Assembly: GCA_000525675.1 (NCBI GenBank)
Contig: CP002190.1
Location: 558,001 to 622,000, forward strand
DNA from: Bdellovibrio bacteriovorus W
Lineage (GTDB): Bacteria > Bdellovibrionota > Bdellovibrionia > Bdellovibrionales > Bdellovibrionaceae
Direction: 5' to 3'
DNA: 64,000 nt
How positions within the stretch are numbered: the first letter of the stretch is position 1; each line of letters starts with the position of its first letter. Of the stretch, positions 1 through 64,000 are shown one piece after another. Under the pieces are notes generated by a model. That model made no database searches and was not told the DNA's origin. It saw only the letters and a program-made list of their open reading frames with translations. Made by a program: the position numbers and the translations under genes.

Positions 1-2
1 AG

Positions 3-293
3 AACAATACACTTGTTTGGGATCAAAAGGCTGTTCGCCTCCTTCGTCTGCGCCTTGGCTGGAGCCGCGCAGAGATGGCACATAAACTTGCCTGTTCAGC
101 GGCTGATATCGAAAAATTCGAATCCGGCTTGTTGGATATCGACTTCAAATTGCGAAGTGAATTAGAGATTCTGAATAATCAAGCAGAGGCCAATTCTGAA
201 GAGATCATGGCGCGTCCTGCAGCAGAGAACTCATTAGTTCAAAACGCTCTTTCGCAAATTGATTTTTCACGCATTAAGGCAGAGCTAGAATAA
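3..293 (+). CDS. XRE-type helix-turn-helix protein (5' end cut off by window)
   Basis: The reading frame is open to the left edge of the window, so the start codon lies upstream; 96 residues are visible. The stretch around the first in-frame ATG (position 75) reads RLRLGWSRAEMAHKLACS followed by IEKFESG, which fits the Cro/C1 helix-turn-helix pattern (hydrophobic helix, turn, recognition helix, then a short helix ending in an E-x-G element). The remaining 60 residues are polar and match no domain I recognise. The likely role is a small DNA-binding regulator. Its target is unknown. It is followed 70 bases later by polA in the same direction, but a promoter-like sequence in the gap suggests separate transcription. 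Confidence 0.65.
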   Translation, partial: NNTLVWDQKAVRLLRLRLGWSRAEMAHKLACSAADIEKFESGLLDIDFKLRSELEILNNQAEANSEEIMARPAAENSLVQNALSQIDFSRIKAELE

Positions 294-305
294 CATCTAG
301 AACCG

Positions 306-334
306 TCGACAAATGTATCCCATCGGTGTATTGC
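306..334 (+). promoter_or_regulatory. Candidate sigma-70 promoter of polA
   Basis: TCGACA (306-311) and TATTGC (329-334) are separated by 17 bases and lie 30 bases upstream of the polA ATG. The -10 box is imperfect, so this is a moderate call based on spacing and position only. Confidence 0.35.
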
Positions 335-363
335 TTTAGGGCTTATTCGAGGGAGACATTCAC

Positions 364-2934
364 ATGAAAAAAATCTATCTAATCGATGTGAGCGCGATGT
401 TCTTTCGTGCTTTCTACGCGATCCGCACTCTCACATCTCCTTCTGGTTTACCAGTCAATGCGATCTACGGCTTTTTGTCGATGTTGATCAAACTTAAAAA
501 AGAAGACAATCCTGAATACATCGTCTTTTGTTATGACCGTAAAGAGCCATCCTTCAGAAAAGAAGTTTATGACGCTTATAAAGCTCATCGCACGGAGATG
601 CCTGAAGATCTCGGTGTGCAAATTCCCTATATTAAAAAACTAGCTGAATTTATGGGAATTCCTGCCTATGAAGCTGAAGGCTATGAGGCCGATGACATCA
701 TTGGAACTTTGGCTCGTTGGGGGAAGAAAGAAAATTACGAAGTTTTTATCGTCAGTGGTGATAAAGACTTTGGGCAAATCGTTGAGGATGGAATTTGGCT
801 CTACGATACGATGAAGGATATTCGCTACGACTCTGCTGCTGTAGAGAAGAAGTGGGGCGTTCCTCCGCATCAATTCATCGACTATCTTTCTATTGTAGGT
901 GATGCCTCAGACAACGTGCCTGGTGTGAAGGGGGTTGGGGAAAAGGGCGCTGTTAAACTATTGCAGCAATTCCCGACTCTTGAAGCTATTTACGAAAATA
1001 TCGAGCAAGTTGAAAGTAAGAGCGTGCGTGAGAAGTTGATTGCTTCTAAGGACAACGCCTTTTTATCTAAAAAACTTGTCACTATCTGTACGGATATTCC
1101 TCTTGATGTGAGTGCCGAGGCCATTCACTTGAAACCGATGATGGAACAAGAACTGCGTGGCTTGCTCGCAGAGTTGAATTTCAAATCGTTTGAGAAAAGT
1201 ATCTTTGGTTCAGCTTCGGATCTAAATGAAGTGCCCGCGAAGACCTCTTCGCCATCGCAGAGTTCTTCGCAAGAAAGCTCTTCTCAAGAAATTACTCCCG
1301 TCATTAACATCTTAAAAGAAAATCGTGTTTTCCAAGAAAAGACGATGCTCACTCGAGAACTTGCTGAAGTTCTAGAAGAGAATCAATCTCTCTGGGGTGT
1401 TTTGCATAATGATCTTTGTTTTTTAGCGACCGAAAAAGACGTTATTCAGGTCTCTGATTATGAATATCTCGGCAAGCTTTCGGACACTTTTAAAGTACGC
1501 TGGAGTGGTTTTGATCTTAAGAATTTTTGGCATAAGATTGGCGCGAAAAGCCCGCTACCGCAGTGGGACTCTCAACTGGCGTCTTATGTTTTAAAGGCTG
1601 GCGATACGTCGGATTTTAATAAAGTCTATGCGAAGGCCATGCTGGAAGAGATCTCTGCTGAAATCACTCCGTCAGATCTTATCAATGCCCACATTAACTT
1701 CGCGGCCAATATGCAGGCCCAGTTAAAAGCTGTGGATAATGAAAAAGTTTATCAAGAGCTGGAGCTGCCTTTGGCGCCGGTTCTGCTTTCTATGGAAAAG
1801 CTGGGTGTGAAAATTGATAAGCCACTTTTAGAAAACTTCAGCGAAGAGCTAGCTCGTGAAATCGCTGAGCTTGAAAAGGCTATCCATAAAGAATCGGGTG
1901 AAGAGTTTAATATCGGAAGCCCTAAGCAATTAGGTGTGATTCTTTTTGAAAAATTGGGTTTGCCAGCAGGTAAAAAAACTAAAACGGGATACTCTACCGG
2001 AGAAGAAGTATTACTGACTCTCGATCATTCCATCGCAAAGCTAGTTCTGAGCTGGCGTGAGCTGTCTAAATTGAAATCTACCTATGTGGATTCATTGCCG
2101 GCATTGACGGATAAAGACGATCGCATCCATACAAGCTTTAATCAGGCGATGACGACCACAGGTAGGCTATCGAGTACGCATCCTAACTTACAAAACATTC
2201 CTATTAAAACGCCACGTGGAAAGATGGTGCGTAGAGCATTTATTGCAGCTCCGAATATGAAGCTTCTTTCTGTGGATTACTCTCAGATTGAGCTTAGAAT
2301 TCTTGCGCATATTTCTGAGGATCCAAATCTTATCAAGGCGTTCCAAGAGGATCTAGATATTCACGCGGCTACTGCTGCAGAGATCTACAACGTGTCTTTA
2401 AAAGATGTGACAGAAGATCTTCGTCGCTCAGCTAAAGCCGTGAACTTTGGAATCGCCTACGGTCAGGGAGCTTTTGGACTTGCAGAGAATCTAGGGATTT
2501 CTCGTGGAGAGGCCAAAGATATTATTGATCGCTACTTTGCAAGATTCAAAAATGTTCGCGATTATATCGAAGGCACCGTAAAGGTGGCACATGAACAAGG
2601 ATACGTCGAAACACTTTTTGGTCGTCGTCGTTATATCGAAGAGCTAAAATCAAAAAACATGATGCTCAAAAAATTTGGAGAAAGAGCTGCCATCAATGCT
2701 CCCATCCAAGGAACGGCCAGTGATCTAGTTAAGAAGGCGATGATCGAAGTTCACGAAAAAGTTCCGACAAGAATGTTACTACAAGTACATGACGAATTGG
2801 TTTTTGAAGATCGCGAAGAAAATCTACAAAGATTTGTTCCCGAGCTTGTAAGAATCATGGAGTCCGTAGCCACATTGAAAGTCCCACTGAAAGTGAACTA
2901 CTCCATCGGCAACAACTGGGACGAAGCCCACTAA
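364..2934 (+). CDS. polA: DNA polymerase I
   Basis: Family A DNA polymerase for gap filling, Okazaki fragment processing and repair; 856 residues, slightly shorter than E. coli Pol I. Residues 1-290 are the 5'-3' flap exonuclease (start MKKIYLIDVSAMFFRAFYAI, acidic EAEGYEADD cluster, helix-hairpin-helix with VPGVKGVGEKGA). A Ser/Gln-rich linker follows at about 293-310. The middle domain (320-480) keeps the overall fold signature but lacks the DxE motif of an active 3'-5' proofreading exonuclease. The polymerase domain has motif A (VDYSQIELR, about residue 636), the O-helix RRSAKAVNFGIAYGQG and motif C (VHDELVFE, about residue 808). The ATG is preceded by a GAGGGAG ribosome binding site. Confidence 0.97.
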   Translation: MKKIYLIDVSAMFFRAFYAIRTLTSPSGLPVNAIYGFLSMLIKLKKEDNPEYIVFCYDRKEPSFRKEVYDAYKAHRTEMPEDLGVQIPYIKKLAEFMGIPAYEAEGYEADDIIGTLARWGKKENYEVFIVSGDKDFGQIVEDGIWLYDTMKDIRYDSAAVEKKWGVPPHQFIDYLSIVGDASDNVPGVKGVGEKGAVKLLQQFPTLEAIYENIEQVESKSVREKLIASKDNAFLSKKLVTICTDIPLDVSAEAIHLKPMMEQELRGLLAELNFKSFEKSIFGSASDLNEVPAKTSSPSQSSSQESSSQEITPVINILKENRVFQEKTMLTRELAEVLEENQSLWGVLHNDLCFLATEKDVIQVSDYEYLGKLSDTFKVRWSGFDLKNFWHKIGAKSPLPQWDSQLASYVLKAGDTSDFNKVYAKAMLEEISAEITPSDLINAHINFAANMQAQLKAVDNEKVYQELELPLAPVLLSMEKLGVKIDKPLLENFSEELAREIAELEKAIHKESGEEFNIGSPKQLGVILFEKLGLPAGKKTKTGYSTGEEVLLTLDHSIAKLVLSWRELSKLKSTYVDSLPALTDKDDRIHTSFNQAMTTTGRLSSTHPNLQNIPIKTPRGKMVRRAFIAAPNMKLLSVDYSQIELRILAHISEDPNLIKAFQEDLDIHAATAAEIYNVSLKDVTEDLRRSAKAVNFGIAYGQGAFGLAENLGISRGEAKDIIDRYFARFKNVRDYIEGTVKVAHEQGYVETLFGRRRYIEELKSKNMMLKKFGERAAINAPIQGTASDLVKKAMIEVHEKVPTRMLLQVHDELVFEDREENLQRFVPELVRIMESVATLKVPLKVNYSIGNNWDEAH

Positions 2935-3248
2935 AATACTATGAAATAAGGGACTTGCGATGGAAACTGAGCAACTCCCTGCCAACTTAGAGGATGTTAT
3001 AAAAGTTCATTGGCGGTTGCTTTCTAAATTTTGTACTTAAGTTATATCGAAATTAGAAGTTTCGTTGTGAAAGGGAAATTTAAAAGCCTCGCAAGGAGTG
3101 AGGCAGAGGGAAAGTCTTCCAGAAAAGGCCTCTGCCAAGCAGGATGCGCTCCGCCGTAGCCAAGCGAAGGCGGATGGCAGCGAAGCAGGAAGCTGTGCCT
3201 ACGGAGGAAGAGTTTCCCTCTGTCTCAATCCCTAGCACGGTTGTGGAG
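2935..3248. other. Intergenic stretch between polA and the convergent lipoprotein gene
   Basis: The 314 bases hold no convincing gene. The first half is plain sequence with one 26-codon ORF (2960-3040) that I do not accept. The second half is a nested inverted repeat, listed separately. No typical U-tailed terminator is visible. Confidence 0.6.
3100..3226. repeat. Nested palindromic intergenic element
   Basis: Outer arms of 21 bases (3100-3120 and 3206-3226) are complementary with two mismatches. Inside them CTGCCA (3132-3137) pairs with TGGCAG (3175-3180) and TCCGCC (3150-3155) with GGCGGA (3169-3174). The result is a large cruciform or RNA stem-loop between two convergent genes. It may be a dispersed palindromic repeat that also acts as a transcription barrier or mRNA-stabilising stem; its copy number cannot be judged from one window. 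Confidence 0.6.
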
Positions 3249-3884
3249 TTACTCTGTCTCCCAACCGACAACTCTGCCGCCTTCAAAATAGACGTAGCGG
3301 GTTTCGTTGCGATAGCCTTGTGAAGTTGAGACTTGTCTTTGGTATTTCCAGCGTTCGTTTCTATAGATAGGATTTCCTGAAGACTCGATGCTAAGAGGGT
3401 CACCCCAAGAGCGGCGAACGTAGTCCTGTGGCATGCCGACGGCGACATCTTGGCTTTCGATCAACTCTTTCATTTCTTGTTGAGGCACTTGAGTTCGTGC
3501 CCAGATATTGCTTTTATTAATCCACTGTTGGCGGCCTTCAAGGCTTGGGATAGATAAGAAGCTGATCTTTTCTTGATCGTCGCGAAGCCAAGGTAAGACT
3601 TTAGAGTATTGTTCACGCTCTTTGTTTGAAATTAAAGTGCGCTCAAGCTCTTTTAGTTTTTGGCGATTGCGAATTTCTACCAGATCGTTGGGAGACAAGG
3701 TCGCAGGATCTTTACCAAGTTCATAGGCAACCTGCTTTGTCTTAGAATCGTAAGAAGATGCCGACGAGTAACGGGTAGTGGTGTCCTGATAACTTTGACC
3801 GTAACCACTTTGTGTAGATCGCTGCATACTTGTGCAGGCAATAAAAGAAGTCGATAGCAAAGCTGCCAATAAAGCTCGAATCAT
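3249..3884 (-). CDS. Putative outer-membrane lipoprotein with BamE/SmpA-like C-terminus
   Basis: A 211-residue protein with a short signal peptide ending in a lipobox-like FIAC, so probably lipidated at Cys17. The middle is charged and likely helical. The C-terminus (VAVGMPQDYVRRSWGDP, then an aromatic W-x-Y, then VYFEGGRVVGW) follows the pattern of the SmpA/OmlA (BamE) fold: a GM..V...G.P turn, then beta strands ending in F..G.v..w. This suggests a small envelope lipoprotein, though not necessarily BamE itself, which is normally shorter. The gene is convergent with polA and divergent from the FliL-like gene at 3988. Confidence 0.7.
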   Translation of the reverse strand: MIRALLAALLSTSFIACTSMQRSTQSGYGQSYQDTTTRYSSASSYDSKTKQVAYELGKDPATLSPNDLVEIRNRQKLKELERTLISNKEREQYSKVLPWLRDDQEKISFLSIPSLEGRQQWINKSNIWARTQVPQQEMKELIESQDVAVGMPQDYVRRSWGDPLSIESSGNPIYRNERWKYQRQVSTSQGYRNETRYVYFEGGRVVGWETE

Positions 3885-3987
3885 AATAAGAATCTCCCTC
3901 TTAGATACTAGCCGAAGAACTCTGTTTTATAAATTGTTCTTGCGACGTCTTCGGTTCTTTTCTTACAATCGTCTTGGGGGTAACGCT

Positions 3988-4968
3988 TTGACTGATCCAA
4001 ATACTACGACCAAAGTAGAGTCTGCTACAGATGAAGAAGGGTTTGAAGAATCCGAAGATCTGTTGTCTCTGGAGTCGTTGGATTCAATCATCTCTGAAGA
4101 AGACCCAGAATTTTCAGCTTCCCTTCTGGCAATCGGACCTCCGGAAGAGCTCAGCGCTTCTATTTATGATGAGGGCTTAGCTTTTGAGTACACCCTTGAT
4201 GAAGAGGTCCGTCGTTGGAGTGAGGGGTCAGAACTTCGTAAAAAAGTTTATGCCCGAGCACCTTTTGTTCCGGCTTTCATCTATGGATACAATGTTCGTC
4301 GTTCGGCTTTTCGCTTAGCTCTTGAGAAAGAGAAAATTCGCACCATTGATTTCTTTAGGAATATTGTTCCCAATACCAAGTCAGGTATTCAGAGACTAAG
4401 CCTTGCTATCAAAGGCTCTCTGAATAGTTTTAAAAAGACATTTGCAGGCTTCTCAAAATTAAAGAAAGTGTCTTTTGTAGTTTTGCTAATGGCAACAGTG
4501 CCTCTTTTAGTGGTCGCCTTTTTAGGAATCAAGGGAAGGCTGGTCGCTCCTCCGGAAGATTTATTTATTGGCAGTCTTGCAGAAATTAGTGATCAAAATA
4601 TTTTAGCAACTGAAGTTGGAACCATGGAGTCCTTTTATGACTCTCCTCGAATTTCTCAGAATATTCTTCTTCTGCGAAGAATGGTGGTGAATCTTCAGCG
4701 CTCTGAAAACTCAGGTCCCAATCCGATGGGGGCTTTTGAGTTTTACATAGAGGGTACGGGCAATGACGTTTTAGTTGAAATCAAAGATCGCGAAGCTGAA
4801 GTTGAAGATCTTTTTGCAAGAACTGCGGAAGAGCTTAATTACGATCAGATAGAAAGTGCCGAAGGAAAACGACTTCTTTGTGACCGTCTTCGTAAAGAAG
4901 TGAATCGTATTCTGACTCAAGGAATGATTCGTAAGGTCTTTTTAAAAACGGCCATCATAAAGCCCTAA
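3988..4968 (+). CDS. FliL-like inner-membrane protein
   Basis: The start chosen is the TTG at 3988, eight bases after a GGGGG ribosome binding site; the frame stays open further upstream but would run into the divergent lipoprotein gene. The 326-residue product has a long acidic cytoplasmic N-terminus (about 160 residues), one membrane segment at about 162-181 and a periplasmic C-terminal domain. That domain ends VLVEIKDREAEVEDL, an EGK..L.D.L..E.N pattern and VFLKTAIIKP, typical of FliL, the stator-associated protein of the flagellar motor. Ordinary FliL is about 150-180 residues with a short N-terminus, so this is an extended paralogue away from flagellar genes. It may act on a flagellar or other ion-driven motor. 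Confidence 0.75.
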   Translation: MTDPNTTTKVESATDEEGFEESEDLLSLESLDSIISEEDPEFSASLLAIGPPEELSASIYDEGLAFEYTLDEEVRRWSEGSELRKKVYARAPFVPAFIYGYNVRRSAFRLALEKEKIRTIDFFRNIVPNTKSGIQRLSLAIKGSLNSFKKTFAGFSKLKKVSFVVLLMATVPLLVVAFLGIKGRLVAPPEDLFIGSLAEISDQNILATEVGTMESFYDSPRISQNILLLRRMVVNLQRSENSGPNPMGAFEFYIEGTGNDVLVEIKDREAEVEDLFARTAEELNYDQIESAEGKRLLCDRLRKEVNRILTQGMIRKVFLKTAIIKP

Positions 4969-4996
4969 TGCACTCGCATCAGGGCCCTGGTTTAAA

Positions 4997-6226
4997 TCAC
5001 GGTTTGAAATTTTGGACGTCAATTTGGTAATACTTCAGGCGATCATGTAGGGTGCTCTTGGGCATCCCTAAATCTTTGGCTGTTCGGCGCTGATTTCCTT
5101 GATTTGCACTGAGGCGTTTAATAATCATTTGGCGCTCAATTTCTTTAATAACAGAACCATCAATTCTCGCTCTATCGCGGTCATTAGCAGGCAGAAGAGT
5201 TTTATCTAAGAGTTTCTCAACATGCTCTTCAAGGATGTGTACTTGCGGATAGATTGCAGACACGCGACTGACTAAGTTCTTTAGCTCACGAATATTGCCA
5301 GGCCATGAATGCTTTTTAAGTCTTTCGATAGCATTAAATGAAAAACGAACTCGCATCTGCTTCGCAAAAGAATAAAGAAGGTCATCAAAGTCCTCCATAC
5401 GAAATTGCAAAGCCGGTGGAGTCACACTCACGACATTGAGACGGAAATAGAGATCCGATCTGAAAAGCCCTTCTTGAATTTTTTCCGACAAGTTTTGATG
5501 AGTCGCTGCGATGATACGAACATCTGTTTTTACGTTGCGGTCCGAACCTACGGGGCGAATTTCATTGTTTTCAAGAGCTCTTAATAGCTTGGCTTGAAGG
5601 GCATAGGAAAGATCACCGATCTCATCCAAAAACAAAGTGCCACCGCGAGCCGCTTCAAAAGCTCCTTTGCGATCATTGATGGCACCGGTAAAGCTTCCCT
5701 TAACGTGGCCGAAGAGTTCGCTTTCGATCAGGGTTTCACTCAAAGCACTGCAGTTCACACTCACCAAGGGGCCGCGACGGTGAGAGCAGTCATGAATGGA
5801 CTGGGCGATAACGTCTTTTCCAGTGCCTGAGGGGCCTAAAAGTAAAACCGGAAACTCGGTTTTTGCCACATTGGCTAAAGATTGCAGCTCTTCATTCCAA
5901 ACTTCATTGCGACTGGTGAGGGGAAATTTTTGCGGCTTTTCCTTCTTTTCTGTATAGACGAGTTCTTGATCTCCGAGTTGGATCAGATCTCCGTGCTGAA
6001 GGATGGCCTCCAACACGCGGGCTCCGTTGACAAGGGTTCCAGAAGTGGAGCGAAGGTCGCGAATAACGTAAAAGTCGTCTTTTTTTTCAATACGTGCATG
6101 GCGCTCGTTGATATTTTTTGAGTGAAGCTGGAAGGCGCAGGTGGGGTCTGAGCCAATAGTCGTTAGGTCTCCTAGAACAAAGGTTTTGGGGTGGATTTCA
6201 AGGGTTTTAATTTGTGGTGATAGCAT
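4997..6226 (-). CDS. FHA-domain sigma-54-dependent transcriptional activator
   Basis: A bacterial enhancer-binding protein of 409 residues. Residues about 15-90 form an FHA phosphothreonine-binding domain ([11 protein letters not shown], then RHARI, then [11 protein letters not shown]). The AAA+ core has Walker A GPSGTGKD (131-138), a sigma-54-contacting loop written GSFTGA (177-182) in place of the usual GAFTGA, Walker B LFLDEIG (198-204) and an R-finger region. A Fis-type helix-turn-helix closes the protein (about 370-405). The FHA domain implies control by a Ser/Thr kinase rather than by a two-component receiver. Sigma-54 itself is encoded at 25382. The gene stands alone and converges with the FliL-like gene. 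Confidence 0.93.
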
Positions 6227-6381
6227 TCGGCCTCCAATATCTGGAGAAGCGGATATTCAAAACGAGGTCCGGTCCCAAATGCATTTTAAAGGGGGCTCAA
6301 GTGCTTCGACTCGCCTTATTATTTATCATAGGACCCTATTCCTAGAATTGAGAAATGGCTATTCCTCTGGTAGCCTAAGCC

Positions 6382-6960
6382 ATGCCAAAAGTTATTGAAT
6401 TTATCAAAAGTGCTGTTCTTGCCAAAGACTACCCTGAAACTAAAATGATGGAAGTTGCGATTGTCGGTCGCTCCAATGCGGGGAAGTCCTCTTTTATCAA
6501 CGCCCTTGCAAAAGGAGGGAAGGTTGCCAAGGTCAGCTCGACTCCGGGTAAGACTCGTCTTTTAAATTTCTTCAATATGGGCAACTCCTATGTTTTGGTC
6601 GATATGCCGGGATATGGTTTTGCTGCGCGCTCTAATGCTGAGATCACTGAATGGAATCAGATGATTGAAAATTATTTTGCGAGCCGTGAAAATCTAGTGG
6701 GCCTTTTATTGGTGATGGATATTCGCCGAGAATGGTCGCGTGAAGAAGAGTTGATGAAGCGCTATTCAGATCAGCACGGATTCCCCATCGCAGTTGCTTT
6801 GACGAAAGCGGATAAGCTTTCTCGCAGCCAAGCTCTACAAGCTGTGGCAAAAATTAAAAAAGCGGCGGGACTAGTGGCTGTGTTCCCAGTGTCTGCTCTG
6901 AAGAGAACAGGGCAAGATGAAATTGAAAATCATATGTTTGAGAATTGGGTAAAGATATGA
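6382..6960 (+). CDS. engB: Ribosome biogenesis GTPase EngB (YsxC/YihA)
   Basis: An essential small GTPase that assists assembly of the 50S ribosomal subunit; 192 residues, the usual family length. The G1 loop GRSNAGKS (30-37), the G2 region SSTPGKT, G3 DMPG (about 74-77), G4 TKAD and a G5 VSA are all present. The gene opens a run with kdsB, pyrG and kdsD: its TGA overlaps the ATG of kdsB as ATGA, so the two are probably translationally coupled. Confidence 0.95.
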   Translation: MPKVIEFIKSAVLAKDYPETKMMEVAIVGRSNAGKSSFINALAKGGKVAKVSSTPGKTRLLNFFNMGNSYVLVDMPGYGFAARSNAEITEWNQMIENYFASRENLVGLLLVMDIRREWSREEELMKRYSDQHGFPIAVALTKADKLSRSQALQAVAKIKKAAGLVAVFPVSALKRTGQDEIENHMFENWVKI

Positions 6961-7691
6961 AGATTGTGGGTGTGATCCCAGCAAGATATGCATCAACTCG
7001 TTTTCCTGGAAAACCTTTGGCGCTCTTGCAAGGTCGCCCCATGATTCAATGGACCATAGAGGGAGCGATGAAGTCCCGACTATGCTCCGAGGTCATCGTT
7101 GCTACGGATAGTGATGAAATCGCTTTGGCGGCAAAAGCGGTGGGTGCCAAAGTTGTGATGACAGATAGCGATTTGCCAACCGGGACAGATCGAATTTACG
7201 CCGCTGTTAAGAATCTCGAGTGTGATCTCATTGTTAATATTCAAGGAGACGAACCTACCGTCACAGGCGATCTTGTCGATCAATTAGCGCAAGTCTTTCT
7301 CGATGAACCTCATTTGGATATGGCAACATTGGCACATCCAATTTCTGAGGAAGATATTCCTTCTTTAAATGCTGTTAAAGTTATTGTGAATCGAAATGAT
7401 GAGGCTTTGTATTTTAGCCGTTATCCGATTCCGTATTCTCGTCTTAAGTTCTCTGAAAAACCGGGAATTTGTTTAAGACATATAGGCATGTATGCCTATA
7501 CAAAGAAGTTCTTAAAACTCTTTTGTGAGTCTCAGCCTGCAGACATTGAGATCGCAGAGAGTTTAGAGCAATTGAGAGCTCTTTATTTAGGGGCTTCTAT
7601 AAAAGTTGTGAGAGTTCAGCAGCCAAGTATCGGTGTGGATACTCCCGAGGATTTGGCGAAGTTAGAAAAAATCTTAAGTCAGGGGATGTAA
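6957..7691 (+). CDS. kdsB: 3-deoxy-manno-octulosonate cytidylyltransferase (CMP-Kdo synthetase)
   Basis: Activates Kdo with CTP to give CMP-Kdo, the donor for the inner core of lipopolysaccharide; cytoplasmic. The 244-residue product begins MKIVGVIPARYASTRFPGKP, the family nucleotide-binding signature, and has LIVNIQGDEP and the basic IPYSR patch. The start is the ATG at 6957, overlapping the engB stop; an in-frame TTG at 6945 is less likely. The stop overlaps the pyrG ATG (TAATG). The neighbour pyrG makes its co-substrate CTP and kdsD makes an earlier Kdo precursor, so the operon is metabolically coherent. Confidence 0.96.
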   Translation: MKIVGVIPARYASTRFPGKPLALLQGRPMIQWTIEGAMKSRLCSEVIVATDSDEIALAAKAVGAKVVMTDSDLPTGTDRIYAAVKNLECDLIVNIQGDEPTVTGDLVDQLAQVFLDEPHLDMATLAHPISEEDIPSLNAVKVIVNRNDEALYFSRYPIPYSRLKFSEKPGICLRHIGMYAYTKKFLKLFCESQPADIEIAESLEQLRALYLGASIKVVRVQQPSIGVDTPEDLAKLEKILSQGM

Positions 7692-9352
7692 TGGCTCAAA
7701 GAAAAGCAACCAAGAAAGTCTCAACGGCAAAATCACGAAAGAAAGCTTTGCAGCAAAAGTTTATCTTTGTCACCGGGGGGGTAGTTTCCTCTATTGGTAA
7801 GGGTTTAACGGCAGCAAGTTTGGGAGCTCTCTTAGAAGCTCGCAATCACAAAGTAACGATCATGAAATTTGATCCCTATCTAAACGTGGACCCAGGTATG
7901 ATGTCGCCGTTTCAGCACGGTGAGGTTTACGTCACTGAAGATGGTGCTGAGACTGACTTAGATTTAGGACACTACGAACGATTCACAGATGCTGTTATGA
8001 ACAGAGCTAACTCTGTTTCAACAGGACAAATCTACGACACTGTGATCAATCGCGAGCGCCGCGGAGAATATCTTGGCGGCACTGTTCAAGTGATTCCGCA
8101 TATTACTGAAGAAATTAAATCTCGAATTTATACAGCGGCTCAGGGCAGTGAAGTGGTCATTGTTGAAATCGGTGGAACAGTAGGGGACATCGAAGGGCAG
8201 CCTTTCTTAGAGGCTATTCGTCAGATGCGCCTGGATGTGGGACCAGAGAACTCAGTGCTGGTTCACGTCACATACCTCCCTTATATCGCAGCAGCGGGAG
8301 AGTTAAAATCAAAGCCGACTCAGCACTCAGTCAAAGAATTGCGAGAAATTGGCTTGCAGGCAGATTTCCTAGTTTGCCGAAGTGAGAAAACAATTGATCA
8401 AGGTCTTAAAGGCAAGATTGCACTCTTCTGTTCGGTGAAACCAGCAAACGTTATAGCAGCTGAAGACAGCCGCTATATTTATGAAGTTCCATTGGCTCTT
8501 CATAAAGAAAAATTTGATGAGCTTATTGTAAAGCGACTGGGACTTTCTCCGGGGAAGCCGAATTTAAAAGGTTGGCAGGATATCGTTAAAACTCTAAGCA
8601 GCCCTTCTAGCAAAGTGCGCATCGGGGTGGTTGGAAAGTATGTTGAGCTGACAGAAAGTTATAAATCTCTGCACGAGGCTTTGACCCATGGTGGAATTGC
8701 CAACAAGTCAGCTGTTGAAATTGTCTATGTAGATTCAGAAAAAGTAGATGCAAAATCAGCACACAAGCTTCTCGGTAAAGTGGACGGGATTCTGGTACCT
8801 GGAGGTTTTGGCGATCGTGGATCTGAAGGGAAAATTGCAGCTATCAAGTATGCCCGCGAAAAAAGAATTCCTTTTTTAGGAATCTGTTTTGGTATGCAGC
8901 TTGCTGCTATTGAGTTTGCTCGCAATGTCTGTGGCATCAAGGATGCGACAAGCCGCGAGTTTGAAGCAAAGGCAAAGAAGAATGCAAACTTCGTCGTTGA
9001 CGGTGTTGTTGATTCTCGTGAAGTCTTGAATAAGAACTCATTAATGCGCCTAGGGGCATATCCTTGCTCTCTTTTGCCGAATACAAAAGTTCGTCAAATT
9101 TACAAGGCAGACTTTATTACTGAAAGACACCGTCATCGTTTTGAAATTAACAATCAGTACAAACCGCTCTTTGAAAAGAATGGTATGATTGCTTCTGGAA
9201 TTAACAAAGAACGGGATTTGATCGAAGTTTTAGAACTTCCAGATCATCCTTGGTTTATAGGTGTTCAGTTTCACCCTGAGTTTAAATCGAAGCCTTTAGA
9301 TCCTCACCCTTTGTTTGTTCACTTTGTGAAAGCTAGTTTAAAAAAGAAGTAG
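7691..9352 (+). CDS. pyrG: CTP synthase
   Basis: Converts UTP to CTP with glutamine as nitrogen donor. The 553-residue protein has the amidoligase domain (KFIFVTGGVVSSIGKG, FDPYLNVDPG) and a C-terminal class I glutaminase with nucleophile Cys in GICFGMQ (about residue 398) and a later GVQFHPE. The first 20 or so residues form an extra Lys/Arg-rich extension before the usual start of the family; the ATG is fixed by the one-base overlap with kdsB, so the extension is probably real. It may be a disordered tail. It lies in the Kdo operon, matching the CTP demand of KdsB. Confidence 0.97.
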   Translation: MAQRKATKKVSTAKSRKKALQQKFIFVTGGVVSSIGKGLTAASLGALLEARNHKVTIMKFDPYLNVDPGMMSPFQHGEVYVTEDGAETDLDLGHYERFTDAVMNRANSVSTGQIYDTVINRERRGEYLGGTVQVIPHITEEIKSRIYTAAQGSEVVIVEIGGTVGDIEGQPFLEAIRQMRLDVGPENSVLVHVTYLPYIAAAGELKSKPTQHSVKELREIGLQADFLVCRSEKTIDQGLKGKIALFCSVKPANVIAAEDSRYIYEVPLALHKEKFDELIVKRLGLSPGKPNLKGWQDIVKTLSSPSSKVRIGVVGKYVELTESYKSLHEALTHGGIANKSAVEIVYVDSEKVDAKSAHKLLGKVDGILVPGGFGDRGSEGKIAAIKYAREKRIPFLGICFGMQLAAIEFARNVCGIKDATSREFEAKAKKNANFVVDGVVDSREVLNKNSLMRLGAYPCSLLPNTKVRQIYKADFITERHRHRFEINNQYKPLFEKNGMIASGINKERDLIEVLELPDHPWFIGVQFHPEFKSKPLDPHPLFVHFVKASLKKK

Positions 9353-9358
9353 GTCTTT

Positions 9359-10339
9359 ATGTCAAAAATTATTGATCAAGCTTTGCGCGTTTTAGATGTT
9401 GAGGCACAAGCCATTCTAGGAATGAAAGAAAGAGTCGGAGACGACTTTGAAAAGATCGTAAAGATGATCTGCGCTTGTGATGGAAAACTAGTTATTACAG
9501 GCATGGGAAAGTCAGGGCAGATCGCGCGCAAGCTCGCATCGACCTTTTCTTCTACAGGAACTCCAGCGGTTTATCTTCATCCAGCAGAGAGTGCTCACGG
9601 TGACTTAGGGATTGTCGAGAATAACGACTTGGTGATTGCTATTTCCTACGGGGGAGAGTCGCCGGAGTTTAGTAGCATTTTGAAGTTCGTGGCTCGAAAG
9701 GGGATTCCCTTAGTGGTCATCACGGGGAAGCCTGATTCAACTATCGGAAAGGCGGGACAGCATGTGCTGAACGTTCATGTTTCCGAAGAAGCTTGTCCTT
9801 TGGGACTTGCGCCTACTGCCAGCAGCACAGCCACCCTAGCAATGGGCGATGCTATTGCGATGTCGGTGATGGCGGAAAAAGGATTTAGTTCTAATGACTT
9901 CGCTGAATTTCATCCAGGTGGAAGTTTAGGCTTTAAGCTTCTCACTCGGGTTCAAGACGTCATGCATATTGGTGAATCAATGCCTACCGTGCGCCTGACT
10001 TCGCCTCTTAAAGAGGTGTTCTCAATCATGACCTATAAGGACGTGCGCGGAGCCGCTGGGGTCGTTGATGAAAACGGAGATCTTGTGGGTGTTATTACCG
10101 ATGGACAAATTCGTCGCCGACTTGAAAAGAGTGAAGATCCTTTAACGGGTTTAGCAAGTGATTTGATGACAACAAACCCGCGAACTATCGATATCAATGA
10201 ACTGGCAGAGAAAGCACTTTTTGTTATGGAGCAATTTCAGATCAATATGCTCTTTGTTTTGGATAACTCTTCGGCTCAACCAAGAAAGCCGGTGGGGATT
10301 CTGCATGTTCAAGATCTGCTAAGAGCGAAAGTTCGTTAA
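9359..10339 (+). CDS. kdsD: Arabinose-5-phosphate isomerase (KpsF/GutQ family)
   Basis: Interconverts ribulose 5-phosphate and arabinose 5-phosphate, the first committed step towards Kdo. The protein has 326 residues: an N-terminal SIS sugar-isomerase domain (MGKSGQIARKLASTFSSTG, then HPAESAHGDLG, then ISYGGESPE) and two C-terminal CBS domains (from about residue 200), the standard architecture. It follows pyrG by six bases and ends the operon at a strong hairpin terminator. Confidence 0.95.
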   Translation: MSKIIDQALRVLDVEAQAILGMKERVGDDFEKIVKMICACDGKLVITGMGKSGQIARKLASTFSSTGTPAVYLHPAESAHGDLGIVENNDLVIAISYGGESPEFSSILKFVARKGIPLVVITGKPDSTIGKAGQHVLNVHVSEEACPLGLAPTASSTATLAMGDAIAMSVMAEKGFSSNDFAEFHPGGSLGFKLLTRVQDVMHIGESMPTVRLTSPLKEVFSIMTYKDVRGAAGVVDENGDLVGVITDGQIRRRLEKSEDPLTGLASDLMTTNPRTIDINELAEKALFVMEQFQINMLFVLDNSSAQPRKPVGILHVQDLLRAKVR

Positions 10340-10360
10340 GATCCAATACAAAAAAGAATA

Positions 10361-10396
10361 AAAAAAAGCCCTGAGTTTTCACTGAGGGCTTTTTTA
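10361..10396. terminator. Bidirectional intrinsic terminator between kdsD and the AGE epimerase gene
   Basis: An A-tract, a stem AGCCCTgAGT / ACTgAGGGCT with a TTTC loop, and a T-tract. It works on either strand and separates two convergent genes. Confidence 0.9.
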
Positions 10397-10418
10397 TTTT
10401 GATAGTGTCGATTACTTT

Positions 10419-11576
10419 CTAAAGCTTCGGACGATAGGTCATATATTCATCAATTGCATTGATGATGTGGTAGAGGGAACTGGCTTTAGAAGAGCTTCCT
10501 TCCAATGTGTTATCTTCTTTGATTTGATCATACCAAAAACCTTGTTGCGGCGTTTGCAAGAAGCGCATCAAGACTGCGACGGCATTATCAGCATTCTTTT
10601 TGTAAAACTCTTTTTCTTCCCCACGAGCCTCCGCACCAAGTTTGACGGCGGCTTTGATGCGCTCACATTGTGGCCAGAAGCGGGAAGAGGTCAGTTTAGG
10701 AGTAAAATCACTCCAGAGTTCATCATAGGCGGTGCCGTTGGACGGATTGATTCCATGTTCTTCTGCGAGTGTGTAAAGACGTTGACGGAGTCCACGGCAA
10801 GAAACGCCACTGAGTTCTTCATACCATGCCAGTAACCACGCCCACTCAAATTGATGGCCAGGTTCATAAATGAAACGACCCTCGACTTTAATCGAGTTCC
10901 AGTTTTCATCAAAGTACTCTCCCAAGACGCCGAGATCTGGATTTATGAATTTGGTTTTAGTCATCATATAGATGTGATCGCAAAGAACTTTCCAAGTTGA
11001 ATCATCATCTATTGCTAACCATGCAAGGGCACCTTCAAAAAGATGCATATGAGGGTTTGTTTTAAAAGTGATATCGCCATTTTTTTCGATCTCAGTATAA
11101 CCACCAGTTTTAACTTTTCTCTGAGAATTCAGATAAGTTACCAAGGATAGCGCTGCATCTTTGTATTCTTTTTTTCGATTCACTTTGTAGACTTGAGCAA
11201 GTCCAAAAAGAACAAAAGCCTGAGTGTACAGATCGCGAGTGGAGTCATGTACCTTTCCGTCAGCAAGAGCAGAGTGAACAAAGGAGCCATCATCGTTGCG
11301 ATAGATTTTTAAAAGTAGATCTGCACTTTGCGAAGCTTTTGATTTTGCTAAGTCCTCTGGATAAAAGCCTAGCTCAGCACCTTTAAGGAAGCTGTATATT
11401 TGGCGACATTGAACCATGGCGCGACGGGGAACAGCGACTGCTTCTCCTTGAAAGTTCAAGGTTTCTTCAAAACAACCGTGATCTTCATCAAACCCGTTCG
11501 TACCCCACATTGGTAGAACGTGCTGTTGCAACCACTGAGAAAAAAATTGGATGTTCTCTTGCCATGTTTTATTCAT
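10419..11576 (-). CDS. AGE-family sugar epimerase/isomerase
   Basis: A 385-residue protein of the N-acylglucosamine 2-epimerase superfamily, an (alpha/alpha)6 barrel that epimerises or isomerises sugars (N-acetylmannosamine, mannose/fructose, cellobiose). Family hallmarks visible are FDEDHGCFEETL with a following basic RRAMVQCRQIYSF, DLYTQAFVLFGL, NPHMHLFEGALAW, and EPGHQFEWAWLL with the paired His residues of the active site. The length suits mannose isomerase or GlcNAc 2-epimerase; which substrate it uses cannot be told. It sits on the opposite strand between kdsD and kdsC, so a role in surface sugar supply is possible but only inferred. Confidence 0.85.
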   Translation of the reverse strand: MNKTWQENIQFFSQWLQQHVLPMWGTNGFDEDHGCFEETLNFQGEAVAVPRRAMVQCRQIYSFLKGAELGFYPEDLAKSKASQSADLLLKIYRNDDGSFVHSALADGKVHDSTRDLYTQAFVLFGLAQVYKVNRKKEYKDAALSLVTYLNSQRKVKTGGYTEIEKNGDITFKTNPHMHLFEGALAWLAIDDDSTWKVLCDHIYMMTKTKFINPDLGVLGEYFDENWNSIKVEGRFIYEPGHQFEWAWLLAWYEELSGVSCRGLRQRLYTLAEEHGINPSNGTAYDELWSDFTPKLTSSRFWPQCERIKAAVKLGAEARGEEKEFYKKNADNAVAVLMRFLQTPQQGFWYDQIKEDNTLEGSSSKASSLYHIINAIDEYMTYRPKL

Positions 11577-11708
11577 ATCAACCTCGCTGACACATTCTAC
11601 ATTTCAAGGCTATTCAGTCAAATAGCTCTTGCAACCCCAAACCACCCCTTAGTCCTGTATCAATGTTGTACGCTTGCTCAGGGACTCATTAACTTTCACA
11701 ATGATTTT

Positions 11709-12209
11709 GTGGCATTAGAAATTTCAAAGTTAAAAAATATCAAGATGTTAGTCCTCGATGTGGACGGCGTGTTAACAGATACCAGAATCTGGTTTGACGG
11801 CAATGAGTGGCGTCGATTCTTTTCTATCCGCGATGGTGTAGGTATCAAGCGACTGAGTGAAGCAGGTTATAAACTTGCAGTCATTACTGGTTCGCGATCT
11901 CAAGATATTCGCGAAAGAGTGAAATCATTGGGAATTCATTACTTTTACGAAGGGGCTCTTGATAAAGGCCCTTCTTTTTTACAGTTACAAAAGGACTCAG
12001 GTTTAACGCCCGCAGAAATGGCTTACATTGGAGATGATATTTTTGACATCCCGATGATTCAAGAGTCTGCGTTTGGCGCGACAGTTCCTGAGGCAGTAGA
12101 TGAAGTGATTGAAGTTGCAGACTATGTAACTAAGCGTCCTGGAGGAATGGGCGCGGTGAGAGAAGTCTGTGATTATATTTTTAAATATGGTGCGTATTCT
12201 TCGAGGTAG
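11709..12209 (+). CDS. kdsC: 3-deoxy-D-manno-octulosonate 8-phosphate phosphatase
   Basis: A HAD-superfamily phosphatase that removes phosphate from Kdo 8-phosphate. The nucleophile motif is DVDGVLTD near the N-terminus, with VITGSRS, a conserved Lys in LDKGPSF, then IGDDIFDIPM and the family C-terminus RPGGMGAVREV. The frame is open back to 11520, inside the divergent epimerase gene, so I set the start at the GTG at 11709, which gives 166 residues, a typical length; an ATG at 11745 would leave only three residues before the catalytic strand. It heads a long run of same-strand genes with the gliding cluster seven bases downstream. Confidence 0.93.
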   Translation: MALEISKLKNIKMLVLDVDGVLTDTRIWFDGNEWRRFFSIRDGVGIKRLSEAGYKLAVITGSRSQDIRERVKSLGIHYFYEGALDKGPSFLQLQKDSGLTPAEMAYIGDDIFDIPMIQESAFGATVPEAVDEVIEVADYVTKRPGGMGAVREVCDYIFKYGAYSSR

Positions 12210-12215
12210 GTATTC

Positions 12216-12932
12216 ATGCTGAAGAATGGATTTAAGGCATTTTTTATTATCGTTCTAGCGCTGGTATTACATCGCACGGCATTTGCCGCTGAGGTGATTA
12301 ACTTGCCGCCTGAAGAGTTGGCAAAAGAGTCAGTTCTGCCGATTTTTGATAACCCAGTCAGTGTTCGCAACCGTAATGTTGTGACAACAGGGCGTTTTGA
12401 TATCGACGTTTTCTACGGATATGCAATGACAGAACCGATTGCTAACGTGAGTAAGCTGGGCTTGGGAATCTATTATCACTTGAATGAAGATCATGCCTTC
12501 GGGGTTTTCTACACGAATAACATGTCAGGCCTTTCTGACTATGCTCGCCAAATTGAGCAAGCTCCTCAGACGCCACTGGATTTATCCAAAGTCCCTCTTC
12601 CTAAAAGCTCGATCATGGGTGACTACAATCTAAAAGCTTTTTACGGGAAAATGAGTCTTACAAAATCAATCGTCCTAAATACTGTTCTTTATGGTTCAGG
12701 CTCATTGGGCATGATCCAGTACGATCATAAATCCTATCCAGCAGCTGCTTTAGGAATGGGGCAGAAGTTTTATTTCAATAAAAATTGGGCTTTGCGTTTT
12801 GACTTAAGATTGTACGCACATCAAGGGCCAGTTCCCTTTGTGGCTGGCGGAGTACCAACTTCCTTTGATCAATTTTCAGAACGTATGATGTTTACGACAA
12901 ATCTTGATGCTGGCTTGTCGTATTTATTTTAA
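12216..12932 (+). CDS. Outer-membrane beta-barrel protein, GltA/GltB-like
   Basis: A 238-residue secreted protein with a signal peptide cleaved after AFA (about residue 24). The mature part alternates hydrophobic and polar residues with Gly/aromatic-rich strands (GRFDIDVFYGYAM, LGLGIYYHLNEDHAFGVFY) and ends in LSYLF, a terminal aromatic residue as expected for a BAM-inserted barrel. Together with the next gene it forms a pair of small barrels before TPR genes, the arrangement of the GltA and GltB outer-membrane proteins of the Myxococcus focal-adhesion gliding machine. The assignment to GltA or GltB individually is not possible by reading. Confidence 0.75.
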   Translation: MLKNGFKAFFIIVLALVLHRTAFAAEVINLPPEELAKESVLPIFDNPVSVRNRNVVTTGRFDIDVFYGYAMTEPIANVSKLGLGIYYHLNEDHAFGVFYTNNMSGLSDYARQIEQAPQTPLDLSKVPLPKSSIMGDYNLKAFYGKMSLTKSIVLNTVLYGSGSLGMIQYDHKSYPAAALGMGQKFYFNKNWALRFDLRLYAHQGPVPFVAGGVPTSFDQFSERMMFTTNLDAGLSYLF

Positions 12933-12934
12933 GC

Positions 12935-13735
12935 ATGGGAAAGAGCAAAGAGATGTTACGAAAATATATAATTCTTGCGCTACTGATCTCGATTGGTTTT
13001 TCTACTGCCCAGTCAAAAGCTGCTGAGTATGATGATTTAGACGTTATCGAACTTGAACTCGATCGTTCAAAACGGGAACGTGAGACTCAAAGAAATGCTC
13101 CCACTGAGCGAGAAATGCCCAAAGAACAAATGACGGATTTTTCGGGTTTGGGAACGCTGGCTCCTTTTAGTGATATTTCAGTTATTCAAAAAAGATATAT
13201 GCCAAAAACGGGTAGATTCCAGTTGTTTGGTGGTGCGACGGTTCTTACCAATAATCCGTTTTTCAACACTCTGGGTGCCTCTGTAAAGGGAAGTTACTTT
13301 TTAACAGAGTCTTGGGGAATTGAATTGAACTATATGGGACTGACAACATCAGACCGTCAGATCACAGAAGAGTTGCGAGATATCCAAGGCGTTAAGACTG
13401 AGAACTTAGTATATCCAAAGTCTTTCATGGGCGTGGATCTTATGTTTGTGCCTATTTACGGAAAGATGTCTTGGTTCAACGAAAAGATTATTCCTTTTGA
13501 TCTATATTTTTCTGCAGGGTACGGAACTACCAATACACAAATGGGTGAAGACGTTGGAACGATTCACTTAGCTGCAGGACAAATCTTTGCTTTAAGTAAA
13601 GCCTATGCTGTTCGTTGGGACTTTAGCTGGAACTTCTTCAATGCTAAAGGAATCGATGGAAATCAGAACACCTTCAATAACTTATTCCTGACTGTGGGGA
13701 TGAGTTGGTTCTTCCCGGAGGCTAGTTACCGATGA
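12935..13735 (+). CDS. Second outer-membrane beta-barrel protein, GltA/GltB-like
   Basis: A 266-residue secreted protein. Either the ATG at 12935 or that at 12953, which has a better GGAAAG site upstream, could start it. After the signal peptide (ending near SKAA) there is a charged region of about 55 residues, then a barrel similar in style to the preceding gene: FQLFGGATVLTNNPFFNTLG, GSYFLTESWGIELNYMGL, FDLYFSAGYG and a terminal FLTVGMSWFF. The stop overlaps the ATG of the next gene, pointing to coupled translation. It is part of the glt cluster and probably pairs with the upstream barrel in the outer membrane. Confidence 0.75.
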   Translation: MGKSKEMLRKYIILALLISIGFSTAQSKAAEYDDLDVIELELDRSKRERETQRNAPTEREMPKEQMTDFSGLGTLAPFSDISVIQKRYMPKTGRFQLFGGATVLTNNPFFNTLGASVKGSYFLTESWGIELNYMGLTTSDRQITEELRDIQGVKTENLVYPKSFMGVDLMFVPIYGKMSWFNEKIIPFDLYFSAGYGTTNTQMGEDVGTIHLAAGQIFALSKAYAVRWDFSWNFFNAKGIDGNQNTFNNLFLTVGMSWFFPEASYR

Positions 13736-15285
13736 AAAAACTTCTATTACCAGTCCTTCTTGCTAGCTTAGTCGTGCCAATGGCGTCTTCTGCACAGAGG
13801 AATCGCCAAGCTCCACGCAAAGCTCCCGTTTCTAACAGAGATACAGGGGCGCGCTCGCAATTGAGCAATGCTCTGCGCTTGGCTCAAAGCGGGCAGTACG
13901 AGGCTGCGGCTAACAATCTATTCACACTTTCTCGCCGCTCTGAATTGGCTGCCGAGAGACCGCAAATTAAATATATTCTGGGAACGATGTTGATGGAGCT
14001 GAAGCTTTATCAAACTGCTGCTTTCCAGTTCGTTGATGTGATTCGCTCAAAGCATCCAAAGTATTCTAAGATGGCGATCGAAAAGCTGTCTTTAGCTGCG
14101 GATATTCTAGGTGATGATACGATCCTAAATTATGCAATCTCTAAGGTGAATGTTAACGATTTCCCAGCGAGCATGCGTGATATGCTGAATTTCCGCTTAG
14201 GGGAGATTAAGCTGCGCGACCGCGCCTTTGCCTCTGCGGCGGATCACTTTTCTAAAGTAGGTTATAACAGCAGTTATTATTACCCAGCTCTTTACAGCAA
14301 AGGACTTGCGGAGCTTGAGGCTAATAAGCCTAATCTAGCTATTTCTACATTCAATCGTATGTTGGATTCTCGTCGTCGTGCTCCGGTGACAGATACCAAT
14401 CGTGTTTCTGCGCAGATGGGTTTGGCACGCGCGCTCTATCAGCGTCAAGACTGGGATTCGGCGATTCAAGCTTATGCAGAAGTTCCTAGAGACACTCTGG
14501 CATGGCATGATGCCGTTTTTGAATCGAGCTGGGCGATGTTGCGTTCGGCTCGCTTTAGATCAGCTTTGAGTAACTTTCAGACTCTCCACTCGGCATATTA
14601 TGAAGACTTTTATATGCCGGAGAGTTTATTACTTCGCGCTATCGTTTACTTATATATCTGTAAGTATGATGAGATGGATAAAGTCTTAAATCTTTTTGAA
14701 AGAACGTATGGACCGATCCGCACGAAAATTGGCGAGTTCATCCGTACGGCTCCAGATGCCAATGCTTATTATTTAGAAATTGAAAAGGCGCTTTCAGGAA
14801 AGACAACAAAGCGCACGGGAAATCTTCGATTGCCTTATATAGTGGTCAAGAACGTTTCCGAGCAAGGTGATGTGAAGAGATCACTTCACTATCTATCTAA
14901 AATTGAAGAAGAAAGACATCGCCTTGAAACAAGTCCTGTTTTTAGAGCCACGCCTATTGCGCAATATGCGCTGAAGGTTCTAAACAATCGTACGCGAAAT
15001 ACGAAAATCGCTATTGGTGATATGATGAAGGCTCATTTGCAGAATATGCGTGCGGATCTAAAGGATCTGTATGAGCAAGCTGGCTTCATCCGTTACGAAA
15101 TGATCACGGGCAAAAAAGACAGCATCAAAAAGAAAATTGCGGGTCGTGAGACTGAACAGATCGATGACAAAATTGATCGTAAGTTCTTTATTGAAAATGG
15201 GTATGAGTATTATCCGTTCCAAGGCGAGTATTGGCTCGATGAAGTTGGGAATTACCATTACTTAGGAAAACAAAGTTGCGAGTAA
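13732..15285 (+). CDS. gltC: Periplasmic TPR protein, GltC-like
   Basis: A 517-residue protein with a signal peptide (MKKLLLPVLLASLVVPMASSA) and several tetratricopeptide-like repeats between about residues 40 and 290 (ALRLAQSGQYEAAANNLF, LYSKGLAELEANKPNLAISTF, LARALYQRQDWDSAIQAYAEV). The C-terminal third is charged and ends YWLDEVGNYHYLGKQSCE with a lone Cys near the end. GltC of the gliding machine is a soluble periplasmic partner of the GltA/GltB barrels; position directly after the barrel pair supports this. It overlaps both neighbours by a few bases. The name rests on synteny and domain type, not on a sequence comparison. Confidence 0.65.
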   Translation: MKKLLLPVLLASLVVPMASSAQRNRQAPRKAPVSNRDTGARSQLSNALRLAQSGQYEAAANNLFTLSRRSELAAERPQIKYILGTMLMELKLYQTAAFQFVDVIRSKHPKYSKMAIEKLSLAADILGDDTILNYAISKVNVNDFPASMRDMLNFRLGEIKLRDRAFASAADHFSKVGYNSSYYYPALYSKGLAELEANKPNLAISTFNRMLDSRRRAPVTDTNRVSAQMGLARALYQRQDWDSAIQAYAEVPRDTLAWHDAVFESSWAMLRSARFRSALSNFQTLHSAYYEDFYMPESLLLRAIVYLYICKYDEMDKVLNLFERTYGPIRTKIGEFIRTAPDANAYYLEIEKALSGKTTKRTGNLRLPYIVVKNVSEQGDVKRSLHYLSKIEEERHRLETSPVFRATPIAQYALKVLNNRTRNTKIAIGDMMKAHLQNMRADLKDLYEQAGFIRYEMITGKKDSIKKKIAGRETEQIDDKIDRKFFIENGYEYYPFQGEYWLDEVGNYHYLGKQSCE

Positions 15286-18200
15286 TTATGAAGTTAAGAA
15301 GTCACCATGCAGTCATCACCACGTTTTTAGTAGCTTCCTTTGTGACTCCATCTTTGGAGGCACAAAATAAAAATACTCGTGGACAGAAAAAAACTGTCGA
15401 GCAGCTATTGTCTCAAGCACGCGATACAAATCGCGGAGCTCGAGTGCAAATGTCTAAGACAGACACTGCGCTGCCATCATCTAGTTTGGGATTTAAGCAG
15501 CAAAATGTGACTCCTTATAACTTAAACTCGGTTAAGCCTCCACGCTCTTCAGAGATCGTGAATCACGCACCTGGTGATAATAAGGCTGAGTACGAAAGAA
15601 TTCTCGATCAACAGATTGATGAGCTCTATAAACTGACTCAGAGATTTAAAACAAGCCCTAATCGTGGTGAGTTGTGGCTGCGTCTGGCAGAACTTTATGT
15701 TGAAAAAGCAGGTATCATAGATGCTCGTAGCCAAGATGCTTACGATGCACAACTTCGTGCTTTTCAATCTGGAAAAACGAAAGTTCGCCCTAAGTTAAAT
15801 ACAACTAGAGCACGTGAGTACAATCGTAAAGCTGTTCAGCTTTACGAATGGTTCCAGAGAGACTTCCCGCGTGATCCGAAGATGAGTCAGGCACTCTTTT
15901 TCTTGGGATTTAACTACTTTGAGTTAGGGGATGTGAAAAAAGGGGCCGCTTATTACGACCGCCTTGTTAAAGACTACCCTCGTTCAAACTTTGTTGGGGA
16001 AGCAAGATTTGCGCTTGCCGAGTACTACTTTGAAAATGAAAAGTGGGCACAAGCTTATAAAGAATACTCTCCATTGATTAAAGAAAAGAATCATAGACTG
16101 CACACCTTTGCTCTTTATAAAGGGGCCTGGTGTTTGTTCCGTCTAGGTAAAACCAATCAAGCTATGAACTACCTTGAATACATCATTAAAGATGGCAAGG
16201 CAGAAACAGGTGATGAGTTAGCTGGGAAAAGAGTTGTTAACCGCACAAAGCTTGAAGGTGAGGCTTTGCGCGATATCGTTGTTTTCTATGCAGAAGGTGG
16301 AAGCCCGCAAAGAGCCGCTTCTTACTTTAGAGATCTCGTAGGCGATGCAAATAGCTATGCTTACCTAGAGAGACTTGCTTATCAATATTCTGATCGTGGC
16401 AATAAAGATGCGTCTCGTGAGGTTTTTAAACATCTGATCGCCCAGAATCCTACGGCGGCTAAGTCTTTCGATTTCCAGTATCAAATCGTTCAAGACTATT
16501 TCTATGCTAAAAATACGTCGCGCTTTAAGACAGAGCTTTATGGGTGGATCAAAGACTATGATTCCTCGAGTCCTTGGTACAATGCCAATAAGGGCAATAA
16601 AGAGTTGATTGAAAACTCTTATAAGTTACGCGAGACGACGTTAAGAAACTACGTTTTGCAACAACATCAAACAGCACAAAACTCGCGTGCGGCTTTCTCT
16701 CAAGGGCAAGCAAATGATGGTTATCAACTTTATTTAAGATCATTCCCAGATTCAGCACTTGTTGGCGATATGCACTTTTACTACGGTGAGTTGCTCTACG
16801 ATATGGGTAAATTTGATGAGGCGGCTATCCAGTATAAATGGGTTGTGGACAATGCTCCTCAGAATAAGTTTTATAGCAAGTCAGCTCAAAACCTTATCTT
16901 GGCAGTTGAGCGTAGCATTCCTTCCGATGAAGAAATGCAAAAACGAGTGGGTAATAGCTTAGATCCAATTCCTCTTGAACCTAAAGTCGATCGCTTTATT
17001 AAGTCAGGTCACTGGTACATCGAGAAATTCCCGCAGTCTGAGAAGTCTGTTGAAATTAAATTTAGAATTGGTCGCCTATATTATCAAAGCAATCACTTTG
17101 ATGAGGCTAGCAAGTACTTCCGTGAAATCGTTCAAGAAAGTCCTAAAACTAAGTACGCCGAGTATTCTGCTAACTTGCTTTTGGATATATACAACTTGAA
17201 AAAAGACTATGTTGGACTTGAGAAAACAGCCGGCGAACTATTGGCCGTACCAGCTATTGCAGGCTCTAAAGCCGGTGATGATATTCGTGGCGTTTTAGAA
17301 AATGCGTCCTTTAAGCGTGGGCAAGATCTAGAGGGCCAAAAGAAATATGCTGAAAGTGCTCAGGTCTTTGATTCATTCGCAAAACAAAATCCGACTTCTA
17401 AGTTAGCGACTTCGGCACAGTTTAATGCCGGTGTGAACTTTGAAAGAGCTGGCATGAATGCGGCAGCGATTGCTTCTTATCAAACGGTTTTAAATTCAAA
17501 AGCAGCCGACTCTGCAGAGGTCCGAGCAAAGGCACGTCGTCTATTGGCAAAGCAGTATCAAGATTCTGCTCAGTTTGAAGAGGCAGCAAAACTGTATCTG
17601 CAATCAGCTAAAGAGAACCCTAAAGATCCGCTTTCAACAAATATGATGTTCAACGCGGCTATCTTGTATGAAGCTCTGGGAAAATCAAATGATGCGATTC
17701 GTGCGTTCACAGAATTTACGACATTGAATAAGAAGCAGGCTGATAACGTTGAGGTCCTTTTCAATATGGCACAAATTCATCGCAAAGCAGGGCAGAACTC
17801 AGCGGCGATTGGCAAATACACCGAATACATTGAAAAAGGTGGGCGTAGCCAAGAAAAGGTTGTTGAGAGTGCTTACTGGGTGACGGAGTTGAATCGACGT
17901 CAGAAAGCGATCACTAAGTCCAATGAGTGGCGTCTAAAAACGTTATCCATTCAAAAACGTTTTGCACCAAATGGAAAGGGTGTCGGAGCGGGTTTTGCTG
18001 CGAAGTTAAAGCTTGAAGATGCTCAGCAAACTTTCAATGAAATGAAGGCTGTGACTTTCCCTGCAGATCCTGCAAAACAAAAAGCAGCTGCGGATAAGAA
18101 GATCGCTCTTTTAACAAAGCTCAACTCGCAATTGGCGGAAGTGATTAAGTTTGATAGCGCAGAAGAAATCGTGAGCTCTTTAAGTATTTTGGGTGAAGCC

Positions 18201-18485
18201 AATCAGAATATGGCGAACTCTCTAATTTCTGCGCCACTCCCTCCAGGGCTTAACGCTGAGGAAACCAAACAATATAAGGCGGGCGTTCAAGGCTTTGCAG
18301 AGCCGTTCAATGCCAAGGCCCGTGATAGCTTCAAATTGGCAGTTGAACGTGGTTGGGAGCTTGAAGTTTATAGCTCTTATTATCGCAACGCACTTGCCTA
18401 CATGAATAAGATTGATCCGAAGACTTATTATGACAATGGCGAACAGGCTGCAGAGATTCGTTTAATTAACTGGATAGGTCAGTAA
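15276..18485 (+). CDS. gltD: Large periplasmic TPR protein, GltD-like
   Basis: A 1069-residue exported protein, almost entirely helical repeats. After a signal peptide and a low-complexity segment, TPR units recur from about residue 110 to 900 (LWLRLAELYVEKAG, QALFFLGFNYFELGDVKKGAAYYDRL, KYAESAQVFDSFAKQNPTS, NMMFNAAILYEALGKSNDAI). GltD (AgnA) of Myxococcus is a similarly large TPR protein encoded just before gltE, as here. It is thought to form part of the periplasmic link between the inner-membrane motor and the outer membrane. The ATG may be 15276 or 15288; the latter is the first Met after the overlap with gltC. Its stop overlaps the next ATG. Confidence 0.7.
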   Translation: MRVIMKLRSHHAVITTFLVASFVTPSLEAQNKNTRGQKKTVEQLLSQARDTNRGARVQMSKTDTALPSSSLGFKQQNVTPYNLNSVKPPRSSEIVNHAPGDNKAEYERILDQQIDELYKLTQRFKTSPNRGELWLRLAELYVEKAGIIDARSQDAYDAQLRAFQSGKTKVRPKLNTTRAREYNRKAVQLYEWFQRDFPRDPKMSQALFFLGFNYFELGDVKKGAAYYDRLVKDYPRSNFVGEARFALAEYYFENEKWAQAYKEYSPLIKEKNHRLHTFALYKGAWCLFRLGKTNQAMNYLEYIIKDGKAETGDELAGKRVVNRTKLEGEALRDIVVFYAEGGSPQRAASYFRDLVGDANSYAYLERLAYQYSDRGNKDASREVFKHLIAQNPTAAKSFDFQYQIVQDYFYAKNTSRFKTELYGWIKDYDSSSPWYNANKGNKELIENSYKLRETTLRNYVLQQHQTAQNSRAAFSQGQANDGYQLYLRSFPDSALVGDMHFYYGELLYDMGKFDEAAIQYKWVVDNAPQNKFYSKSAQNLILAVERSIPSDEEMQKRVGNSLDPIPLEPKVDRFIKSGHWYIEKFPQSEKSVEIKFRIGRLYYQSNHFDEASKYFREIVQESPKTKYAEYSANLLLDIYNLKKDYVGLEKTAGELLAVPAIAGSKAGDDIRGVLENASFKRGQDLEGQKKYAESAQVFDSFAKQNPTSKLATSAQFNAGVNFERAGMNAAAIASYQTVLNSKAADSAEVRAKARRLLAKQYQDSAQFEEAAKLYLQSAKENPKDPLSTNMMFNAAILYEALGKSNDAIRAFTEFTTLNKKQADNVEVLFNMAQIHRKAGQNSAAIGKYTEYIEKGGRSQEKVVESAYWVTELNRRQKAITKSNEWRLKTLSIQKRFAPNGKGVGAGFAAKLKLEDAQQTFNEMKAVTFPADPAKQKAAADKKIALLTKLNSQLAEVIKFDSAEEIVSSLSILGEANQNMANSLISAPLPPGLNAEETKQYKAGVQGFAEPFNAKARDSFKLAVERGWELEVYSSYYRNALAYMNKIDPKTYYDNGEQAAEIRLINWIGQ

Positions 18486-19333
18486 TGAAAAAGTATTTAA
18501 TGTCCTTAAGTATTCTTGCGTTGGCTGGGTGTTCTTCGACGGGCTCGAAGCAGGCTGGAGAAGCGCCGGCACCGGTACTCTCGGTGAGCGAAGCTCCTGA
18601 GCTTACACCAGAAGGTAAAAAGGCTTTAGCTGACGAACCAGTAAGGCCCCCAGTGAAGGTACAACCTTCTCAATACGATGCTTTGAATGAAGCAATAAAG
18701 ATTCAAAGTGATGACAAAATCTACGCGGCGGCCACGCACATTCTGACGCAAACACCAGAAGATGCGAAGGCTTTGAATGCTCTGGCAATGTATCACTATA
18801 AGCGCAGTCGCTTTGATTTGGCGAAGTACCTTTTGAATAAGGCACTGACTGGTAACCCTCGGATGGCAGAACTCTACTCTAACTTAGGTGTTGTTCACTT
18901 GGCGCAATCAGAGCAACGCGAAGCTATCCAAGCTTTCCGCAAAGCTCTGGAGATCAACCGTGATGATGTTGTGGCGTCATCAAACCTTGGTGCCATTTAC
19001 GTACAAGAAAAGGATTTTGTGAAAGCAGAAATCGTTCTTGAGGTGGCGTACCGCCGTGGCGTTCGAGATGCGCGTGTTTTGAATAACTATGCCGTGGCTC
19101 TTGCTGCCAGAGGAAAGTCTGCTAAGGCTGAAGAAGTCTATAAAGCTTTACTCAAAGACAATAGCAATTTGAAAGAAGGTCTCTTTAACTACGCTATTCT
19201 CTTAGTTGAGAATATGGGGAAGTATGCAGAGGGTTTAGAGGTAATTAACAGACTAAAGTTTGTAGGTGGGCCTGCAGATAGCAGGAATAAAATTATTGCT
19301 TTGGAAAATAAGGCGAAAGCTGGTTTAAAATAG
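18485..19333 (+). CDS. gltE: TPR lipoprotein, GltE-like
   Basis: A 282-residue lipoprotein: MKKYLMSLSILALAGCSS has a clear lipobox (LAGC), with Ser after Cys, suggesting outer-membrane sorting. A proline-rich stretch (about residues 25-65) leads to four or more TPR repeats (AKALNALAMYHYKRSRFDLAKY, AELYSNLGVVHLAQSEQREAI, ASSNLGAIYVQEKDFVKAE, VLNNYAVALAARGKSAKAEE). GltE (AglT) is the TPR lipoprotein of the gliding apparatus and follows gltD in Myxococcus. The start ATG overlaps the gltD stop by one base (TAATG). Confidence 0.75.
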   Translation: MKKYLMSLSILALAGCSSTGSKQAGEAPAPVLSVSEAPELTPEGKKALADEPVRPPVKVQPSQYDALNEAIKIQSDDKIYAAATHILTQTPEDAKALNALAMYHYKRSRFDLAKYLLNKALTGNPRMAELYSNLGVVHLAQSEQREAIQAFRKALEINRDDVVASSNLGAIYVQEKDFVKAEIVLEVAYRRGVRDARVLNNYAVALAARGKSAKAEEVYKALLKDNSNLKEGLFNYAILLVENMGKYAEGLEVINRLKFVGGPADSRNKIIALENKAKAGLK

Positions 19334-19350
19334 ATAAAGGGAATCTTTAG

Positions 19351-19629
19351 ATGAGTACTTGGCGATTTTTATTAAACATTTCATTTGTCTTCGCAATTGG
19401 AATTATTGCGCAGCTATCTATTGCCCAAGATTCTGCTAAGACAGAAAGAAAAGCGACGTTGAGCTTTGAAGATGAATTGATCGAGGGATCTACTCAGAAA
19501 CCCGATTTGTTTTATCTCTTCCAAAAGAAGAACTTCAACTACAACAAGCTTATTAAAATGAGAGAAAATTTTTTACCCGAGATGAGACGTTCAACAGAAG
19601 ATATTCAGCGAGTTCGGGGTGGTAATTGA
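19351..19629 (+). CDS. gltF: Small GltF-like membrane or exported protein
   Basis: A 92-residue protein with one N-terminal hydrophobic segment (about residues 6-24; signal peptide or anchor) and a conserved-looking body: a short strand LSFEDELIEGSTQKPDLFYLF followed by L..MRENF..EM. The pattern strand, then EGxxxxP, then an L..R..F element resembles GltF of Myxococcus, which lies between gltE and gltG as here. It has no catalytic signature and may be a small structural subunit. Its TGA overlaps the TTG start of gltG. Confidence 0.6.
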   Translation: MSTWRFLLNISFVFAIGIIAQLSIAQDSAKTERKATLSFEDELIEGSTQKPDLFYLFQKKNFNYNKLIKMRENFLPEMRRSTEDIQRVRGGN

Positions 19630-21803
19630 AAGCGCCTTTAATATTTCGAATCTTTAAAAACAATCAACTAGTTGGTGTGAAGCAGTTCGATCTGGATCAG
19701 ATCGTGATTGGTCATAATGCCGACGTCAGTTTAGATCTTGAGTCGGATGAGATTTCCCCGATTCACTGTCTGATTGAGCTCCGAGACAATGGTTACTATA
19801 TCTGTGACCTTGGTTCTGCGACGGGGACCTTTAAAAACGGCCAAGCTGTTTTAGATGAGGCAATTTCATCAGGTGATGAAATTGAGTTGGGTCCTTACAA
19901 GCTTGCTTTCTTCGTTGGTGTTCCAAAGCCTCAAGTGGCTCCGAATGCAGGAGAGACTGCAGCACCAGTTGTTGAGGTAAAGCCAGTGACTGCGGCAAAG
20001 ACAGAGAAGTCTGCGCCTATGCCACCGGCAGCCGTTGTTAAAACGGAAGAAATTAAAGTTGAGCCTGTAGTTATTCCTCCTCAGATAGTTGAAGAGGAAC
20101 CTAAAAAAGAGGTTTCAGCTCCAGTAATACCGGCAGCGGTTCCATTCACGCTTCAGACTGAAACTGTGAAGGATGATAGGCCGACAATCACTGCGGCTCC
20201 TGTAAAGCCTGAAATTAAAAAAGATAGATCTGCTTACAAGAAACAAAAGACGGCGAAGACTTTTGCTCCGCCTAGTGAGATTGCGGATCTTAAATGTCAT
20301 CTAAAGCCAGGCAAGGGTGCTACAGTTGAAGTTCTAGTTGCTTGGAAAGAGCGCGTTCTTACAACGTATCATTATAAAAACGGTGATATTGCCCGTGTAA
20401 ACTCTGGCGATAAGGCAATTGCTTTACCAGATGGCATGACTCCGAAAGCCTTTCCTCTGATCGATAACTCTAAAGGTCTTAAAGTTAATACGACTGCAGG
20501 CATGAAGGTTGAGTTGGTCACAGCCAAAGCGACTCAATCCTTAGAGGAGCTTGAGTCCAATGGTAAAGCGCAAAGGGGAGGACAAGGTCACTCCATTCGC
20601 GTCGACCAGCATGAAATGCTCGTGGTTCATTTGCCAGGAGATAATTTAGTTCTTTATGTTCGTTTTGTACCTCAGGCACCTATTGTTCCTGTGATTCCTC
20701 TGATGCTTTCAGGTTCAGAGATGACAGGCTTAGTGATGTCGATCATTTTGGTGAGTTTGCTGGCACTCTATATTTCAGCAACAACACCAAAGAACTGGCA
20801 GGAGAACAAGCAGGAGGAAGTTCAGCGTATTGCGCAGGTGATTTTCAATCCGCCTCCGCCACCTGCTGAGCCAAAACCGACTCCTCCACCTCCTCAGCCG
20901 CCGCCACCACCGCCTGAGAAAACGCCACCGCCTCCGCCACAGCCTCCAAAAAAGGTCGTTGTTGCAGATAAGACTAAAGAGGCTCAGAAAAAAGGCCCTG
21001 TGTCTCAAGGGGGGCAGAAAGCTCAACTGGCAGGAAGAGCTGCTGAAGTTGCGCCAAAACCAAATGCACAAGATCGCACGAAGAAGTTTACTTCTACTCG
21101 TCAAGGTGGCGCGATTAAAACAGGAAACTCAGAAGGAGCCAATGCTCAGTCTGCGAATAAAGACTTATCAAAAGTCGGCTTATTCAGTGCCTTCGGGGGC
21201 GGTGGAAGTCGTGCGAATATTGATAAAGCATACTCGGGAGCAGGTGAAGTTTTAGGGATGGCTGATAAGGCCTCCGGAGCTTCTGGTTTCAATCAAGACA
21301 GAGCGGGTGATGATTTAGGATCACGCTTTAAAGACTCGGGTGCTGGCGGAAAAGGTACAGCTACTGAGGGGATTGCAGGCATTGGCACAAAAGGTAGAAG
21401 TACAGGGCAGTCCGCTTACGGCTCAGCAGATGGTTTTGGAAACAAAACAACTGTGGCGGTTGAAGGTGGCGGCTTTGAAGAATCTTTTGATGGAACTATT
21501 GATAAAGAAGCTATTCGTCGAGTGATTCGCGCGAAGAAACATGAACTTCAAAGCTGTTATGAGCGTGCTCTTAACTCGTTGGCAAAAGGTCAGCGCCTTG
21601 AAGGTAAAATTGTTCTTTCATGGGATATTATCGAGCGTGGCCAAGCAAGAAATGTAAAAGTAAAGAGTTCGACTTTGGATAATCGCCAAGTTGAATCTTG
21701 TATTCGTGACAGGCTGGCAAGTTGGACATTCCCAGAGCCGCCTCCAGGAATGGTGGCAGAAGTCCAAGCGTATCCGTTTGTTTTGAATGCAACTAGTAAT
21801 TAA
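19626..21803 (+). CDS. gltG: GltG-like gliding protein: FHA, membrane segment, Pro-rich linker and AgmX/PglI C-terminal domain
   Basis: A 725-residue inner-membrane protein starting at a TTG that overlaps the gltF stop. Residues about 20-95 are an FHA domain (IGHNADVSLDLESDEISPIHC, then LGSATGTFKNG). A Lys/Pro/Val-rich linker and an unassigned domain follow, then one membrane helix (about 362-386), a proline tract of the TonB type (about 408-443), a Gly/Ala/Ser-rich stretch and the AgmX/PglI C-terminal domain (about 623-722) with its two Cys residues (LQSCYERAL and VESCIRDRL). This is the domain order described for GltG, which spans the periplasm from the AglRQS motor side. The cytoplasmic FHA end could read Thr phosphorylation. 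Confidence 0.85.
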   Translation: MKAPLIFRIFKNNQLVGVKQFDLDQIVIGHNADVSLDLESDEISPIHCLIELRDNGYYICDLGSATGTFKNGQAVLDEAISSGDEIELGPYKLAFFVGVPKPQVAPNAGETAAPVVEVKPVTAAKTEKSAPMPPAAVVKTEEIKVEPVVIPPQIVEEEPKKEVSAPVIPAAVPFTLQTETVKDDRPTITAAPVKPEIKKDRSAYKKQKTAKTFAPPSEIADLKCHLKPGKGATVEVLVAWKERVLTTYHYKNGDIARVNSGDKAIALPDGMTPKAFPLIDNSKGLKVNTTAGMKVELVTAKATQSLEELESNGKAQRGGQGHSIRVDQHEMLVVHLPGDNLVLYVRFVPQAPIVPVIPLMLSGSEMTGLVMSIILVSLLALYISATTPKNWQENKQEEVQRIAQVIFNPPPPPAEPKPTPPPPQPPPPPPEKTPPPPPQPPKKVVVADKTKEAQKKGPVSQGGQKAQLAGRAAEVAPKPNAQDRTKKFTSTRQGGAIKTGNSEGANAQSANKDLSKVGLFSAFGGGGSRANIDKAYSGAGEVLGMADKASGASGFNQDRAGDDLGSRFKDSGAGGKGTATEGIAGIGTKGRSTGQSAYGSADGFGNKTTVAVEGGGFEESFDGTIDKEAIRRVIRAKKHELQSCYERALNSLAKGQRLEGKIVLSWDIIERGQARNVKVKSSTLDNRQVESCIRDRLASWTFPEPPPGMVAEVQAYPFVLNATSN

Positions 21804-21860
21804 TTTTTAAATACGACTGACAAAGTTAGCAGTTGTAATAAGTTTTTAAGGAGGAGTTCC

Positions 21861-22526
21861 GTGAACCCAACAGCAGCAGTAGACAACATGAATTTCATCC
21901 AGCGTGCTTTCGCTGAGGGTGGTTTCGTCATGTACATTATCGCGGTTATAGGTATTTTAGCCCTATTCGTGATCGTGGATAGATTGATGAAAATGAAAAA
22001 CCTTTCAGTGGATAAAAAAGAATTCACGGATCAGGTATTCCGTATGGTTGTAGCGGGCGATATCCGCCAAGCAATCAGCTATTGCGATGCTCGTCCAGCT
22101 CCTCTTACAAACACTGTGAAAGCAGGGTTGGTTCAGGCGATGAATAAGCGCCCTGACGAAGAAGTACAAGTAGCTATGGATGCAGCAGTTATGCGTGAGA
22201 TGCCGAGAGTTGAGGGTTGGACTTCATTCTTAGCAGTTTTTGGTAACGTTGCGGTACTTGCGGGTCTTCTAGGAACGATCATCGGTATGATCGGTTCATT
22301 CCGTGCGGTTGCAGCGGCTGACCCAGCGACAAAAGCTTTAGAACTTTCTAAAGGTATTTCACATGCCTTGAACTGTACGGCTTTTGGTCTTTTAGTAGCG
22401 ATCATTTCAATCGTTGCTTATGGTCTTTTCCAACATCGCATTCAGCAAACAGAGAATGAAGTTGTTGAAACAAGCATGAGTCTTTTGAACTTGGTTGTTG
22501 CGAACAGAGATAAAATTAAAGACTAG
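21861..22526 (+). CDS. aglR: AglR-like motor protein (TolQ/ExbB/MotA family)
   Basis: A 221-residue proton-channel subunit with three membrane segments (about residues 18-38, 115-140 and 158-180) and the family signature GLLGTIIGMIGSF. It starts at GTG with a very strong AAGGAGGAG ribosome binding site, stronger than its neighbours, consistent with the high TolQ:TolR ratio of such motors. Two TolR/ExbD-type genes follow directly. In Myxococcus AglR with AglQ and AglS forms the proton-driven motor of focal-adhesion gliding; the location right after gltG supports that role over Tol-Pal or ExbBD. The 57-base gap before it may hold a weak internal promoter. Confidence 0.85.
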   Translation: MNPTAAVDNMNFIQRAFAEGGFVMYIIAVIGILALFVIVDRLMKMKNLSVDKKEFTDQVFRMVVAGDIRQAISYCDARPAPLTNTVKAGLVQAMNKRPDEEVQVAMDAAVMREMPRVEGWTSFLAVFGNVAVLAGLLGTIIGMIGSFRAVAAADPATKALELSKGISHALNCTAFGLLVAIISIVAYGLFQHRIQQTENEVVETSMSLLNLVVANRDKIKD

Positions 22527-22543
22527 TTCAGTCGAGGTTAAAA

Positions 22544-23014
22544 ATGGCTCAAATTGAGGGCGGAAAAGGCAGACAAAGGAATATCGAGTTAAACCTCGTT
22601 CCCTTTATCGATTTGATGAGCGTACTTATTACGTTTCTTCTTATCACTGCCGTTTGGACCCAAGTTTCGATGATTCAAATTGGTAGCTCACTTTACGGTA
22701 AGAAGTCTGAATCTCAGCCATCTCCGACTCCTCCTCCGAATGCGGACGTGGTTTTGAAAGTGGATGTAAAGGAAGGCGGCTACGTATTAACAGTTGGAAG
22801 ACAGATTATCAGTCTGCCAATGGTTGATAATCAATTTGATGAAGAGGGCTTGGTGGCTCAACTTCAAAGAGTGAAGCAGCTTTATCCAGAAAAAGTAGAT
22901 GCTGTAGTGAGCGTTGCTGACGTGATTCCGTATGAACAGTTGATTCGTGCAATGGATAACTGTCTCTCCGCGGGGTTCTCAGCGATCTCTGTTGCAACAG
23001 GGGGGCCTAACTAA
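22544..23014 (+). CDS. aglQ: AglQ-like motor subunit (ExbD/TolR family)
   Basis: A 156-residue protein with one N-terminal membrane helix carrying the proton-binding Asp23 in LVPFIDLMSVLITFLL, the ExbD/TolR signature, and a periplasmic C-terminal domain preceded by a short proline tract. It follows aglR by 17 bases and its stop TAA overlaps the ATG of the next gene. The aglQ/aglS labels follow the usual order aglR-aglQ-aglS; the two could be exchanged. Confidence 0.75.
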   Translation: MAQIEGGKGRQRNIELNLVPFIDLMSVLITFLLITAVWTQVSMIQIGSSLYGKKSESQPSPTPPPNADVVLKVDVKEGGYVLTVGRQIISLPMVDNQFDEEGLVAQLQRVKQLYPEKVDAVVSVADVIPYEQLIRAMDNCLSAGFSAISVATGGPN

Positions 23015-23604
23015 TGGCAATTTTTAGACCTGGTGAGAGACATCGTTATCACAATATTTTAAGTAAAAGAAAAGGTAAGAGAGACGTTACCGCATTGCTG
23101 TCGCTAACTGCGATGGTCGATATGTTTACCGTTCTTGTGATCTTTCTTTTGCAAAACTACAATACAACGGGTGAGATTCTTTACATTCCGAAGGAAGTCG
23201 TACTTCCGAAGGCAAGCAGCGTTCGAGAATTGAAGCCTTCTCATGTTGTGACGATTTCAAATAAAGAAGTGTTGCTCGACAAAACGGCTGTCGCTTCGTA
23301 CGACGACGTCTTGGCTGCTGAGGATTGGAATCTTGAGGGATTGAAGACTCAGTTACAAGAGGCTTTGGCTCAGTCTAAAGCAGAGCAGGAAAGCAAACTG
23401 CAACACAAAATTCGCGACGCTGTAGAGTCGACTCGTGGTGAGACTGATGAAGATCCGAATCAATGGAGCAAGGTGACCATTCAAGCTGACAAAGATGTGG
23501 ATTTTCTTACGATCAAAAAAGTACTTTATACGGTGACTGAAGCTGGAGCTGGTGAAATTAATTTCGCAGTGACTAAAGTCGTTCAAGAATCGACTTCCAA
23601 CTAA
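23014..23604 (+). CDS. aglS: AglS-like motor subunit (ExbD/TolR family)
   Basis: A 196-residue second ExbD/TolR-type protein. The membrane helix includes Asp36 (TAMVDMFTVLVIFLL). The periplasmic part is longer than in AglQ, with a charged Gln/Glu/Lys stretch at about residues 110-140 that is probably coiled coil. Two different ExbD-like subunits with one TolQ-like subunit is the AglRQS composition and differs from a standard TolQRA or ExbBD set. The last gene of the gliding block, followed after 23 bases by LPS-export genes on the same strand. Confidence 0.75.
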   Translation: MAIFRPGERHRYHNILSKRKGKRDVTALLSLTAMVDMFTVLVIFLLQNYNTTGEILYIPKEVVLPKASSVRELKPSHVVTISNKEVLLDKTAVASYDDVLAAEDWNLEGLKTQLQEALAQSKAEQESKLQHKIRDAVESTRGETDEDPNQWSKVTIQADKDVDFLTIKKVLYTVTEAGAGEINFAVTKVVQESTSN

Positions 23605-23627
23605 AATTCAGTTAGTCTTGGAAGTCT

Positions 23628-24647
23628 ATGTCAAAATATAAGAACCTCATATTCATAGCATTGTTAGCGATACTATTCGTTGAGGTTCTTATTATCTTCC
23701 CCTCGAAATTAGAACATGAAGATGAAGCTGAAGTTCGTGCTCGTGTCGAGGCTCAGAAGCAAGAGCAAAGAGTTGAACAGGAGCGGCTTGCAAACGGTGG
23801 CAAGCCCCGTGAAAGTGACAACTTAGCTGAGCAAAAAATGGAAGGTGTCCATCTGGTTGAAAGCCAGCAAGGGACAAGGGATTGGGAGCTTTTTGCCAAG
23901 GCCGCTGAAGGCAGTCACAATGCGGGCAACTGGAAACTCAGTGATGTAAAAGTCTATTTTTACAACAATGAGAAGGTTGAATTCACGGTGACAGGGGACA
24001 CGGGTTCGATTGATGCGAAATCTAAAGACTTAAGTATCATAGGTAATGTAGTAACTAAATCCGAGAATGGATATTCATTTAAAACTCCTTCGGTCTTTTA
24101 CTCCTCAGATAAACGCATCATCACAAGCCCTCAAGAAGTGATCATGCAGGGGCCGAGAGATAAGGCAACTCATGGCATGAGTTTAAAGGGACAAAGGATG
24201 CAAGTCTTTGTTGATCAGTCTAAAATGGTTATCAAAGATAAAGTTTCTGCAACAAAGCCGGAAAAAGACGGCAAGAGTATCCAAGTTGTTGCAGATGGGG
24301 CCGAGTTTAGCGGTAGAAATCGGGAAGCTAAATTTTTAGGCTCTGTAAGAATGAGTTATGACAATATGAAGTTGGAAGGGCCCGAGGCTTCTTTCGTTTA
24401 CAGTAAAGCAACAGACATTTTAGACTCTATCCGTATTAACGGGGGAGTGAAGGTCAGCGATGTGGATAAATTTGCCACTGCTGAAAGTGTTAATTTTGAT
24501 TTATTATCAGATCAGTATGTTTTCAAAGGACGCCCTAAGGTCATCCAGGGAAATGACGAACTCACTGGCGAAGAAATTGTTTTCTTAGACGGTGGAAAGA
24601 AAGTTCGTGTGGACCGAGTTCGTGCGAAAGTGGAGAATAAAGATTAA
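23628..24647 (+). CDS. LPS export protein, LptC-LptA fusion
   Basis: A 339-residue bitopic protein with an N-terminal membrane helix (about 7-23), a charged linker (30-70), an LptC-like periplasmic beta-jellyroll (about 75-190) and a second jellyroll of OstA/LptA type (about 200-335; [21 protein letters not shown], then [21 protein letters not shown]). LptC is normally about 190 residues and LptA about 180 and separate, so this looks like a fusion that would build the first part of the periplasmic LPS bridge in one chain. The neighbouring lptB supports the function. The stop overlaps the lptB ATG. Confidence 0.8.
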
Positions 24648-25369
24648 TGAGCCTATTGACGATTCAAAACATTTCCAAAACGTATAAAAAGCGACAAGTT
24701 GTAGGTGGGGTTTCCTTCTCAGTAGAATCCGGGCAAGTTGTGGGGTTGTTAGGTCCCAATGGTGCCGGAAAGACCACTTCTTTCTATATGGTTGTTGGTT
24801 TGGTTCAATCCGATTCAGGCTCGATTCAGATTGATGAGCTCGATATTTCTAAAGAGCCAATGTATAAGAGAGCCCGCGTAGGCCTTTCCTATTTAGCTCA
24901 AGAACCGAGTATTTTCCGCAAGCTGACCGTCTCTGAGAATATTATTGTTGCACTAGAGGCGCATGGATATTCTGGCTCGCAACGAGCGGAGCGTCTTGAG
25001 CAATTGATTGCTGATTTTAAAATTGGTCATATCCGAGATAGTTACGGATATGCACTGTCTGGTGGTGAGCGCCGTCGTGTTGAGATTGCACGTGCACTTG
25101 CTGGAGAACCAAAATTTTTATTATTGGACGAACCCTTTGCGGGAATTGACCCAATTGCGGTTGCAGACATTCAAGGAATTATTCTCGAGCTTAAGGCCAA
25201 AGGTATAGGAGTTTTGATCACCGATCATAACGTTCGTGAGACTTTAGGCATTTGCGATTATGCTTATATTCTAAAGGATGGTAAAATCCAAGTGAGCGGA
25301 AGCTCCGACGAAATTGCAAATTCTGATGTTGCCCGTAAGTTTTACCTGGGCGAGAACTTTAAACTTTAA
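24647..25369 (+). CDS. lptB: LPS export ABC transporter ATP-binding protein
   Basis: Cytoplasmic ATPase of the LptB2FG extractor that drives lipopolysaccharide from the inner membrane into the periplasmic bridge. The 240-residue protein has Walker A GPNGAGKT, a Q-loop in LAQEPSIF, signature [15 protein letters not shown], Walker [14 protein letters not shown], and the H-loop His in [11 protein letters not shown]; the phrase [12 protein letters not shown] is characteristic of LptB. It starts one base into the stop of the LptC-LptA gene and precedes rpoN by 12 bases, the conserved lptB-rpoN-hpf order of proteobacteria. Confidence 0.95.
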
Positions 25370-25381
25370 GAAAGGACTTTC

Positions 25382-26815
25382 ATGGCTTTACGACAGACGA
25401 TGAACCTGAGTCAGTCTCTGGTCATCACTCCACAGCTTCAGCAGGCGATTAAGTTACTTCAGATGTCGCGTATGGAGTTGGAGACTGCTGTTCGTTCTGA
25501 GCTTGAAGAAAATCCAATTCTTGAAGAAGCAGAAGTTCTTAGAGAAGAAGATATTCAACGCACAAAAGAAGCTTCTACAGATGTTGAACACTCTGAAGCT
25601 CCAGCCTCCCAAGACGTGCAAGATCCCCAAAAACAAGATGAATTCGAATGGGAAAGTTACATTGAGGCCAATCAAAAACCGCCTCAATCAGGTATGGCAG
25701 GTTCCGAAGAAATCATGAACTATGAGAACGTCATTACGGCTTCTCAAACTCTTCATGATCATCTTTATTGGCAAGTTAAAATGAATGGCTTTTCTGAAGA
25801 AGAAGAGTTAGCCGCTGATGCGCTGATTGGTGCCATTGATGATGATGGTTACATCAAAACTCCCCTTGAACAGATTGCAGAAGAAGAAAAAGTAGAGTTA
25901 GGTCTTTTAGAAGACACTCTGACTTTGATTCACGAGTTTGATCCTCCAGGTGTCGGTGCGCGAAATTTACGAGAGTGCCTTTTAATTCAGGCTAAGCATC
26001 TTGAAGAAGATACCCACGACCTTGTTAATCTCATCAACAATCACCTCAAAGAGCTTGAAAAAAAGAACTACGAAGCGATTGCTAAGGCATTAAATAAAGA
26101 TGTCGAAGACGTTATTGAGATGTGTAAAATTATTTACGCCATGGACCCGAAGCCGGGACGTGCGTTCGTTAGCAACGACACTCACTATGTTTCTCCAGAT
26201 GTTTATGTGTATAAGGTTGGGGATGACTATGTAGTCTCTTTAAATGAAGATGGTTTGCCACGTTTAAAGATTTCTAACTTTTATAAAAACATGCTGAAGA
26301 GTGGTCGTTCGACGGGTGATAAAACGCAAGACTACATTCAAGAAAAGCTTCGTTCTGCAGTTTGGTTGATTAAATCCATCCACCAAAGGCAGCGTACGAT
26401 TTATAAAGTTGCAGAGTCGATCGTAAAGCATCAATTAGAGTTCTTTGAAAAAGGCTCAGAGTTCTTAAAGCCAATGGTTTTAAGAGATATCGCCAACGAT
26501 ATTGGGATGCATGAATCTACGGTCAGTCGTGTTACAACGGCTAAGTACATGCACACTCCGCAAGGGATTTACGAGCTGAAATACTTCTTCAACTCCGGCA
26601 TCAGTTCTTCGGATGGGGATTCTTTAGCCAGCGAATCGGTCAAAATTAAAATCAAAGATCTTGTTGCTAAGGAAAATCCAAAAAGTCCACTTTCCGATCA
26701 GAAGATAGTCGATCTGCTGAAGCAAGATGGAATTCAAATTGCGCGTAGAACGGTTGCTAAATACCGTGACGTTCTAAAGATACTCCCATCGTCTCAACGC
26801 AAAAAATACTTCTAA
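25382..26815 (+). CDS. rpoN: RNA polymerase sigma-54 factor
   Basis: Alternative sigma factor that needs AAA+ activators such as the protein at 4997-6226. The 477-residue product has the Gln/Leu-rich region I (MNLSQSLVITPQLQQAIKLL), an acidic region II (about residues 45-105), the core-binding domain, the helix-turn-helix (DIANDIGMHESTVSRVTTAKY) and the RpoN box written ARRTVAKYR near the C-terminus, which contacts the -24 element. The usual SMRREF-type end is replaced by PSSQRKKYF. The stop is the left edge of a large inverted repeat. Confidence 0.97.
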   Translation: MALRQTMNLSQSLVITPQLQQAIKLLQMSRMELETAVRSELEENPILEEAEVLREEDIQRTKEASTDVEHSEAPASQDVQDPQKQDEFEWESYIEANQKPPQSGMAGSEEIMNYENVITASQTLHDHLYWQVKMNGFSEEEELAADALIGAIDDDGYIKTPLEQIAEEEKVELGLLEDTLTLIHEFDPPGVGARNLRECLLIQAKHLEEDTHDLVNLINNHLKELEKKNYEAIAKALNKDVEDVIEMCKIIYAMDPKPGRAFVSNDTHYVSPDVYVYKVGDDYVVSLNEDGLPRLKISNFYKNMLKSGRSTGDKTQDYIQEKLRSAVWLIKSIHQRQRTIYKVAESIVKHQLEFFEKGSEFLKPMVLRDIANDIGMHESTVSRVTTAKYMHTPQGIYELKYFFNSGISSSDGDSLASESVKIKIKDLVAKENPKSPLSDQKIVDLLKQDGIQIARRTVAKYRDVLKILPSSQRKKYF

Positions 26816-26818
26816 GGC

Positions 26819-26952
26819 GGTTCGTGAAAAGGGCTCATCTGACTGCGTTGTCGGCAGGCTTTCTCGCTCCGACGTGCAGGAGCACGCCTGCGCTGCGAGA
26901 GCCTACCTCCGCCTTGCATCTGAACCCTTTTGACGAACCTTGGTTTCGGTGT
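26819..26952. repeat. Palindromic intergenic element A (downstream of rpoN)
   Basis: Outer arms 26819-26837 and 26921-26939 are complementary at 17 of 19 positions. Inner pairs are AGGCTTTCTCGC (26856-26867) with GCGAGAGCCT (26895-26904), and a tight hairpin CGTGC-AGGA-GCACG (26873-26886). The right end TTTTGACGAACCTTGGTTT (26928-26946) recurs with one change at 29195-29213 in element B. The pair looks like members of a dispersed palindromic repeat family. Confidence 0.65.
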
Positions 26953-27323
26953 GCTTAAGGGGGAGAGCTTTATTGTTCTTACCGTGTCTTCCAAGGATAT
27001 CGTTGGGTGCTTCTCTAAGTAAGATTCTTGTAAAACTAGAGGCCTCTGGCTGTAGAGTTTTTTTCTGCTGTTTATTTAAACTTTTTTTAGTGTTTTTTGT
27101 TTTTGTAGAGATTGTTTCTTAGGCAATTTCTGGGGGTGGAGGTTTTGCTCTAGGCCGAGCTTGTGATTTGCGGATCACTTTAAAACGCTTCGAAAGAAAT
27201 GTCGTATTTTTCTTCAAATTAACCGAAACAAAATTATTGGAAGTCTCAATATAAGGCTCATCTTTGGTCGTGCTGGACCGATAAGGAGTCATGCCGAATG
27301 AACGGCTGGATAAAGGAGATCCA
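26953..27323. other. Gene-free leader region of hpf
   Basis: About 370 bases of T-rich sequence between element A and hpf with no supported gene on either strand. Short ORFs here lack ribosome binding sites. A promoter for hpf is expected, but I found no convincing -35/-10 or -24/-12 pair. Confidence 0.5.
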
Positions 27324-27671
27324 ATGAAGCTCAACTACACCTTTAAGCACCTCGACTATTCTGAATCTCTTGTAAATTACACGCAGGAAAAAATGGTGGA
27401 AATCAGTCGATTTTTGCTTAAAGAAGGTTTCGGTAACGTTTATGTGAGCAAACAAAACCACGAATTCTGTATCGAGGTTTCGGTAAATACGAAAGAAAAG
27501 TATTTTAAGGCCACCTCATATGCTCCTAACGTTTACGATGCTGTCGACGCCGTTGCCGAGAAGCTTGAAAAGCAGTTCCTGAAAGTTAAAGCTCAGTATA
27601 AGAACCATAAAAAACCAGAGCTTGCCCGAGAAAACCGATTCGAAGGGGAGCGCTGGAAAAAAGCTGCTTAA
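27324..27671 (+). CDS. hpf: Ribosome hibernation promoting factor (HPF/RaiA family)
   Basis: A 115-residue protein that binds the 30S decoding centre and inactivates ribosomes in stationary or starved cells. It has the family beta-alpha-beta-beta-beta-alpha pattern: MKLNYTFKHLDYSESLVNYTQEK, then a strand ending CIEVSVNTKEKYFKA, then DVYDAVDAVAEKLEKQF-type helix (here NVYDAVDAV) and a basic C-terminus. The ATG at 27324 has AAAGGAGAT in ideal position; upstream in-frame starts are not needed. It is the short form without a dimerisation domain. Position after rpoN is a common proteobacterial arrangement. Confidence 0.92.
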   Translation: MKLNYTFKHLDYSESLVNYTQEKMVEISRFLLKEGFGNVYVSKQNHEFCIEVSVNTKEKYFKATSYAPNVYDAVDAVAEKLEKQFLKVKAQYKNHKKPELARENRFEGERWKKAA

Positions 27672-27710
27672 TTGCCTAGAAGGGCCTTTAAATGTGACCG
27701 GAAGATTCAA

Positions 27711-27743
27711 AAGGGATGGTGTGAAAGCACCATCCCTTTTTTT
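27711..27743 (+). terminator. Intrinsic terminator after hpf
   Basis: Stem GGGATGGTG (27713-27721) and CACCATCCC (27728-27736) with a 6-base loop, followed by seven T residues. Confidence 0.92.
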
Positions 27744-27882
27744 ATTGAGAAACGAGGTTCTTGCAATCGATGGAGTCTTGACCCCGGGCCGTGTTTTTTG
27801 ATAGTTTGGCCGTTCGCTAGGTGTGATTTGGCACTTAGGATGGCAGATGGCGCTCATTTTCAAAAATAACTCATCTGTCGAG

Positions 27883-27919
27883 CTCATTAAACCACCTTCC
27901 TAATGAGGAATAAAAAGTG
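27883..27919 (+). promoter_or_regulatory. Hairpin overlapping the metK ribosome binding site
   Basis: CTCATTA (27883-27889) and TAATGAG (27901-27907) form a perfect 7-bp stem with an 11-base loop; the 3' arm runs into the GAGG ribosome binding site of the metK GTG start (27917). The loop end TTCC (27897-27900) can instead pair with GGAA (27907-27910), giving two mutually exclusive structures. This could control metK translation. It fits none of the SAM riboswitch consensus structures I can recall. Confidence 0.4.
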
Positions 27920-29080
27920 AAAAACTATCTATTTACGAGTGAATCCGTATCTGAAGGGCATCCCGACAAAATGGCCGATCAAATTTCTGATGGCATCTTG
28001 GACGCAATTTTAGCGCAAGATCCAAAGGGAAGAGTGGCCTGTGAGACTTTACTGACAACCGGTCTTATCGTTGTTGGTGGGGAGATCACAACGTCTGCAA
28101 AAGTAAACTTCTCAGAAGTGGCTCGCGACGTTGTTAAGCGCATTGGTTACGATAGCTCTGAAAAAGGTTTCGATTACAAAACATGCGGCGTCATGATCGC
28201 AGTTGGTCAGCAATCTGCGGATATCGCAGCTGGCGTGAAAGAGACTCTTTCTGACGAACAAGGTGCTGGCGATCAGGGTTTGATGTTCGGTTACGCTGTG
28301 AACGAAACTCCAGAACTTATGCCTTTGAGCATTTCTATGTCTCACAAGCTTGTTCAGGATTTGGCTGTTCTTCGTAAAGCCAATGCCGTTGATTGGTTGC
28401 GCCCAGATGCTAAATCTCAAGTGACTGTTCAATATGAAAATGGAATTGCAAAACGCATTGATGCAGTCGTTGTTTCTACTCAGCACTCTGACAGTGTTTC
28501 CAATGCAACTATCCAAGAGTTCATCACTGAAGAATTGATCAAAAAATCAATTCCCTCTCAGTGGATTGACTCTAAAACTAAGTTCTTTATCAACCCAACT
28601 GGCCGCTTCGTAACAGGTGGACCTATGGGGGATGCTGGTTTGACAGGTCGTAAGATTATCGTTGATACCTACGGTGGACACGGTGCCCATGGCGGCGGGG
28701 CGTTCTCTGGGAAAGATCCTTCTAAAGTGGATCGTTCAGCAGCCTACGCATCTAGACACATTGCAAAAAACATTGTAGGTGCTGGCCTTGCGGATCGCTG
28801 CTTAGTGCAGGTAGCTTATGCCATCGGCGTGGCCGAGCCAGTCAGCATCACTGTTAATGACTACGGCACTAGCAAAGTGGGCCCAGAGATTTTGGAAAAA
28901 GCTGTTCGCCAAGTCTTTGATTTAAGACCGGCTCGTATTACTAGAGAGCTTGATCTTCTTCGCCCAATTTACAGCAAAACAGCTGCTTATGGTCACTTCG
29001 GTCGTAGCGACGCGGAGTTCACATGGGAGCAGTTGAACAGAGTTGAACAATTGAAAGAAGCAGTAAAGACCTTATCCTAG
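27917..29080 (+). CDS. metK: S-adenosylmethionine synthetase
   Basis: Makes S-adenosylmethionine from methionine and ATP in the cytoplasm. The 387-residue protein has the family signatures [16 protein letters not shown] near the start, [12 protein letters not shown], and [19 protein letters not shown] with the P-loop-like glycines; length is standard. The start is GTG at 27917 with a partly sequestered GAGG site; the sequence [17 protein letters not shown] aligns with family N-termini. It is a single-gene unit between the hpf terminator and a stem-loop overlapping its own stop codon. Confidence 0.97.
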
Positions 29081-29096
29081 CGATAGGGTCTTTTCC
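29066..29096 (+). terminator. Intrinsic terminator overlapping the end of metK
   Basis: GACCTTATC (29068-29076) and GATAGGGTC (29082-29090) form a 9-bp stem with one G-T pair, followed by TTTT. The metK stop codon TAG (29078-29080) lies in the loop. Confidence 0.7.
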
Positions 29097-29119
29097 AAAG
29101 CCTCTCTTTGTTCCATAGA

Positions 29120-29217
29120 GGTTCGCGAAAAAAGATCACCAATCAGTACAGAGAGTGTCCCTTCGGGTGACTTTTCTGGTAAGAATGCGGAATCTTTTTA
29201 ACGAACCTTGGTTTGGT
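29120..29217. repeat. Palindromic intergenic element B (between metK and lepA)
   Basis: Outer arms GGTTCG..AAAAAAGAT (29120-29135) and ATCTTTTTAACGAACC (29192-29207) are complementary; inner pairs join the AAAAGATCACC region (29129-29140) to GGTGACTTTT (29166-29175) and CCC-TTC-GGG at the tip. The right end is nearly identical to that of element A after rpoN. Confidence 0.6.
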
Positions 29218-29259
29218 TAGTTTTAGTTTTTTAAATAACTCTTTAATTTGTAGAGGCTT

Positions 29260-31059
29260 ATGGATCCTAAGTTTATTCGAAACTTTTCAATCATCGCACA
29301 TATCGACCATGGGAAATCTACTTTGGCCGATGGACTTCTTGGCGCTACTGGGGCTCTTTCAGATCGTGAAAAGAAAGATCAATTTCTAGACAATATGGAA
29401 CTTGAGCGTGAGCGTGGAATCACGATCAAAGCTCAAACCGTGTGTCTTGATTTCAAATCCAAAGATGGCAATCAATATCAAATCAATCTGATCGATACAC
29501 CGGGACACGTGGACTTCAGTTACGAAGTTTCTCGCTCTCTAGCCGCGTGTGAAGGTGCAATTCTTGTTGTTGATGCTGCTCAGGGTGTAGAAGCTCAAAC
29601 TTTGGCGAACGTCTATCTTGCGATGGAGCATGATCTTGAGATCATTCCTGTTTTGAACAAGATTGACCTTCCATCAGCAGATCCAGATGGAGTTGCTCAG
29701 CAAATCGAAGACACTGTAGGTCTTGATTGCACAGAGATCATCCATGCTTCAGCAAAAGAAAAAATTGGTATTACCGATATTCTAGAGGCAATCGTTCAAA
29801 AAGTTCCGCCTCCACAAGCTGATCGTACTTTACCAGCACGCGCGCTTATTTTTGACTCATGGTTTGATGCTTATCAAGGCGTTGTCGTTTTGGTGCGTAT
29901 GAAAGATGGCGTGATCAAAAAAGGTGATAAAATTAAGTTTATGGCTACTGACCGTGAATACGAAGTTTTGCGTATGGGTAAGTACAAGCCATTCCCTGCC
30001 ATGGAAGAGTCCCTGGAGGCAGGGGAGGTAGGGTTTTTAATCTGCGGAATCAAGGATATTCGAGACGTAAAAGTGGGAGACACGGTGACCTCAGCAAAGC
30101 GATCTGCTGCTGAGCCTCTTCCGGGCTTCCAGCGTATTAAGCCGATGGTATTTGCGGGAATTTTCCCAGTTGTGGCTTCTGAATATGAGAGCCTAAAAGA
30201 CGCTCTTGATAAGCTCTGCTTGAATGATTCCTCCTTAACTTTTGAAGTCGAGAAATCATTAGCCCTTGGATTTGGATATCGTTGTGGTTTCTTGGGCCTT
30301 CTTCACATGGAGATTGTTCAAGAACGCCTAGAGCGCGAATTTAATTTGGATTTGATCACGACAGCTCCCACGGTGGTTTATAGAATCACTAAAACTGATG
30401 GCACAGAAATTATGCTTGAGAATCCAGCGGGTATGCCTGCGGAGACTCAAATTGCAAAGTTTGAGGAGCCTTACGTAAAGGTCACTCTTCATACTCCAAC
30501 TGAATACATCGGTGGAATTTTGAAGCTTTGTGAAGACAAACGCGGAATTCAACAAAAGATGGAATACATCAATGAGAAGAAAGTGATCATTGAGTATAAA
30601 CTTCCGATGAATGAAATGGTCATGGATTTCTATGACCGCTTGAAATCAATTTCTAAGGGATATGCCTCTTTAGAGTATGAGTTTGTTGGTTTTGAAGAGT
30701 CTGATTTAGTGAAATTAGATATTATGATTAACGGCGAGCCTGTGGATGCACTTTCTTTGATTGTTCACAGATCGAAGTCGCAAGCTCGCGGAAGAGCTTT
30801 GGCTGAGAAAATGAAAGAACTTATTCCTCGTCAACAGTACCAAGTAGCAATTCAGGCAGCTATTGGGGCCAAGATTATTGCCCGTGAAACGCTTTCAGCA
30901 ATCAGAAAAGATGTGACTGCTAAGTGTTATGGTGGTGATATATCCCGTAAGAGAAAGCTTCTAGAGAAGCAAAAAGAGGGTAAGAAGCGCATGAAGCAGA
31001 TTGGTACTGTGGATGTGCCTCAAGAGGCCTTCTTAGCGATTTTGAAAGTTGAAGACTGA
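29260..31059 (+). CDS. lepA: Elongation factor 4 (LepA) GTPase
   Basis: A ribosome-associated translational GTPase of 599 residues, the exact family size. G1 is AHIDHGKS, G2 RGITIKA, G3 DTPGH, G4 NKID and G5 SAK. Domains II, III and V follow, and the LepA-specific C-terminal domain is recognisable from [20 protein letters not shown]-like text (here [20 protein letters not shown]) to the end. In many bacteria lepA precedes lepB, as here: the first signal peptidase gene begins 35 bases downstream, so co-transcription is likely. Confidence 0.97.
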
Positions 31060-31094
31060 TTCTTGAATGTCGGCATCATTGAAGGAGTGGCAGC

Positions 31095-31865
31095 ATGAGT
31101 GAAAATAAAAACGGCTGGAACTGGCGCACAAAGTATTTTTGGACAGAAGGATGGGGTTCGCTCTTCTTAGCTGTCTTCATTGCGCTTTTTATCCGCTGGG
31201 GTTTTATTGAAGCCTATGTCATTCCTTCGGGTTCAATGCTCCCATCGCTTTTGATTCACGATCATATTTTCGTAAACAAACTGACTTATGGTCTTCGTGT
31301 ACCTTTCAGCGAAAAGTGGCTAGTTAAATTTAGTGAGCCAGAGCGTGGCGAAGTGATTGTCTTTAAATACCCACGCGATATGAGCACGTTCTTTATTAAA
31401 CGTATTGTCGGGGAACCTGGCGATAAGATTTATTATGAGAACGGGACTTTGTATTTGAACGATAAAGTTGTTGAGAAATCCGTTCCAGCAAACCGTGCTG
31501 ACTTTGAATGGTTGCGCGATATTGACTTCCAACGCGATGGAAATATCAATGACTCTGTAGAAAACTACACAGAGTTCATGGAGCAAATTCCAGGCACTGA
31601 AAAGACTCATGCTATTTTAGTTCGCAAAGGCGATATTTACGAAACCTTCGGCCCTGTGACTGTTCCTCCGGATCACCTGTTTGTTATGGGTGATAATCGT
31701 ATGAACTCTTCTGACAGTCGAGTTTGGGGTTTCCTTCCGAAACAAAACATTCTAGGTCGTGCCATGTTTGTGTGGCTTTCTTGTGAAGAGACAATTCCAG
31801 CTCTTCCTTTCCTATGTAATCCATTGACTCTTAGATGGGGCCGCTTCTTCCATAACGTGAAGTAA
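31095..31865 (+). CDS. lepB: Signal peptidase I, copy 1
   Basis: Membrane serine protease of family S26 that removes signal peptides from exported proteins. The 256-residue protein has one N-terminal membrane segment (about 22-40), the nucleophile Ser47 in PSGSM, general base Lys102 in FIKRIVGEPGD and box E GDNRMNSSDSR. Compared with copies 2 and 3 it has the longest insert between boxes D and E (about residues 115-180). The ATG has GGAGTGG upstream. It is the first of three consecutive signal peptidase genes, and its TAA overlaps the ATG of copy 2. Confidence 0.95.
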   Translation: MSENKNGWNWRTKYFWTEGWGSLFLAVFIALFIRWGFIEAYVIPSGSMLPSLLIHDHIFVNKLTYGLRVPFSEKWLVKFSEPERGEVIVFKYPRDMSTFFIKRIVGEPGDKIYYENGTLYLNDKVVEKSVPANRADFEWLRDIDFQRDGNINDSVENYTEFMEQIPGTEKTHAILVRKGDIYETFGPVTVPPDHLFVMGDNRMNSSDSRVWGFLPKQNILGRAMFVWLSCEETIPALPFLCNPLTLRWGRFFHNVK

Positions 31866-32560
31866 TGCACTCAGAATCACAACCCTCAAAAAACTTAAAA
31901 GGGACCTGGAATCAAGCGCTTCTTTCGCTCTTGATTCCAATTCTTGTGGTTCTAGGTGTTCGTTGGGCGGTGGTTGAGCCCTTTGTAATCCCATCGGGCT
32001 CTATGATTCCGAACCTTTTGATTTACGATCATATCCTCGTCAAAAAGTTTGCCTACGGCTTGCGGGTTCCCTTTGCCAACTCTTGGTTGGTTGAATGGTC
32101 GAAGCCTCAGCGCGGGGATATTATTGTTTTTAAGTATCCAGAAAATCCTGAAGTCTATTATGTAAAAACATTGATGGGGCTTCCAGGGGATGAATTGAAA
32201 ATCACTCAAGGTCGAGTGGTGCTCAATGGTGAAGCTTTGTCGCTGATCGAAACTCAAGGTGCTGAAAAGGGTTTTGAGTACTTTAGGGAAAAGATCGGAA
32301 GCATTGAGCACACAGTGCGCTTTTTAACAGCACCAGAGGGAGAGACTCAAACTATCCATGTTGGGGAGAATGAGTTCTTTTTTATGGGTGATAACAGGGA
32401 TCAGTCGAGTGACTCTAGGGCTTGGGGAACAGTGCCCAAGAAATACTTAGTCGGTAAGGCGTGGGTGATCTGGTTGTCCTGTGAAAATACGCTTCCAACG
32501 ATGAACTTTGTCTGTGATCCGTCACAAATTCGTTGGTCTCGACTTTTGCAGAAGCTTTAA
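31865..32560 (+). CDS. Signal peptidase I, copy 2
   Basis: A 231-residue S26 signal peptidase. Catalytic Ser46 (PSGSM) and Lys101 (YYVKTLMGLPGD) are present, as is GDNRDQSSDSRAWG. It is close to copy 1 around LRVPF and the C-terminus (WLSCENTLP, like WLSCEETIP in copy 1), so the two probably arose by tandem duplication. The start ATG overlaps the copy 1 stop by one base, which implies coupled expression. A different cleavage preference is possible but cannot be read from the sequence. Confidence 0.93.
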   Translation: MHSESQPSKNLKGTWNQALLSLLIPILVVLGVRWAVVEPFVIPSGSMIPNLLIYDHILVKKFAYGLRVPFANSWLVEWSKPQRGDIIVFKYPENPEVYYVKTLMGLPGDELKITQGRVVLNGEALSLIETQGAEKGFEYFREKIGSIEHTVRFLTAPEGETQTIHVGENEFFFMGDNRDQSSDSRAWGTVPKKYLVGKAWVIWLSCENTLPTMNFVCDPSQIRWSRLLQKL

Positions 32561-32617
32561 GAAGGTCTGTTCGATCTCAAAGTTCTTTTCAATATCTTTT
32601 TTTTATACATACAATGA

Positions 32618-33301
32618 ATGTTCATGAATAAATGGAGAGAGTACCTCACGACTTTATTGCTTGCGGTTTTGTGTGCAGTGATCGTGAGAAACTATTTTAT
32701 CACAGCCTATAAGGTTCCCACAGGTTCAATGCAGCCGACATTGAAGCCTGGTGATTTTATTTTCTCTTCTCGTCTAGCGTACAAATTCAACCTTCCGTTA
32801 ATTGGAACTCTGTTCCCGCAAACTGCTCCACAGCGTGGAGATCTTGTCGTTTTTACTTATCCAGATATGCGCACGGTGAACTATGTTAAAAGAGTGATCG
32901 CTATTGCTGGGGATAAGGTTGAAATTGAGGATGGTAAAATTCTTCTTAATGATGAGCCTCTTCGCTATGTGAAAGGGGAGGGGAGCATCGCAGATAATCC
33001 CAATCCAGAACTCTTTGAAATCTTTGAAGAACATCTGGGGGAGTTGTCTTGGCGAGTGATTTTTCAAAAATCTGGGCGTAAAGAGAACTTTGGACCAATC
33101 GTAGTCCCTCCGGGGGAAGTGTTTTTATTAGGGGATAATCGCGATGCGAGTGACGACTCGCGCTATTGGGGGACGGTTTCAGAAGCCGAACTTCGTGGCA
33201 GGGTCTTCTTTATTTGGTTCTCGCTGGATTCTAAACGCCGCTGGATGAATAACTCTTACCCTTCGGTGCGTTGGGAGAGAGTTTTTTCCTCAGTCCATTG
33301 A
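32618..33301 (+). CDS. Signal peptidase I, copy 3
   Basis: A 227-residue S26 signal peptidase, more diverged than copies 1 and 2. It has Ser37 in PTGSM, Lys91 in NYVKRVIAIAGD and GDNRDASDDSRYWG. It lacks the shared LRVPF region, having LAYKFNLPLIG instead, and is separated by 57 bases from copy 2, so it may have its own promoter. The start is ATG 32618 or 32624. Catalytic residues are intact, so it is probably active rather than a pseudogene. Confidence 0.93.
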   Translation: MFMNKWREYLTTLLLAVLCAVIVRNYFITAYKVPTGSMQPTLKPGDFIFSSRLAYKFNLPLIGTLFPQTAPQRGDLVVFTYPDMRTVNYVKRVIAIAGDKVEIEDGKILLNDEPLRYVKGEGSIADNPNPELFEIFEEHLGELSWRVIFQKSGRKENFGPIVVPPGEVFLLGDNRDASDDSRYWGTVSEAELRGRVFFIWFSLDSKRRWMNNSYPSVRWERVFSSVH

Positions 33302-33337
33302 CAATAAAACTTCGACCCCCTAGGCTCAAATTCTAGG

Positions 33338-34237
33338 ATGTCTTCTAGAAAAATAAGTTCTTTTATTAATTTTGCTCAGTTTGATAGGTCAAAGATTCAA
33401 TCTTTTCTGCAAACTGCCCACTCTGTTTCGCAAAATAAATTATCATTTGATGGCTTCGGTAAAACCGGAGCCTTTTTGTTTTTCGAGCCAAGCACTCGCA
33501 CTCGCATGAGTTTTCAGATAGCGGCTCACCGACTTGGAATTGCAACAACTCTCCTTGAAGGCAAAGCCGGGACGAGTTTGGAAAAAGGCGAGACCGTCGA
33601 AGATACAATTTATAATGTCGCAGCGATGAAGCCAGATTTTATGGTGATTCGAGCGGGGCAAGATTTGGCTCTTGAGGAAATTGCACAGAGTCTGAATCTG
33701 CCGGTTTTAAACGCTGGCTGGGGACATCGAGCTCATCCGACTCAAGCACTTCTGGATGTGATGACAATCGAAAAAGATTTTACTTCGATTGAAAATAAAA
33801 AAGTTCTTATTGTCGGCGACGTCAAGCACAGTCGGGTGGCGAGTTCTCATCTTCAGCTTGCTCAGATTCTAGGGTACGAAGTCGCAATTTGTGGCCCCGA
33901 AGAATTTATTGAAGGCGTTTCGGCTCATCACTTTGCAAACCTAGAAGATGGTTTGCGCTGGGCAGATGTAGTGATGGCTTTGCGTGTGCAGAGTGAGAGG
34001 CACTCCGAGAAATTTGCTCTTGAGAGTTATCGCGCGCAGTTTTCGCTGACAGAAGAAAAATTAAAGATTTTAAAGAAAGACGGATTGGTTCTGCATCCAG
34101 GGCCTATTAACTTTGGCGTAGAGCTAGAGCGAACTGTGCTAAAAGATCCGCGTAATCGTATATTTGAGCAGGTGTCAAACGGAGTTCATATAAGACAGAG
34201 TCTTATATATCACTTTTTGACATCGGAATGTCCTTAA
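33338..34237 (+). CDS. pyrB: Aspartate carbamoyltransferase catalytic subunit
   Basis: Joins carbamoyl phosphate and aspartate in the first committed step of pyrimidine synthesis. The 299-residue protein has the carbamoyl-phosphate site EPSTRTRMSF, the HPTQALLD motif, the ALRVQSER aspartate-binding segment and HPGPINFGVEL. Three positions are unusual: Trp in AGWG where AGDG is standard, Gln after MSF where Glu is usual, and Phe in PINFG where Arg is typical. The substrate-contacting HPTQ and RVQ residues are kept, so activity is likely. No pyrI regulatory subunit is adjacent. carB lies two genes downstream. Confidence 0.9.
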   Translation: MSSRKISSFINFAQFDRSKIQSFLQTAHSVSQNKLSFDGFGKTGAFLFFEPSTRTRMSFQIAAHRLGIATTLLEGKAGTSLEKGETVEDTIYNVAAMKPDFMVIRAGQDLALEEIAQSLNLPVLNAGWGHRAHPTQALLDVMTIEKDFTSIENKKVLIVGDVKHSRVASSHLQLAQILGYEVAICGPEEFIEGVSAHHFANLEDGLRWADVVMALRVQSERHSEKFALESYRAQFSLTEEKLKILKKDGLVLHPGPINFGVELERTVLKDPRNRIFEQVSNGVHIRQSLIYHFLTSECP

Positions 34238-34374
34238 AGACGTGAGTAAAGTTGAAATTCACCTCTTAGAGCCTGATGTGTCAGATTTTAAATGGTGAAA
34301 AGAAAGAAGAATGTAAATACAATAACTGCCTGTAGTTAAATGAATGAATCAGTAACAAGGGCAAATTGAAGGTT

Positions 34375-35022
34375 ATGAACGAGTACGGAACGTTAATAGA
34401 AAAAATTCTTAATCACTTTGTCGGCGAATCCTTTAAGGATGAGCTCGCAATGGCTAAAGCAGAGTTCTTCGGCAACGCAGGAATTTTGGATGAGAATTCT
34501 GATCATTTTGAATCTCGTATGGCTCAGTTCTATGACTGGTATTTCTTTACCCGAGAGCTTTCGGGCTATGGGCAAACTCCGCTAGAGTCTTGCTTAATGA
34601 TTCGAGAATTGCGCTTTAGCGAAGAAGAGTTGCGCGCCATCGAAATTCTTAAGACTCACAGACACGGTATTTTTGAATTTATTAAAATTAAAAATGGTGA
34701 TGTTTACATCAAGGACCTTCTTGCGAACAAGAAGCTTGTTGTTAAAGAATCTCCCTTTGTATTTGGCTTTGATCCAGATGAACTGTTTGAAGTGAGACTT
34801 ATTCCTCACGGAGACAGTTATGTTTTCTCAAGAGGCTTTTGCTTTCATCCAGAAAGCGCCAAGAAGTTCATTTTGAGTGAAGTTAAGAAGCATCGCAAAG
34901 ATCCTGATTTGGATCCAGAAGTCCTGATGCTTCGTCTTATTAAAATGCGATATAAATTTGAGCAGTACAAACATGTACGGCCGGAAATGATTTACTCCAA
35001 CGACGGGAAGTTGGGGATTTAA
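34375..35022 (+). CDS. Conserved-looking protein of unknown function
   Basis: A 215-residue soluble protein that I do not recognise. The ATG at 34375 is taken as start; a TTG at 34366 with a better AAGGG site is an alternative. The N-terminal half is helical and acidic with DWYFFTRELSGYGQTPLESCL; the centre (IFEFIKIKNGDVYIKDLLANKKLVVKE) looks like a small beta domain around a charged loop; the C-terminus is Lys/Arg-rich. No signal peptide or membrane segment. It lies between pyrB and carB on the same strand and 21 bases before carB, so it is probably co-transcribed with carB, but a pyrimidine role is only a guess. Confidence 0.7.
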   Translation: MNEYGTLIEKILNHFVGESFKDELAMAKAEFFGNAGILDENSDHFESRMAQFYDWYFFTRELSGYGQTPLESCLMIRELRFSEEELRAIEILKTHRHGIFEFIKIKNGDVYIKDLLANKKLVVKESPFVFGFDPDELFEVRLIPHGDSYVFSRGFCFHPESAKKFILSEVKKHRKDPDLDPEVLMLRLIKMRYKFEQYKHVRPEMIYSNDGKLGI

Positions 35023-35043
35023 CCACGTGAAATAGGAGATACG

Positions 35044-38000
35044 ATGGCGATAGATTCCAGAATTAAAAAAGTTTTAATTATAGGATCTGGACCCATCGTC
35101 ATCGGACAAGCTTGTGAGTTCGATTACTCTGGAACCCAAGCTTGTAAAGCCCTGATGAAAGAGGGGCTGGAAGTTGTTCTGGTAAATTCAAACCCAGCAA
35201 CAATTATGACAGACCCAGAGATCGCCACGCGAGTGTACGTCGAACCTCTCAAAGTTCCTTACTTGGAAAAAATCATCGAGATTGAAAAACCAGATGCTGT
35301 GATCCCGACTCTCGGGGGGCAGACGGCTTTGAATTTAGCATTAGAGCTACATTCAAAGGGCATTTTACAAAAACACAAAGTTCAGCTTTTAGCAGCCACG
35401 CCTGAGGTTATCAAAGCCGGTGAAGATCGTGAGATCTTTAGAAATCTTTTAGATAAAATCGGCGCTAGAGCTCCTAAGAGTCATTTAGTCAGAACCTATG
35501 AGCATGGCTTAAATGTTGCCGATGACCTTGGGTATCCTTTGATTCTTCGCCCGAACTACACACTCGGAGGCGGAGGCGGTGGGGTGGCTTACTCTCCAGA
35601 AGAGTATAAGAAAATGCTAGTCACCGCTCTTCATGAAAGCCCGACTTCCGAAGTTTTGGTTGAAGAAAGCATCTTGGGTTGGAAAGAGTTTGAACTTGAA
35701 GTGATGCGTGATAATCGCGGAGAGTTCAAAGTCATCTGTAGTATTGAAAATCTGGATCCTTGTGGAGTTCATACAGGGGATTCAATCACTGTAGCACCTC
35801 AATTGACTTTGGATGAGCAAGAGTATCGTGAAATGCGCGATGAGGCTCAGAAGATCATCGAAATCGTAGGAATGAAAGCTGGCGGGGCTAATATTCAGTT
35901 TGCCGTTCATCCAACGACCAAGGAACGCGTAGTGATTGAAATGAATCCTCGCGTGAGCCGATCATCCGCATTAGCTAGTAAAGCAACGGGAGTGCCGATC
36001 GCAAAGATCTCTGCTCTTTTAGCAGTGGGGTATAACTTTGACGAAATCACGCAAGACATCTCTAAAGGGGTGCCTGCGATTCTTGAGCCGGAACTAGATT
36101 ACATCGTTACTAAAATTCCTCGTTTTGCCTTTGAGAAGTTTCCGGGGGCAAAAGACTTTCTGACAACTCAGATGAAGAGTGTTGGGGAAGTGATGGCTCT
36201 TGGTAAGACTCTTCAAGAGTCATTAATGAAAGCTATTTCAAGTCTTGAGATGAACCCTCAAGGAATACCTGTTGTTGAATTTGAAACAGGTAAAGTGTCT
36301 TACCCAAATAGCCAGAGAATCTATCAACTCTTCCAAGCTTTCCGTGAAGGTAAAACAGTTGCGGAAGTTGAAGAACTGACGATGATCAATCCGGTGTTTT
36401 TAAATGCCATTGAAGAGATCATTTCTTTTGAAAAGGATTTTGCGAACAGCTTTTCAACGGGCAACTCTGATCTTTTACTAAAAGCAAAGCAGCTCGGTTT
36501 TTCGGATGCTCGCCTTGCTAAGTTATTAAACACCTTTGAGACTGACATACGCGCACTTCGCGAAAAGGCGAACATCCTTCCAAAGTACGTTCCTGTTGGA
36601 GAAAAGCGCAGTGCTACTGATACATGTGCCCCTTATTATTATTCAACTTATGCCGCAGTAAACTCGGTAAGTATTCAAGCGCCAGAATCGGTGCTCATTA
36701 TAGGTAGTGGACCGAATCGTATCGGACAGGGGATTGAATTTGATTATAGCTGTGTTCGCGGAGTGAAGGCTTTGCGTGCAAGTGGTAAAAACGTTCTCAT
36801 GGTGAATTCAAATCCTGAAACTGTTTCTACCGATTACGACACTTCAGACGCGCTTTTCTTTGAGCCACTGACTTTTGAAAGTGTGAATGAAGTCATGCGC
36901 TTTATGAAGCCTCAAGGATTTGTAGCGCAACTAGGTGGACAAACTCCGATTGGGCTAGCCCCAGAGTTAGTCAAAGAGGGGTACCACTTGATGGGCTCTT
37001 CTTTAGAGGCGATCGATCTTGCAGAAGATCGCGGACTTTTTTCAAAGATTTGCAAAGAGTTGAACTTCGCTATTCCAAACTCTGCAATGGCGGGATCGTT
37101 GATCGAAGCTCTTCAGTATGAGGAAAAAGTAGGTTATCCCATGATCTGCCGTCCAAGTTATGTGCTTGGAGGGCGACGTATGGAAGTGATTGAGAGTCGA
37201 GATGAATTGATTTCTTACTTCCAAAGACATGCTGACTTTATTGCATTGGATAAGCCATGCCTTATGGATCAGTTTCTAGCCGGAGCTTTAGAAGTCGACG
37301 TGGACCTCGTGCGTGGTAAAGATTGGACCGTCGTTGGTGGAGTGGTTGAGCATATTGAGGCCGCAGGGATTCACTCCGGAGACTCTATGGGGGTTATTCC
37401 ACCACAAAGATTACGCCCAGAAGCCAGCGAGCGTATTGAAGAACTCAGTCGTAAGCTTGCAGAGCGTATCGATGTGATTGGTCATCTCAATTTACAATTG
37501 GCCGTGAAGTCCGATGTCGTGTACATGCTTGAGGCCAACCCTCGAAGCTCGCGCTCGGTTCCTTTTGTTGCAAAGGCAACGGGGATTCCTCTGATTGATC
37601 TTGGCGTCGCGGCGATGTTAGGAAAAACGAAAACCGATCTTCAGTTAGATAATTTGAATTGGAAAGATCTCGACACTGTTGCTGTTAAAGGCGTTGTCTT
37701 TCCATTTAAGAAGTTCTCAGAGTCGGATTCGATTTTAGGTCCTGAAATGAAGTCGACAGGAGAGAGCATGGGGAGAGGTAAAACCTACTCTGAAGCTCTG
37801 GCCAAAGCTTTCCAATCGTGTAACATAAAACTTCCAAAGATGGGGCAGGTGTTTTTCTCTTTAAGAGATAAAGACAAAGCTTCGATGCTTCCGATGGCGA
37901 AAGATCTTCAGCGCATGGGGTATGGAGTGTCAGCGACGACAGGGACCGCTAACTTTTTTAACGAACACGGCGTAAACTGTTTGGCGTTAAAAAAGGTCGA

Positions 38001-38238
38001 TGAAGGACGCCCTCACTGCGTGGATAAAATTCGCTCCGGAGAAGTGGCATTCGTAATTAACACCACCTCTGGAAAGCGCGCCATTGAAGCAAGCTTCGAC
38101 ATTCGTCGAGCTTGTACGGACTACAACATTCCTTGTCTAACAGAGAGTGATGCTGCTGAAGCCTTCGTTCTGGCTTTGAAAAATGCAGAAAATGAGTCAT
38201 CATCAGTGTCGGCCTTGTATCAAATGAAGGAGTTCTGA
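35044..38238 (+). CDS. carB: Carbamoyl-phosphate synthase large subunit
   Basis: Makes carbamoyl phosphate from bicarbonate, ATP and ammonia passed from the small subunit. The 1064-residue protein has two homologous ATP-grasp halves ([23 protein letters not shown]-type start in the first, [20 protein letters not shown] in the second), an oligomerisation region in between and a C-terminal MGS-like allosteric domain (about 930-1060). AGGAGAT precedes the ATG. carA is not in the window, so the two subunit genes are unlinked here. The product feeds PyrB encoded nearby. The stop overlaps the next gene as TGATG. Confidence 0.96.
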
Positions 38239-39122
38239 TGAGATTTCTAGCTGGAGTTCTACTGATTTTTTTGTGCAGTCTTGGTATTGCAAATACGAAG
38301 ACTAAGCCTACAGAAGAAGCTCCAGCATCCATCACAATTGGATTGATTCCAGGTGGAAGCCCCGAGAAGTTGCGCGAACAAGCTGTTGCCCTCGCAAAAG
38401 ATATTCAAGGCACGATCAATGTTCCAGTGAACGTTTTCTTACCCAAAGACTACAATGGTTTGATTGATGCCTTAGTAGACAAGAAGGTTGATTTCGCTTT
38501 TTTCTCTTCTTTGACATTCGTGGCAGCAGAGCAAAGAACGCCCGTCAAAGTTTTGCTAAAAAAAGTTTGGAAAGAGCCTTTCTATTATTCATTTATTGTA
38601 ACTCTTAAGAATTCCCCGATTCGTAAGCTTCAAGATTTAAAAGGAAAGCGTGTCGCATTCGTCGATAATAAGTCTTCTTCTGGCTACCTCTATCCGATGG
38701 TTGCTCTGAAAAAAGCAGGGCTTAAACAAGAAGACTTCAAAGAGGTGATCTTTTCTGGAAATCATGAGGCTTCTGTGAAGCTTTTAGAAGAAAAGAAAGT
38801 AGATGCCGTTGCCGTTTACAGTGACGATATCACGGGAAAAACAGGAGCTTGGGTTGAGTTTGGTAAAAAGGACATGAAAGTCCGCAGTCTTTGGAAGAGC
38901 GATCCAATTCCCAATGACCCATTTTGTGTGCGTGAAGACTTCTATCAGGCATTTCCTAAAACGACGCATGACCTAATGTTCGCGTTTATTGATGCCGCTG
39001 AAAAATCAAAAGGCAAGTATACTGAAGTTTTAGGCGCTCGGGACTTGATGCCTGCAACATCTAAACAGTATGATCCTGTTAGAGAAATGCAAAAGGCAAT
39101 GGGGCCTGAAATCTCTTTATAG
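38238..39122 (+). CDS. PhnD-like periplasmic phosphate/phosphonate-type binding protein
   Basis: A 294-residue exported protein with a signal peptide (RFLAGVLLIFLCSLGIANT) and the PhnD/SsuA-like fold: IGLIPGGSPEKL at the start, VDKKVDFAFFSSLTFVAA, LKGKRVAFVDNKSSSGYLYP and DAVAVYSDDI. The family binds phosphonates, phosphite or related oxyanions for ABC uptake or sensing. No phnC or phnE partner genes are adjacent, so it may serve a transporter encoded elsewhere or a sensor. Its ATG overlaps the carB stop, a surprising coupling with pyrimidine synthesis. Specific ligand unknown. Confidence 0.85.
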   Translation: MRFLAGVLLIFLCSLGIANTKTKPTEEAPASITIGLIPGGSPEKLREQAVALAKDIQGTINVPVNVFLPKDYNGLIDALVDKKVDFAFFSSLTFVAAEQRTPVKVLLKKVWKEPFYYSFIVTLKNSPIRKLQDLKGKRVAFVDNKSSSGYLYPMVALKKAGLKQEDFKEVIFSGNHEASVKLLEEKKVDAVAVYSDDITGKTGAWVEFGKKDMKVRSLWKSDPIPNDPFCVREDFYQAFPKTTHDLMFAFIDAAEKSKGKYTEVLGARDLMPATSKQYDPVREMQKAMGPEISL

Positions 39123-39127
39123 GTCGT

Positions 39128-39871
39128 ATGAGTATTCTGGCGGTTGAAAAATTAAATAAAACTTTTAAGGGTGGGCTATTTGAAAAAAAACGCCACGTCT
39201 TAAAAGATGTCAGCTTCTCTCTACCAGCAGGCGAGACGTCGGGGTTTGTTGGTAATAACGGCTCTGGAAAAACGACGACTATTAAATGTCTCTTTGATTT
39301 CATCCATCCAGACTCTGGAGAGATTCTCTTTTTTAATCAGAAACTCAACTCAGACTTAAGAGTCAAGATTGGCTACTTACCTGAGCGGCCCTATCTCTAT
39401 GAGTTTCTTACAGGTATGGAGCTTTTACGCCTTCATTGGAATTTATGTTATGGCGGAAGTCAGAAGAACTTCATTGAGGAAGCTCATGCTGCTTTAAAGC
39501 GTGTCGATCTATATCACGCAAAAGATCGACGCCTCAGAACGTATTCCAAAGGAATGTTACAAAGAGTGGGGATTGCACAGGCGATTCTGACGAGACCAGA
39601 ATTGATTATCTTAGATGAACCGATGTCGGGTTTAGATCCTGATGGACGCAGTCTAGTGAAAGATATCCTGAAGGCCGAGAAAGAGCGCGGAGTGAGTATC
39701 TTTTTCAGCAGTCACCTTCTTCAAGATATGGAAGAGCTCTGCTCTCATTTAATCGTCATCAACGAAGGCAGTATCCTTTACGATGGCCAGTTGAAGTCTT
39801 TTATGGCTGAGTATCAAAATCTTGAAACTGCTTTTTCAGTTTCAAAGAAATCAAGGGGCAGTGATGTATAA
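39128..39871 (+). CDS. ABC transporter ATP-binding protein (ABC-2 type)
   Basis: A 247-residue ATPase with Walker A VGNNGSGKTTT, signature TYSKGMLQRVGIAQAIL, Walker B LIILDEPMSGLDP and an H-loop FSSHLLQDME. The order matches the export-type, NodI/CcmA/BcrA-like subfamily. The next gene encodes its membrane partner and overlaps its end. The cargo is unknown. It could export a drug, lipid or protein, or serve a gliding or pilus function given the neighbours, but nothing in the sequence decides. Confidence 0.92.
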   Translation: MSILAVEKLNKTFKGGLFEKKRHVLKDVSFSLPAGETSGFVGNNGSGKTTTIKCLFDFIHPDSGEILFFNQKLNSDLRVKIGYLPERPYLYEFLTGMELLRLHWNLCYGGSQKNFIEEAHAALKRVDLYHAKDRRLRTYSKGMLQRVGIAQAILTRPELIILDEPMSGLDPDGRSLVKDILKAEKERGVSIFFSSHLLQDMEELCSHLIVINEGSILYDGQLKSFMAEYQNLETAFSVSKKSRGSDV

Positions 39872-40634
39872 GGTTCTGACCCTTGCGCTTACAACCTTTC
39901 GCGAACAAATTCGCGAAAGACTATTTTTAGTTGTTATCATCATTGCCGCAGCTCTCTTGGGGCTAAGCTTCTTGTTGGGAGCCTTGTCGTTTGCTGAACA
40001 AACAAAGATTTTAACGGACTTTGGTTTTTTGGCGGTAGAGATTACTTCATTAGGTGTGGCTTTGTTTTCTGGCGCCTACCTTATTGCTAAAGAGATCGAA
40101 AAACAGACCTGCCTGCTTATTTTGGCGCGGCCCATTTCACGAAGTCAGTTTATTTTGGGTAAATACTTAGGCCTTTTATTTCTGATCACTCTTTTCAACT
40201 TTGCGATCAGCTTGGTTCTTTGGATACTTTTAGGGCTGTGGAAAACTCCTGAGCAGTTCGGTGCTTTCATATCTATTAGTCTATCTCTGTGGCTTGAAAG
40301 TGCCGTTGTGTTAAGTTTTGTTCTGTTTTGGAGTTTAGTAGTGCGCCCAGTTCTAGCTTTAGGAGCTGGGGTGGGGCTTTTTCTTCTAGGGCATTGGTTG
40401 GAGGACTTAAAGTTTTTTGCCAATAAATCTGGTGATGAAGTTTTTATATTTATGGCCGACGCTGCCGTATGGGTGACGCCACAGTTTTATCGAAGCAATT
40501 GGAAGTCCGCCTATTTTTTAGAAAAAGGCATTCCCCTAGAAAACGTTACATGGATGATTTTACATCTCTGTGCGTGGATCGTTATTTATGTGTTGGCTTC
40601 GAATTTTGTTTTTAGGAGAAAAGACATTGTTTAA
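39864..40634 (+). CDS. ABC-2 type transporter permease
   Basis: A 256-residue integral membrane protein with about six hydrophobic segments (residues 20-45, 55-75, 95-120 region, then 135-250). Start is ATG 39864 with AAGGGG upstream; it overlaps the stop of the ATPase gene by eight bases. The start sequence YKVLTLALTTFREQIRERLF followed by a long helix resembles ABC-2 permeases of the NosY/YxlG kind. It is the membrane half of the transporter encoded at 39128. Confidence 0.88.
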   Translation: MYKVLTLALTTFREQIRERLFLVVIIIAAALLGLSFLLGALSFAEQTKILTDFGFLAVEITSLGVALFSGAYLIAKEIEKQTCLLILARPISRSQFILGKYLGLLFLITLFNFAISLVLWILLGLWKTPEQFGAFISISLSLWLESAVVLSFVLFWSLVVRPVLALGAGVGLFLLGHWLEDLKFFANKSGDEVFIFMADAAVWVTPQFYRSNWKSAYFLEKGIPLENVTWMILHLCAWIVIYVLASNFVFRRKDIV

Positions 40635-41415
40635 TTCTGATTTTCCCTTCTACGTTCTTTTTTTTGTATTGGGCGCTATTTTTGGTAGCTTTGGAAATGT
40701 TATTATTTATCGACTTCCCAAGGATGAAAGTGTCGTTAAACCCGCAAGTCACTGCCAAAACTGTAAGAAGGGTGTGCGCTGGTTTGATAATATTCCTATA
40801 TTAAGCTGGTTTATCTTGCGTGGAAAATGCCGTCATTGCGGAGCTAAGTTTTCTTTTCGCTATCCTTTTGTCGAGTTTCTGATGGCAGCTCTTTTTGCCG
40901 GAGCTTTTTATTATTTCGGTCTCTCTTGGAATCTTTTTGAAGCTCTCTTATTTATTTTCGGATTAGTGGTTTGTACTTTTATCGACTTTGACCACATGAT
41001 TTTACCAGACGAGTTCACTCTTTCGGGCATTGTCATCGGTTTGGTAGGGGCAGCTTTAAATCCTCACCGTGAGTTCTTGGATGCTTTCTTGGGTGTTCTC
41101 ATGGGGGGAGGCTTTTTGTGGGCCATGGCCTATGTCTATTACCTCCTTACTAAGCAAGAGGGGATGGGCGGCGGAGATATTAAACTTCTTGGTTGGATCG
41201 GGGCGGTCCTTGGGTGGAAGGCAATTCCTTTCGTAATCCTTATTTCCGCTGTGGTGGGAAGTGTTGTGGGATTGGCTATGGCGACTCGCCAGAAAGCTGG
41301 ACTTAAGACAGTGATTCCTTTCGGACCCTATCTTGCCTTAGCAGCCTTATTCTATCTGTTTGGTGGAGAGGCCATTGCTATTTGGTATTTAGACCTCTTC
41401 CTTCCAGGTCTTTAA
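40627..41415 (+). CDS. pilD: Type IV prepilin leader peptidase / N-methyltransferase
   Basis: An inner-membrane aspartic protease that cleaves and N-methylates type IV pilins and related pseudopilins. It has 262 residues from the TTG at 40627 (TAGGAGAA upstream), overlapping the permease gene; the frame is open further back but only inside that gene. It has the four-Cys zinc loop (CQNC and CRHCG), catalytic Asp in FIDFDHMILPDE and in GMGGGDIKLL, and about seven membrane helices. The methyltransferase GSFGNVIIYRLP motif is present. It stands just upstream of the pilMNOPQ operon. Confidence 0.95.
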   Translation: MFNSDFPFYVLFFVLGAIFGSFGNVIIYRLPKDESVVKPASHCQNCKKGVRWFDNIPILSWFILRGKCRHCGAKFSFRYPFVEFLMAALFAGAFYYFGLSWNLFEALLFIFGLVVCTFIDFDHMILPDEFTLSGIVIGLVGAALNPHREFLDAFLGVLMGGGFLWAMAYVYYLLTKQEGMGGGDIKLLGWIGAVLGWKAIPFVILISAVVGSVVGLAMATRQKAGLKTVIPFGPYLALAALFYLFGGEAIAIWYLDLFLPGL

Positions 41416-41425
41416 TCAGACACCA

Positions 41426-41443
41426 AGGCAGAGAAATCTGCCT
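41426..41443 (+). terminator. Stem-loop after pilD
   Basis: AGGCAGA-GAAA-TCTGCCT forms a perfect 7-bp stem with a GNRA-type tetraloop; CCAAGG (41423-41428) and CCTTGG (41455-41460) offer a wider alternative. There is no T-tract, so it may be a weak terminator or a 3'-end stabiliser. Confidence 0.45.
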
Positions 41444-41639
41444 CGTTACGAATCCCTTGGCGTGCTCTGTTAGCATGCCTCGGAGCCCGCGCCTCGCACA
41501 CTTTCCTGTCTAGTCACCCGCTGTTTTTGAGTGAACAAATAAAGGGGTGAAGGATTTTTTGTAGACTCAGTGACGTGGTAGCAGGACCTTTGTCGGCTTT
41601 TAAATCATAAACTATTCATCAAGTGTACTAGACCCTTAT
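41444..41639. other. Gene-free region upstream of the pil promoter
   Basis: About 200 bases with no convincing gene on either strand and no clear regulatory motif apart from the flanking features listed separately. Confidence 0.5.
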
Positions 41640-41668
41640 TTGACAATTCTCGGCCAAGCAGAAATAAT
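41640..41668 (+). promoter_or_regulatory. Sigma-70 promoter of the pilMNOPQ operon
   Basis: TTGACA (41640-41645) and AATAAT (41663-41668) are exactly 17 bases apart, an almost consensus promoter. Transcription would start near 41675 and give a leader of about 75 bases before pilM. Confidence 0.75.
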
Positions 41669-41678
41669 TTTAGTATTT

Positions 41679-41729
41679 AAGACTTGTGTCTGAAGGACGT
41701 AAGTCTTTAAAAAGACAATGATTGTCTTT
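41679..41729 (+). promoter_or_regulatory. Alternating complementary half-sites in the pilM leader
   Basis: Four half-sites alternate: AAGACTT (41679-41685), AAGTCTTT (41701-41708), AAAGAC (41711-41716) and GTCTTT (41724-41729). Sites 1-2 and 3-4 can form two hairpins; 2-3 form a competing one. Sites 3-4 belong to a perfect 19-base dyad, AAAGACAATGATTGTCTTT. This could be an RNA switch in the leader or overlapping operators for a dimeric protein. Confidence 0.5.
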
Positions 41730-41750
41730 AGCAACTGGGGAAGCAACTAA

Positions 41751-42803
41751 GTGTTTTTTAAATCGAAGAAGGTTATCGGACTTGATATTGGTACAAGCTC
41801 TATCAAGTTAGCTGAAATGGATGTCAGCGGCAAAGGAGCACAGCTTCTGTCTTTTGGCTTTGCCCCCACTCCACCGAACTCTGTGTCGGGAGGAGAGATC
41901 GTTGATATTTCTTCAGTCGGAATAGCTATTCAGTCTCTTGTTCAAGAAATTGCTTCCAAAAGAAAAGCTGTTGCCACGGCGATGTGGGGAACAGCGGTCA
42001 TTGTTAAGAAAATCACAATTCCAAAGATAGATAAAAAGCTCGTTCAAGATCAAATTCGATTCGAAGCCGAGCAGTATATTCCTTTCGATATTAATAATAT
42101 CAGTCTTGCCCATCACGTACTTTCCTATAGCGCTTCCCCAGACACTATGGACGTATTGTTGATTGCTGCGCAAAATGAACTAGTGGGTCAGTACACACAA
42201 GTCATCGAGATGAGTGGAATGAATTGTTCCGTTCTTGATGTGAGTGGCTTTGCTTTGGCAAACTCCTTTGAGTTGAACTATGGCAAGTTCCCTGGTGAAG
42301 TCATTGGACTTTTAAACTTCGGAGCTTCCATTACGAATTTCGTAGTCATTCAAAATGGTGAAGTGATCTTCTGCCGTGATATTCCAGTGGGCGGTGCGAA
42401 CTACACCAATGAAATTCATAAGGCAATGGGGGTTACAGTCGCCGAGGCTGAAGCACTCAAACTCAGTGCTGTTTCACGCCGCGAAGTTCCTGATGAAGTT
42501 CATAGCGTTATCAGCGCCACGAACGAAGCTGTTACCGAAGAGATTCGCAATAGTTTAGACTTCTTAAGTGCGACGACAAATGGATTGGTTTTAAATCGCT
42601 GCCTATATACAGGCGGAAGTTCGGCAACATCCGGGCTGATTGAAACTGTTTCGCGTATTACGGGTATTTATATGGAACCGTTTAATCCGTTCCTTAAAAT
42701 CCAAGCGAATCCTAAAAAGTTTTCTCCTGATTACCTTGAACAAATCAGTCCGTTTGCAGGGGTAGTAACTGGCTTGGCTCTAAGGCAAGTGGGTGACTCA
42801 TGA
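41751..42803 (+). CDS. pilM: Type IV pilus assembly protein PilM
   Basis: A 350-residue cytoplasmic actin-like protein that docks on the N-terminal tail of PilN and links the pilus motor to the alignment complex. The ATPase-fold signature VIGLDIGTSSIKLAEM opens the protein, with LLNFGASITNFVV (phosphate 2 region) and LYTGGSSATSGL later. Start is GTG 41751 with GGGGAAG upstream. It begins the pilMNOPQ operon, and its TGA overlaps the pilN ATG. Confidence 0.95.
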   Translation: MFFKSKKVIGLDIGTSSIKLAEMDVSGKGAQLLSFGFAPTPPNSVSGGEIVDISSVGIAIQSLVQEIASKRKAVATAMWGTAVIVKKITIPKIDKKLVQDQIRFEAEQYIPFDINNISLAHHVLSYSASPDTMDVLLIAAQNELVGQYTQVIEMSGMNCSVLDVSGFALANSFELNYGKFPGEVIGLLNFGASITNFVVIQNGEVIFCRDIPVGGANYTNEIHKAMGVTVAEAEALKLSAVSRREVPDEVHSVISATNEAVTEEIRNSLDFLSATTNGLVLNRCLYTGGSSATSGLIETVSRITGIYMEPFNPFLKIQANPKKFSPDYLEQISPFAGVVTGLALRQVGDS

Positions 42804-43411
42804 TTAAGATTAATCTTGTTTCTTCCGCAGCTTTAACGGCAGCTAGTGCAGCTAGTGCTTCTCTTGGAATTTCAACAGGTGGATTTGTTTCTTCTGAAGA
42901 GATTCGTAAAGAGGCGCTGAAGAGGCTTGTGTTGTTACTTGTGGGACCATTGGGGTTGATGATTTATGAAAATCAAAATATTCCAGGAAAACAAGCCAGT
43001 TTAAATGCAAAGACACAGATGCTTTCTGAGTTGCAGAGCTATAATGCTCGACAGGCAGACTCGGTTGCAGAGATTAAAAAGTTTAAAGAAGATGAAGCTC
43101 TGATCGAAGCCCGTATTACGGCTTTAGAAAAAATCTCGAAAGATCGTCAACGTGAAACTCGCGTTTTAGAGCTTCTTCAAAATGTAATTCCTGAAAAAGC
43201 ATGGCTGACTAGAATTCAGCTAAATCCAGATCGTGTGAATGTGCAAGGAGTCGCCTTGAGTGATTTCGAAGTATCACAGTTTCTGGATGCTCTTTCGAGA
43301 AGTGTTTTCTTATTGGATGTGAACTTGGTCAGCTCAAGCGAGTTGAATCAGGATGGGATGATGCTTAAAAAGTTTGAGATCAGTTGTTTATTGGAGAGAC
43401 GCAATGAATAA
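42800..43411 (+). CDS. pilN: Type IV pilus inner-membrane protein PilN
   Basis: A 203-residue bitopic protein. The N-terminal IKINLV is the PilM-binding INL motif. An unusual Ala/Ser-rich cytoplasmic insert of about 40 residues separates it from the membrane helix (RLVLLLVGPLGLMIY, about 42-57); in typical PilN the helix follows sooner. A coiled coil (about 60-125) and the ferredoxin-like periplasmic domain (WLTRIQLNPDRVNVQG) follow. It pairs with PilO. The end overlaps the start of pilO. Confidence 0.92.
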   Translation: MIKINLVSSAALTAASAASASLGISTGGFVSSEEIRKEALKRLVLLLVGPLGLMIYENQNIPGKQASLNAKTQMLSELQSYNARQADSVAEIKKFKEDEALIEARITALEKISKDRQRETRVLELLQNVIPEKAWLTRIQLNPDRVNVQGVALSDFEVSQFLDALSRSVFLLDVNLVSSSELNQDGMMLKKFEISCLLERRNE

Positions 43412-43988
43412 GTTGATGGAAAGCTTAGCAGGCCAAGAAGTTGGCAAAATTTTAATAATTGGATTAGCTCTAACGGGTTTCTATTGGTTTTCAATGTATG
43501 ACGATGGTTCTGCTATTGACATGCAGACAGCGCAAATTTCGCAAAGTCTTGAGGCTGAAGAAGCAAAAAAGAAAGAGACTGATGCGACATTGAATCAAGT
43601 CAAAGAGATGCAGGAAAAAGTAGGACAACTGAGCCAAAAGTATCAGGAAATTTCCCGCAGACTTCCAGAAGCTTTGTATTCAATAGATATTAATAGATCT
43701 ATCGACGATTTTGCACGTAATGCTGGCGTCAGCGTAAAGATGAAAAAGCCGGGAGAGAACATCAAGCGTGAGGTTGTGGAAGAAGTTCCAGTGGAAGTTC
43801 AACTAGAAGGGACATACGCAGAACTTGCTCAGTTTACTTATTTAGTTTCACGCGCTGAGCGAATGGCCCGTACAAAGAATGTTGTGATTACAGGTGCCGA
43901 AGACGGTAAAAAGAAACTGAAGTTTGAAGGGCAGGTTGTCGGCTATAAATTGTCGACTGACCCTAATAAAGCGGAGAAACCACAATGA
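43404..43988 (+). CDS. pilO: Type IV pilus inner-membrane protein PilO
   Basis: A 194-residue partner of PilN. The ATG at 43404 follows GGAGAGAC and overlaps pilN by eight bases. It has a membrane helix (about 15-32), a coiled coil with KKKETDATLNQVKEMQEKV and a ferredoxin-like domain containing the PilO signature VQLEGTYAELAQFTYLVSRAER. It ends a few bases into pilP. Together PilN and PilO form the periplasmic alignment subcomplex that binds PilP. Confidence 0.93.
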   Translation: MNKLMESLAGQEVGKILIIGLALTGFYWFSMYDDGSAIDMQTAQISQSLEAEEAKKKETDATLNQVKEMQEKVGQLSQKYQEISRRLPEALYSIDINRSIDDFARNAGVSVKMKKPGENIKREVVEEVPVEVQLEGTYAELAQFTYLVSRAERMARTKNVVITGAEDGKKKLKFEGQVVGYKLSTDPNKAEKPQ

Positions 43989-44680
43989 AGTCTGTAAGAT
44001 GGATTATGTCTTACATTTTAGTGGCAACTCTCGGACTTTGGCTGGCTTTTGCAGTCAGTATGAAAGTTATGACTCCAGCTCGCTCTCAAGACGCTCCGAC
44101 GAGTGGTGATTTGCCGGAAGAGTTTCTAAAGGAAATTGAGTCCACGCAAGTTCCGGGTGGAGAAAAAAAGGCAGAGGCTCCGACTAAGCCAGCTCAGCAA
44201 GAGCCGGTTGCGGAAGAGGAACCACCTGCTCCGCCGATTCAGCCAATGGTTGAAACCGGTGGAGGAGACCCTAATATGGGTTATGGAGATGGGGCGACAG
44301 CATCTCAGCCTCCGATGAACGAAAATTATTCTGATGGTTATTTTTATGATCCGTCTGGCAAGAGAGACCCATTTATTCCTTTTAAAGTGATTCGTCCACA
44401 GCAGGCCGACACTGGAGGATTGAATGAAGTGCTAGAACCTCTGCAAAGATGGGAATTAGAGCGTCTTCAAGTTGTAGGAATTCTTTGGGAAGTAAAAACA
44501 CCAAGAGCGATGATTCGCGACCCAGATGGGGTTGTTTTTACTATCACTAAGAATTCAAAAATTGGCCGTAACGAAGGATTTGTGGCGGCCATCCGTGAGG
44601 GTGAAGTCGTAATCTTGGAAACAAGATACGAAGAAGGCAAGGCGATAAAAGAGCCTCGCATCATGGAATTTAGAAAGTAG
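43985..44680 (+). CDS. pilP: Type IV pilus protein PilP
   Basis: A 231-residue protein that connects PilNO with the secretin PilQ. An N-terminal hydrophobic segment (about 7-28) has no lipobox Cys, so unlike many PilP proteins it appears to be anchored by a helix or secreted rather than lipidated. A Pro/Glu/Gln-rich linker (about 55-110) leads to the PilP domain, which begins SGKRDPFIPF and includes LERLQVVGILWEVKTPRAMIRDPDG. The ATG overlaps the pilO stop. Confidence 0.92.
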   Translation: MKSVRWIMSYILVATLGLWLAFAVSMKVMTPARSQDAPTSGDLPEEFLKEIESTQVPGGEKKAEAPTKPAQQEPVAEEEPPAPPIQPMVETGGGDPNMGYGDGATASQPPMNENYSDGYFYDPSGKRDPFIPFKVIRPQQADTGGLNEVLEPLQRWELERLQVVGILWEVKTPRAMIRDPDGVVFTITKNSKIGRNEGFVAAIREGEVVILETRYEEGKAIKEPRIMEFRK

Positions 44681-44701
44681 AATCGTATTGAGGAGGTACT
44701 A

Positions 44702-46873
44702 ATGAAAGGATTCATTAGGCTTTTGATCCTGAGTTCATTGTTAGCGTCTTTAACATCTTGCGTGAGTCAGCCCATCGATGATGATGACTTTGCATTAGAA
44801 GATATGTCAGGCCCGGCGAAGACAGCCTCTTCGTCATCGGGCGATTTTGATGAAGACTTCGCTGACTTTGAAGAAAGTGACTCTGCACCGAAGGCTCAAG
44901 CAAATAATTCGGATATGTCTATCGAAGACGAGTTTTCAGATGCGGACGTAGCTCCTCCATCTCAAAATACCGCTTCCAATGAATCGCAAGACCCGTTTGC
45001 TGGGGATGATTCATTTGAAGATCCATTTGCTAATAATAATGTAGCAGAAGCTCCTCAAGCGGATATTCCTAGCGAAAGTTCTGACTTCGATGCATTCCAA
45101 TCAGACGTTGCGACTTCAGAGCCAGCTCCAGAACCAGCATTTGAAAGCACTCCATCCGAGAGCTTTTCTTCTATGCCGGCAGCAGGTGGTCCTGTAGCGA
45201 ATATCACGGATTTGCAATTTAAATCTAATGAGGCGGGTGGAACTGTTATCGTTCGTGGAGATCAACCTCTTCACTATGTAACTCGTTCAAATCCGGATCT
45301 GCGTCAGTTTATTATCGAAGTGGATAACGTAAATCTTCCTGATCGCTTGAAAAGATCTTTGAACACAAGAGATATCAAAGGGAGCGTGGGAGCGATTGAT
45401 GCATATCAATCTCCGGGATCAACGATTGCTCGCTTTGTTATTCAATTGCGTGAAGGTGTTGAAGAGCCAGCTGTACAAATCGAAGGCAACAGTCTTCTTA
45501 TCGTGGCCAATGGTTCTGCATCGAGCAGCGATTCTCAAGCGGGCTATGAGCAAGCTGTTTCAGGTGAAGAAAAGATTCTTCCAAGTCAAAACCTTACTGA
45601 GTTCTTGGCAGGCAATACGCAATTCTACGGTAAAAAGATTTCCATCGAAACAAACAATATGGATATTCGCGACGCTTTAAACTTCATCACTGAAGAAAGT
45701 GGCGTGAACATGGTTATTTCTGAAGACGTGCGTGGGAACGTAAGTTTAAAGCTTCGCCAAGTTCCTTGGGACCAGGCACTCGTAGTTCTTATGCAGTCGC
45801 GCAAGCTAGGTTACACTAGACAAGGTAATGTTCTTCGTATTGCGCCTCTTCAGGACTTAAAAGCCGAAGAAGATGATGCAACAAAACTTCAGCAAGCTCG
45901 TAAAAACATCGAACCTCTAAAGGTTCGTATGTTCCCAGTGAGCTACGCAAGAGTGGAAGAGCTTGAAAAGAAAATCAAAGATTTCTTGGGTGATCGTGGA
46001 CGTGTTGTCGGCGATGTACGCACAAACTCTTTGGTTGTGACTGATATCGATGAGAATATTGAAAGAGCTGCGAAGCTTATTGCAAGCTTAGACACTCAGC
46101 CACCACAAGTTTTGATCGAATCAAAAATTGTCGAAGCACAAGAGTCTTTCACTCGTAATATTGGTATTAACTGGGGGGCAACGGGTGCGCCTATTAAGTT
46201 AGGGAATACGGCTCGTGGTCCAGTGAATATGAACCCAGCGTTTAATATCAACCCGACGGCGGCAGTTCCAGGAAACTTGAACTTCAACGTGAACGTGGGA
46301 ACACTTGATCTTTTTGGAACGCTTCAGGCTGCATTATCTCTGTCGGAAAGCCAAGGGCAGGTAAAAATTCTCTCAGCTCCTCGTATTATGACGATGTCGA
46401 ACGAAAAAGCCGATATCAATCAGACGACAGAAGAGCCAGTTCGTCAGGTGACTCAGAACGGGACAGCGACGCAAGAAACTTTCCAGTTCAAGCCTTTGAC
46501 TTTAAAATTAGAGGTAACGCCTCAGGTGACAGCAGATGCTTCTGTCATTATGAAAGTGACTGTGAATCGTCAATTCCGTGGTGCTGACGTTTCAAGTGCA
46601 GGGCAAGGTGCTTTTGCGGTCAATAGCCGAGAAGCCAACACTCGAGTTCTTGTTAAAAACGGCCAGACAGCAGTTATCGGTGGTATTTATCAAAGTGATG
46701 CTGTCGAGAACGAAAACGGTGTACCTTGGTTCCGTGAATTGCCAATTGTTAGCTACCTGTTTAAGACTAAAAACGTAACTCGTAATAAGTCAGAGTTGCT
46801 TGTGTTCCTAACTCCAAGAATTATCGGTCCTTTGATCGGGAGTTCTGTGAGTCCTGAAACTCAAGATTTCTAA
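44702..46873 (+). CDS. pilQ: Type IV pilus secretin PilQ
   Basis: The outer-membrane secretin through which the pilus passes; 723 residues. The N-terminus MKGFIRLLILSSLLASLTSC has a lipobox-like LTSC, so PilQ may be a lipoprotein here. Residues 25-160 are a highly acidic Asp/Glu/Ser-rich stretch with repeated DPF- and DAF-like turns, unusual for PilQ. An AMIN domain (about 163-275), an STN domain (about 310-385), an N1-type domain and the secretin core (about 560-715, with VTQNGTATQETFQFKPL and NKSELLVFLTPRII) follow. AGGAGG precedes the ATG. Confidence 0.95.
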   Translation: MKGFIRLLILSSLLASLTSCVSQPIDDDDFALEDMSGPAKTASSSSGDFDEDFADFEESDSAPKAQANNSDMSIEDEFSDADVAPPSQNTASNESQDPFAGDDSFEDPFANNNVAEAPQADIPSESSDFDAFQSDVATSEPAPEPAFESTPSESFSSMPAAGGPVANITDLQFKSNEAGGTVIVRGDQPLHYVTRSNPDLRQFIIEVDNVNLPDRLKRSLNTRDIKGSVGAIDAYQSPGSTIARFVIQLREGVEEPAVQIEGNSLLIVANGSASSSDSQAGYEQAVSGEEKILPSQNLTEFLAGNTQFYGKKISIETNNMDIRDALNFITEESGVNMVISEDVRGNVSLKLRQVPWDQALVVLMQSRKLGYTRQGNVLRIAPLQDLKAEEDDATKLQQARKNIEPLKVRMFPVSYARVEELEKKIKDFLGDRGRVVGDVRTNSLVVTDIDENIERAAKLIASLDTQPPQVLIESKIVEAQESFTRNIGINWGATGAPIKLGNTARGPVNMNPAFNINPTAAVPGNLNFNVNVGTLDLFGTLQAALSLSESQGQVKILSAPRIMTMSNEKADINQTTEEPVRQVTQNGTATQETFQFKPLTLKLEVTPQVTADASVIMKVTVNRQFRGADVSSAGQGAFAVNSREANTRVLVKNGQTAVIGGIYQSDAVENENGVPWFRELPIVSYLFKTKNVTRNKSELLVFLTPRIIGPLIGSSVSPETQDF

Positions 46874-46891
46874 AACTGAGGGAGAGATGAA

Positions 46892-47461
46892 ATGCAGAAG
46901 TTTATAAAAGCGATTTCAATCACATTCCTTGCCTTGGTCGTAGCTAGTTGCTCTGGGGGAGAAAATAATGTGGAGGTTTCTATTCAGAGCTCTCCACTCC
47001 CTCTGATTCCTGCAGAGGCAAGAAGTTGCCTTGCCGTGAAAACCCAGTCTGGGGATGCATCGGCATCTGATATCTCTCCGTATTATTTTAAAATTCCGAA
47101 GCTGACGTTTACTAGGAAAGATGCCAGCAAAGATCTCATCATTTCTTTGATTCGAATTAAAATCAATATTCCGGGCTCAGCTTCGGGAGTGGATTGTTCA
47201 GTGGGTGGAGATAATCTGGCGGCCCTGGCTGATTACTGGTGGGGGAAAGATGAACCCATTGGAAAACCTGAAAAAGAGGCGCTAATTCCTCCAGGACAAG
47301 CTGCTTTTACGACTAGCTGTGCCCTTTATTGTGGTGGAATTGCAGTAACGAATTCCTTCGTGGCAACTGGAACTTTAGAGATCTTCGGTTTAGAGCGCGA
47401 TGGAAACGGGGAAGAAGTACCCGTGATAACTAACACAAGCATTTCTATTCAAAGTTTCTAA
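46892..47461 (+). CDS. Putative lipoprotein of unknown function
   Basis: A 189-residue protein with a clean lipobox (LALVVASC, Cys20). The mature part has four more Cys residues in CLAV, DCSVGG, SCALYCGG, which may form disulfides, and alternates polar and hydrophobic residues like a beta-sandwich. I do not recognise a domain. It follows pilQ by 18 bases with a GGGAGAG site, so it is probably co-transcribed with the pil operon and could be a pilot or accessory lipoprotein of the secretin, but that is inference. Confidence 0.75.
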   Translation: MQKFIKAISITFLALVVASCSGGENNVEVSIQSSPLPLIPAEARSCLAVKTQSGDASASDISPYYFKIPKLTFTRKDASKDLIISLIRIKINIPGSASGVDCSVGGDNLAALADYWWGKDEPIGKPEKEALIPPGQAAFTTSCALYCGGIAVTNSFVATGTLEIFGLERDGNGEEVPVITNTSISIQSF

Positions 47462-47513
47462 TCTCCAGACTTTTAATGATGACCTTCAATAAATCCATGG
47501 CATATATAAGGCC

Positions 47514-48818
47514 ATGGATTTGTTTTCTAGCTCAAAAGCCGCACAATCTAACTCGCCTCTTTCAGAAATCCTTCGACCGAAGACTCTAGATGATATCTAT
47601 GGGCAAGAAAAGACTTTGGGGAAAACCTCTAAGCTCGGGCAAATGCTTCGCAAGGGCTATCTGCCGAGTTTGATAATTTGGGGACCTCCAGGGACTGGAA
47701 AAACCACCTTTGCCTTGGCGCTATCGAATCACTTTAAAGCCCACTTTGAAAATATCAATGCGGTGGACTCGGGTGTTAAAACACTGCGTGATATCGGAGA
47801 GAAGGGGCGCGACCGACGCATTCAGTTTCAACAAAAGACGGTGCTGTTTGTGGACGAGATCCATCGCTTTAATAAATCTCAGCAAGACGTTCTTCTGCCT
47901 TTTGTTGAAAAAGGGGATGTTGTCCTTGTTGGTGCCACTACAGAAAATCCGAGTTATGAACTGAATCGAGCACTTTTAAGTCGCTGCCGAGTGGTTGTCT
48001 TTGAGCGACTTGGCGAATCGGATCTGCAAAAAATCGTTGAGCGCGCTGAGGCTCACTATAATTGGAAAGTCCTCGATGTTCTAACGGATGAGGCTTTAAA
48101 AAATCTTATAGAATATTCTGATGGGGATGCGCGGAGGCTTATTAATAGCCTTGAGATCATTCATACCTATAGTAAAGACGAAGAAGTTAAATTAGACGTC
48201 AGTGAGATGCGAGAACTCTTGCAGCAGAATCCTCTGGGGTACGACAAGAACTCTGAGATGCACTATGACCTGATATCAGCGTTTATTAAAAGTATCCGTG
48301 GAAGTGATGCGGATGCTGCCGTTTATTACCTAGCAAGAATGATTGATGGTGGCGAAGACCCTATATTCATCGCCAGAAGATTAATTGTCTTGGCTTCCGA
48401 AGATATTGGCAATGCAGATCCACGGGCGATTTCTGTGGCTGTGGCAGGATTGCAGGCTGTCGAAGCTATTGGACTTCCTGAGGGAGCGATCTCTCTAAGT
48501 CAGGTAACAACTTATTTAGCTTCTTGCCCAAAATCAAACGCCTCTTACATGGCTTTGAATAAAGCGAAGGAGTTAGTAGAAAAAACAAGAACTCTTCCTG
48601 TTCCTTTGCATTTACGTTCTTCAAGCACTGCTCTGTCTAAAGACTTAGGTTATGGTAAAGGCTATAAATACCCCCATAACTATCCATCTGGTTGGGCGGA
48701 ACAAGATTATCTTCCAGAAGAAGTTTCCGACGCTCAACTCTATGAGCCTACAAATAGAGGGTTTGAGAAGAACATCCGCGACTATATGAATTGGATGAAG
48801 GGGCAGAAGGACAGCTAG
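47514..48818 (+). CDS. rarA: Replication-associated recombination protein A (RarA/MgsA)
   Basis: A AAA+ ATPase that acts at stalled replication forks; 434 residues. Walker A is WGPPGTGKTTFA, Walker B is VLFVDEIHRFNKSQQDVLL and sensor 1 is VGATTENPSYELNRALLSR, all diagnostic of the RarA/WRNIP1 family. The C-terminal tetramerisation domain (DPIFIARRLIVLASEDIGNADP to GYKYPHNYP) is complete. Start is ATG 47514; it appears to be a separate unit facing the cupin gene. Confidence 0.95.
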   Translation: MDLFSSSKAAQSNSPLSEILRPKTLDDIYGQEKTLGKTSKLGQMLRKGYLPSLIIWGPPGTGKTTFALALSNHFKAHFENINAVDSGVKTLRDIGEKGRDRRIQFQQKTVLFVDEIHRFNKSQQDVLLPFVEKGDVVLVGATTENPSYELNRALLSRCRVVVFERLGESDLQKIVERAEAHYNWKVLDVLTDEALKNLIEYSDGDARRLINSLEIIHTYSKDEEVKLDVSEMRELLQQNPLGYDKNSEMHYDLISAFIKSIRGSDADAAVYYLARMIDGGEDPIFIARRLIVLASEDIGNADPRAISVAVAGLQAVEAIGLPEGAISLSQVTTYLASCPKSNASYMALNKAKELVEKTRTLPVPLHLRSSSTALSKDLGYGKGYKYPHNYPSGWAEQDYLPEEVSDAQLYEPTNRGFEKNIRDYMNWMKGQKDS

Positions 48819-48843
48819 TTGTATGAAATTGGTTTGTAGAATA

Positions 48844-48876
48844 AGCAATGGAGGCATTGAAAAGCATCCATTGCTG
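48844..48876. terminator. Stem-loop between convergent rarA and cupin genes
   Basis: AGCAATGGA (48844-48852) and TCCATTGCT (48867-48875) form a perfect 9-bp stem with a 14-base loop. There is no strong T-tract, so termination efficiency is uncertain. Confidence 0.45.
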
Positions 48877-48887
48877 TGTCGCTTTGT

Positions 48888-49193
48888 TTAGATAGCGCGC
48901 TGAGCGCAAACGCAAACACAAGGTTGCTCACCTTGTGATGTATGGGAATGTTTGGTGTTCCCAGGGATTTCGACTCTATCACCAGCTCTTAAAACAAATT
49001 GATTGCCGGAAATATTAAAAACCATCTCGCCAGAGACAACGATGCGGATTTCCGCAAATGGGTGTCTATGTTCTTTAATTTTAGTATTGGGTTCATAGAT
49101 CTCGTCATAAGGCTCAAGTCCTTCTGACTCTAAGATCATATGTAGTTGTTCCTTGCTTGGAACGATTGGCGCCTGCCAACGGGTGATAATCAT
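48888..49193 (-). CDS. Small cupin-domain protein
   Basis: A 101-residue single-domain cupin. The metal-binding pattern is readable: EHRHPFAEIRIVVSGE (motif 1, H-x-H-(x)3-E) and IPGNTKHSH (motif 2). Such small cupins bind a metal ion and often a small ligand, acting as enzymes or sensors; function is not predictable. A CVCVC run near the C-terminus is unusual. It is monocistronic and convergent with rarA. Confidence 0.82.
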   Translation of the reverse strand: MIITRWQAPIVPSKEQLHMILESEGLEPYDEIYEPNTKIKEHRHPFAEIRIVVSGEMVFNISGNQFVLRAGDRVEIPGNTKHSHTSQGEQPCVCVCAQRAI

Positions 49194-49413
49194 ATTAGTG
49201 CCTCTTTATTCCAGAAAAATATCTCAAATCGAAACGCTCCCTACAAGTCGCAGCGCCCTGATTCTCTGCTTGAAACATTATTGCGAATCCGTTTTCAAAT
49301 TGCGACAGGATTAGAGACCTGATTCTTAAGAAAAACTGAATAAGCGTTAAGTCCTTTTATGGTTTGTCGATATTTATGTTGTATGAAAGGCCCTATATAT
49401 GGGGGAGGGTGTT

Positions 49414-49926
49414 TTGAGCATTAAATCTAAATCGACACATGCAGAATTAGATCACATCTTGAATTTTGTCGATGCCTCTAAAGGCCTTCGCGCCAAGGTG
49501 AGTGAGACAGGGCGAGTGCATATTACTCAGGACTTAGATAAGAAAGTATTTTCTTTCTCAGTAAATGAAGTAAATGAGGTTCTTCACAGATCGGATTCTG
49601 AAGGTAAGCCATTTATTCAGGTGAACTTTAAGAACGGATCTAAGGTTCTTCTGACAGATACTCTAATTGGATTTAAGCCATTAGAGACTTTGGGCTTAGA
49701 TATGACAAGAATCCCTAAAGTGGTGACTACACCTGATCTAGTAAGTGTTTTTGAGGCTATTGAAGAGTCCCTAGGTGCTGACGGAGCCATCGAGACAGAG
49801 GTTGAGATCCTTAAAAAGGTCTACCACGCTATCGTTTCTGGTGGTGAAAAGGTGGGTTTCGATCTAAGTCCGGAAAGAGCTTGGCTAAATAGACTCTTTG
49901 CGTCTAAGTTCCGCGCAAGTGCATAA
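49414..49926 (+). CDS. Protein of unknown function
   Basis: A 170-residue soluble protein when started at the TTG at 49414, which has a GGGGGAGGG ribosome binding site nine bases upstream; the ATG at 49399 would put that site inside the gene. The sequence begins SIKSKSTHAELDHILNFVDASKG and has short beta-strand-like segments (GRVHITQDLDKKVFSFSV, PFIQVNFKNGSKVLLTDT), then helices to the end. No signal peptide, membrane segment or known motif. It precedes the rRNA operon and has its own terminator. Confidence 0.72.
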   Translation: MSIKSKSTHAELDHILNFVDASKGLRAKVSETGRVHITQDLDKKVFSFSVNEVNEVLHRSDSEGKPFIQVNFKNGSKVLLTDTLIGFKPLETLGLDMTRIPKVVTTPDLVSVFEAIEESLGADGAIETEVEILKKVYHAIVSGGEKVGFDLSPERAWLNRLFASKFRASA

Positions 49927-49961
49927 GTATCTGTAATTACAATACAAAAAATCAAAAAAAC

Positions 49962-49995
49962 AAATAAGCGAGGCTATGGCCTCGTTTATTTTTTG
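49962..49995 (+). terminator. Intrinsic terminator upstream of the rRNA operon
   Basis: CGAGGC (49969-49974), loop TATG, GCCTCG (49979-49984), flanked by A-rich and T-rich arms that extend the stem, then six T residues. Confidence 0.88.
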
Positions 49996-50080
49996 AGCAG
50001 CTTTTTGCGGACAATTAAAAAAACGTAAAAAAGCTATTGACCTTTTTGGGGCTATACGAGAAAACAGCTCCACTTCGTTT

Positions 50081-50156
<76 letters not shown>

Positions 50157-50210
50157 AATTTTCTTTTTAAGACGTTTGTCGAAAATGTTGAAAAAAAAGA
50201 AAAAAGATTG

Positions 50211-50240
50211 TTGACCGCGATTACCAAGTTCGATTAAGGT
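50211..50240 (+). promoter_or_regulatory. Candidate rRNA promoter upstream of 16S
   Basis: TTGACC (50211-50216) with TTAAGG or TAAGGT 17-18 bases later. A second TTGACC lies upstream of tRNA-Ala (50037-50042) without a well-spaced -10 box. Transcription may therefore start before or after the tRNA. Confidence 0.4.
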
Positions 50241-50279
50241 TGGTACCTCGCGCTTCGATAGCGAAGTCGAAAATGTTTC

Positions 50280-50299
50280 GTTCTTTGAAAACTGAATAG
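50280..50299 (+). promoter_or_regulatory. boxA-like antitermination sequence before 16S
   Basis: GTTCTTTGAAAACTGAATAG closely matches the element at 52216-52235 before 23S and resembles rRNA boxA sequences that recruit NusB/NusE. Confidence 0.6.
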
Positions 50300-50321
50300 C
50301 TAGTAGATAAGATTTTTTGGG
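50286..50321 (+). other. 5' arm of the 16S rRNA processing stem
   Basis: This segment is complementary to 52026-52058 downstream of 16S, including AAGATTTTTTGGG against CCCAAAAAATCTT. The two arms should pair in the precursor and be cut by RNase III. Confidence 0.8.
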
Positions 50322-50417
50322 CTCTTAGAATATGTAGTAATATGTATTCACAATTTCAAAAAAATATTCGAACAAACAAACAGCGTAAGCTAGTTGTTTG
50401 GATGAGATACAGAATTA

Positions 50418-51939
<1,522 letters not shown>

Positions 51940-52025
51940 TATCCGGTCATCTTCATTAGGACTTGTTCCTAATAAGTAAAAATGACCCAATCTTAGGTCA
52001 ACAGACTCTTCCCGAGTCTGTGAGT

Positions 52026-52058
52026 CCCAAAAAATCTTACTAGCTGTTTAGTTTTGAA
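52026..52058 (+). other. 3' arm of the 16S rRNA processing stem
   Basis: Complementary partner of 50286-50321; pairing encloses the whole 16S gene. Confidence 0.8.
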
Positions 52059-52088
52059 GGAGCGAGATTAGCTTCTAATTTCCCGCGA

Positions 52089-52165
<77 letters not shown>

Positions 52166-52215
52166 ACTTAAGTTGTAGGAAAGTTAGAAGGTGATTAAGT
52201 TACCGAATGTATTTT

Positions 52216-52235
52216 GTTCTTTGACAATTGAATAG
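52216..52235 (+). promoter_or_regulatory. boxA-like antitermination sequence before 23S
   Basis: GTTCTTTGACAATTGAATAG, near-identical to the copy before 16S. Confidence 0.6.
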
Positions 52236-52259
52236 ATTGATTTAGTTGATTTTTAGCGA
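52235..52259 (+). other. 5' arm of the 23S rRNA processing stem
   Basis: Twenty-five bases perfectly complementary to 55355-55379 on the far side of 23S; the expected RNase III substrate. Confidence 0.85.
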
Positions 52260-52273
52260 GGTTAGTTCCATTT

Positions 52274-55216
<2,943 letters not shown>

Positions 55217-55354
55217 ATTTTTTCTTCTTAAGTTTACTTAGGAAGACTTCGTCTCAAAGAAACTTTTATTATTAAAAGCCTGAGACTAGTTCATTTGAAT
55301 ATCATCTTTAGACTTTGATATTGGATAGAATGAAGAACTTGGGACTAACCAAAT

Positions 55355-55379
55355 TCGCTAAAAATCAACTAAATCAATC
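55355..55379 (+). other. 3' arm of the 23S rRNA processing stem
   Basis: Perfect complement of 52235-52259. It lies between 23S and 5S. Confidence 0.85.
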
Positions 55380-55480
55380 ATTCGATTATCATTAAAATCG
55401 GCAACCTTGTTTGTATCAAGATCTTGCCAAAAGAACGAAAGGAAGTTAGCAAGACTTCCGACTTTGATTAATAAACGCTT

Positions 55481-55598
55481 TGCTGGTGTTTATAGCAGAG
55501 GGGCCACACCTGATCCCATTCCGAACTCAGAAGTTAAGTCCTCTTGCGGCGATGGTATTGCACGGGCAACTGTGTGGGAGAGTAGCACGACGCCAGCT
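55481..55598 (+). rRNA. 5S ribosomal RNA
   Basis: Roughly 118 bases closed by GCTGGTG and CGCCAGC, with the hallmark CACACCTGATCCCATTCCGA and GAACTCAGAAGTTAAG regions. Boundaries approximate. Confidence 0.95.
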
Positions 55599-55608
55599 CT
55601 ATTTTACT

Positions 55609-55644
55609 TAAAACCCGTTAACGAAAGTTAGCGGGTTTTTTTTT
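55609..55644 (+). terminator. Intrinsic terminator of the rRNA operon
   Basis: AACCCGTTAAC and GTTAGCGGGTT form a stem with a GAAA loop, followed by nine T residues. Confidence 0.93.
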
Positions 55645-55793
55645 GCCTAAATTCAAAAAAAAATAAATCGTAAAAATGAAATGCGCGAGTTCCGTCTTTT
55701 TCTATTACTTATACAAAAAGAATAGGTATCTAGAAAACACACTCTCTTTATTTGATGATTAGAAAACTAAATAGCTAAAATAGAAAGAGCCCC

Positions 55794-56852
55794 TTAACGG
55801 AGCTCTTTTACAAGGTTTTTCCAGAAGAGTTCAAAGTTCTCAATAAAAGGTAAATGGCCAAGTCCTGGAAGTTCATAAAGCTTAGAGCCTTGAATAGCCT
55901 GTGCCGTCTTTTTACCAAGGACTTTATAGTCACCCATGAGTCTTTGCTTCTCCGGGGTTGCCCACGCTTTACCAATGGCCGTTGTGTCTCGATTACCAAT
56001 AATTAAAACCGTGGGGGTTTGTAACTGCGAGAACTCGTAAACCACGGGCTGAGTGAAGATCATGTCGGCTGTAAGAGCCGCATTCCAAGCAATGAGCTCC
56101 TTATCTGGACCTTTAAGCCATCCGATTGGAATTTCGGTCCAACGATCATAATCTGATTTCCACTTTCGATCATAGTAGTGCGCCATTTGATAGTTTTTAA
56201 TCGACTCCGGTGTTTGCTGGAGTTCATTTTTGTACAGTTCGTCGATGGGTTTATAACTTGTCAGGATCTTGTAATCTTCAAGCCCAATGGGATTCACCAA
56301 GAAAAGTTTTTTCACGCCTTGAGGGAACATCAATGTGTATCTCGTTGCGAGCATTCCACCCATTGAATGACCGAGAAGAAAATGATTGGTAACAGCCAAT
56401 GAATCTAAAAGTAGCTTCGTATTACTTGCTAGAGTTTGGAAGGAGTACTGATAGCTCGCGGGCTTGCTAGATTTACCGAAACCAATTTGGTCTGGAATAA
56501 TCACACGATAACCTTCTTGGTTTAGACCTAGAATCAGTTCGTGGAAATAAGCTCCAGAGAAATTTTTCCCGTGAAAAAGAACGATAGTCTTACCTGTGTT
56601 CTTTCCAGAGGGAATATCCATATAAGCCATCTTCATCTTTTGATTTTGGCTTTCAAATTCAAAGTACTTCACTTCAAAAGGATAAGTATAACTAGATAGT
56701 AGGGAATCAAACCCCTCTTTGGCGGCGGCTGTATTTTCTATTTCGACTTTATTATTCAAGTTCGGAAGAGTTGTCGAGGTAGATGGATAAGTGTGTGCAC
56801 ATCCAATCAGAAGTGCACAGGAACAAAGAGCCAATAAAAAATGCTTTTTCAT
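55794..56852 (-). CDS. Alpha/beta-hydrolase lipoprotein
   Basis: A 352-residue lipoprotein (lipobox LIGC, Cys18) with a full alpha/beta-hydrolase fold: oxyanion region VLFHGKNFSGAYF, nucleophile Ser in LGHSMGG, acid Asp in IGNRDTTA and His in GLGHLPFIENF. The family includes esterases, haloalkane dehalogenases and proline iminopeptidases; substrate not predictable. Being attached to the envelope it may act on host or environmental esters. It lies nine bases downstream of the membrane protein gene at 56862 on the same strand. Confidence 0.88.
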   Translation of the reverse strand: MKKHFLLALCSCALLIGCAHTYPSTSTTLPNLNNKVEIENTAAAKEGFDSLLSSYTYPFEVKYFEFESQNQKMKMAYMDIPSGKNTGKTIVLFHGKNFSGAYFHELILGLNQEGYRVIIPDQIGFGKSSKPASYQYSFQTLASNTKLLLDSLAVTNHFLLGHSMGGMLATRYTLMFPQGVKKLFLVNPIGLEDYKILTSYKPIDELYKNELQQTPESIKNYQMAHYYDRKWKSDYDRWTEIPIGWLKGPDKELIAWNAALTADMIFTQPVVYEFSQLQTPTVLIIGNRDTTAIGKAWATPEKQRLMGDYKVLGKKTAQAIQGSKLYELPGLGHLPFIENFELFWKNLVKELR

Positions 56853-56861
56853 TATTCAATC

Positions 56862-57344
56862 CTATTGGGATTTCTGAGGTTCTTCAGGAGTTTCATTCTC
56901 GCGATTGAGCTCTTGCATTGTATAGGTTCTGCCAATTTCAAAGAGCTTATTCTGTGATTTAATATCAAAGAGGCTTGCTTGGATAATAACGCCAGGGTTG
57001 GTTTCATCAGGTAGATCCATGAACTCAAGCTCTAGGTAAGTCGTACCATCCTTCACTCGCTCAAACTGAGGTCTTTTCTTACCCATTAAAGCTTTAGCCA
57101 AAGAAGAGTTCATGCGCGCTTGAATAGTTGCGATTTGCTTCCACTCTTCTGGAAGCTCACCTGCTTCGTTCAATGCTTTGAAGTCATTATTAATCAGTTG
57201 AATAAATTGATCGGCCGGAGTGAGCTGAACGCAAGGTGCAGATTCTGTTTTAGTAAATGACTTTAAAATTCCTTCATCTTCCATGGCAAAAAAAGCAATT
57301 GCACCCGCAGCTAATATAATAATAACGCCCAAAATTTTAGTCAT
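56862..57344 (-). CDS. Membrane-anchored protein of unknown function
   Basis: A 160-residue protein with one N-terminal hydrophobic helix (about residues 4-20) and a soluble domain on the outer face. The sequence LTPADQFIQLINNDFKALNEAGELPEEWKQI is helical; ERVKDGTTYLELEFMDLPDETNPGVIIQASLFDI looks like a beta meander. No motif recognised. It is upstream of and probably co-transcribed with the hydrolase lipoprotein. Confidence 0.72.
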   Translation of the reverse strand: MTKILGVIIILAAGAIAFFAMEDEGILKSFTKTESAPCVQLTPADQFIQLINNDFKALNEAGELPEEWKQIATIQARMNSSLAKALMGKKRPQFERVKDGTTYLELEFMDLPDETNPGVIIQASLFDIKSQNKLFEIGRTYTMQELNRENETPEEPQKSQ

Positions 57345-57603
57345 AAAGAGAGTCCCTTATGGAGTGAGGTTTTCTATATATTATTGAGGCTGCAAGAGGC
57401 TCCCTCAATAAGCATGAGGCTCTCAAGCCAAAATCGCATCTTTGGCCTAGCCCCAAGAGAAGAGCTAAATATTTGAAAAAACTAAAGAACTGTACGGCGC
57501 AAAATGGCCATTGTTAAAAGTTTAGACAACTCAATGTAAAAAGGTAAGGCCTTGTCGTCCGATAAAGCCTTCTCAAATCAACAACTTAGGAAAAATAGAG
57601 ATT
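57345..57603. other. Gene-free intergenic region between divergent genes
   Basis: Most of the 302 bases between the genes starting at 57344 (minus) and 57647 (plus). No gene or repeat seen. The right end carries the sigma-54-like site listed next. Confidence 0.5.
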
Positions 57604-57620
57604 TTGGCACTGAGCTTGGA
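57604..57620 (+). promoter_or_regulatory. Candidate sigma-54 promoter of the VWA lipoprotein gene
   Basis: TTGGCAC (57604-57610), five bases, then TTGGA (57616-57620). The -24 box is consensus and spacing is correct; the -12 box has G where C is normal (TTGC), so the call is tentative. Start of transcription would be near 57631, just before the ribosome binding site. Confidence 0.4.
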
Positions 57621-57646
57621 TAGTGAAAGGGTGAGAGAGGTGGTTT

Positions 57647-58777
57647 ATGAAAACACTCACCAAAATTTCTGTGCTTTCGTTAATGATGGGGCTTTATATT
57701 GGCTGCTCGCCTGTAAAGTTCTCTTTGGACGATAGTAAATGTAAAGACTCTGGATGTATCGTTGAACAGGGGCAATACTCCTTCAACTACTCCGTGACGG
57801 CTGGACATGGCAAAGTCGATATTCTTATCGTCAATGATAACTCGGCATCAATGTCATTTGAGCAAGCCCGTCTCGGTGAAAGATTCAGAGACTTCATCGG
57901 TGATTTAGACGCACGTAAAATCGACTATCGAATTGCAATGACAACAACGGATGTCTCGGGTTCACGTGGAGGCAAGCTTCTATACTTTGAAGCAAATACT
58001 CCTTACTTGACGCCAAAGAATGCAAATCGAGAAGCTCTTTTCAGGAACACTCTTCAGCGTCCAGAGACTTTGGCTTGTGAGAAGTTCATAGCGAACTGGA
58101 TTCGTAATCATGGTGGTGATAGAAGATCTATTGATGGCCCAGCTTACTCAGCAGAGTACGCAAGAAATTGTCCATCAGGAGATGAGCGTGGAATTTACGC
58201 CGCGAACCTAGTGGTTTCTAATAATCCATCATCATTTATCAGAAACGATGCTCACTTAGCCGTGATTTTCCTTTCAGATGAAGATGTGCGCAGTGGTCTT
58301 TATAACCAAGGTTACGATCTTCACAATTTAGATCAACCAGCAACACTTGTAAGCACAGTTAAGAGCAAGTTCGGTCAAGCAAAATATAACTCGTTAAGTG
58401 TTCACGCGATTGTTGTAAAGGACGCGCAGTGTTTGGCAGATCAGAACAATCAAGTGCTTGATAACTATGAACCAACTCGTGGTCTTGTTACAGGTAGCTA
58501 CGGTCATGTGTATTTAACTTTCCCTAATAATGGTTGGGGAGCTTCAGCAAATATTTGTTCTTCAAATTATCAAGGAGAGCTAGGAGCGATTCGTTCAAAT
58601 ATCACGGATACGATCAAAGACATCATGTTGAACTGTTCGAATCCAACAAACTTAGTAGTGACTGTTTCTGGAGCAAACCCAGGTCATTGGATGGAAGGAA
58701 AGACACTCAAGTTCTCTCAAACATTACCGGCAGGTGCATCAGTGAACTTGTCTTATAAATGTAGTTCTCTTAACTAA
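57647..58777 (+). CDS. VWA-domain lipoprotein
   Basis: A 376-residue lipoprotein (lipobox YIGC, Cys20). From about residue 55 there is a von Willebrand factor A domain: VDILIVNDNSASM carries the MIDAS DxSxS metal site, followed by FRDFIGDL, FLSDEDVRSG and a conserved DTIKDIMLNC helix. A short C-terminal beta domain (VVTVSGANPGHW to YKCSSLN) closes the protein. Several Cys pairs suggest disulfides. VWA proteins mediate metal-dependent adhesion or protein assembly, so a surface or prey-contact role is possible. Monocistronic, with a terminator downstream. Confidence 0.85.
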   Translation: MKTLTKISVLSLMMGLYIGCSPVKFSLDDSKCKDSGCIVEQGQYSFNYSVTAGHGKVDILIVNDNSASMSFEQARLGERFRDFIGDLDARKIDYRIAMTTTDVSGSRGGKLLYFEANTPYLTPKNANREALFRNTLQRPETLACEKFIANWIRNHGGDRRSIDGPAYSAEYARNCPSGDERGIYAANLVVSNNPSSFIRNDAHLAVIFLSDEDVRSGLYNQGYDLHNLDQPATLVSTVKSKFGQAKYNSLSVHAIVVKDAQCLADQNNQVLDNYEPTRGLVTGSYGHVYLTFPNNGWGASANICSSNYQGELGAIRSNITDTIKDIMLNCSNPTNLVVTVSGANPGHWMEGKTLKFSQTLPAGASVNLSYKCSSLN

Positions 58778-58801
58778 GAAATAATTTGAACTTACTAGTT
58801 T

Positions 58802-58832
58802 AAAAAAGCCCACAGAGATGTGGGCTTTTTCT
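58802..58832 (+). terminator. Intrinsic terminator after the VWA lipoprotein gene
   Basis: AAAAGCCCACA, loop GAGA, TGTGGGCTTTTT: an 8-bp GC-rich stem with A/T flanks. Confidence 0.9.
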
Positions 58833-59210
58833 TTGAGCATTAGAAACTGCCCCCCTCAGTCTCTCGCAGCCTATAACTCGGACATGCACTCATCTGTATG
58901 ATGTGATTGAGTGCGTTTATAACTCTCACTAAAACACATTTCAGCTGTACCAGTTGAACTAGAATTATCATGCTTAAACTATTCGCATCCCTGGGGTGTG
59001 AGCGTGAAGAGTTGAATGAGATTTTTCTATTCAGAATTAAGTTAGAAATCTGGAATACTTTGCTTTCTCCTCTGTATCATAATGCTTGGAATAGCGAAGG
59101 AAATTATCATAATTAACAGGATTTACTGAGATTTTGTCGAACTTCTAAACAGAATTTAAATATTTTAGGTAAGTCTTTAGTCCTGAGTTCTAGAGCCGAT
59201 AAATCTGGCC
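58833..59210. other. Gene-free intergenic region
   Basis: Nearly 380 bases without a supported gene. One 48-codon ORF (58970-59116) has no ribosome binding site. No repeats or clear promoter seen. Confidence 0.5.
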
Positions 59211-59888
59211 ATGGGAATGTTAGATAGATACAAAAAAAAGGGCGGCTTCTCGCAATTACTTCAACTCCTAGAGACTTCACCACTGACCAAGCGCGAACAG
59301 TTCTTGGGTTTAATTGGCGGAGAGAGTCCTGCATGGGAAGAAGCTTTACGTAAGCGTATTTTAACTATTGATCGCGTTTATGCTTGGGACGGGCAGTATC
59401 TCGTAGAGATCTTTTCCCGAGTCCAACCTCTGACCTTAGCTAATGCTTTGCATGGTTCCGAGGAGGCAAAGGTTGATGGGCTTTTATCTTGCCTGCCACC
59501 AATTTCAAAAAGAAAAATCACGGATATGCTTGCAGAGTTGAATCCTACTCCGGCAGAGAAATCTACGTGTATTTCTAAGCTACTTTCTGAAGTTCGTGGC
59601 TTTATTGCTCAAGGAATTTTGAGACTAGAAAAAATTGATCCAGAGCTTTCTGTTCCGGAAAATATTGAAGAGACTTTAAGTATGGGAGGATTTTCAACAG
59701 TATTCTCTACAGAGCCTGAGTATCTCAAGGAAACTCCTGTGACGACGTCGGGATCAGATCCCGCAGTTCAACAAGAGATGGATTTTTTAAAGCGTAAAAT
59801 GAATCAGCTTATTTCAGAGATCAATGCTTTGAAGCACGAGAATATGGTTTTAAAAGATAAGCTCACGCAAATTCGTAAGATCGCATAG
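59211..59888 (+). CDS. Protein with FliG C-terminal-like domain and coiled coil
   Basis: A 225-residue cytoplasmic protein; start ATG 59211 or 59217. The region from about residue 68 to 142 (VQPLTLANALHGSEEAKVDGLLSCL, then KRKITDMLAEL, then a helix and FIAQGILRLEKI) follows the pattern of the FliG C-terminal domain, which transmits torque from stator to rotor: an ALxG..E......LS..S.RK..M..EL..., then a closing helix ending in a G.I. An acidic linker and a C-terminal coiled coil (about 180-222) replace the rest. It lacks the FliG N-terminal half and is far from flagellar genes, so it may be a rotor-like adaptor of another motor. Confidence 0.6.
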   Translation: MGMLDRYKKKGGFSQLLQLLETSPLTKREQFLGLIGGESPAWEEALRKRILTIDRVYAWDGQYLVEIFSRVQPLTLANALHGSEEAKVDGLLSCLPPISKRKITDMLAELNPTPAEKSTCISKLLSEVRGFIAQGILRLEKIDPELSVPENIEETLSMGGFSTVFSTEPEYLKETPVTTSGSDPAVQQEMDFLKRKMNQLISEINALKHENMVLKDKLTQIRKIA

Positions 59889-60075
59889 ATTCAACTTCAG
59901 ACACTGATTTATAAAAACATAAGTCAGTGTCGAGTTTCTGATTCAAACTGACTGTCTCATATAGAGATGTTCGCAAAAAGTCTTCTTCTTTTGTCAACAC
60001 TCTAGACACTCAAAAAATATTCTAAACCGCCATTGGATCTTCGTCGATAGAGGCCTCATAGTACGTGAGGTAGAA

Positions 60076-61812
60076 ATGTCATCGAGAGTTTTAGACTTCG
60101 TTGTTGGCGCTAGTTTATTATTTGCAACATCTTTTGTTTCGATTTCGAAAGCAAACGCTCAAGCATTGAGTGTTGATTTTGAAACACAATTTATCAACGA
60201 GTTATCAGCAGAATCTGGAGTTACTCCAGTTTCTACAAAAGGAATCCTCTCTGAAGTTCCAGATGGATTAAGCACCAAAGAAATTGCTCCGCATTGTGAT
60301 CCTCGTCGCTTCGAAGACAGCGTTGTTGGTAGAGGACTATCAACGGCTCAGTATTTTCAAACAGCTAAGCAATACTTTAAAGCTTGTTCTGGAGAGTTGA
60401 CTCGTCGGTCGACCACAGGACTTTTGGGACTATTGAAATTTACTAAGTTCGTTTATCCATTCTTTACACATCCACAAGTGAAGTCCTTTATGGTGACTTT
60501 GCCCGATGGTTCTAAAATTCCAGGAATCTTAGCTATGAAGCAAGATCCGCGTCCACGTCCATTAGTGATTGTTCGCTGTGGAGTGTTTTGTTCAGCAGCT
60601 CAATCTGCATCGACAAAGAGCTATCTAATGCACTTATTTGATCAAAGCCCATTTAACGTTTTGATTTTAGCAAATCAGACGGGGATGGATTATATCTACT
60701 ATAATCACAAAGTGACATTAGGTGGTTGGTCTGAAGGATATGAGTCTTTAGAAGTTGGCAGATGGATGAAGGAGAAGTGGGAGCACCGTAATCGTGTTTC
60801 TAGTATTCACTTTATGGGAATCAGCTTAGGTGGAAATGCAGCCGTTATGGGAGCAGCATTCAATGATTCATACCCATTAGCAAATGGTCAAAAAGTCTTT
60901 AACTCTGTGACAGCGATTTGCCCTGTAATCAGCTTAAAGCCCACTTTAGATGACTTATTTAAAGGGCAAATTGTAGGTCGCCTATTCTTTAAGAACTCGA
61001 AGGATCACTTTAAAGACGCCAGACAGTATGTACATGATGTGCCAGATCTTTTAACTGATAAAAGATTGCCAGCAAGTCGATTGCAAATGGCTGACTTTAT
61101 CGGTGAGATCGCTTCTACATCACTTCAGCGTCGTGGAATTGCCAGTACAACTCCAGCATATTTTAGAAGTAATAACTTTTGGAACTTGAAGCAGGAAGTA
61201 AAGACCCCAATGATGATCTGGGCTTCAAAAGACGATATCGTGGTCAGTAACAAGATCAATGCACAGGTCATGGAGCATGATGATCTTTATGAAAGATCTC
61301 AGAATGTGGGAGTAGTAAATCTTGCTTACGGAAACCATTGTGGCTTTTCTTCAGCCTATGGATTCCAAGCTTCTGCAGCACTTTTAAGAACTTTCGTTTT
61401 GAATCATAGCCCAGAGTTTGTACAGAGCTATAATCAGAAACAAGTTATGCCTTGGAGTTTTGGTTTCTCTAAAATTGGAAAGCAATTTGAACACATTGGA
61501 CAATCTTTTGAGTTCAAAGAAAACTCTGATCAAGTGAAGGTCGTATTTAAAATCTTCAATTGGCAGGGCGGAGATCAGTGTTATCAAGATGGACCTTGGG
61601 CAGGAACTAATCAGTGTATTTCGAAAAAGACATACACGGTATCAGTGGCTTCTTTAAAGAAGCTGGGTGCACGAGTTCCAAGAAACTCAACCGAAGCACA
61701 GGCGATCACGCGAGAGTTTAATACTAAGGTTGAATTTGTGAATGCTGGTAAGCCAATTAATGGAACGAGCGTTAACGACTTCTCAATGGTTTGGAGAAAT
61801 CATTTTGAGTAA
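60076..61812 (+). CDS. Secreted alpha/beta-hydrolase-fold protein
   Basis: A 578-residue exported protein with a signal peptide ending near KANAQA. Residues about 145-455 are an alpha/beta hydrolase: RPLVIVRCGVFCSAAQ (oxyanion loop), nucleophile Ser in FMGISLGGNAA, an Asp in WASKDDIVVSN and His in YGNHCGFSSAYG, similar in order to YheT/EMB8-type hydrolases. The C-terminal 110 residues form a separate domain with two Cys (DQCYQDG and NQCISK). It probably acts in the periplasm or outside the cell on an unknown ester or peptide. Its end overlaps the peptidase gene that follows. Confidence 0.82.
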   Translation: MSSRVLDFVVGASLLFATSFVSISKANAQALSVDFETQFINELSAESGVTPVSTKGILSEVPDGLSTKEIAPHCDPRRFEDSVVGRGLSTAQYFQTAKQYFKACSGELTRRSTTGLLGLLKFTKFVYPFFTHPQVKSFMVTLPDGSKIPGILAMKQDPRPRPLVIVRCGVFCSAAQSASTKSYLMHLFDQSPFNVLILANQTGMDYIYYNHKVTLGGWSEGYESLEVGRWMKEKWEHRNRVSSIHFMGISLGGNAAVMGAAFNDSYPLANGQKVFNSVTAICPVISLKPTLDDLFKGQIVGRLFFKNSKDHFKDARQYVHDVPDLLTDKRLPASRLQMADFIGEIASTSLQRRGIASTTPAYFRSNNFWNLKQEVKTPMMIWASKDDIVVSNKINAQVMEHDDLYERSQNVGVVNLAYGNHCGFSSAYGFQASAALLRTFVLNHSPEFVQSYNQKQVMPWSFGFSKIGKQFEHIGQSFEFKENSDQVKVVFKIFNWQGGDQCYQDGPWAGTNQCISKKTYTVSVASLKKLGARVPRNSTEAQAITREFNTKVEFVNAGKPINGTSVNDFSMVWRNHFE

Positions 61813-62407
61813 AATCCTGATCACAGGTTTTGTGAGGTTCTTGGGGGAGCCTATCAATCCCACTCACATCATACTAGACAATCTACAAGCAGAGTCCCCG
61901 AATATCGAGACTCTGCTTTTGCCTGTGAGTTTCCAACATAGTTGGCGATTGCTAGAAACAAAGTTGGCGGGCAAAGAATACGACTATGTGATTATGCTAG
62001 GGCAGGCCGGTGGCAGAGAGCAAATCGAGTTCGAGAGGGTGGCCTTGAATTGGATTGAAACAGCTCATCCAGATGAAGATGGTGTGATCCCTAGACTGGG
62101 AAAAATTGGGATTGGGCCCGATGTTCACTTTACAACGTTACCTATCTTAGAAGTTATTCACGCACTCAAGGCACAGTCGATCCCTGCTAGGGTATCACTC
62201 AGTGCTGGAGGGTATGTCTGTAATTACCTCTATTATAACTGCCTTCAGTATCTAGCAAACTCGTCTTTAAAGACAAAAGCTTGCTTTATTCACGTTCCTT
62301 ATCTTCCTACGCAAATTGTGGGAAAGTCTTCTAAGACCCCGTCCATGCCCCTTTCTACGATGCTGGAAGCTATTAAAATCACTGTAGAAACACTTATTAA
62401 AAAATAG
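61805..62407 (+). CDS. pcp: Pyroglutamyl peptidase I (pyrrolidone-carboxylate peptidase)
   Basis: A cytosolic cysteine peptidase (family C15) that removes N-terminal pyroglutamate from peptides. It has 200 residues from a TTG at 61805, preceded by GGAGAA and overlapping the upstream stop; the reading frame also extends into the upstream gene but that would add an unrelated N-terminus. Catalytic Glu77 (REQIEFERVALN), Cys139 (SAGGYVCNYLYY) and His163 (CFIHVPYLPTQ) are present, as is the opening GF...GEPINPT. It may help salvage peptides from degraded prey protein, an inference from lifestyle. Confidence 0.92.
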   Translation: MSKILITGFVRFLGEPINPTHIILDNLQAESPNIETLLLPVSFQHSWRLLETKLAGKEYDYVIMLGQAGGREQIEFERVALNWIETAHPDEDGVIPRLGKIGIGPDVHFTTLPILEVIHALKAQSIPARVSLSAGGYVCNYLYYNCLQYLANSSLKTKACFIHVPYLPTQIVGKSSKTPSMPLSTMLEAIKITVETLIKK

Positions 62408-62457
62408 TTTGAACCTTTTTTGAAACCGAACGTCTAAAGAGTTAAAATGGAGGCGAA

Positions 62458-62880
62458 ATGATCCACTTTAAAAGACTTTTAATACTTTCTTTATTTATCT
62501 CCTTAGTGACTCCTTTTGCAGAGGCTCGAGGTGGCAAAGGGAAGATGAAACACGGAGACCCAACTGAGATGGATTATAAATTCCATCCTGAAAAAATGCG
62601 GGAACTTGGTTTGACGGATGAGCAAACAGAGAAGCTCAAAACTTTGCGCCAAAAGAATAAAGAGGACCATCGCAAATCGAAAGAAGAAATGATGGCCACA
62701 AAGAAACAGTTCCGAGAGCTGATGAAATCAAATGCTTCAAGAGAAGAGATTTTAAACTCTTTCAAGGCAATGAATGAGAAAAAGCGTGAGCTTGAACAGA
62801 AGCGATTTGAAGGTATGTTAGATGCACGCGAGATATTAACTCCTGAACAAAGAGCAAAACTTTTTTCAAAAGAGAAATAG
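62458..62880 (+). CDS. Spy/CpxP/CnrX-like periplasmic LTxxQ protein
   Basis: A 140-residue exported protein with a signal peptide ending at AEA (about residue 24), then a His/Lys-rich stretch (RGGKGKMKHGD, later FHPEKM) and a long helical hairpin with two LTxxQ motifs (LTDEQ and LTPEQ). This is the fold of Spy, CpxP, ZraP and CnrX, which are periplasmic chaperones or metal and envelope-stress sensors. It is eight bases upstream of an ECF sigma gene. The His residues near the N-terminus could bind metal as in CnrX, but this is inferred. Confidence 0.85.
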   Translation: MIHFKRLLILSLFISLVTPFAEARGGKGKMKHGDPTEMDYKFHPEKMRELGLTDEQTEKLKTLRQKNKEDHRKSKEEMMATKKQFRELMKSNASREEILNSFKAMNEKKRELEQKRFEGMLDAREILTPEQRAKLFSKEK

Positions 62881-62887
62881 GTAGAGC

Positions 62888-63388
62888 GTGATTGGATCAA
62901 GCCAGCAAGACTTTATAGATTTCTATTCCTCTCACGCAGACAAGGTGAGGGGGATAATCTTTCGGATCGCTGGAGAGTCCGCACTCAAAGACTTGACCCA
63001 AGATACTTTTCTAAAGGCTTGGGAGAATCGTCACAAGTTCAGGGGAGAATCTCTAGCATCGACTTGGCTTTACCGTATTGCGTATAACTGTGCTTTAGAT
63101 TTTTTAAGAAAAAATAGAAAGGCGAATTCTGTTGAAAGCGTCATCGAAGAAATGATCGACCCTCAGGTGGATATTCAGAATCGCAATCTTGTAGAGACTG
63201 CCATCAAAGAACTCTCAGAGGAACAAAGGGTGGTGGTTCTACTTCATTATATCGAAGACTTTTCATTGCGCGAAGTTTCTGAAATCTTAGAAATACCTGA
63301 GGGCACGGTAAAATCACGCCTAAGCTATGCTCGTAAGGTGATGAATGAGATTATGACGGAAAGGAGTCTCTCAAATGCAGGACGATAA
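62888..63388 (+). CDS. ECF sigma factor
   Basis: A 166-residue sigma-70-family regulator with only regions 2 and 4: FYSSHADKVRGIIFRIAGESALKDLTQDTFLKAWENRHKF in part for region 2, with the TWLYRIAYNCALDFLRK helix, and EEQRVVVLLHYIEDFSLREVSEIL, then GTVKSRLSYARK, for region 4. Start is GTG 62888. It overlaps the following small membrane protein gene by 14 bases. The setting suggests a regulator-anti-sigma pair responding to envelope or metal stress. Confidence 0.93.
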   Translation: MIGSSQQDFIDFYSSHADKVRGIIFRIAGESALKDLTQDTFLKAWENRHKFRGESLASTWLYRIAYNCALDFLRKNRKANSVESVIEEMIDPQVDIQNRNLVETAIKELSEEQRVVVLLHYIEDFSLREVSEILEIPEGTVKSRLSYARKVMNEIMTERSLSNAGR

Positions 63389-63671
63389 TTTAAAAAAACT
63401 CTTAAAGTCTTCAGTGAAGAGAGTGCCTGAAGATTCTCCTTATAGTGCAACAGTCATTTGGAATAAAATTGAAAGCCAAAAGAGACGACAAAGAAGTTTT
63501 TTTTGGGGATTGCCAGTAGCATTTGCGGTTCTGTGCTTAGTGGTTATGATGAATAGTCAAAAAGTGACTCCTCTAGAGACGGATGAAGAAAATTTTCTTT
63601 ACTCTGAATGGAGTGAGCTTATGCAGGATTCAGATCTTGAAAGTGATTTGAACCTCTTGAGTTTTAGATAG
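63375..63671 (+). CDS. Small single-pass membrane protein, probable anti-sigma factor
   Basis: A 98-residue protein with a cytoplasmic N-terminus (about 35 residues, LKKLLKSSVKRVPEDSPYS), one membrane helix (about 38-56, FFWGLPVAFAVLCLVVMM) and a short acidic outer tail. It overlaps the ECF sigma gene by 14 bases, the usual place for an anti-sigma factor. It lacks a zinc-binding ZAS motif; the size and layout resemble CnrY. Partner binding is inferred, not shown. Confidence 0.75.
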   Translation: MQDDNLKKLLKSSVKRVPEDSPYSATVIWNKIESQKRRQRSFFWGLPVAFAVLCLVVMMNSQKVTPLETDEENFLYSEWSELMQDSDLESDLNLLSFR

Positions 63672-63708
63672 AAAAAGGACCGAGTTTTACCTCGATCCTT
63701 TTTTTTGA
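63672..63708. terminator. Bidirectional intrinsic terminator
   Basis: AAAAAGGAcCGAG, loop TTTTAC, CTCGaTCCTTTTT with one internal mismatch and flanking A and T runs; it separates the small membrane protein gene from the convergent OmpA-family gene. Confidence 0.85.
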
Positions 63709-63727
63709 TCAGCTGTTGTAGATAGTA

Positions 63728-64000
63728 TTATTCAACAGTTGAGAGAGCTTCTCTAAGTTTCTCTTCGTTTTTAACGCCTACAAAAACCAGCTCTGCTCTA
63801 CGATCCTGAGAGAGTATGCCGGAAGTGTCTGAGGCCCCTTTACCGACAGAAATAACTTCAGCCGCAGAAAGGCCGTTTTGACGAAGGACACTGGTCACCT
63901 TGTTCGCTCTTTCTTGAGAAAGATGTTGATTGAACTCGGCAGGACCTGTGGCATCCGCATAACCACGGACTTCGACGCGGTCATAAAGATCTTTATTATC
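63728..64000 (-). CDS. OmpA-family protein, C-terminal peptidoglycan-binding domain (5' end outside window)
   Basis: The minus-strand frame is open from the right edge to a TAA at 63728, giving the last 90 residues. They read as an OmpA/MotB-like domain: RVEVRGYADATGPAEFNQHLSQ, then RANKVTSVLRQNGL, VGKGASDTSG and DRRAELVF, the diaminopimelate-binding signature. The N-terminal part, and thus whether it is an outer-membrane barrel, a Pal-type lipoprotein or a MotB-like stator, is not visible. Confidence 0.88.
   Translation of the reverse strand, partial: DNKDLYDRVEVRGYADATGPAEFNQHLSQERANKVTSVLRQNGLSAAEVISVGKGASDTSGILSQDRRAELVFVGVKNEEKLREALSTVE

Follow-up and report, generated by a model that had tools for sequence, protein, structure and literature searches.

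The gliding motor of Bdellovibrio was still called unidentified in a 2026 review (PMC13104615). B. bacteriovorus W carries, within the 64,000 nucleotides of its genome analyzed here (the window), ten consecutive genes that a preliminary description read as an Agl-Glt locus and as a minimal complete surface-gliding machine. Do these genes encode the gliding machine of this predator, or do they form one of several related machines with another task at the cell envelope?

Gene content and order of the glt-agl block

The run GltA-B-C-D-E-F-G-AglR-Q-S lies at positions 12216-23604 in the list of open reading frames, all on the plus strand, and the intervals between neighboring genes from GltA to AglS measure -4 to +57 bases. 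The near-gapless, co-directional layout of the preliminary description was thereby confirmed, and so were the gene identities claimed in it, since profile searches match each protein to Glt/Agl profiles or families. The first two genes encode outer-membrane beta-barrels of the GltA type (12216..12932) and the GltB type (12935..13735), which match OMP_myx_plus (TIGR04565) with 125.8 and 126 bits at a curated NCBIfam cut-off of 60 bits. They are followed by the periplasmic TPR protein GltC (13732..15285; NF033756, 189.7 bits), the large periplasmic TPR protein GltD (15291..18485; TPR families), for which an earlier TTG is present at 15276, and the TPR lipoprotein GltE (18485..19333), which has a weak match to NF033758 (44.7 bits) and a lipobox, LAGC, read from the sequence. 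The small exported protein GltF/CglF (19351..19629) matches NF033764 with 45.1 bits. GltG, the coupling protein (19626..21803), combines a degenerate FHA domain (Pfam FHA), one transmembrane helix and a TonB-like AgmX/PglI C-terminal domain, with 241 bits to NF033760 and 100.6 bits to NF033768; the curated cut-off for the AgmX/PglI C-terminal domain is 40 bits. The motor genes stand in one order at the end of the run: AglR, a TolQ/ExbB-type subunit (21861..22526; Pfam MotA_ExbB and trees), and two ExbD-type subunits (Pfam ExbD), AglQ (22544..23014) and AglS (23014..23604). The Glt equivalog models of NCBIfam are myxobacterial, and the Glt matches of the window are significant yet stay under their curated cut-offs, as expected for a host from another phylum. 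Gene order is identical in all 28 related loci in which all ten genes were found and is therefore far beyond chance.

The published counterpart in HD100 and its distribution

One genome in our sample (G037) was taken as B. bacteriovorus HD100 by inference. Its agl/glt sets lie at 0.39, 0.79, 1.39 and 2.28 Mb, positions that fit the published order Bd0412-0420, Bd0828-0838, Bd1473-1483 and Bd2368-2377 (PMC2797640). The window block corresponds gene for gene to the set at 0.79 Mb and is, as judged by gene content and order, the ortholog of Bd0828-Bd0838. Both blocks lie between kdsC and lptC-lptB-rpoN and have ten identically ordered orthologs in common, AglR is 93-94% identical and GltC, GltD and GltG are about 75% identical, and we see no difference of substance between them. 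Luciano et al. described four agl/glt sets in Bdellovibrio in 2011, reported GltH, I, J and K to be absent and named Bd0828-0838 as the best candidate gliding apparatus (PMC3169522). The single-block arrangement lacking GltH/I/J/K was thus already in print for HD100 in 2010-2011 (PMC2797640, PMC3169522). The preliminary description was correct in its observation and identification of a locus of a published type, and its statement that the Myxococcus equivalents are split among three loci agrees with the M. xanthus arrangement (PMC3169522).

For the distribution of the block, a window-type AglR was scored as present at a best E value below 1e-60. Of the 61 family genomes sampled, 58 have it; the three others are one genome of 94% completeness and two incomplete ones (54% and 79%). 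Every one of the 17 genomes listed from the rest of the order has it too. Identity beyond the order is at most 47%. One complete genome on a single contig (G002) has only the window-type set at the threshold used; we take it to be, probably, that of P. exovorus, an epibiotic predator. A complete and apparently epibiotic relative with the window-type set only is new, so far as the literature searched shows. A plasmid origin of the block was also considered and rejected, as GltG has no match in plasmid records. Some family members (G019 and G049, loci L158 and L159) contain another, distinct glt-agl block. Its AglR shares 44-46% identity with that of the window, and its GltD falls together with a third Myxococcus set.

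Embedding in the LPS operon

The glt-agl genes neither begin nor end the run in which they stand, since kdsC lies 6 bp upstream of the block and lptC 23 bp downstream, and both extend it. The upstream members are KdsD, an arabinose-5-phosphate isomerase (9359..10339, plus strand; Pfam SIS and CBS) that holds the same upstream place in relatives, and the KDO-8-P phosphatase KdsC (11592..12209, plus strand, start provisional; Pfam HAD hydrolase), which is the gene directly before GltA in 24 of the 34 loci that could be tested. Downstream, on the same strand, follow LptC (23628..24647; Pfam LptC, LptD_N), the ABC ATPase LptB (24647..25369; Pfam ABC_tran and position) and sigma-54, RpoN (25382..26815; Pfam Sigma54 domains). 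In E. coli, kdsD-kdsC-lptC-lptA-lptB-rpoN-hpf is continuous, whereas in the window the ten-gene block is placed between kdsC and lptC. Two further features of the flanks were noted. A GlcNAc 2-epimerase-family gene runs antisense between kdsD and kdsC (10419-11576, minus strand), two genes that nearly touch in several relatives, and the LptC protein carries LptC and LptA/LptD-N domains together, a natural LptC-LptA fusion.

In most members of the order that were sampled, the block lies inside a kdsD-kdsC-[glt-agl]-lptC/A-lptB-rpoN operon. The next matched gene upstream is kdsC or kdsD in 31 of 34 testable relative loci, the next one downstream is lptC in 35 of 39 loci (lptC-lptB-rpoN in 33/39), and a link on at least one side occurs in all seven sampled families of the order. 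Median gaps are -1 for kdsC-gltA and 55 for aglS-lptC; in several members outside the family the block lies 0.8 to 3.6 kb before lptC. The conserved neighborhoods indicate that the glt-agl genes are an ancestral part of the LPS-biogenesis operon, and the short gaps suggest that they are co-transcribed with it. Consensus scans for internal promoters (22, against 28.2 in shuffles, sd 5.7; no excess) and for terminators (22 against 17.8, sd 3.7; no clear excess) are near shuffle level and hence silent on transcript ends. We found no earlier report of this embedding in the literature searched, which is not the whole literature, and it appears unreported.

Whether the location means anything for function is, in our view, an even question. 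The block may have landed there once in an ancestor and been kept for a borrowed promoter, which would be compatible with the function that we propose below. The link can be broken, as loci of f5 (two), f2 (one) and f1 (one) keep the block and have no lptC downstream within the stretch examined. Nearly all other loci of the seven families nevertheless keep the link on one side or both, a persistence that a borrowed promoter would also allow.

Phylogeny of the motor

TolQ/ExbB-type motor subunits invite confusion with Tol-Pal and Ton energisers, which belong to the same TolQ/ExbB and TolR/ExbD families. AglR and AglQ of the window do score on the TolQ, TolR, ExbB and ExbD models, though far under the cut-off. 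It is nonetheless scarcely conceivable that the motor genes are those of a common Tol-Pal or Ton energiser beside which unrelated TPR and barrel genes happen to lie. In the AglR tree the proteins of the window, the other sets and the Myxococcota form one group, split from TolQ/ExbB at 100/100 by a branch of 2.21 changes per column. The window motor has two ExbD-type subunits and seven Glt-type neighbors, and tolQ-tolR-tolA-tolB and exbB-exbD occur as separate loci elsewhere in its genome. The tree and these separate loci rule out a Tol-Pal or Ton identity.

In the combined tree of AglR, AglQ and AglS, the window set groups, along with its orthologs across the order, with AglRQS of Myxococcus, Corallococcus and Anaeromyxobacter and with copy 1 of Sorangium (87/86), so that the phylogenetic check proposed with the preliminary description, Tol-Pal against AglRQS, came out for AglRQS. 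The Myxococcus reference was Myxococcus sp. CA023, found through its MglA, which matched the query at 100%. The grouping of the window set with Myxococcus AglRQS is moderately supported, and an AU test of the tightest grouping (p 0.147) is neither proof nor rejection. The Bd1473-type motor falls with AglX-type sets at 100/99, and the Bd0412- and Bd2368-type sets stand apart from the window set. This tree agrees with that of Luciano et al., who used other genomes (PMC3169522). In Minicystis and Sorangium, a gliding-type and an AglX-type AglRQS set were found back to back (L145:9466-14123 and L146:6741-11612).

Missing components and the FHA domain of GltG

Compared with the M. xanthus Agl-Glt machinery (clusters G1, G2 and M1), the window genome has homologs of GltA-G and AglRQS, both motor Asp residues and a genomic MglA (65% identity); the genes occupy one locus here and three there. 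The preliminary description had no GltH/I/J in sight, and for GltH and GltJ searches of the window genome that detect both in Myxococcus bear this out: GltH had no match (454 bits in the Myxococcus control), and the GltJ model hit only fragments of GltG-like proteins with at most 29 bits (561 bits in the control). GltI and GltK are absent from HD100 (PMC3169522). According to Luciano et al., GltH and GltJ are later recruits that are essential in Myxococcus and lie outside the core (PMC3169522). We therefore speak of a core Agl-Glt set and not of the full Myxococcus machine.

A further difference lies in the FHA domain of GltG. Its His is kept, while Arg occupies the first conserved position in only 9/40 orthologs. 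At the second conserved Arg, that of Ser-Arg, 30/40 have Pro and none has Arg; Myxococcus GltG keeps both GR and SR. With the canonical residues lost, phosphothreonine binding by window-type GltG is doubtful. This bears on a suggestion that phosphorylation could activate the forkhead domains of gliding regulators in Bdellovibrio (PMC10482364). So far as the literature searched shows, this loss has not been described before.

Paralogous sets and motor residues

The preliminary description saw in the block a minimal complete surface-gliding machine, and this part of it was not upheld. The 3.007 Mb genome contains two further agl/glt sets, of the Bd0412 type (L025) and the Bd1473 type (L026), and the window block is therefore neither the sole set nor a proven minimal complete glider. 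No adhesin gene was found within the ten-gene block. Like the window block, the two other sets comprise a motor, GltD-, GltG- and GltC-like proteins and a barrel; they differ in having only one barrel each and an extra VWA-like lipoprotein gene nearby, and GltE was sought in both and found in neither. The VWA assignment is marginal by Pfam in L025 and was read from the sequence, with no Pfam support, in L026. Besides its four sets, HD100 contains an orphan GltB-C-F-A module at 3.49 Mb; in the window genome three sets were found, and searches of it gave neither a Bd2368-type set nor the module. Between GltG and the barrel of the Bd0412-type set there is a 462-aa lipoprotein of no recognized family (L025:8631-10019, minus strand). 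One of the two sets carries a GYF-PilZ protein: at the start of its aglR, the Bd1473-type set has an overlapping gene for a GYF_2 and PilZ protein (L026:15375-15986, minus strand; C1 at about 1.052 Mb) that is kept in HD100. It is a candidate link from cyclic dinucleotides to the Bd1473-type motor.

The Bd1473-type set is the main competitor for the role of gliding motor. We consider it rather unlikely, though the strongest alternative, that this set drives gliding proper and that the window set, as an envelope machine similar to Nfs, serves prey attachment or handles surface polymers or LPS. In HD100 a surface-induced gene annotated aglQ is bd1480 (PMC9140294), and a biofilm-predation screen hit two genes of Bd1473-1483 (PMC2797640). 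The VWA-like lipoprotein genes adjoining both other sets fit the same idea, since the M. xanthus adhesin CglB is a VWA protein (PMC13104615). The residues of the motor argue against it. A D28N exchange in M. xanthus AglQ abolishes proton conductance and motility (PMC3858216). Asp23 of window AglQ aligns with D28 and is Asp in 40/40 orthologs, as is Asp36 of window AglS. The Bd1473-type AglQ (L026:14090-14635, minus strand; L196:15844-16401) has Ala instead (PLLAVM in the D28 column) in the window genome, in HD100 and in Tiberius (G006); its AglS keeps the Asp, and the motor could work with this residue alone. Eleven HD100 open reading frames fit Bd1473-Bd1483, and by gene count the Asp-less AglQ is therefore Bd1480, in line with the published aglQ annotation (PMC9140294). 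The surface-induced gliding marker hence belongs to a motor that lacks the AglQ Asp, a feature that is new as far as the literature searched shows. Its position in the tree, with AglX-type sets and not with M. xanthus AglRQS, speaks against the alternative as well.

Glt or Nfs

An Nfs-like role receives some weight from the Glt proteins themselves, which are about as close to Nfs as to Glt and thus not clearly nearer to gliding than to sporulation. An order profile of GltD finds Corallococcus GltD with 484 bits and Myxococcus NfsD with 483 bits; GltF is slightly nearer to Nfs, GltG is nearer to Glt, and GltC, GltD and GltE are about even. Trees of GltC, GltD and GltG have long branches and do not decide between the two. 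As both are about equally distant, sequence alone is silent on what is moved. The Nfs spore-coat machinery of M. xanthus, which uses the AglRQS motor, likewise has such a part list in one gene run; the window block differs from it in having its own motor genes, and the trees do not place it inside Nfs.

A proposed trans-envelope machine

Established here for the window-type set are homology, motor residues, gene order, operon layout and conservation, and others have shown for its ortholog that it is needed for prey attachment. A transposon mutant of Bd0838, the ortholog of AglS, loses prey attachment, killing and rounding, and Bd0836 is likewise required for predation (PMC6561027); by position, Bd0836 is probably AglR. 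The directly known phenotype of the ortholog is thus not gliding, which counts against the minimal-glider claim and in favor of an attachment machine. The location inside an LPS operon in most members sampled also favors an envelope machine of this kind. On balance we favor, with a probability of roughly two in three, the reading that the block is the Bdellovibrionales form of the Agl-Glt machine, a proton-driven, trans-envelope device that exerts surface traction on prey and other surfaces. Protons would pass AglR together with the AglQ/AglS pair (Asp23 and Asp36), and the motor would act on the membrane protein GltG, whose TonB-like end would reach the periplasm. AglR binds GltG in M. xanthus (PMC3169522), and by analogy we infer the same coupling here. 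GltC, GltD, GltE and GltF may then relay the motion through the periplasm to GltA and GltB. At these barrels a surface component, an adhesin or a surface polymer, would be moved or presented, giving traction. The force path through GltG to GltA/B is deduced in this way, and so is the assignment of gliding to the window-type set rather than to a paralogous one. Against this reading stand the absence of GltH and GltJ, essential in M. xanthus, the lack of an adhesin gene in the block and the membership of the surface-induced HD100 aglQ in another set.

The comparison singles out one paralogous set as near-universal and with a complete proton path, while the set that supplies the marker bd1480 is without the AglQ residue that M. 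xanthus needs. We see the value of the analysis in the location of the block inside the LPS operon, in its presence nearly throughout the order and in the lack of the AglQ Asp in the competing set. A force-generating machine inside an LPS-export operon also suggests where to seek what the machine holds. It is unlikely that the machine is functionally tied to LPS export in the sense that its genes stayed in the kds-lpt-rpoN operon because it grips or moves LPS-borne surface material or must be built in step with the outer membrane, with this ancestral set, and not the surface-induced Bd1473 set, as the universal contact and traction motor.

The orphan GltB-C-F-A module of HD100 (L205:6755-10079) has no motor genes and is nearest to the window set. 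It may borrow a window-type motor, in analogy to Nfs, which borrows AglRQS.
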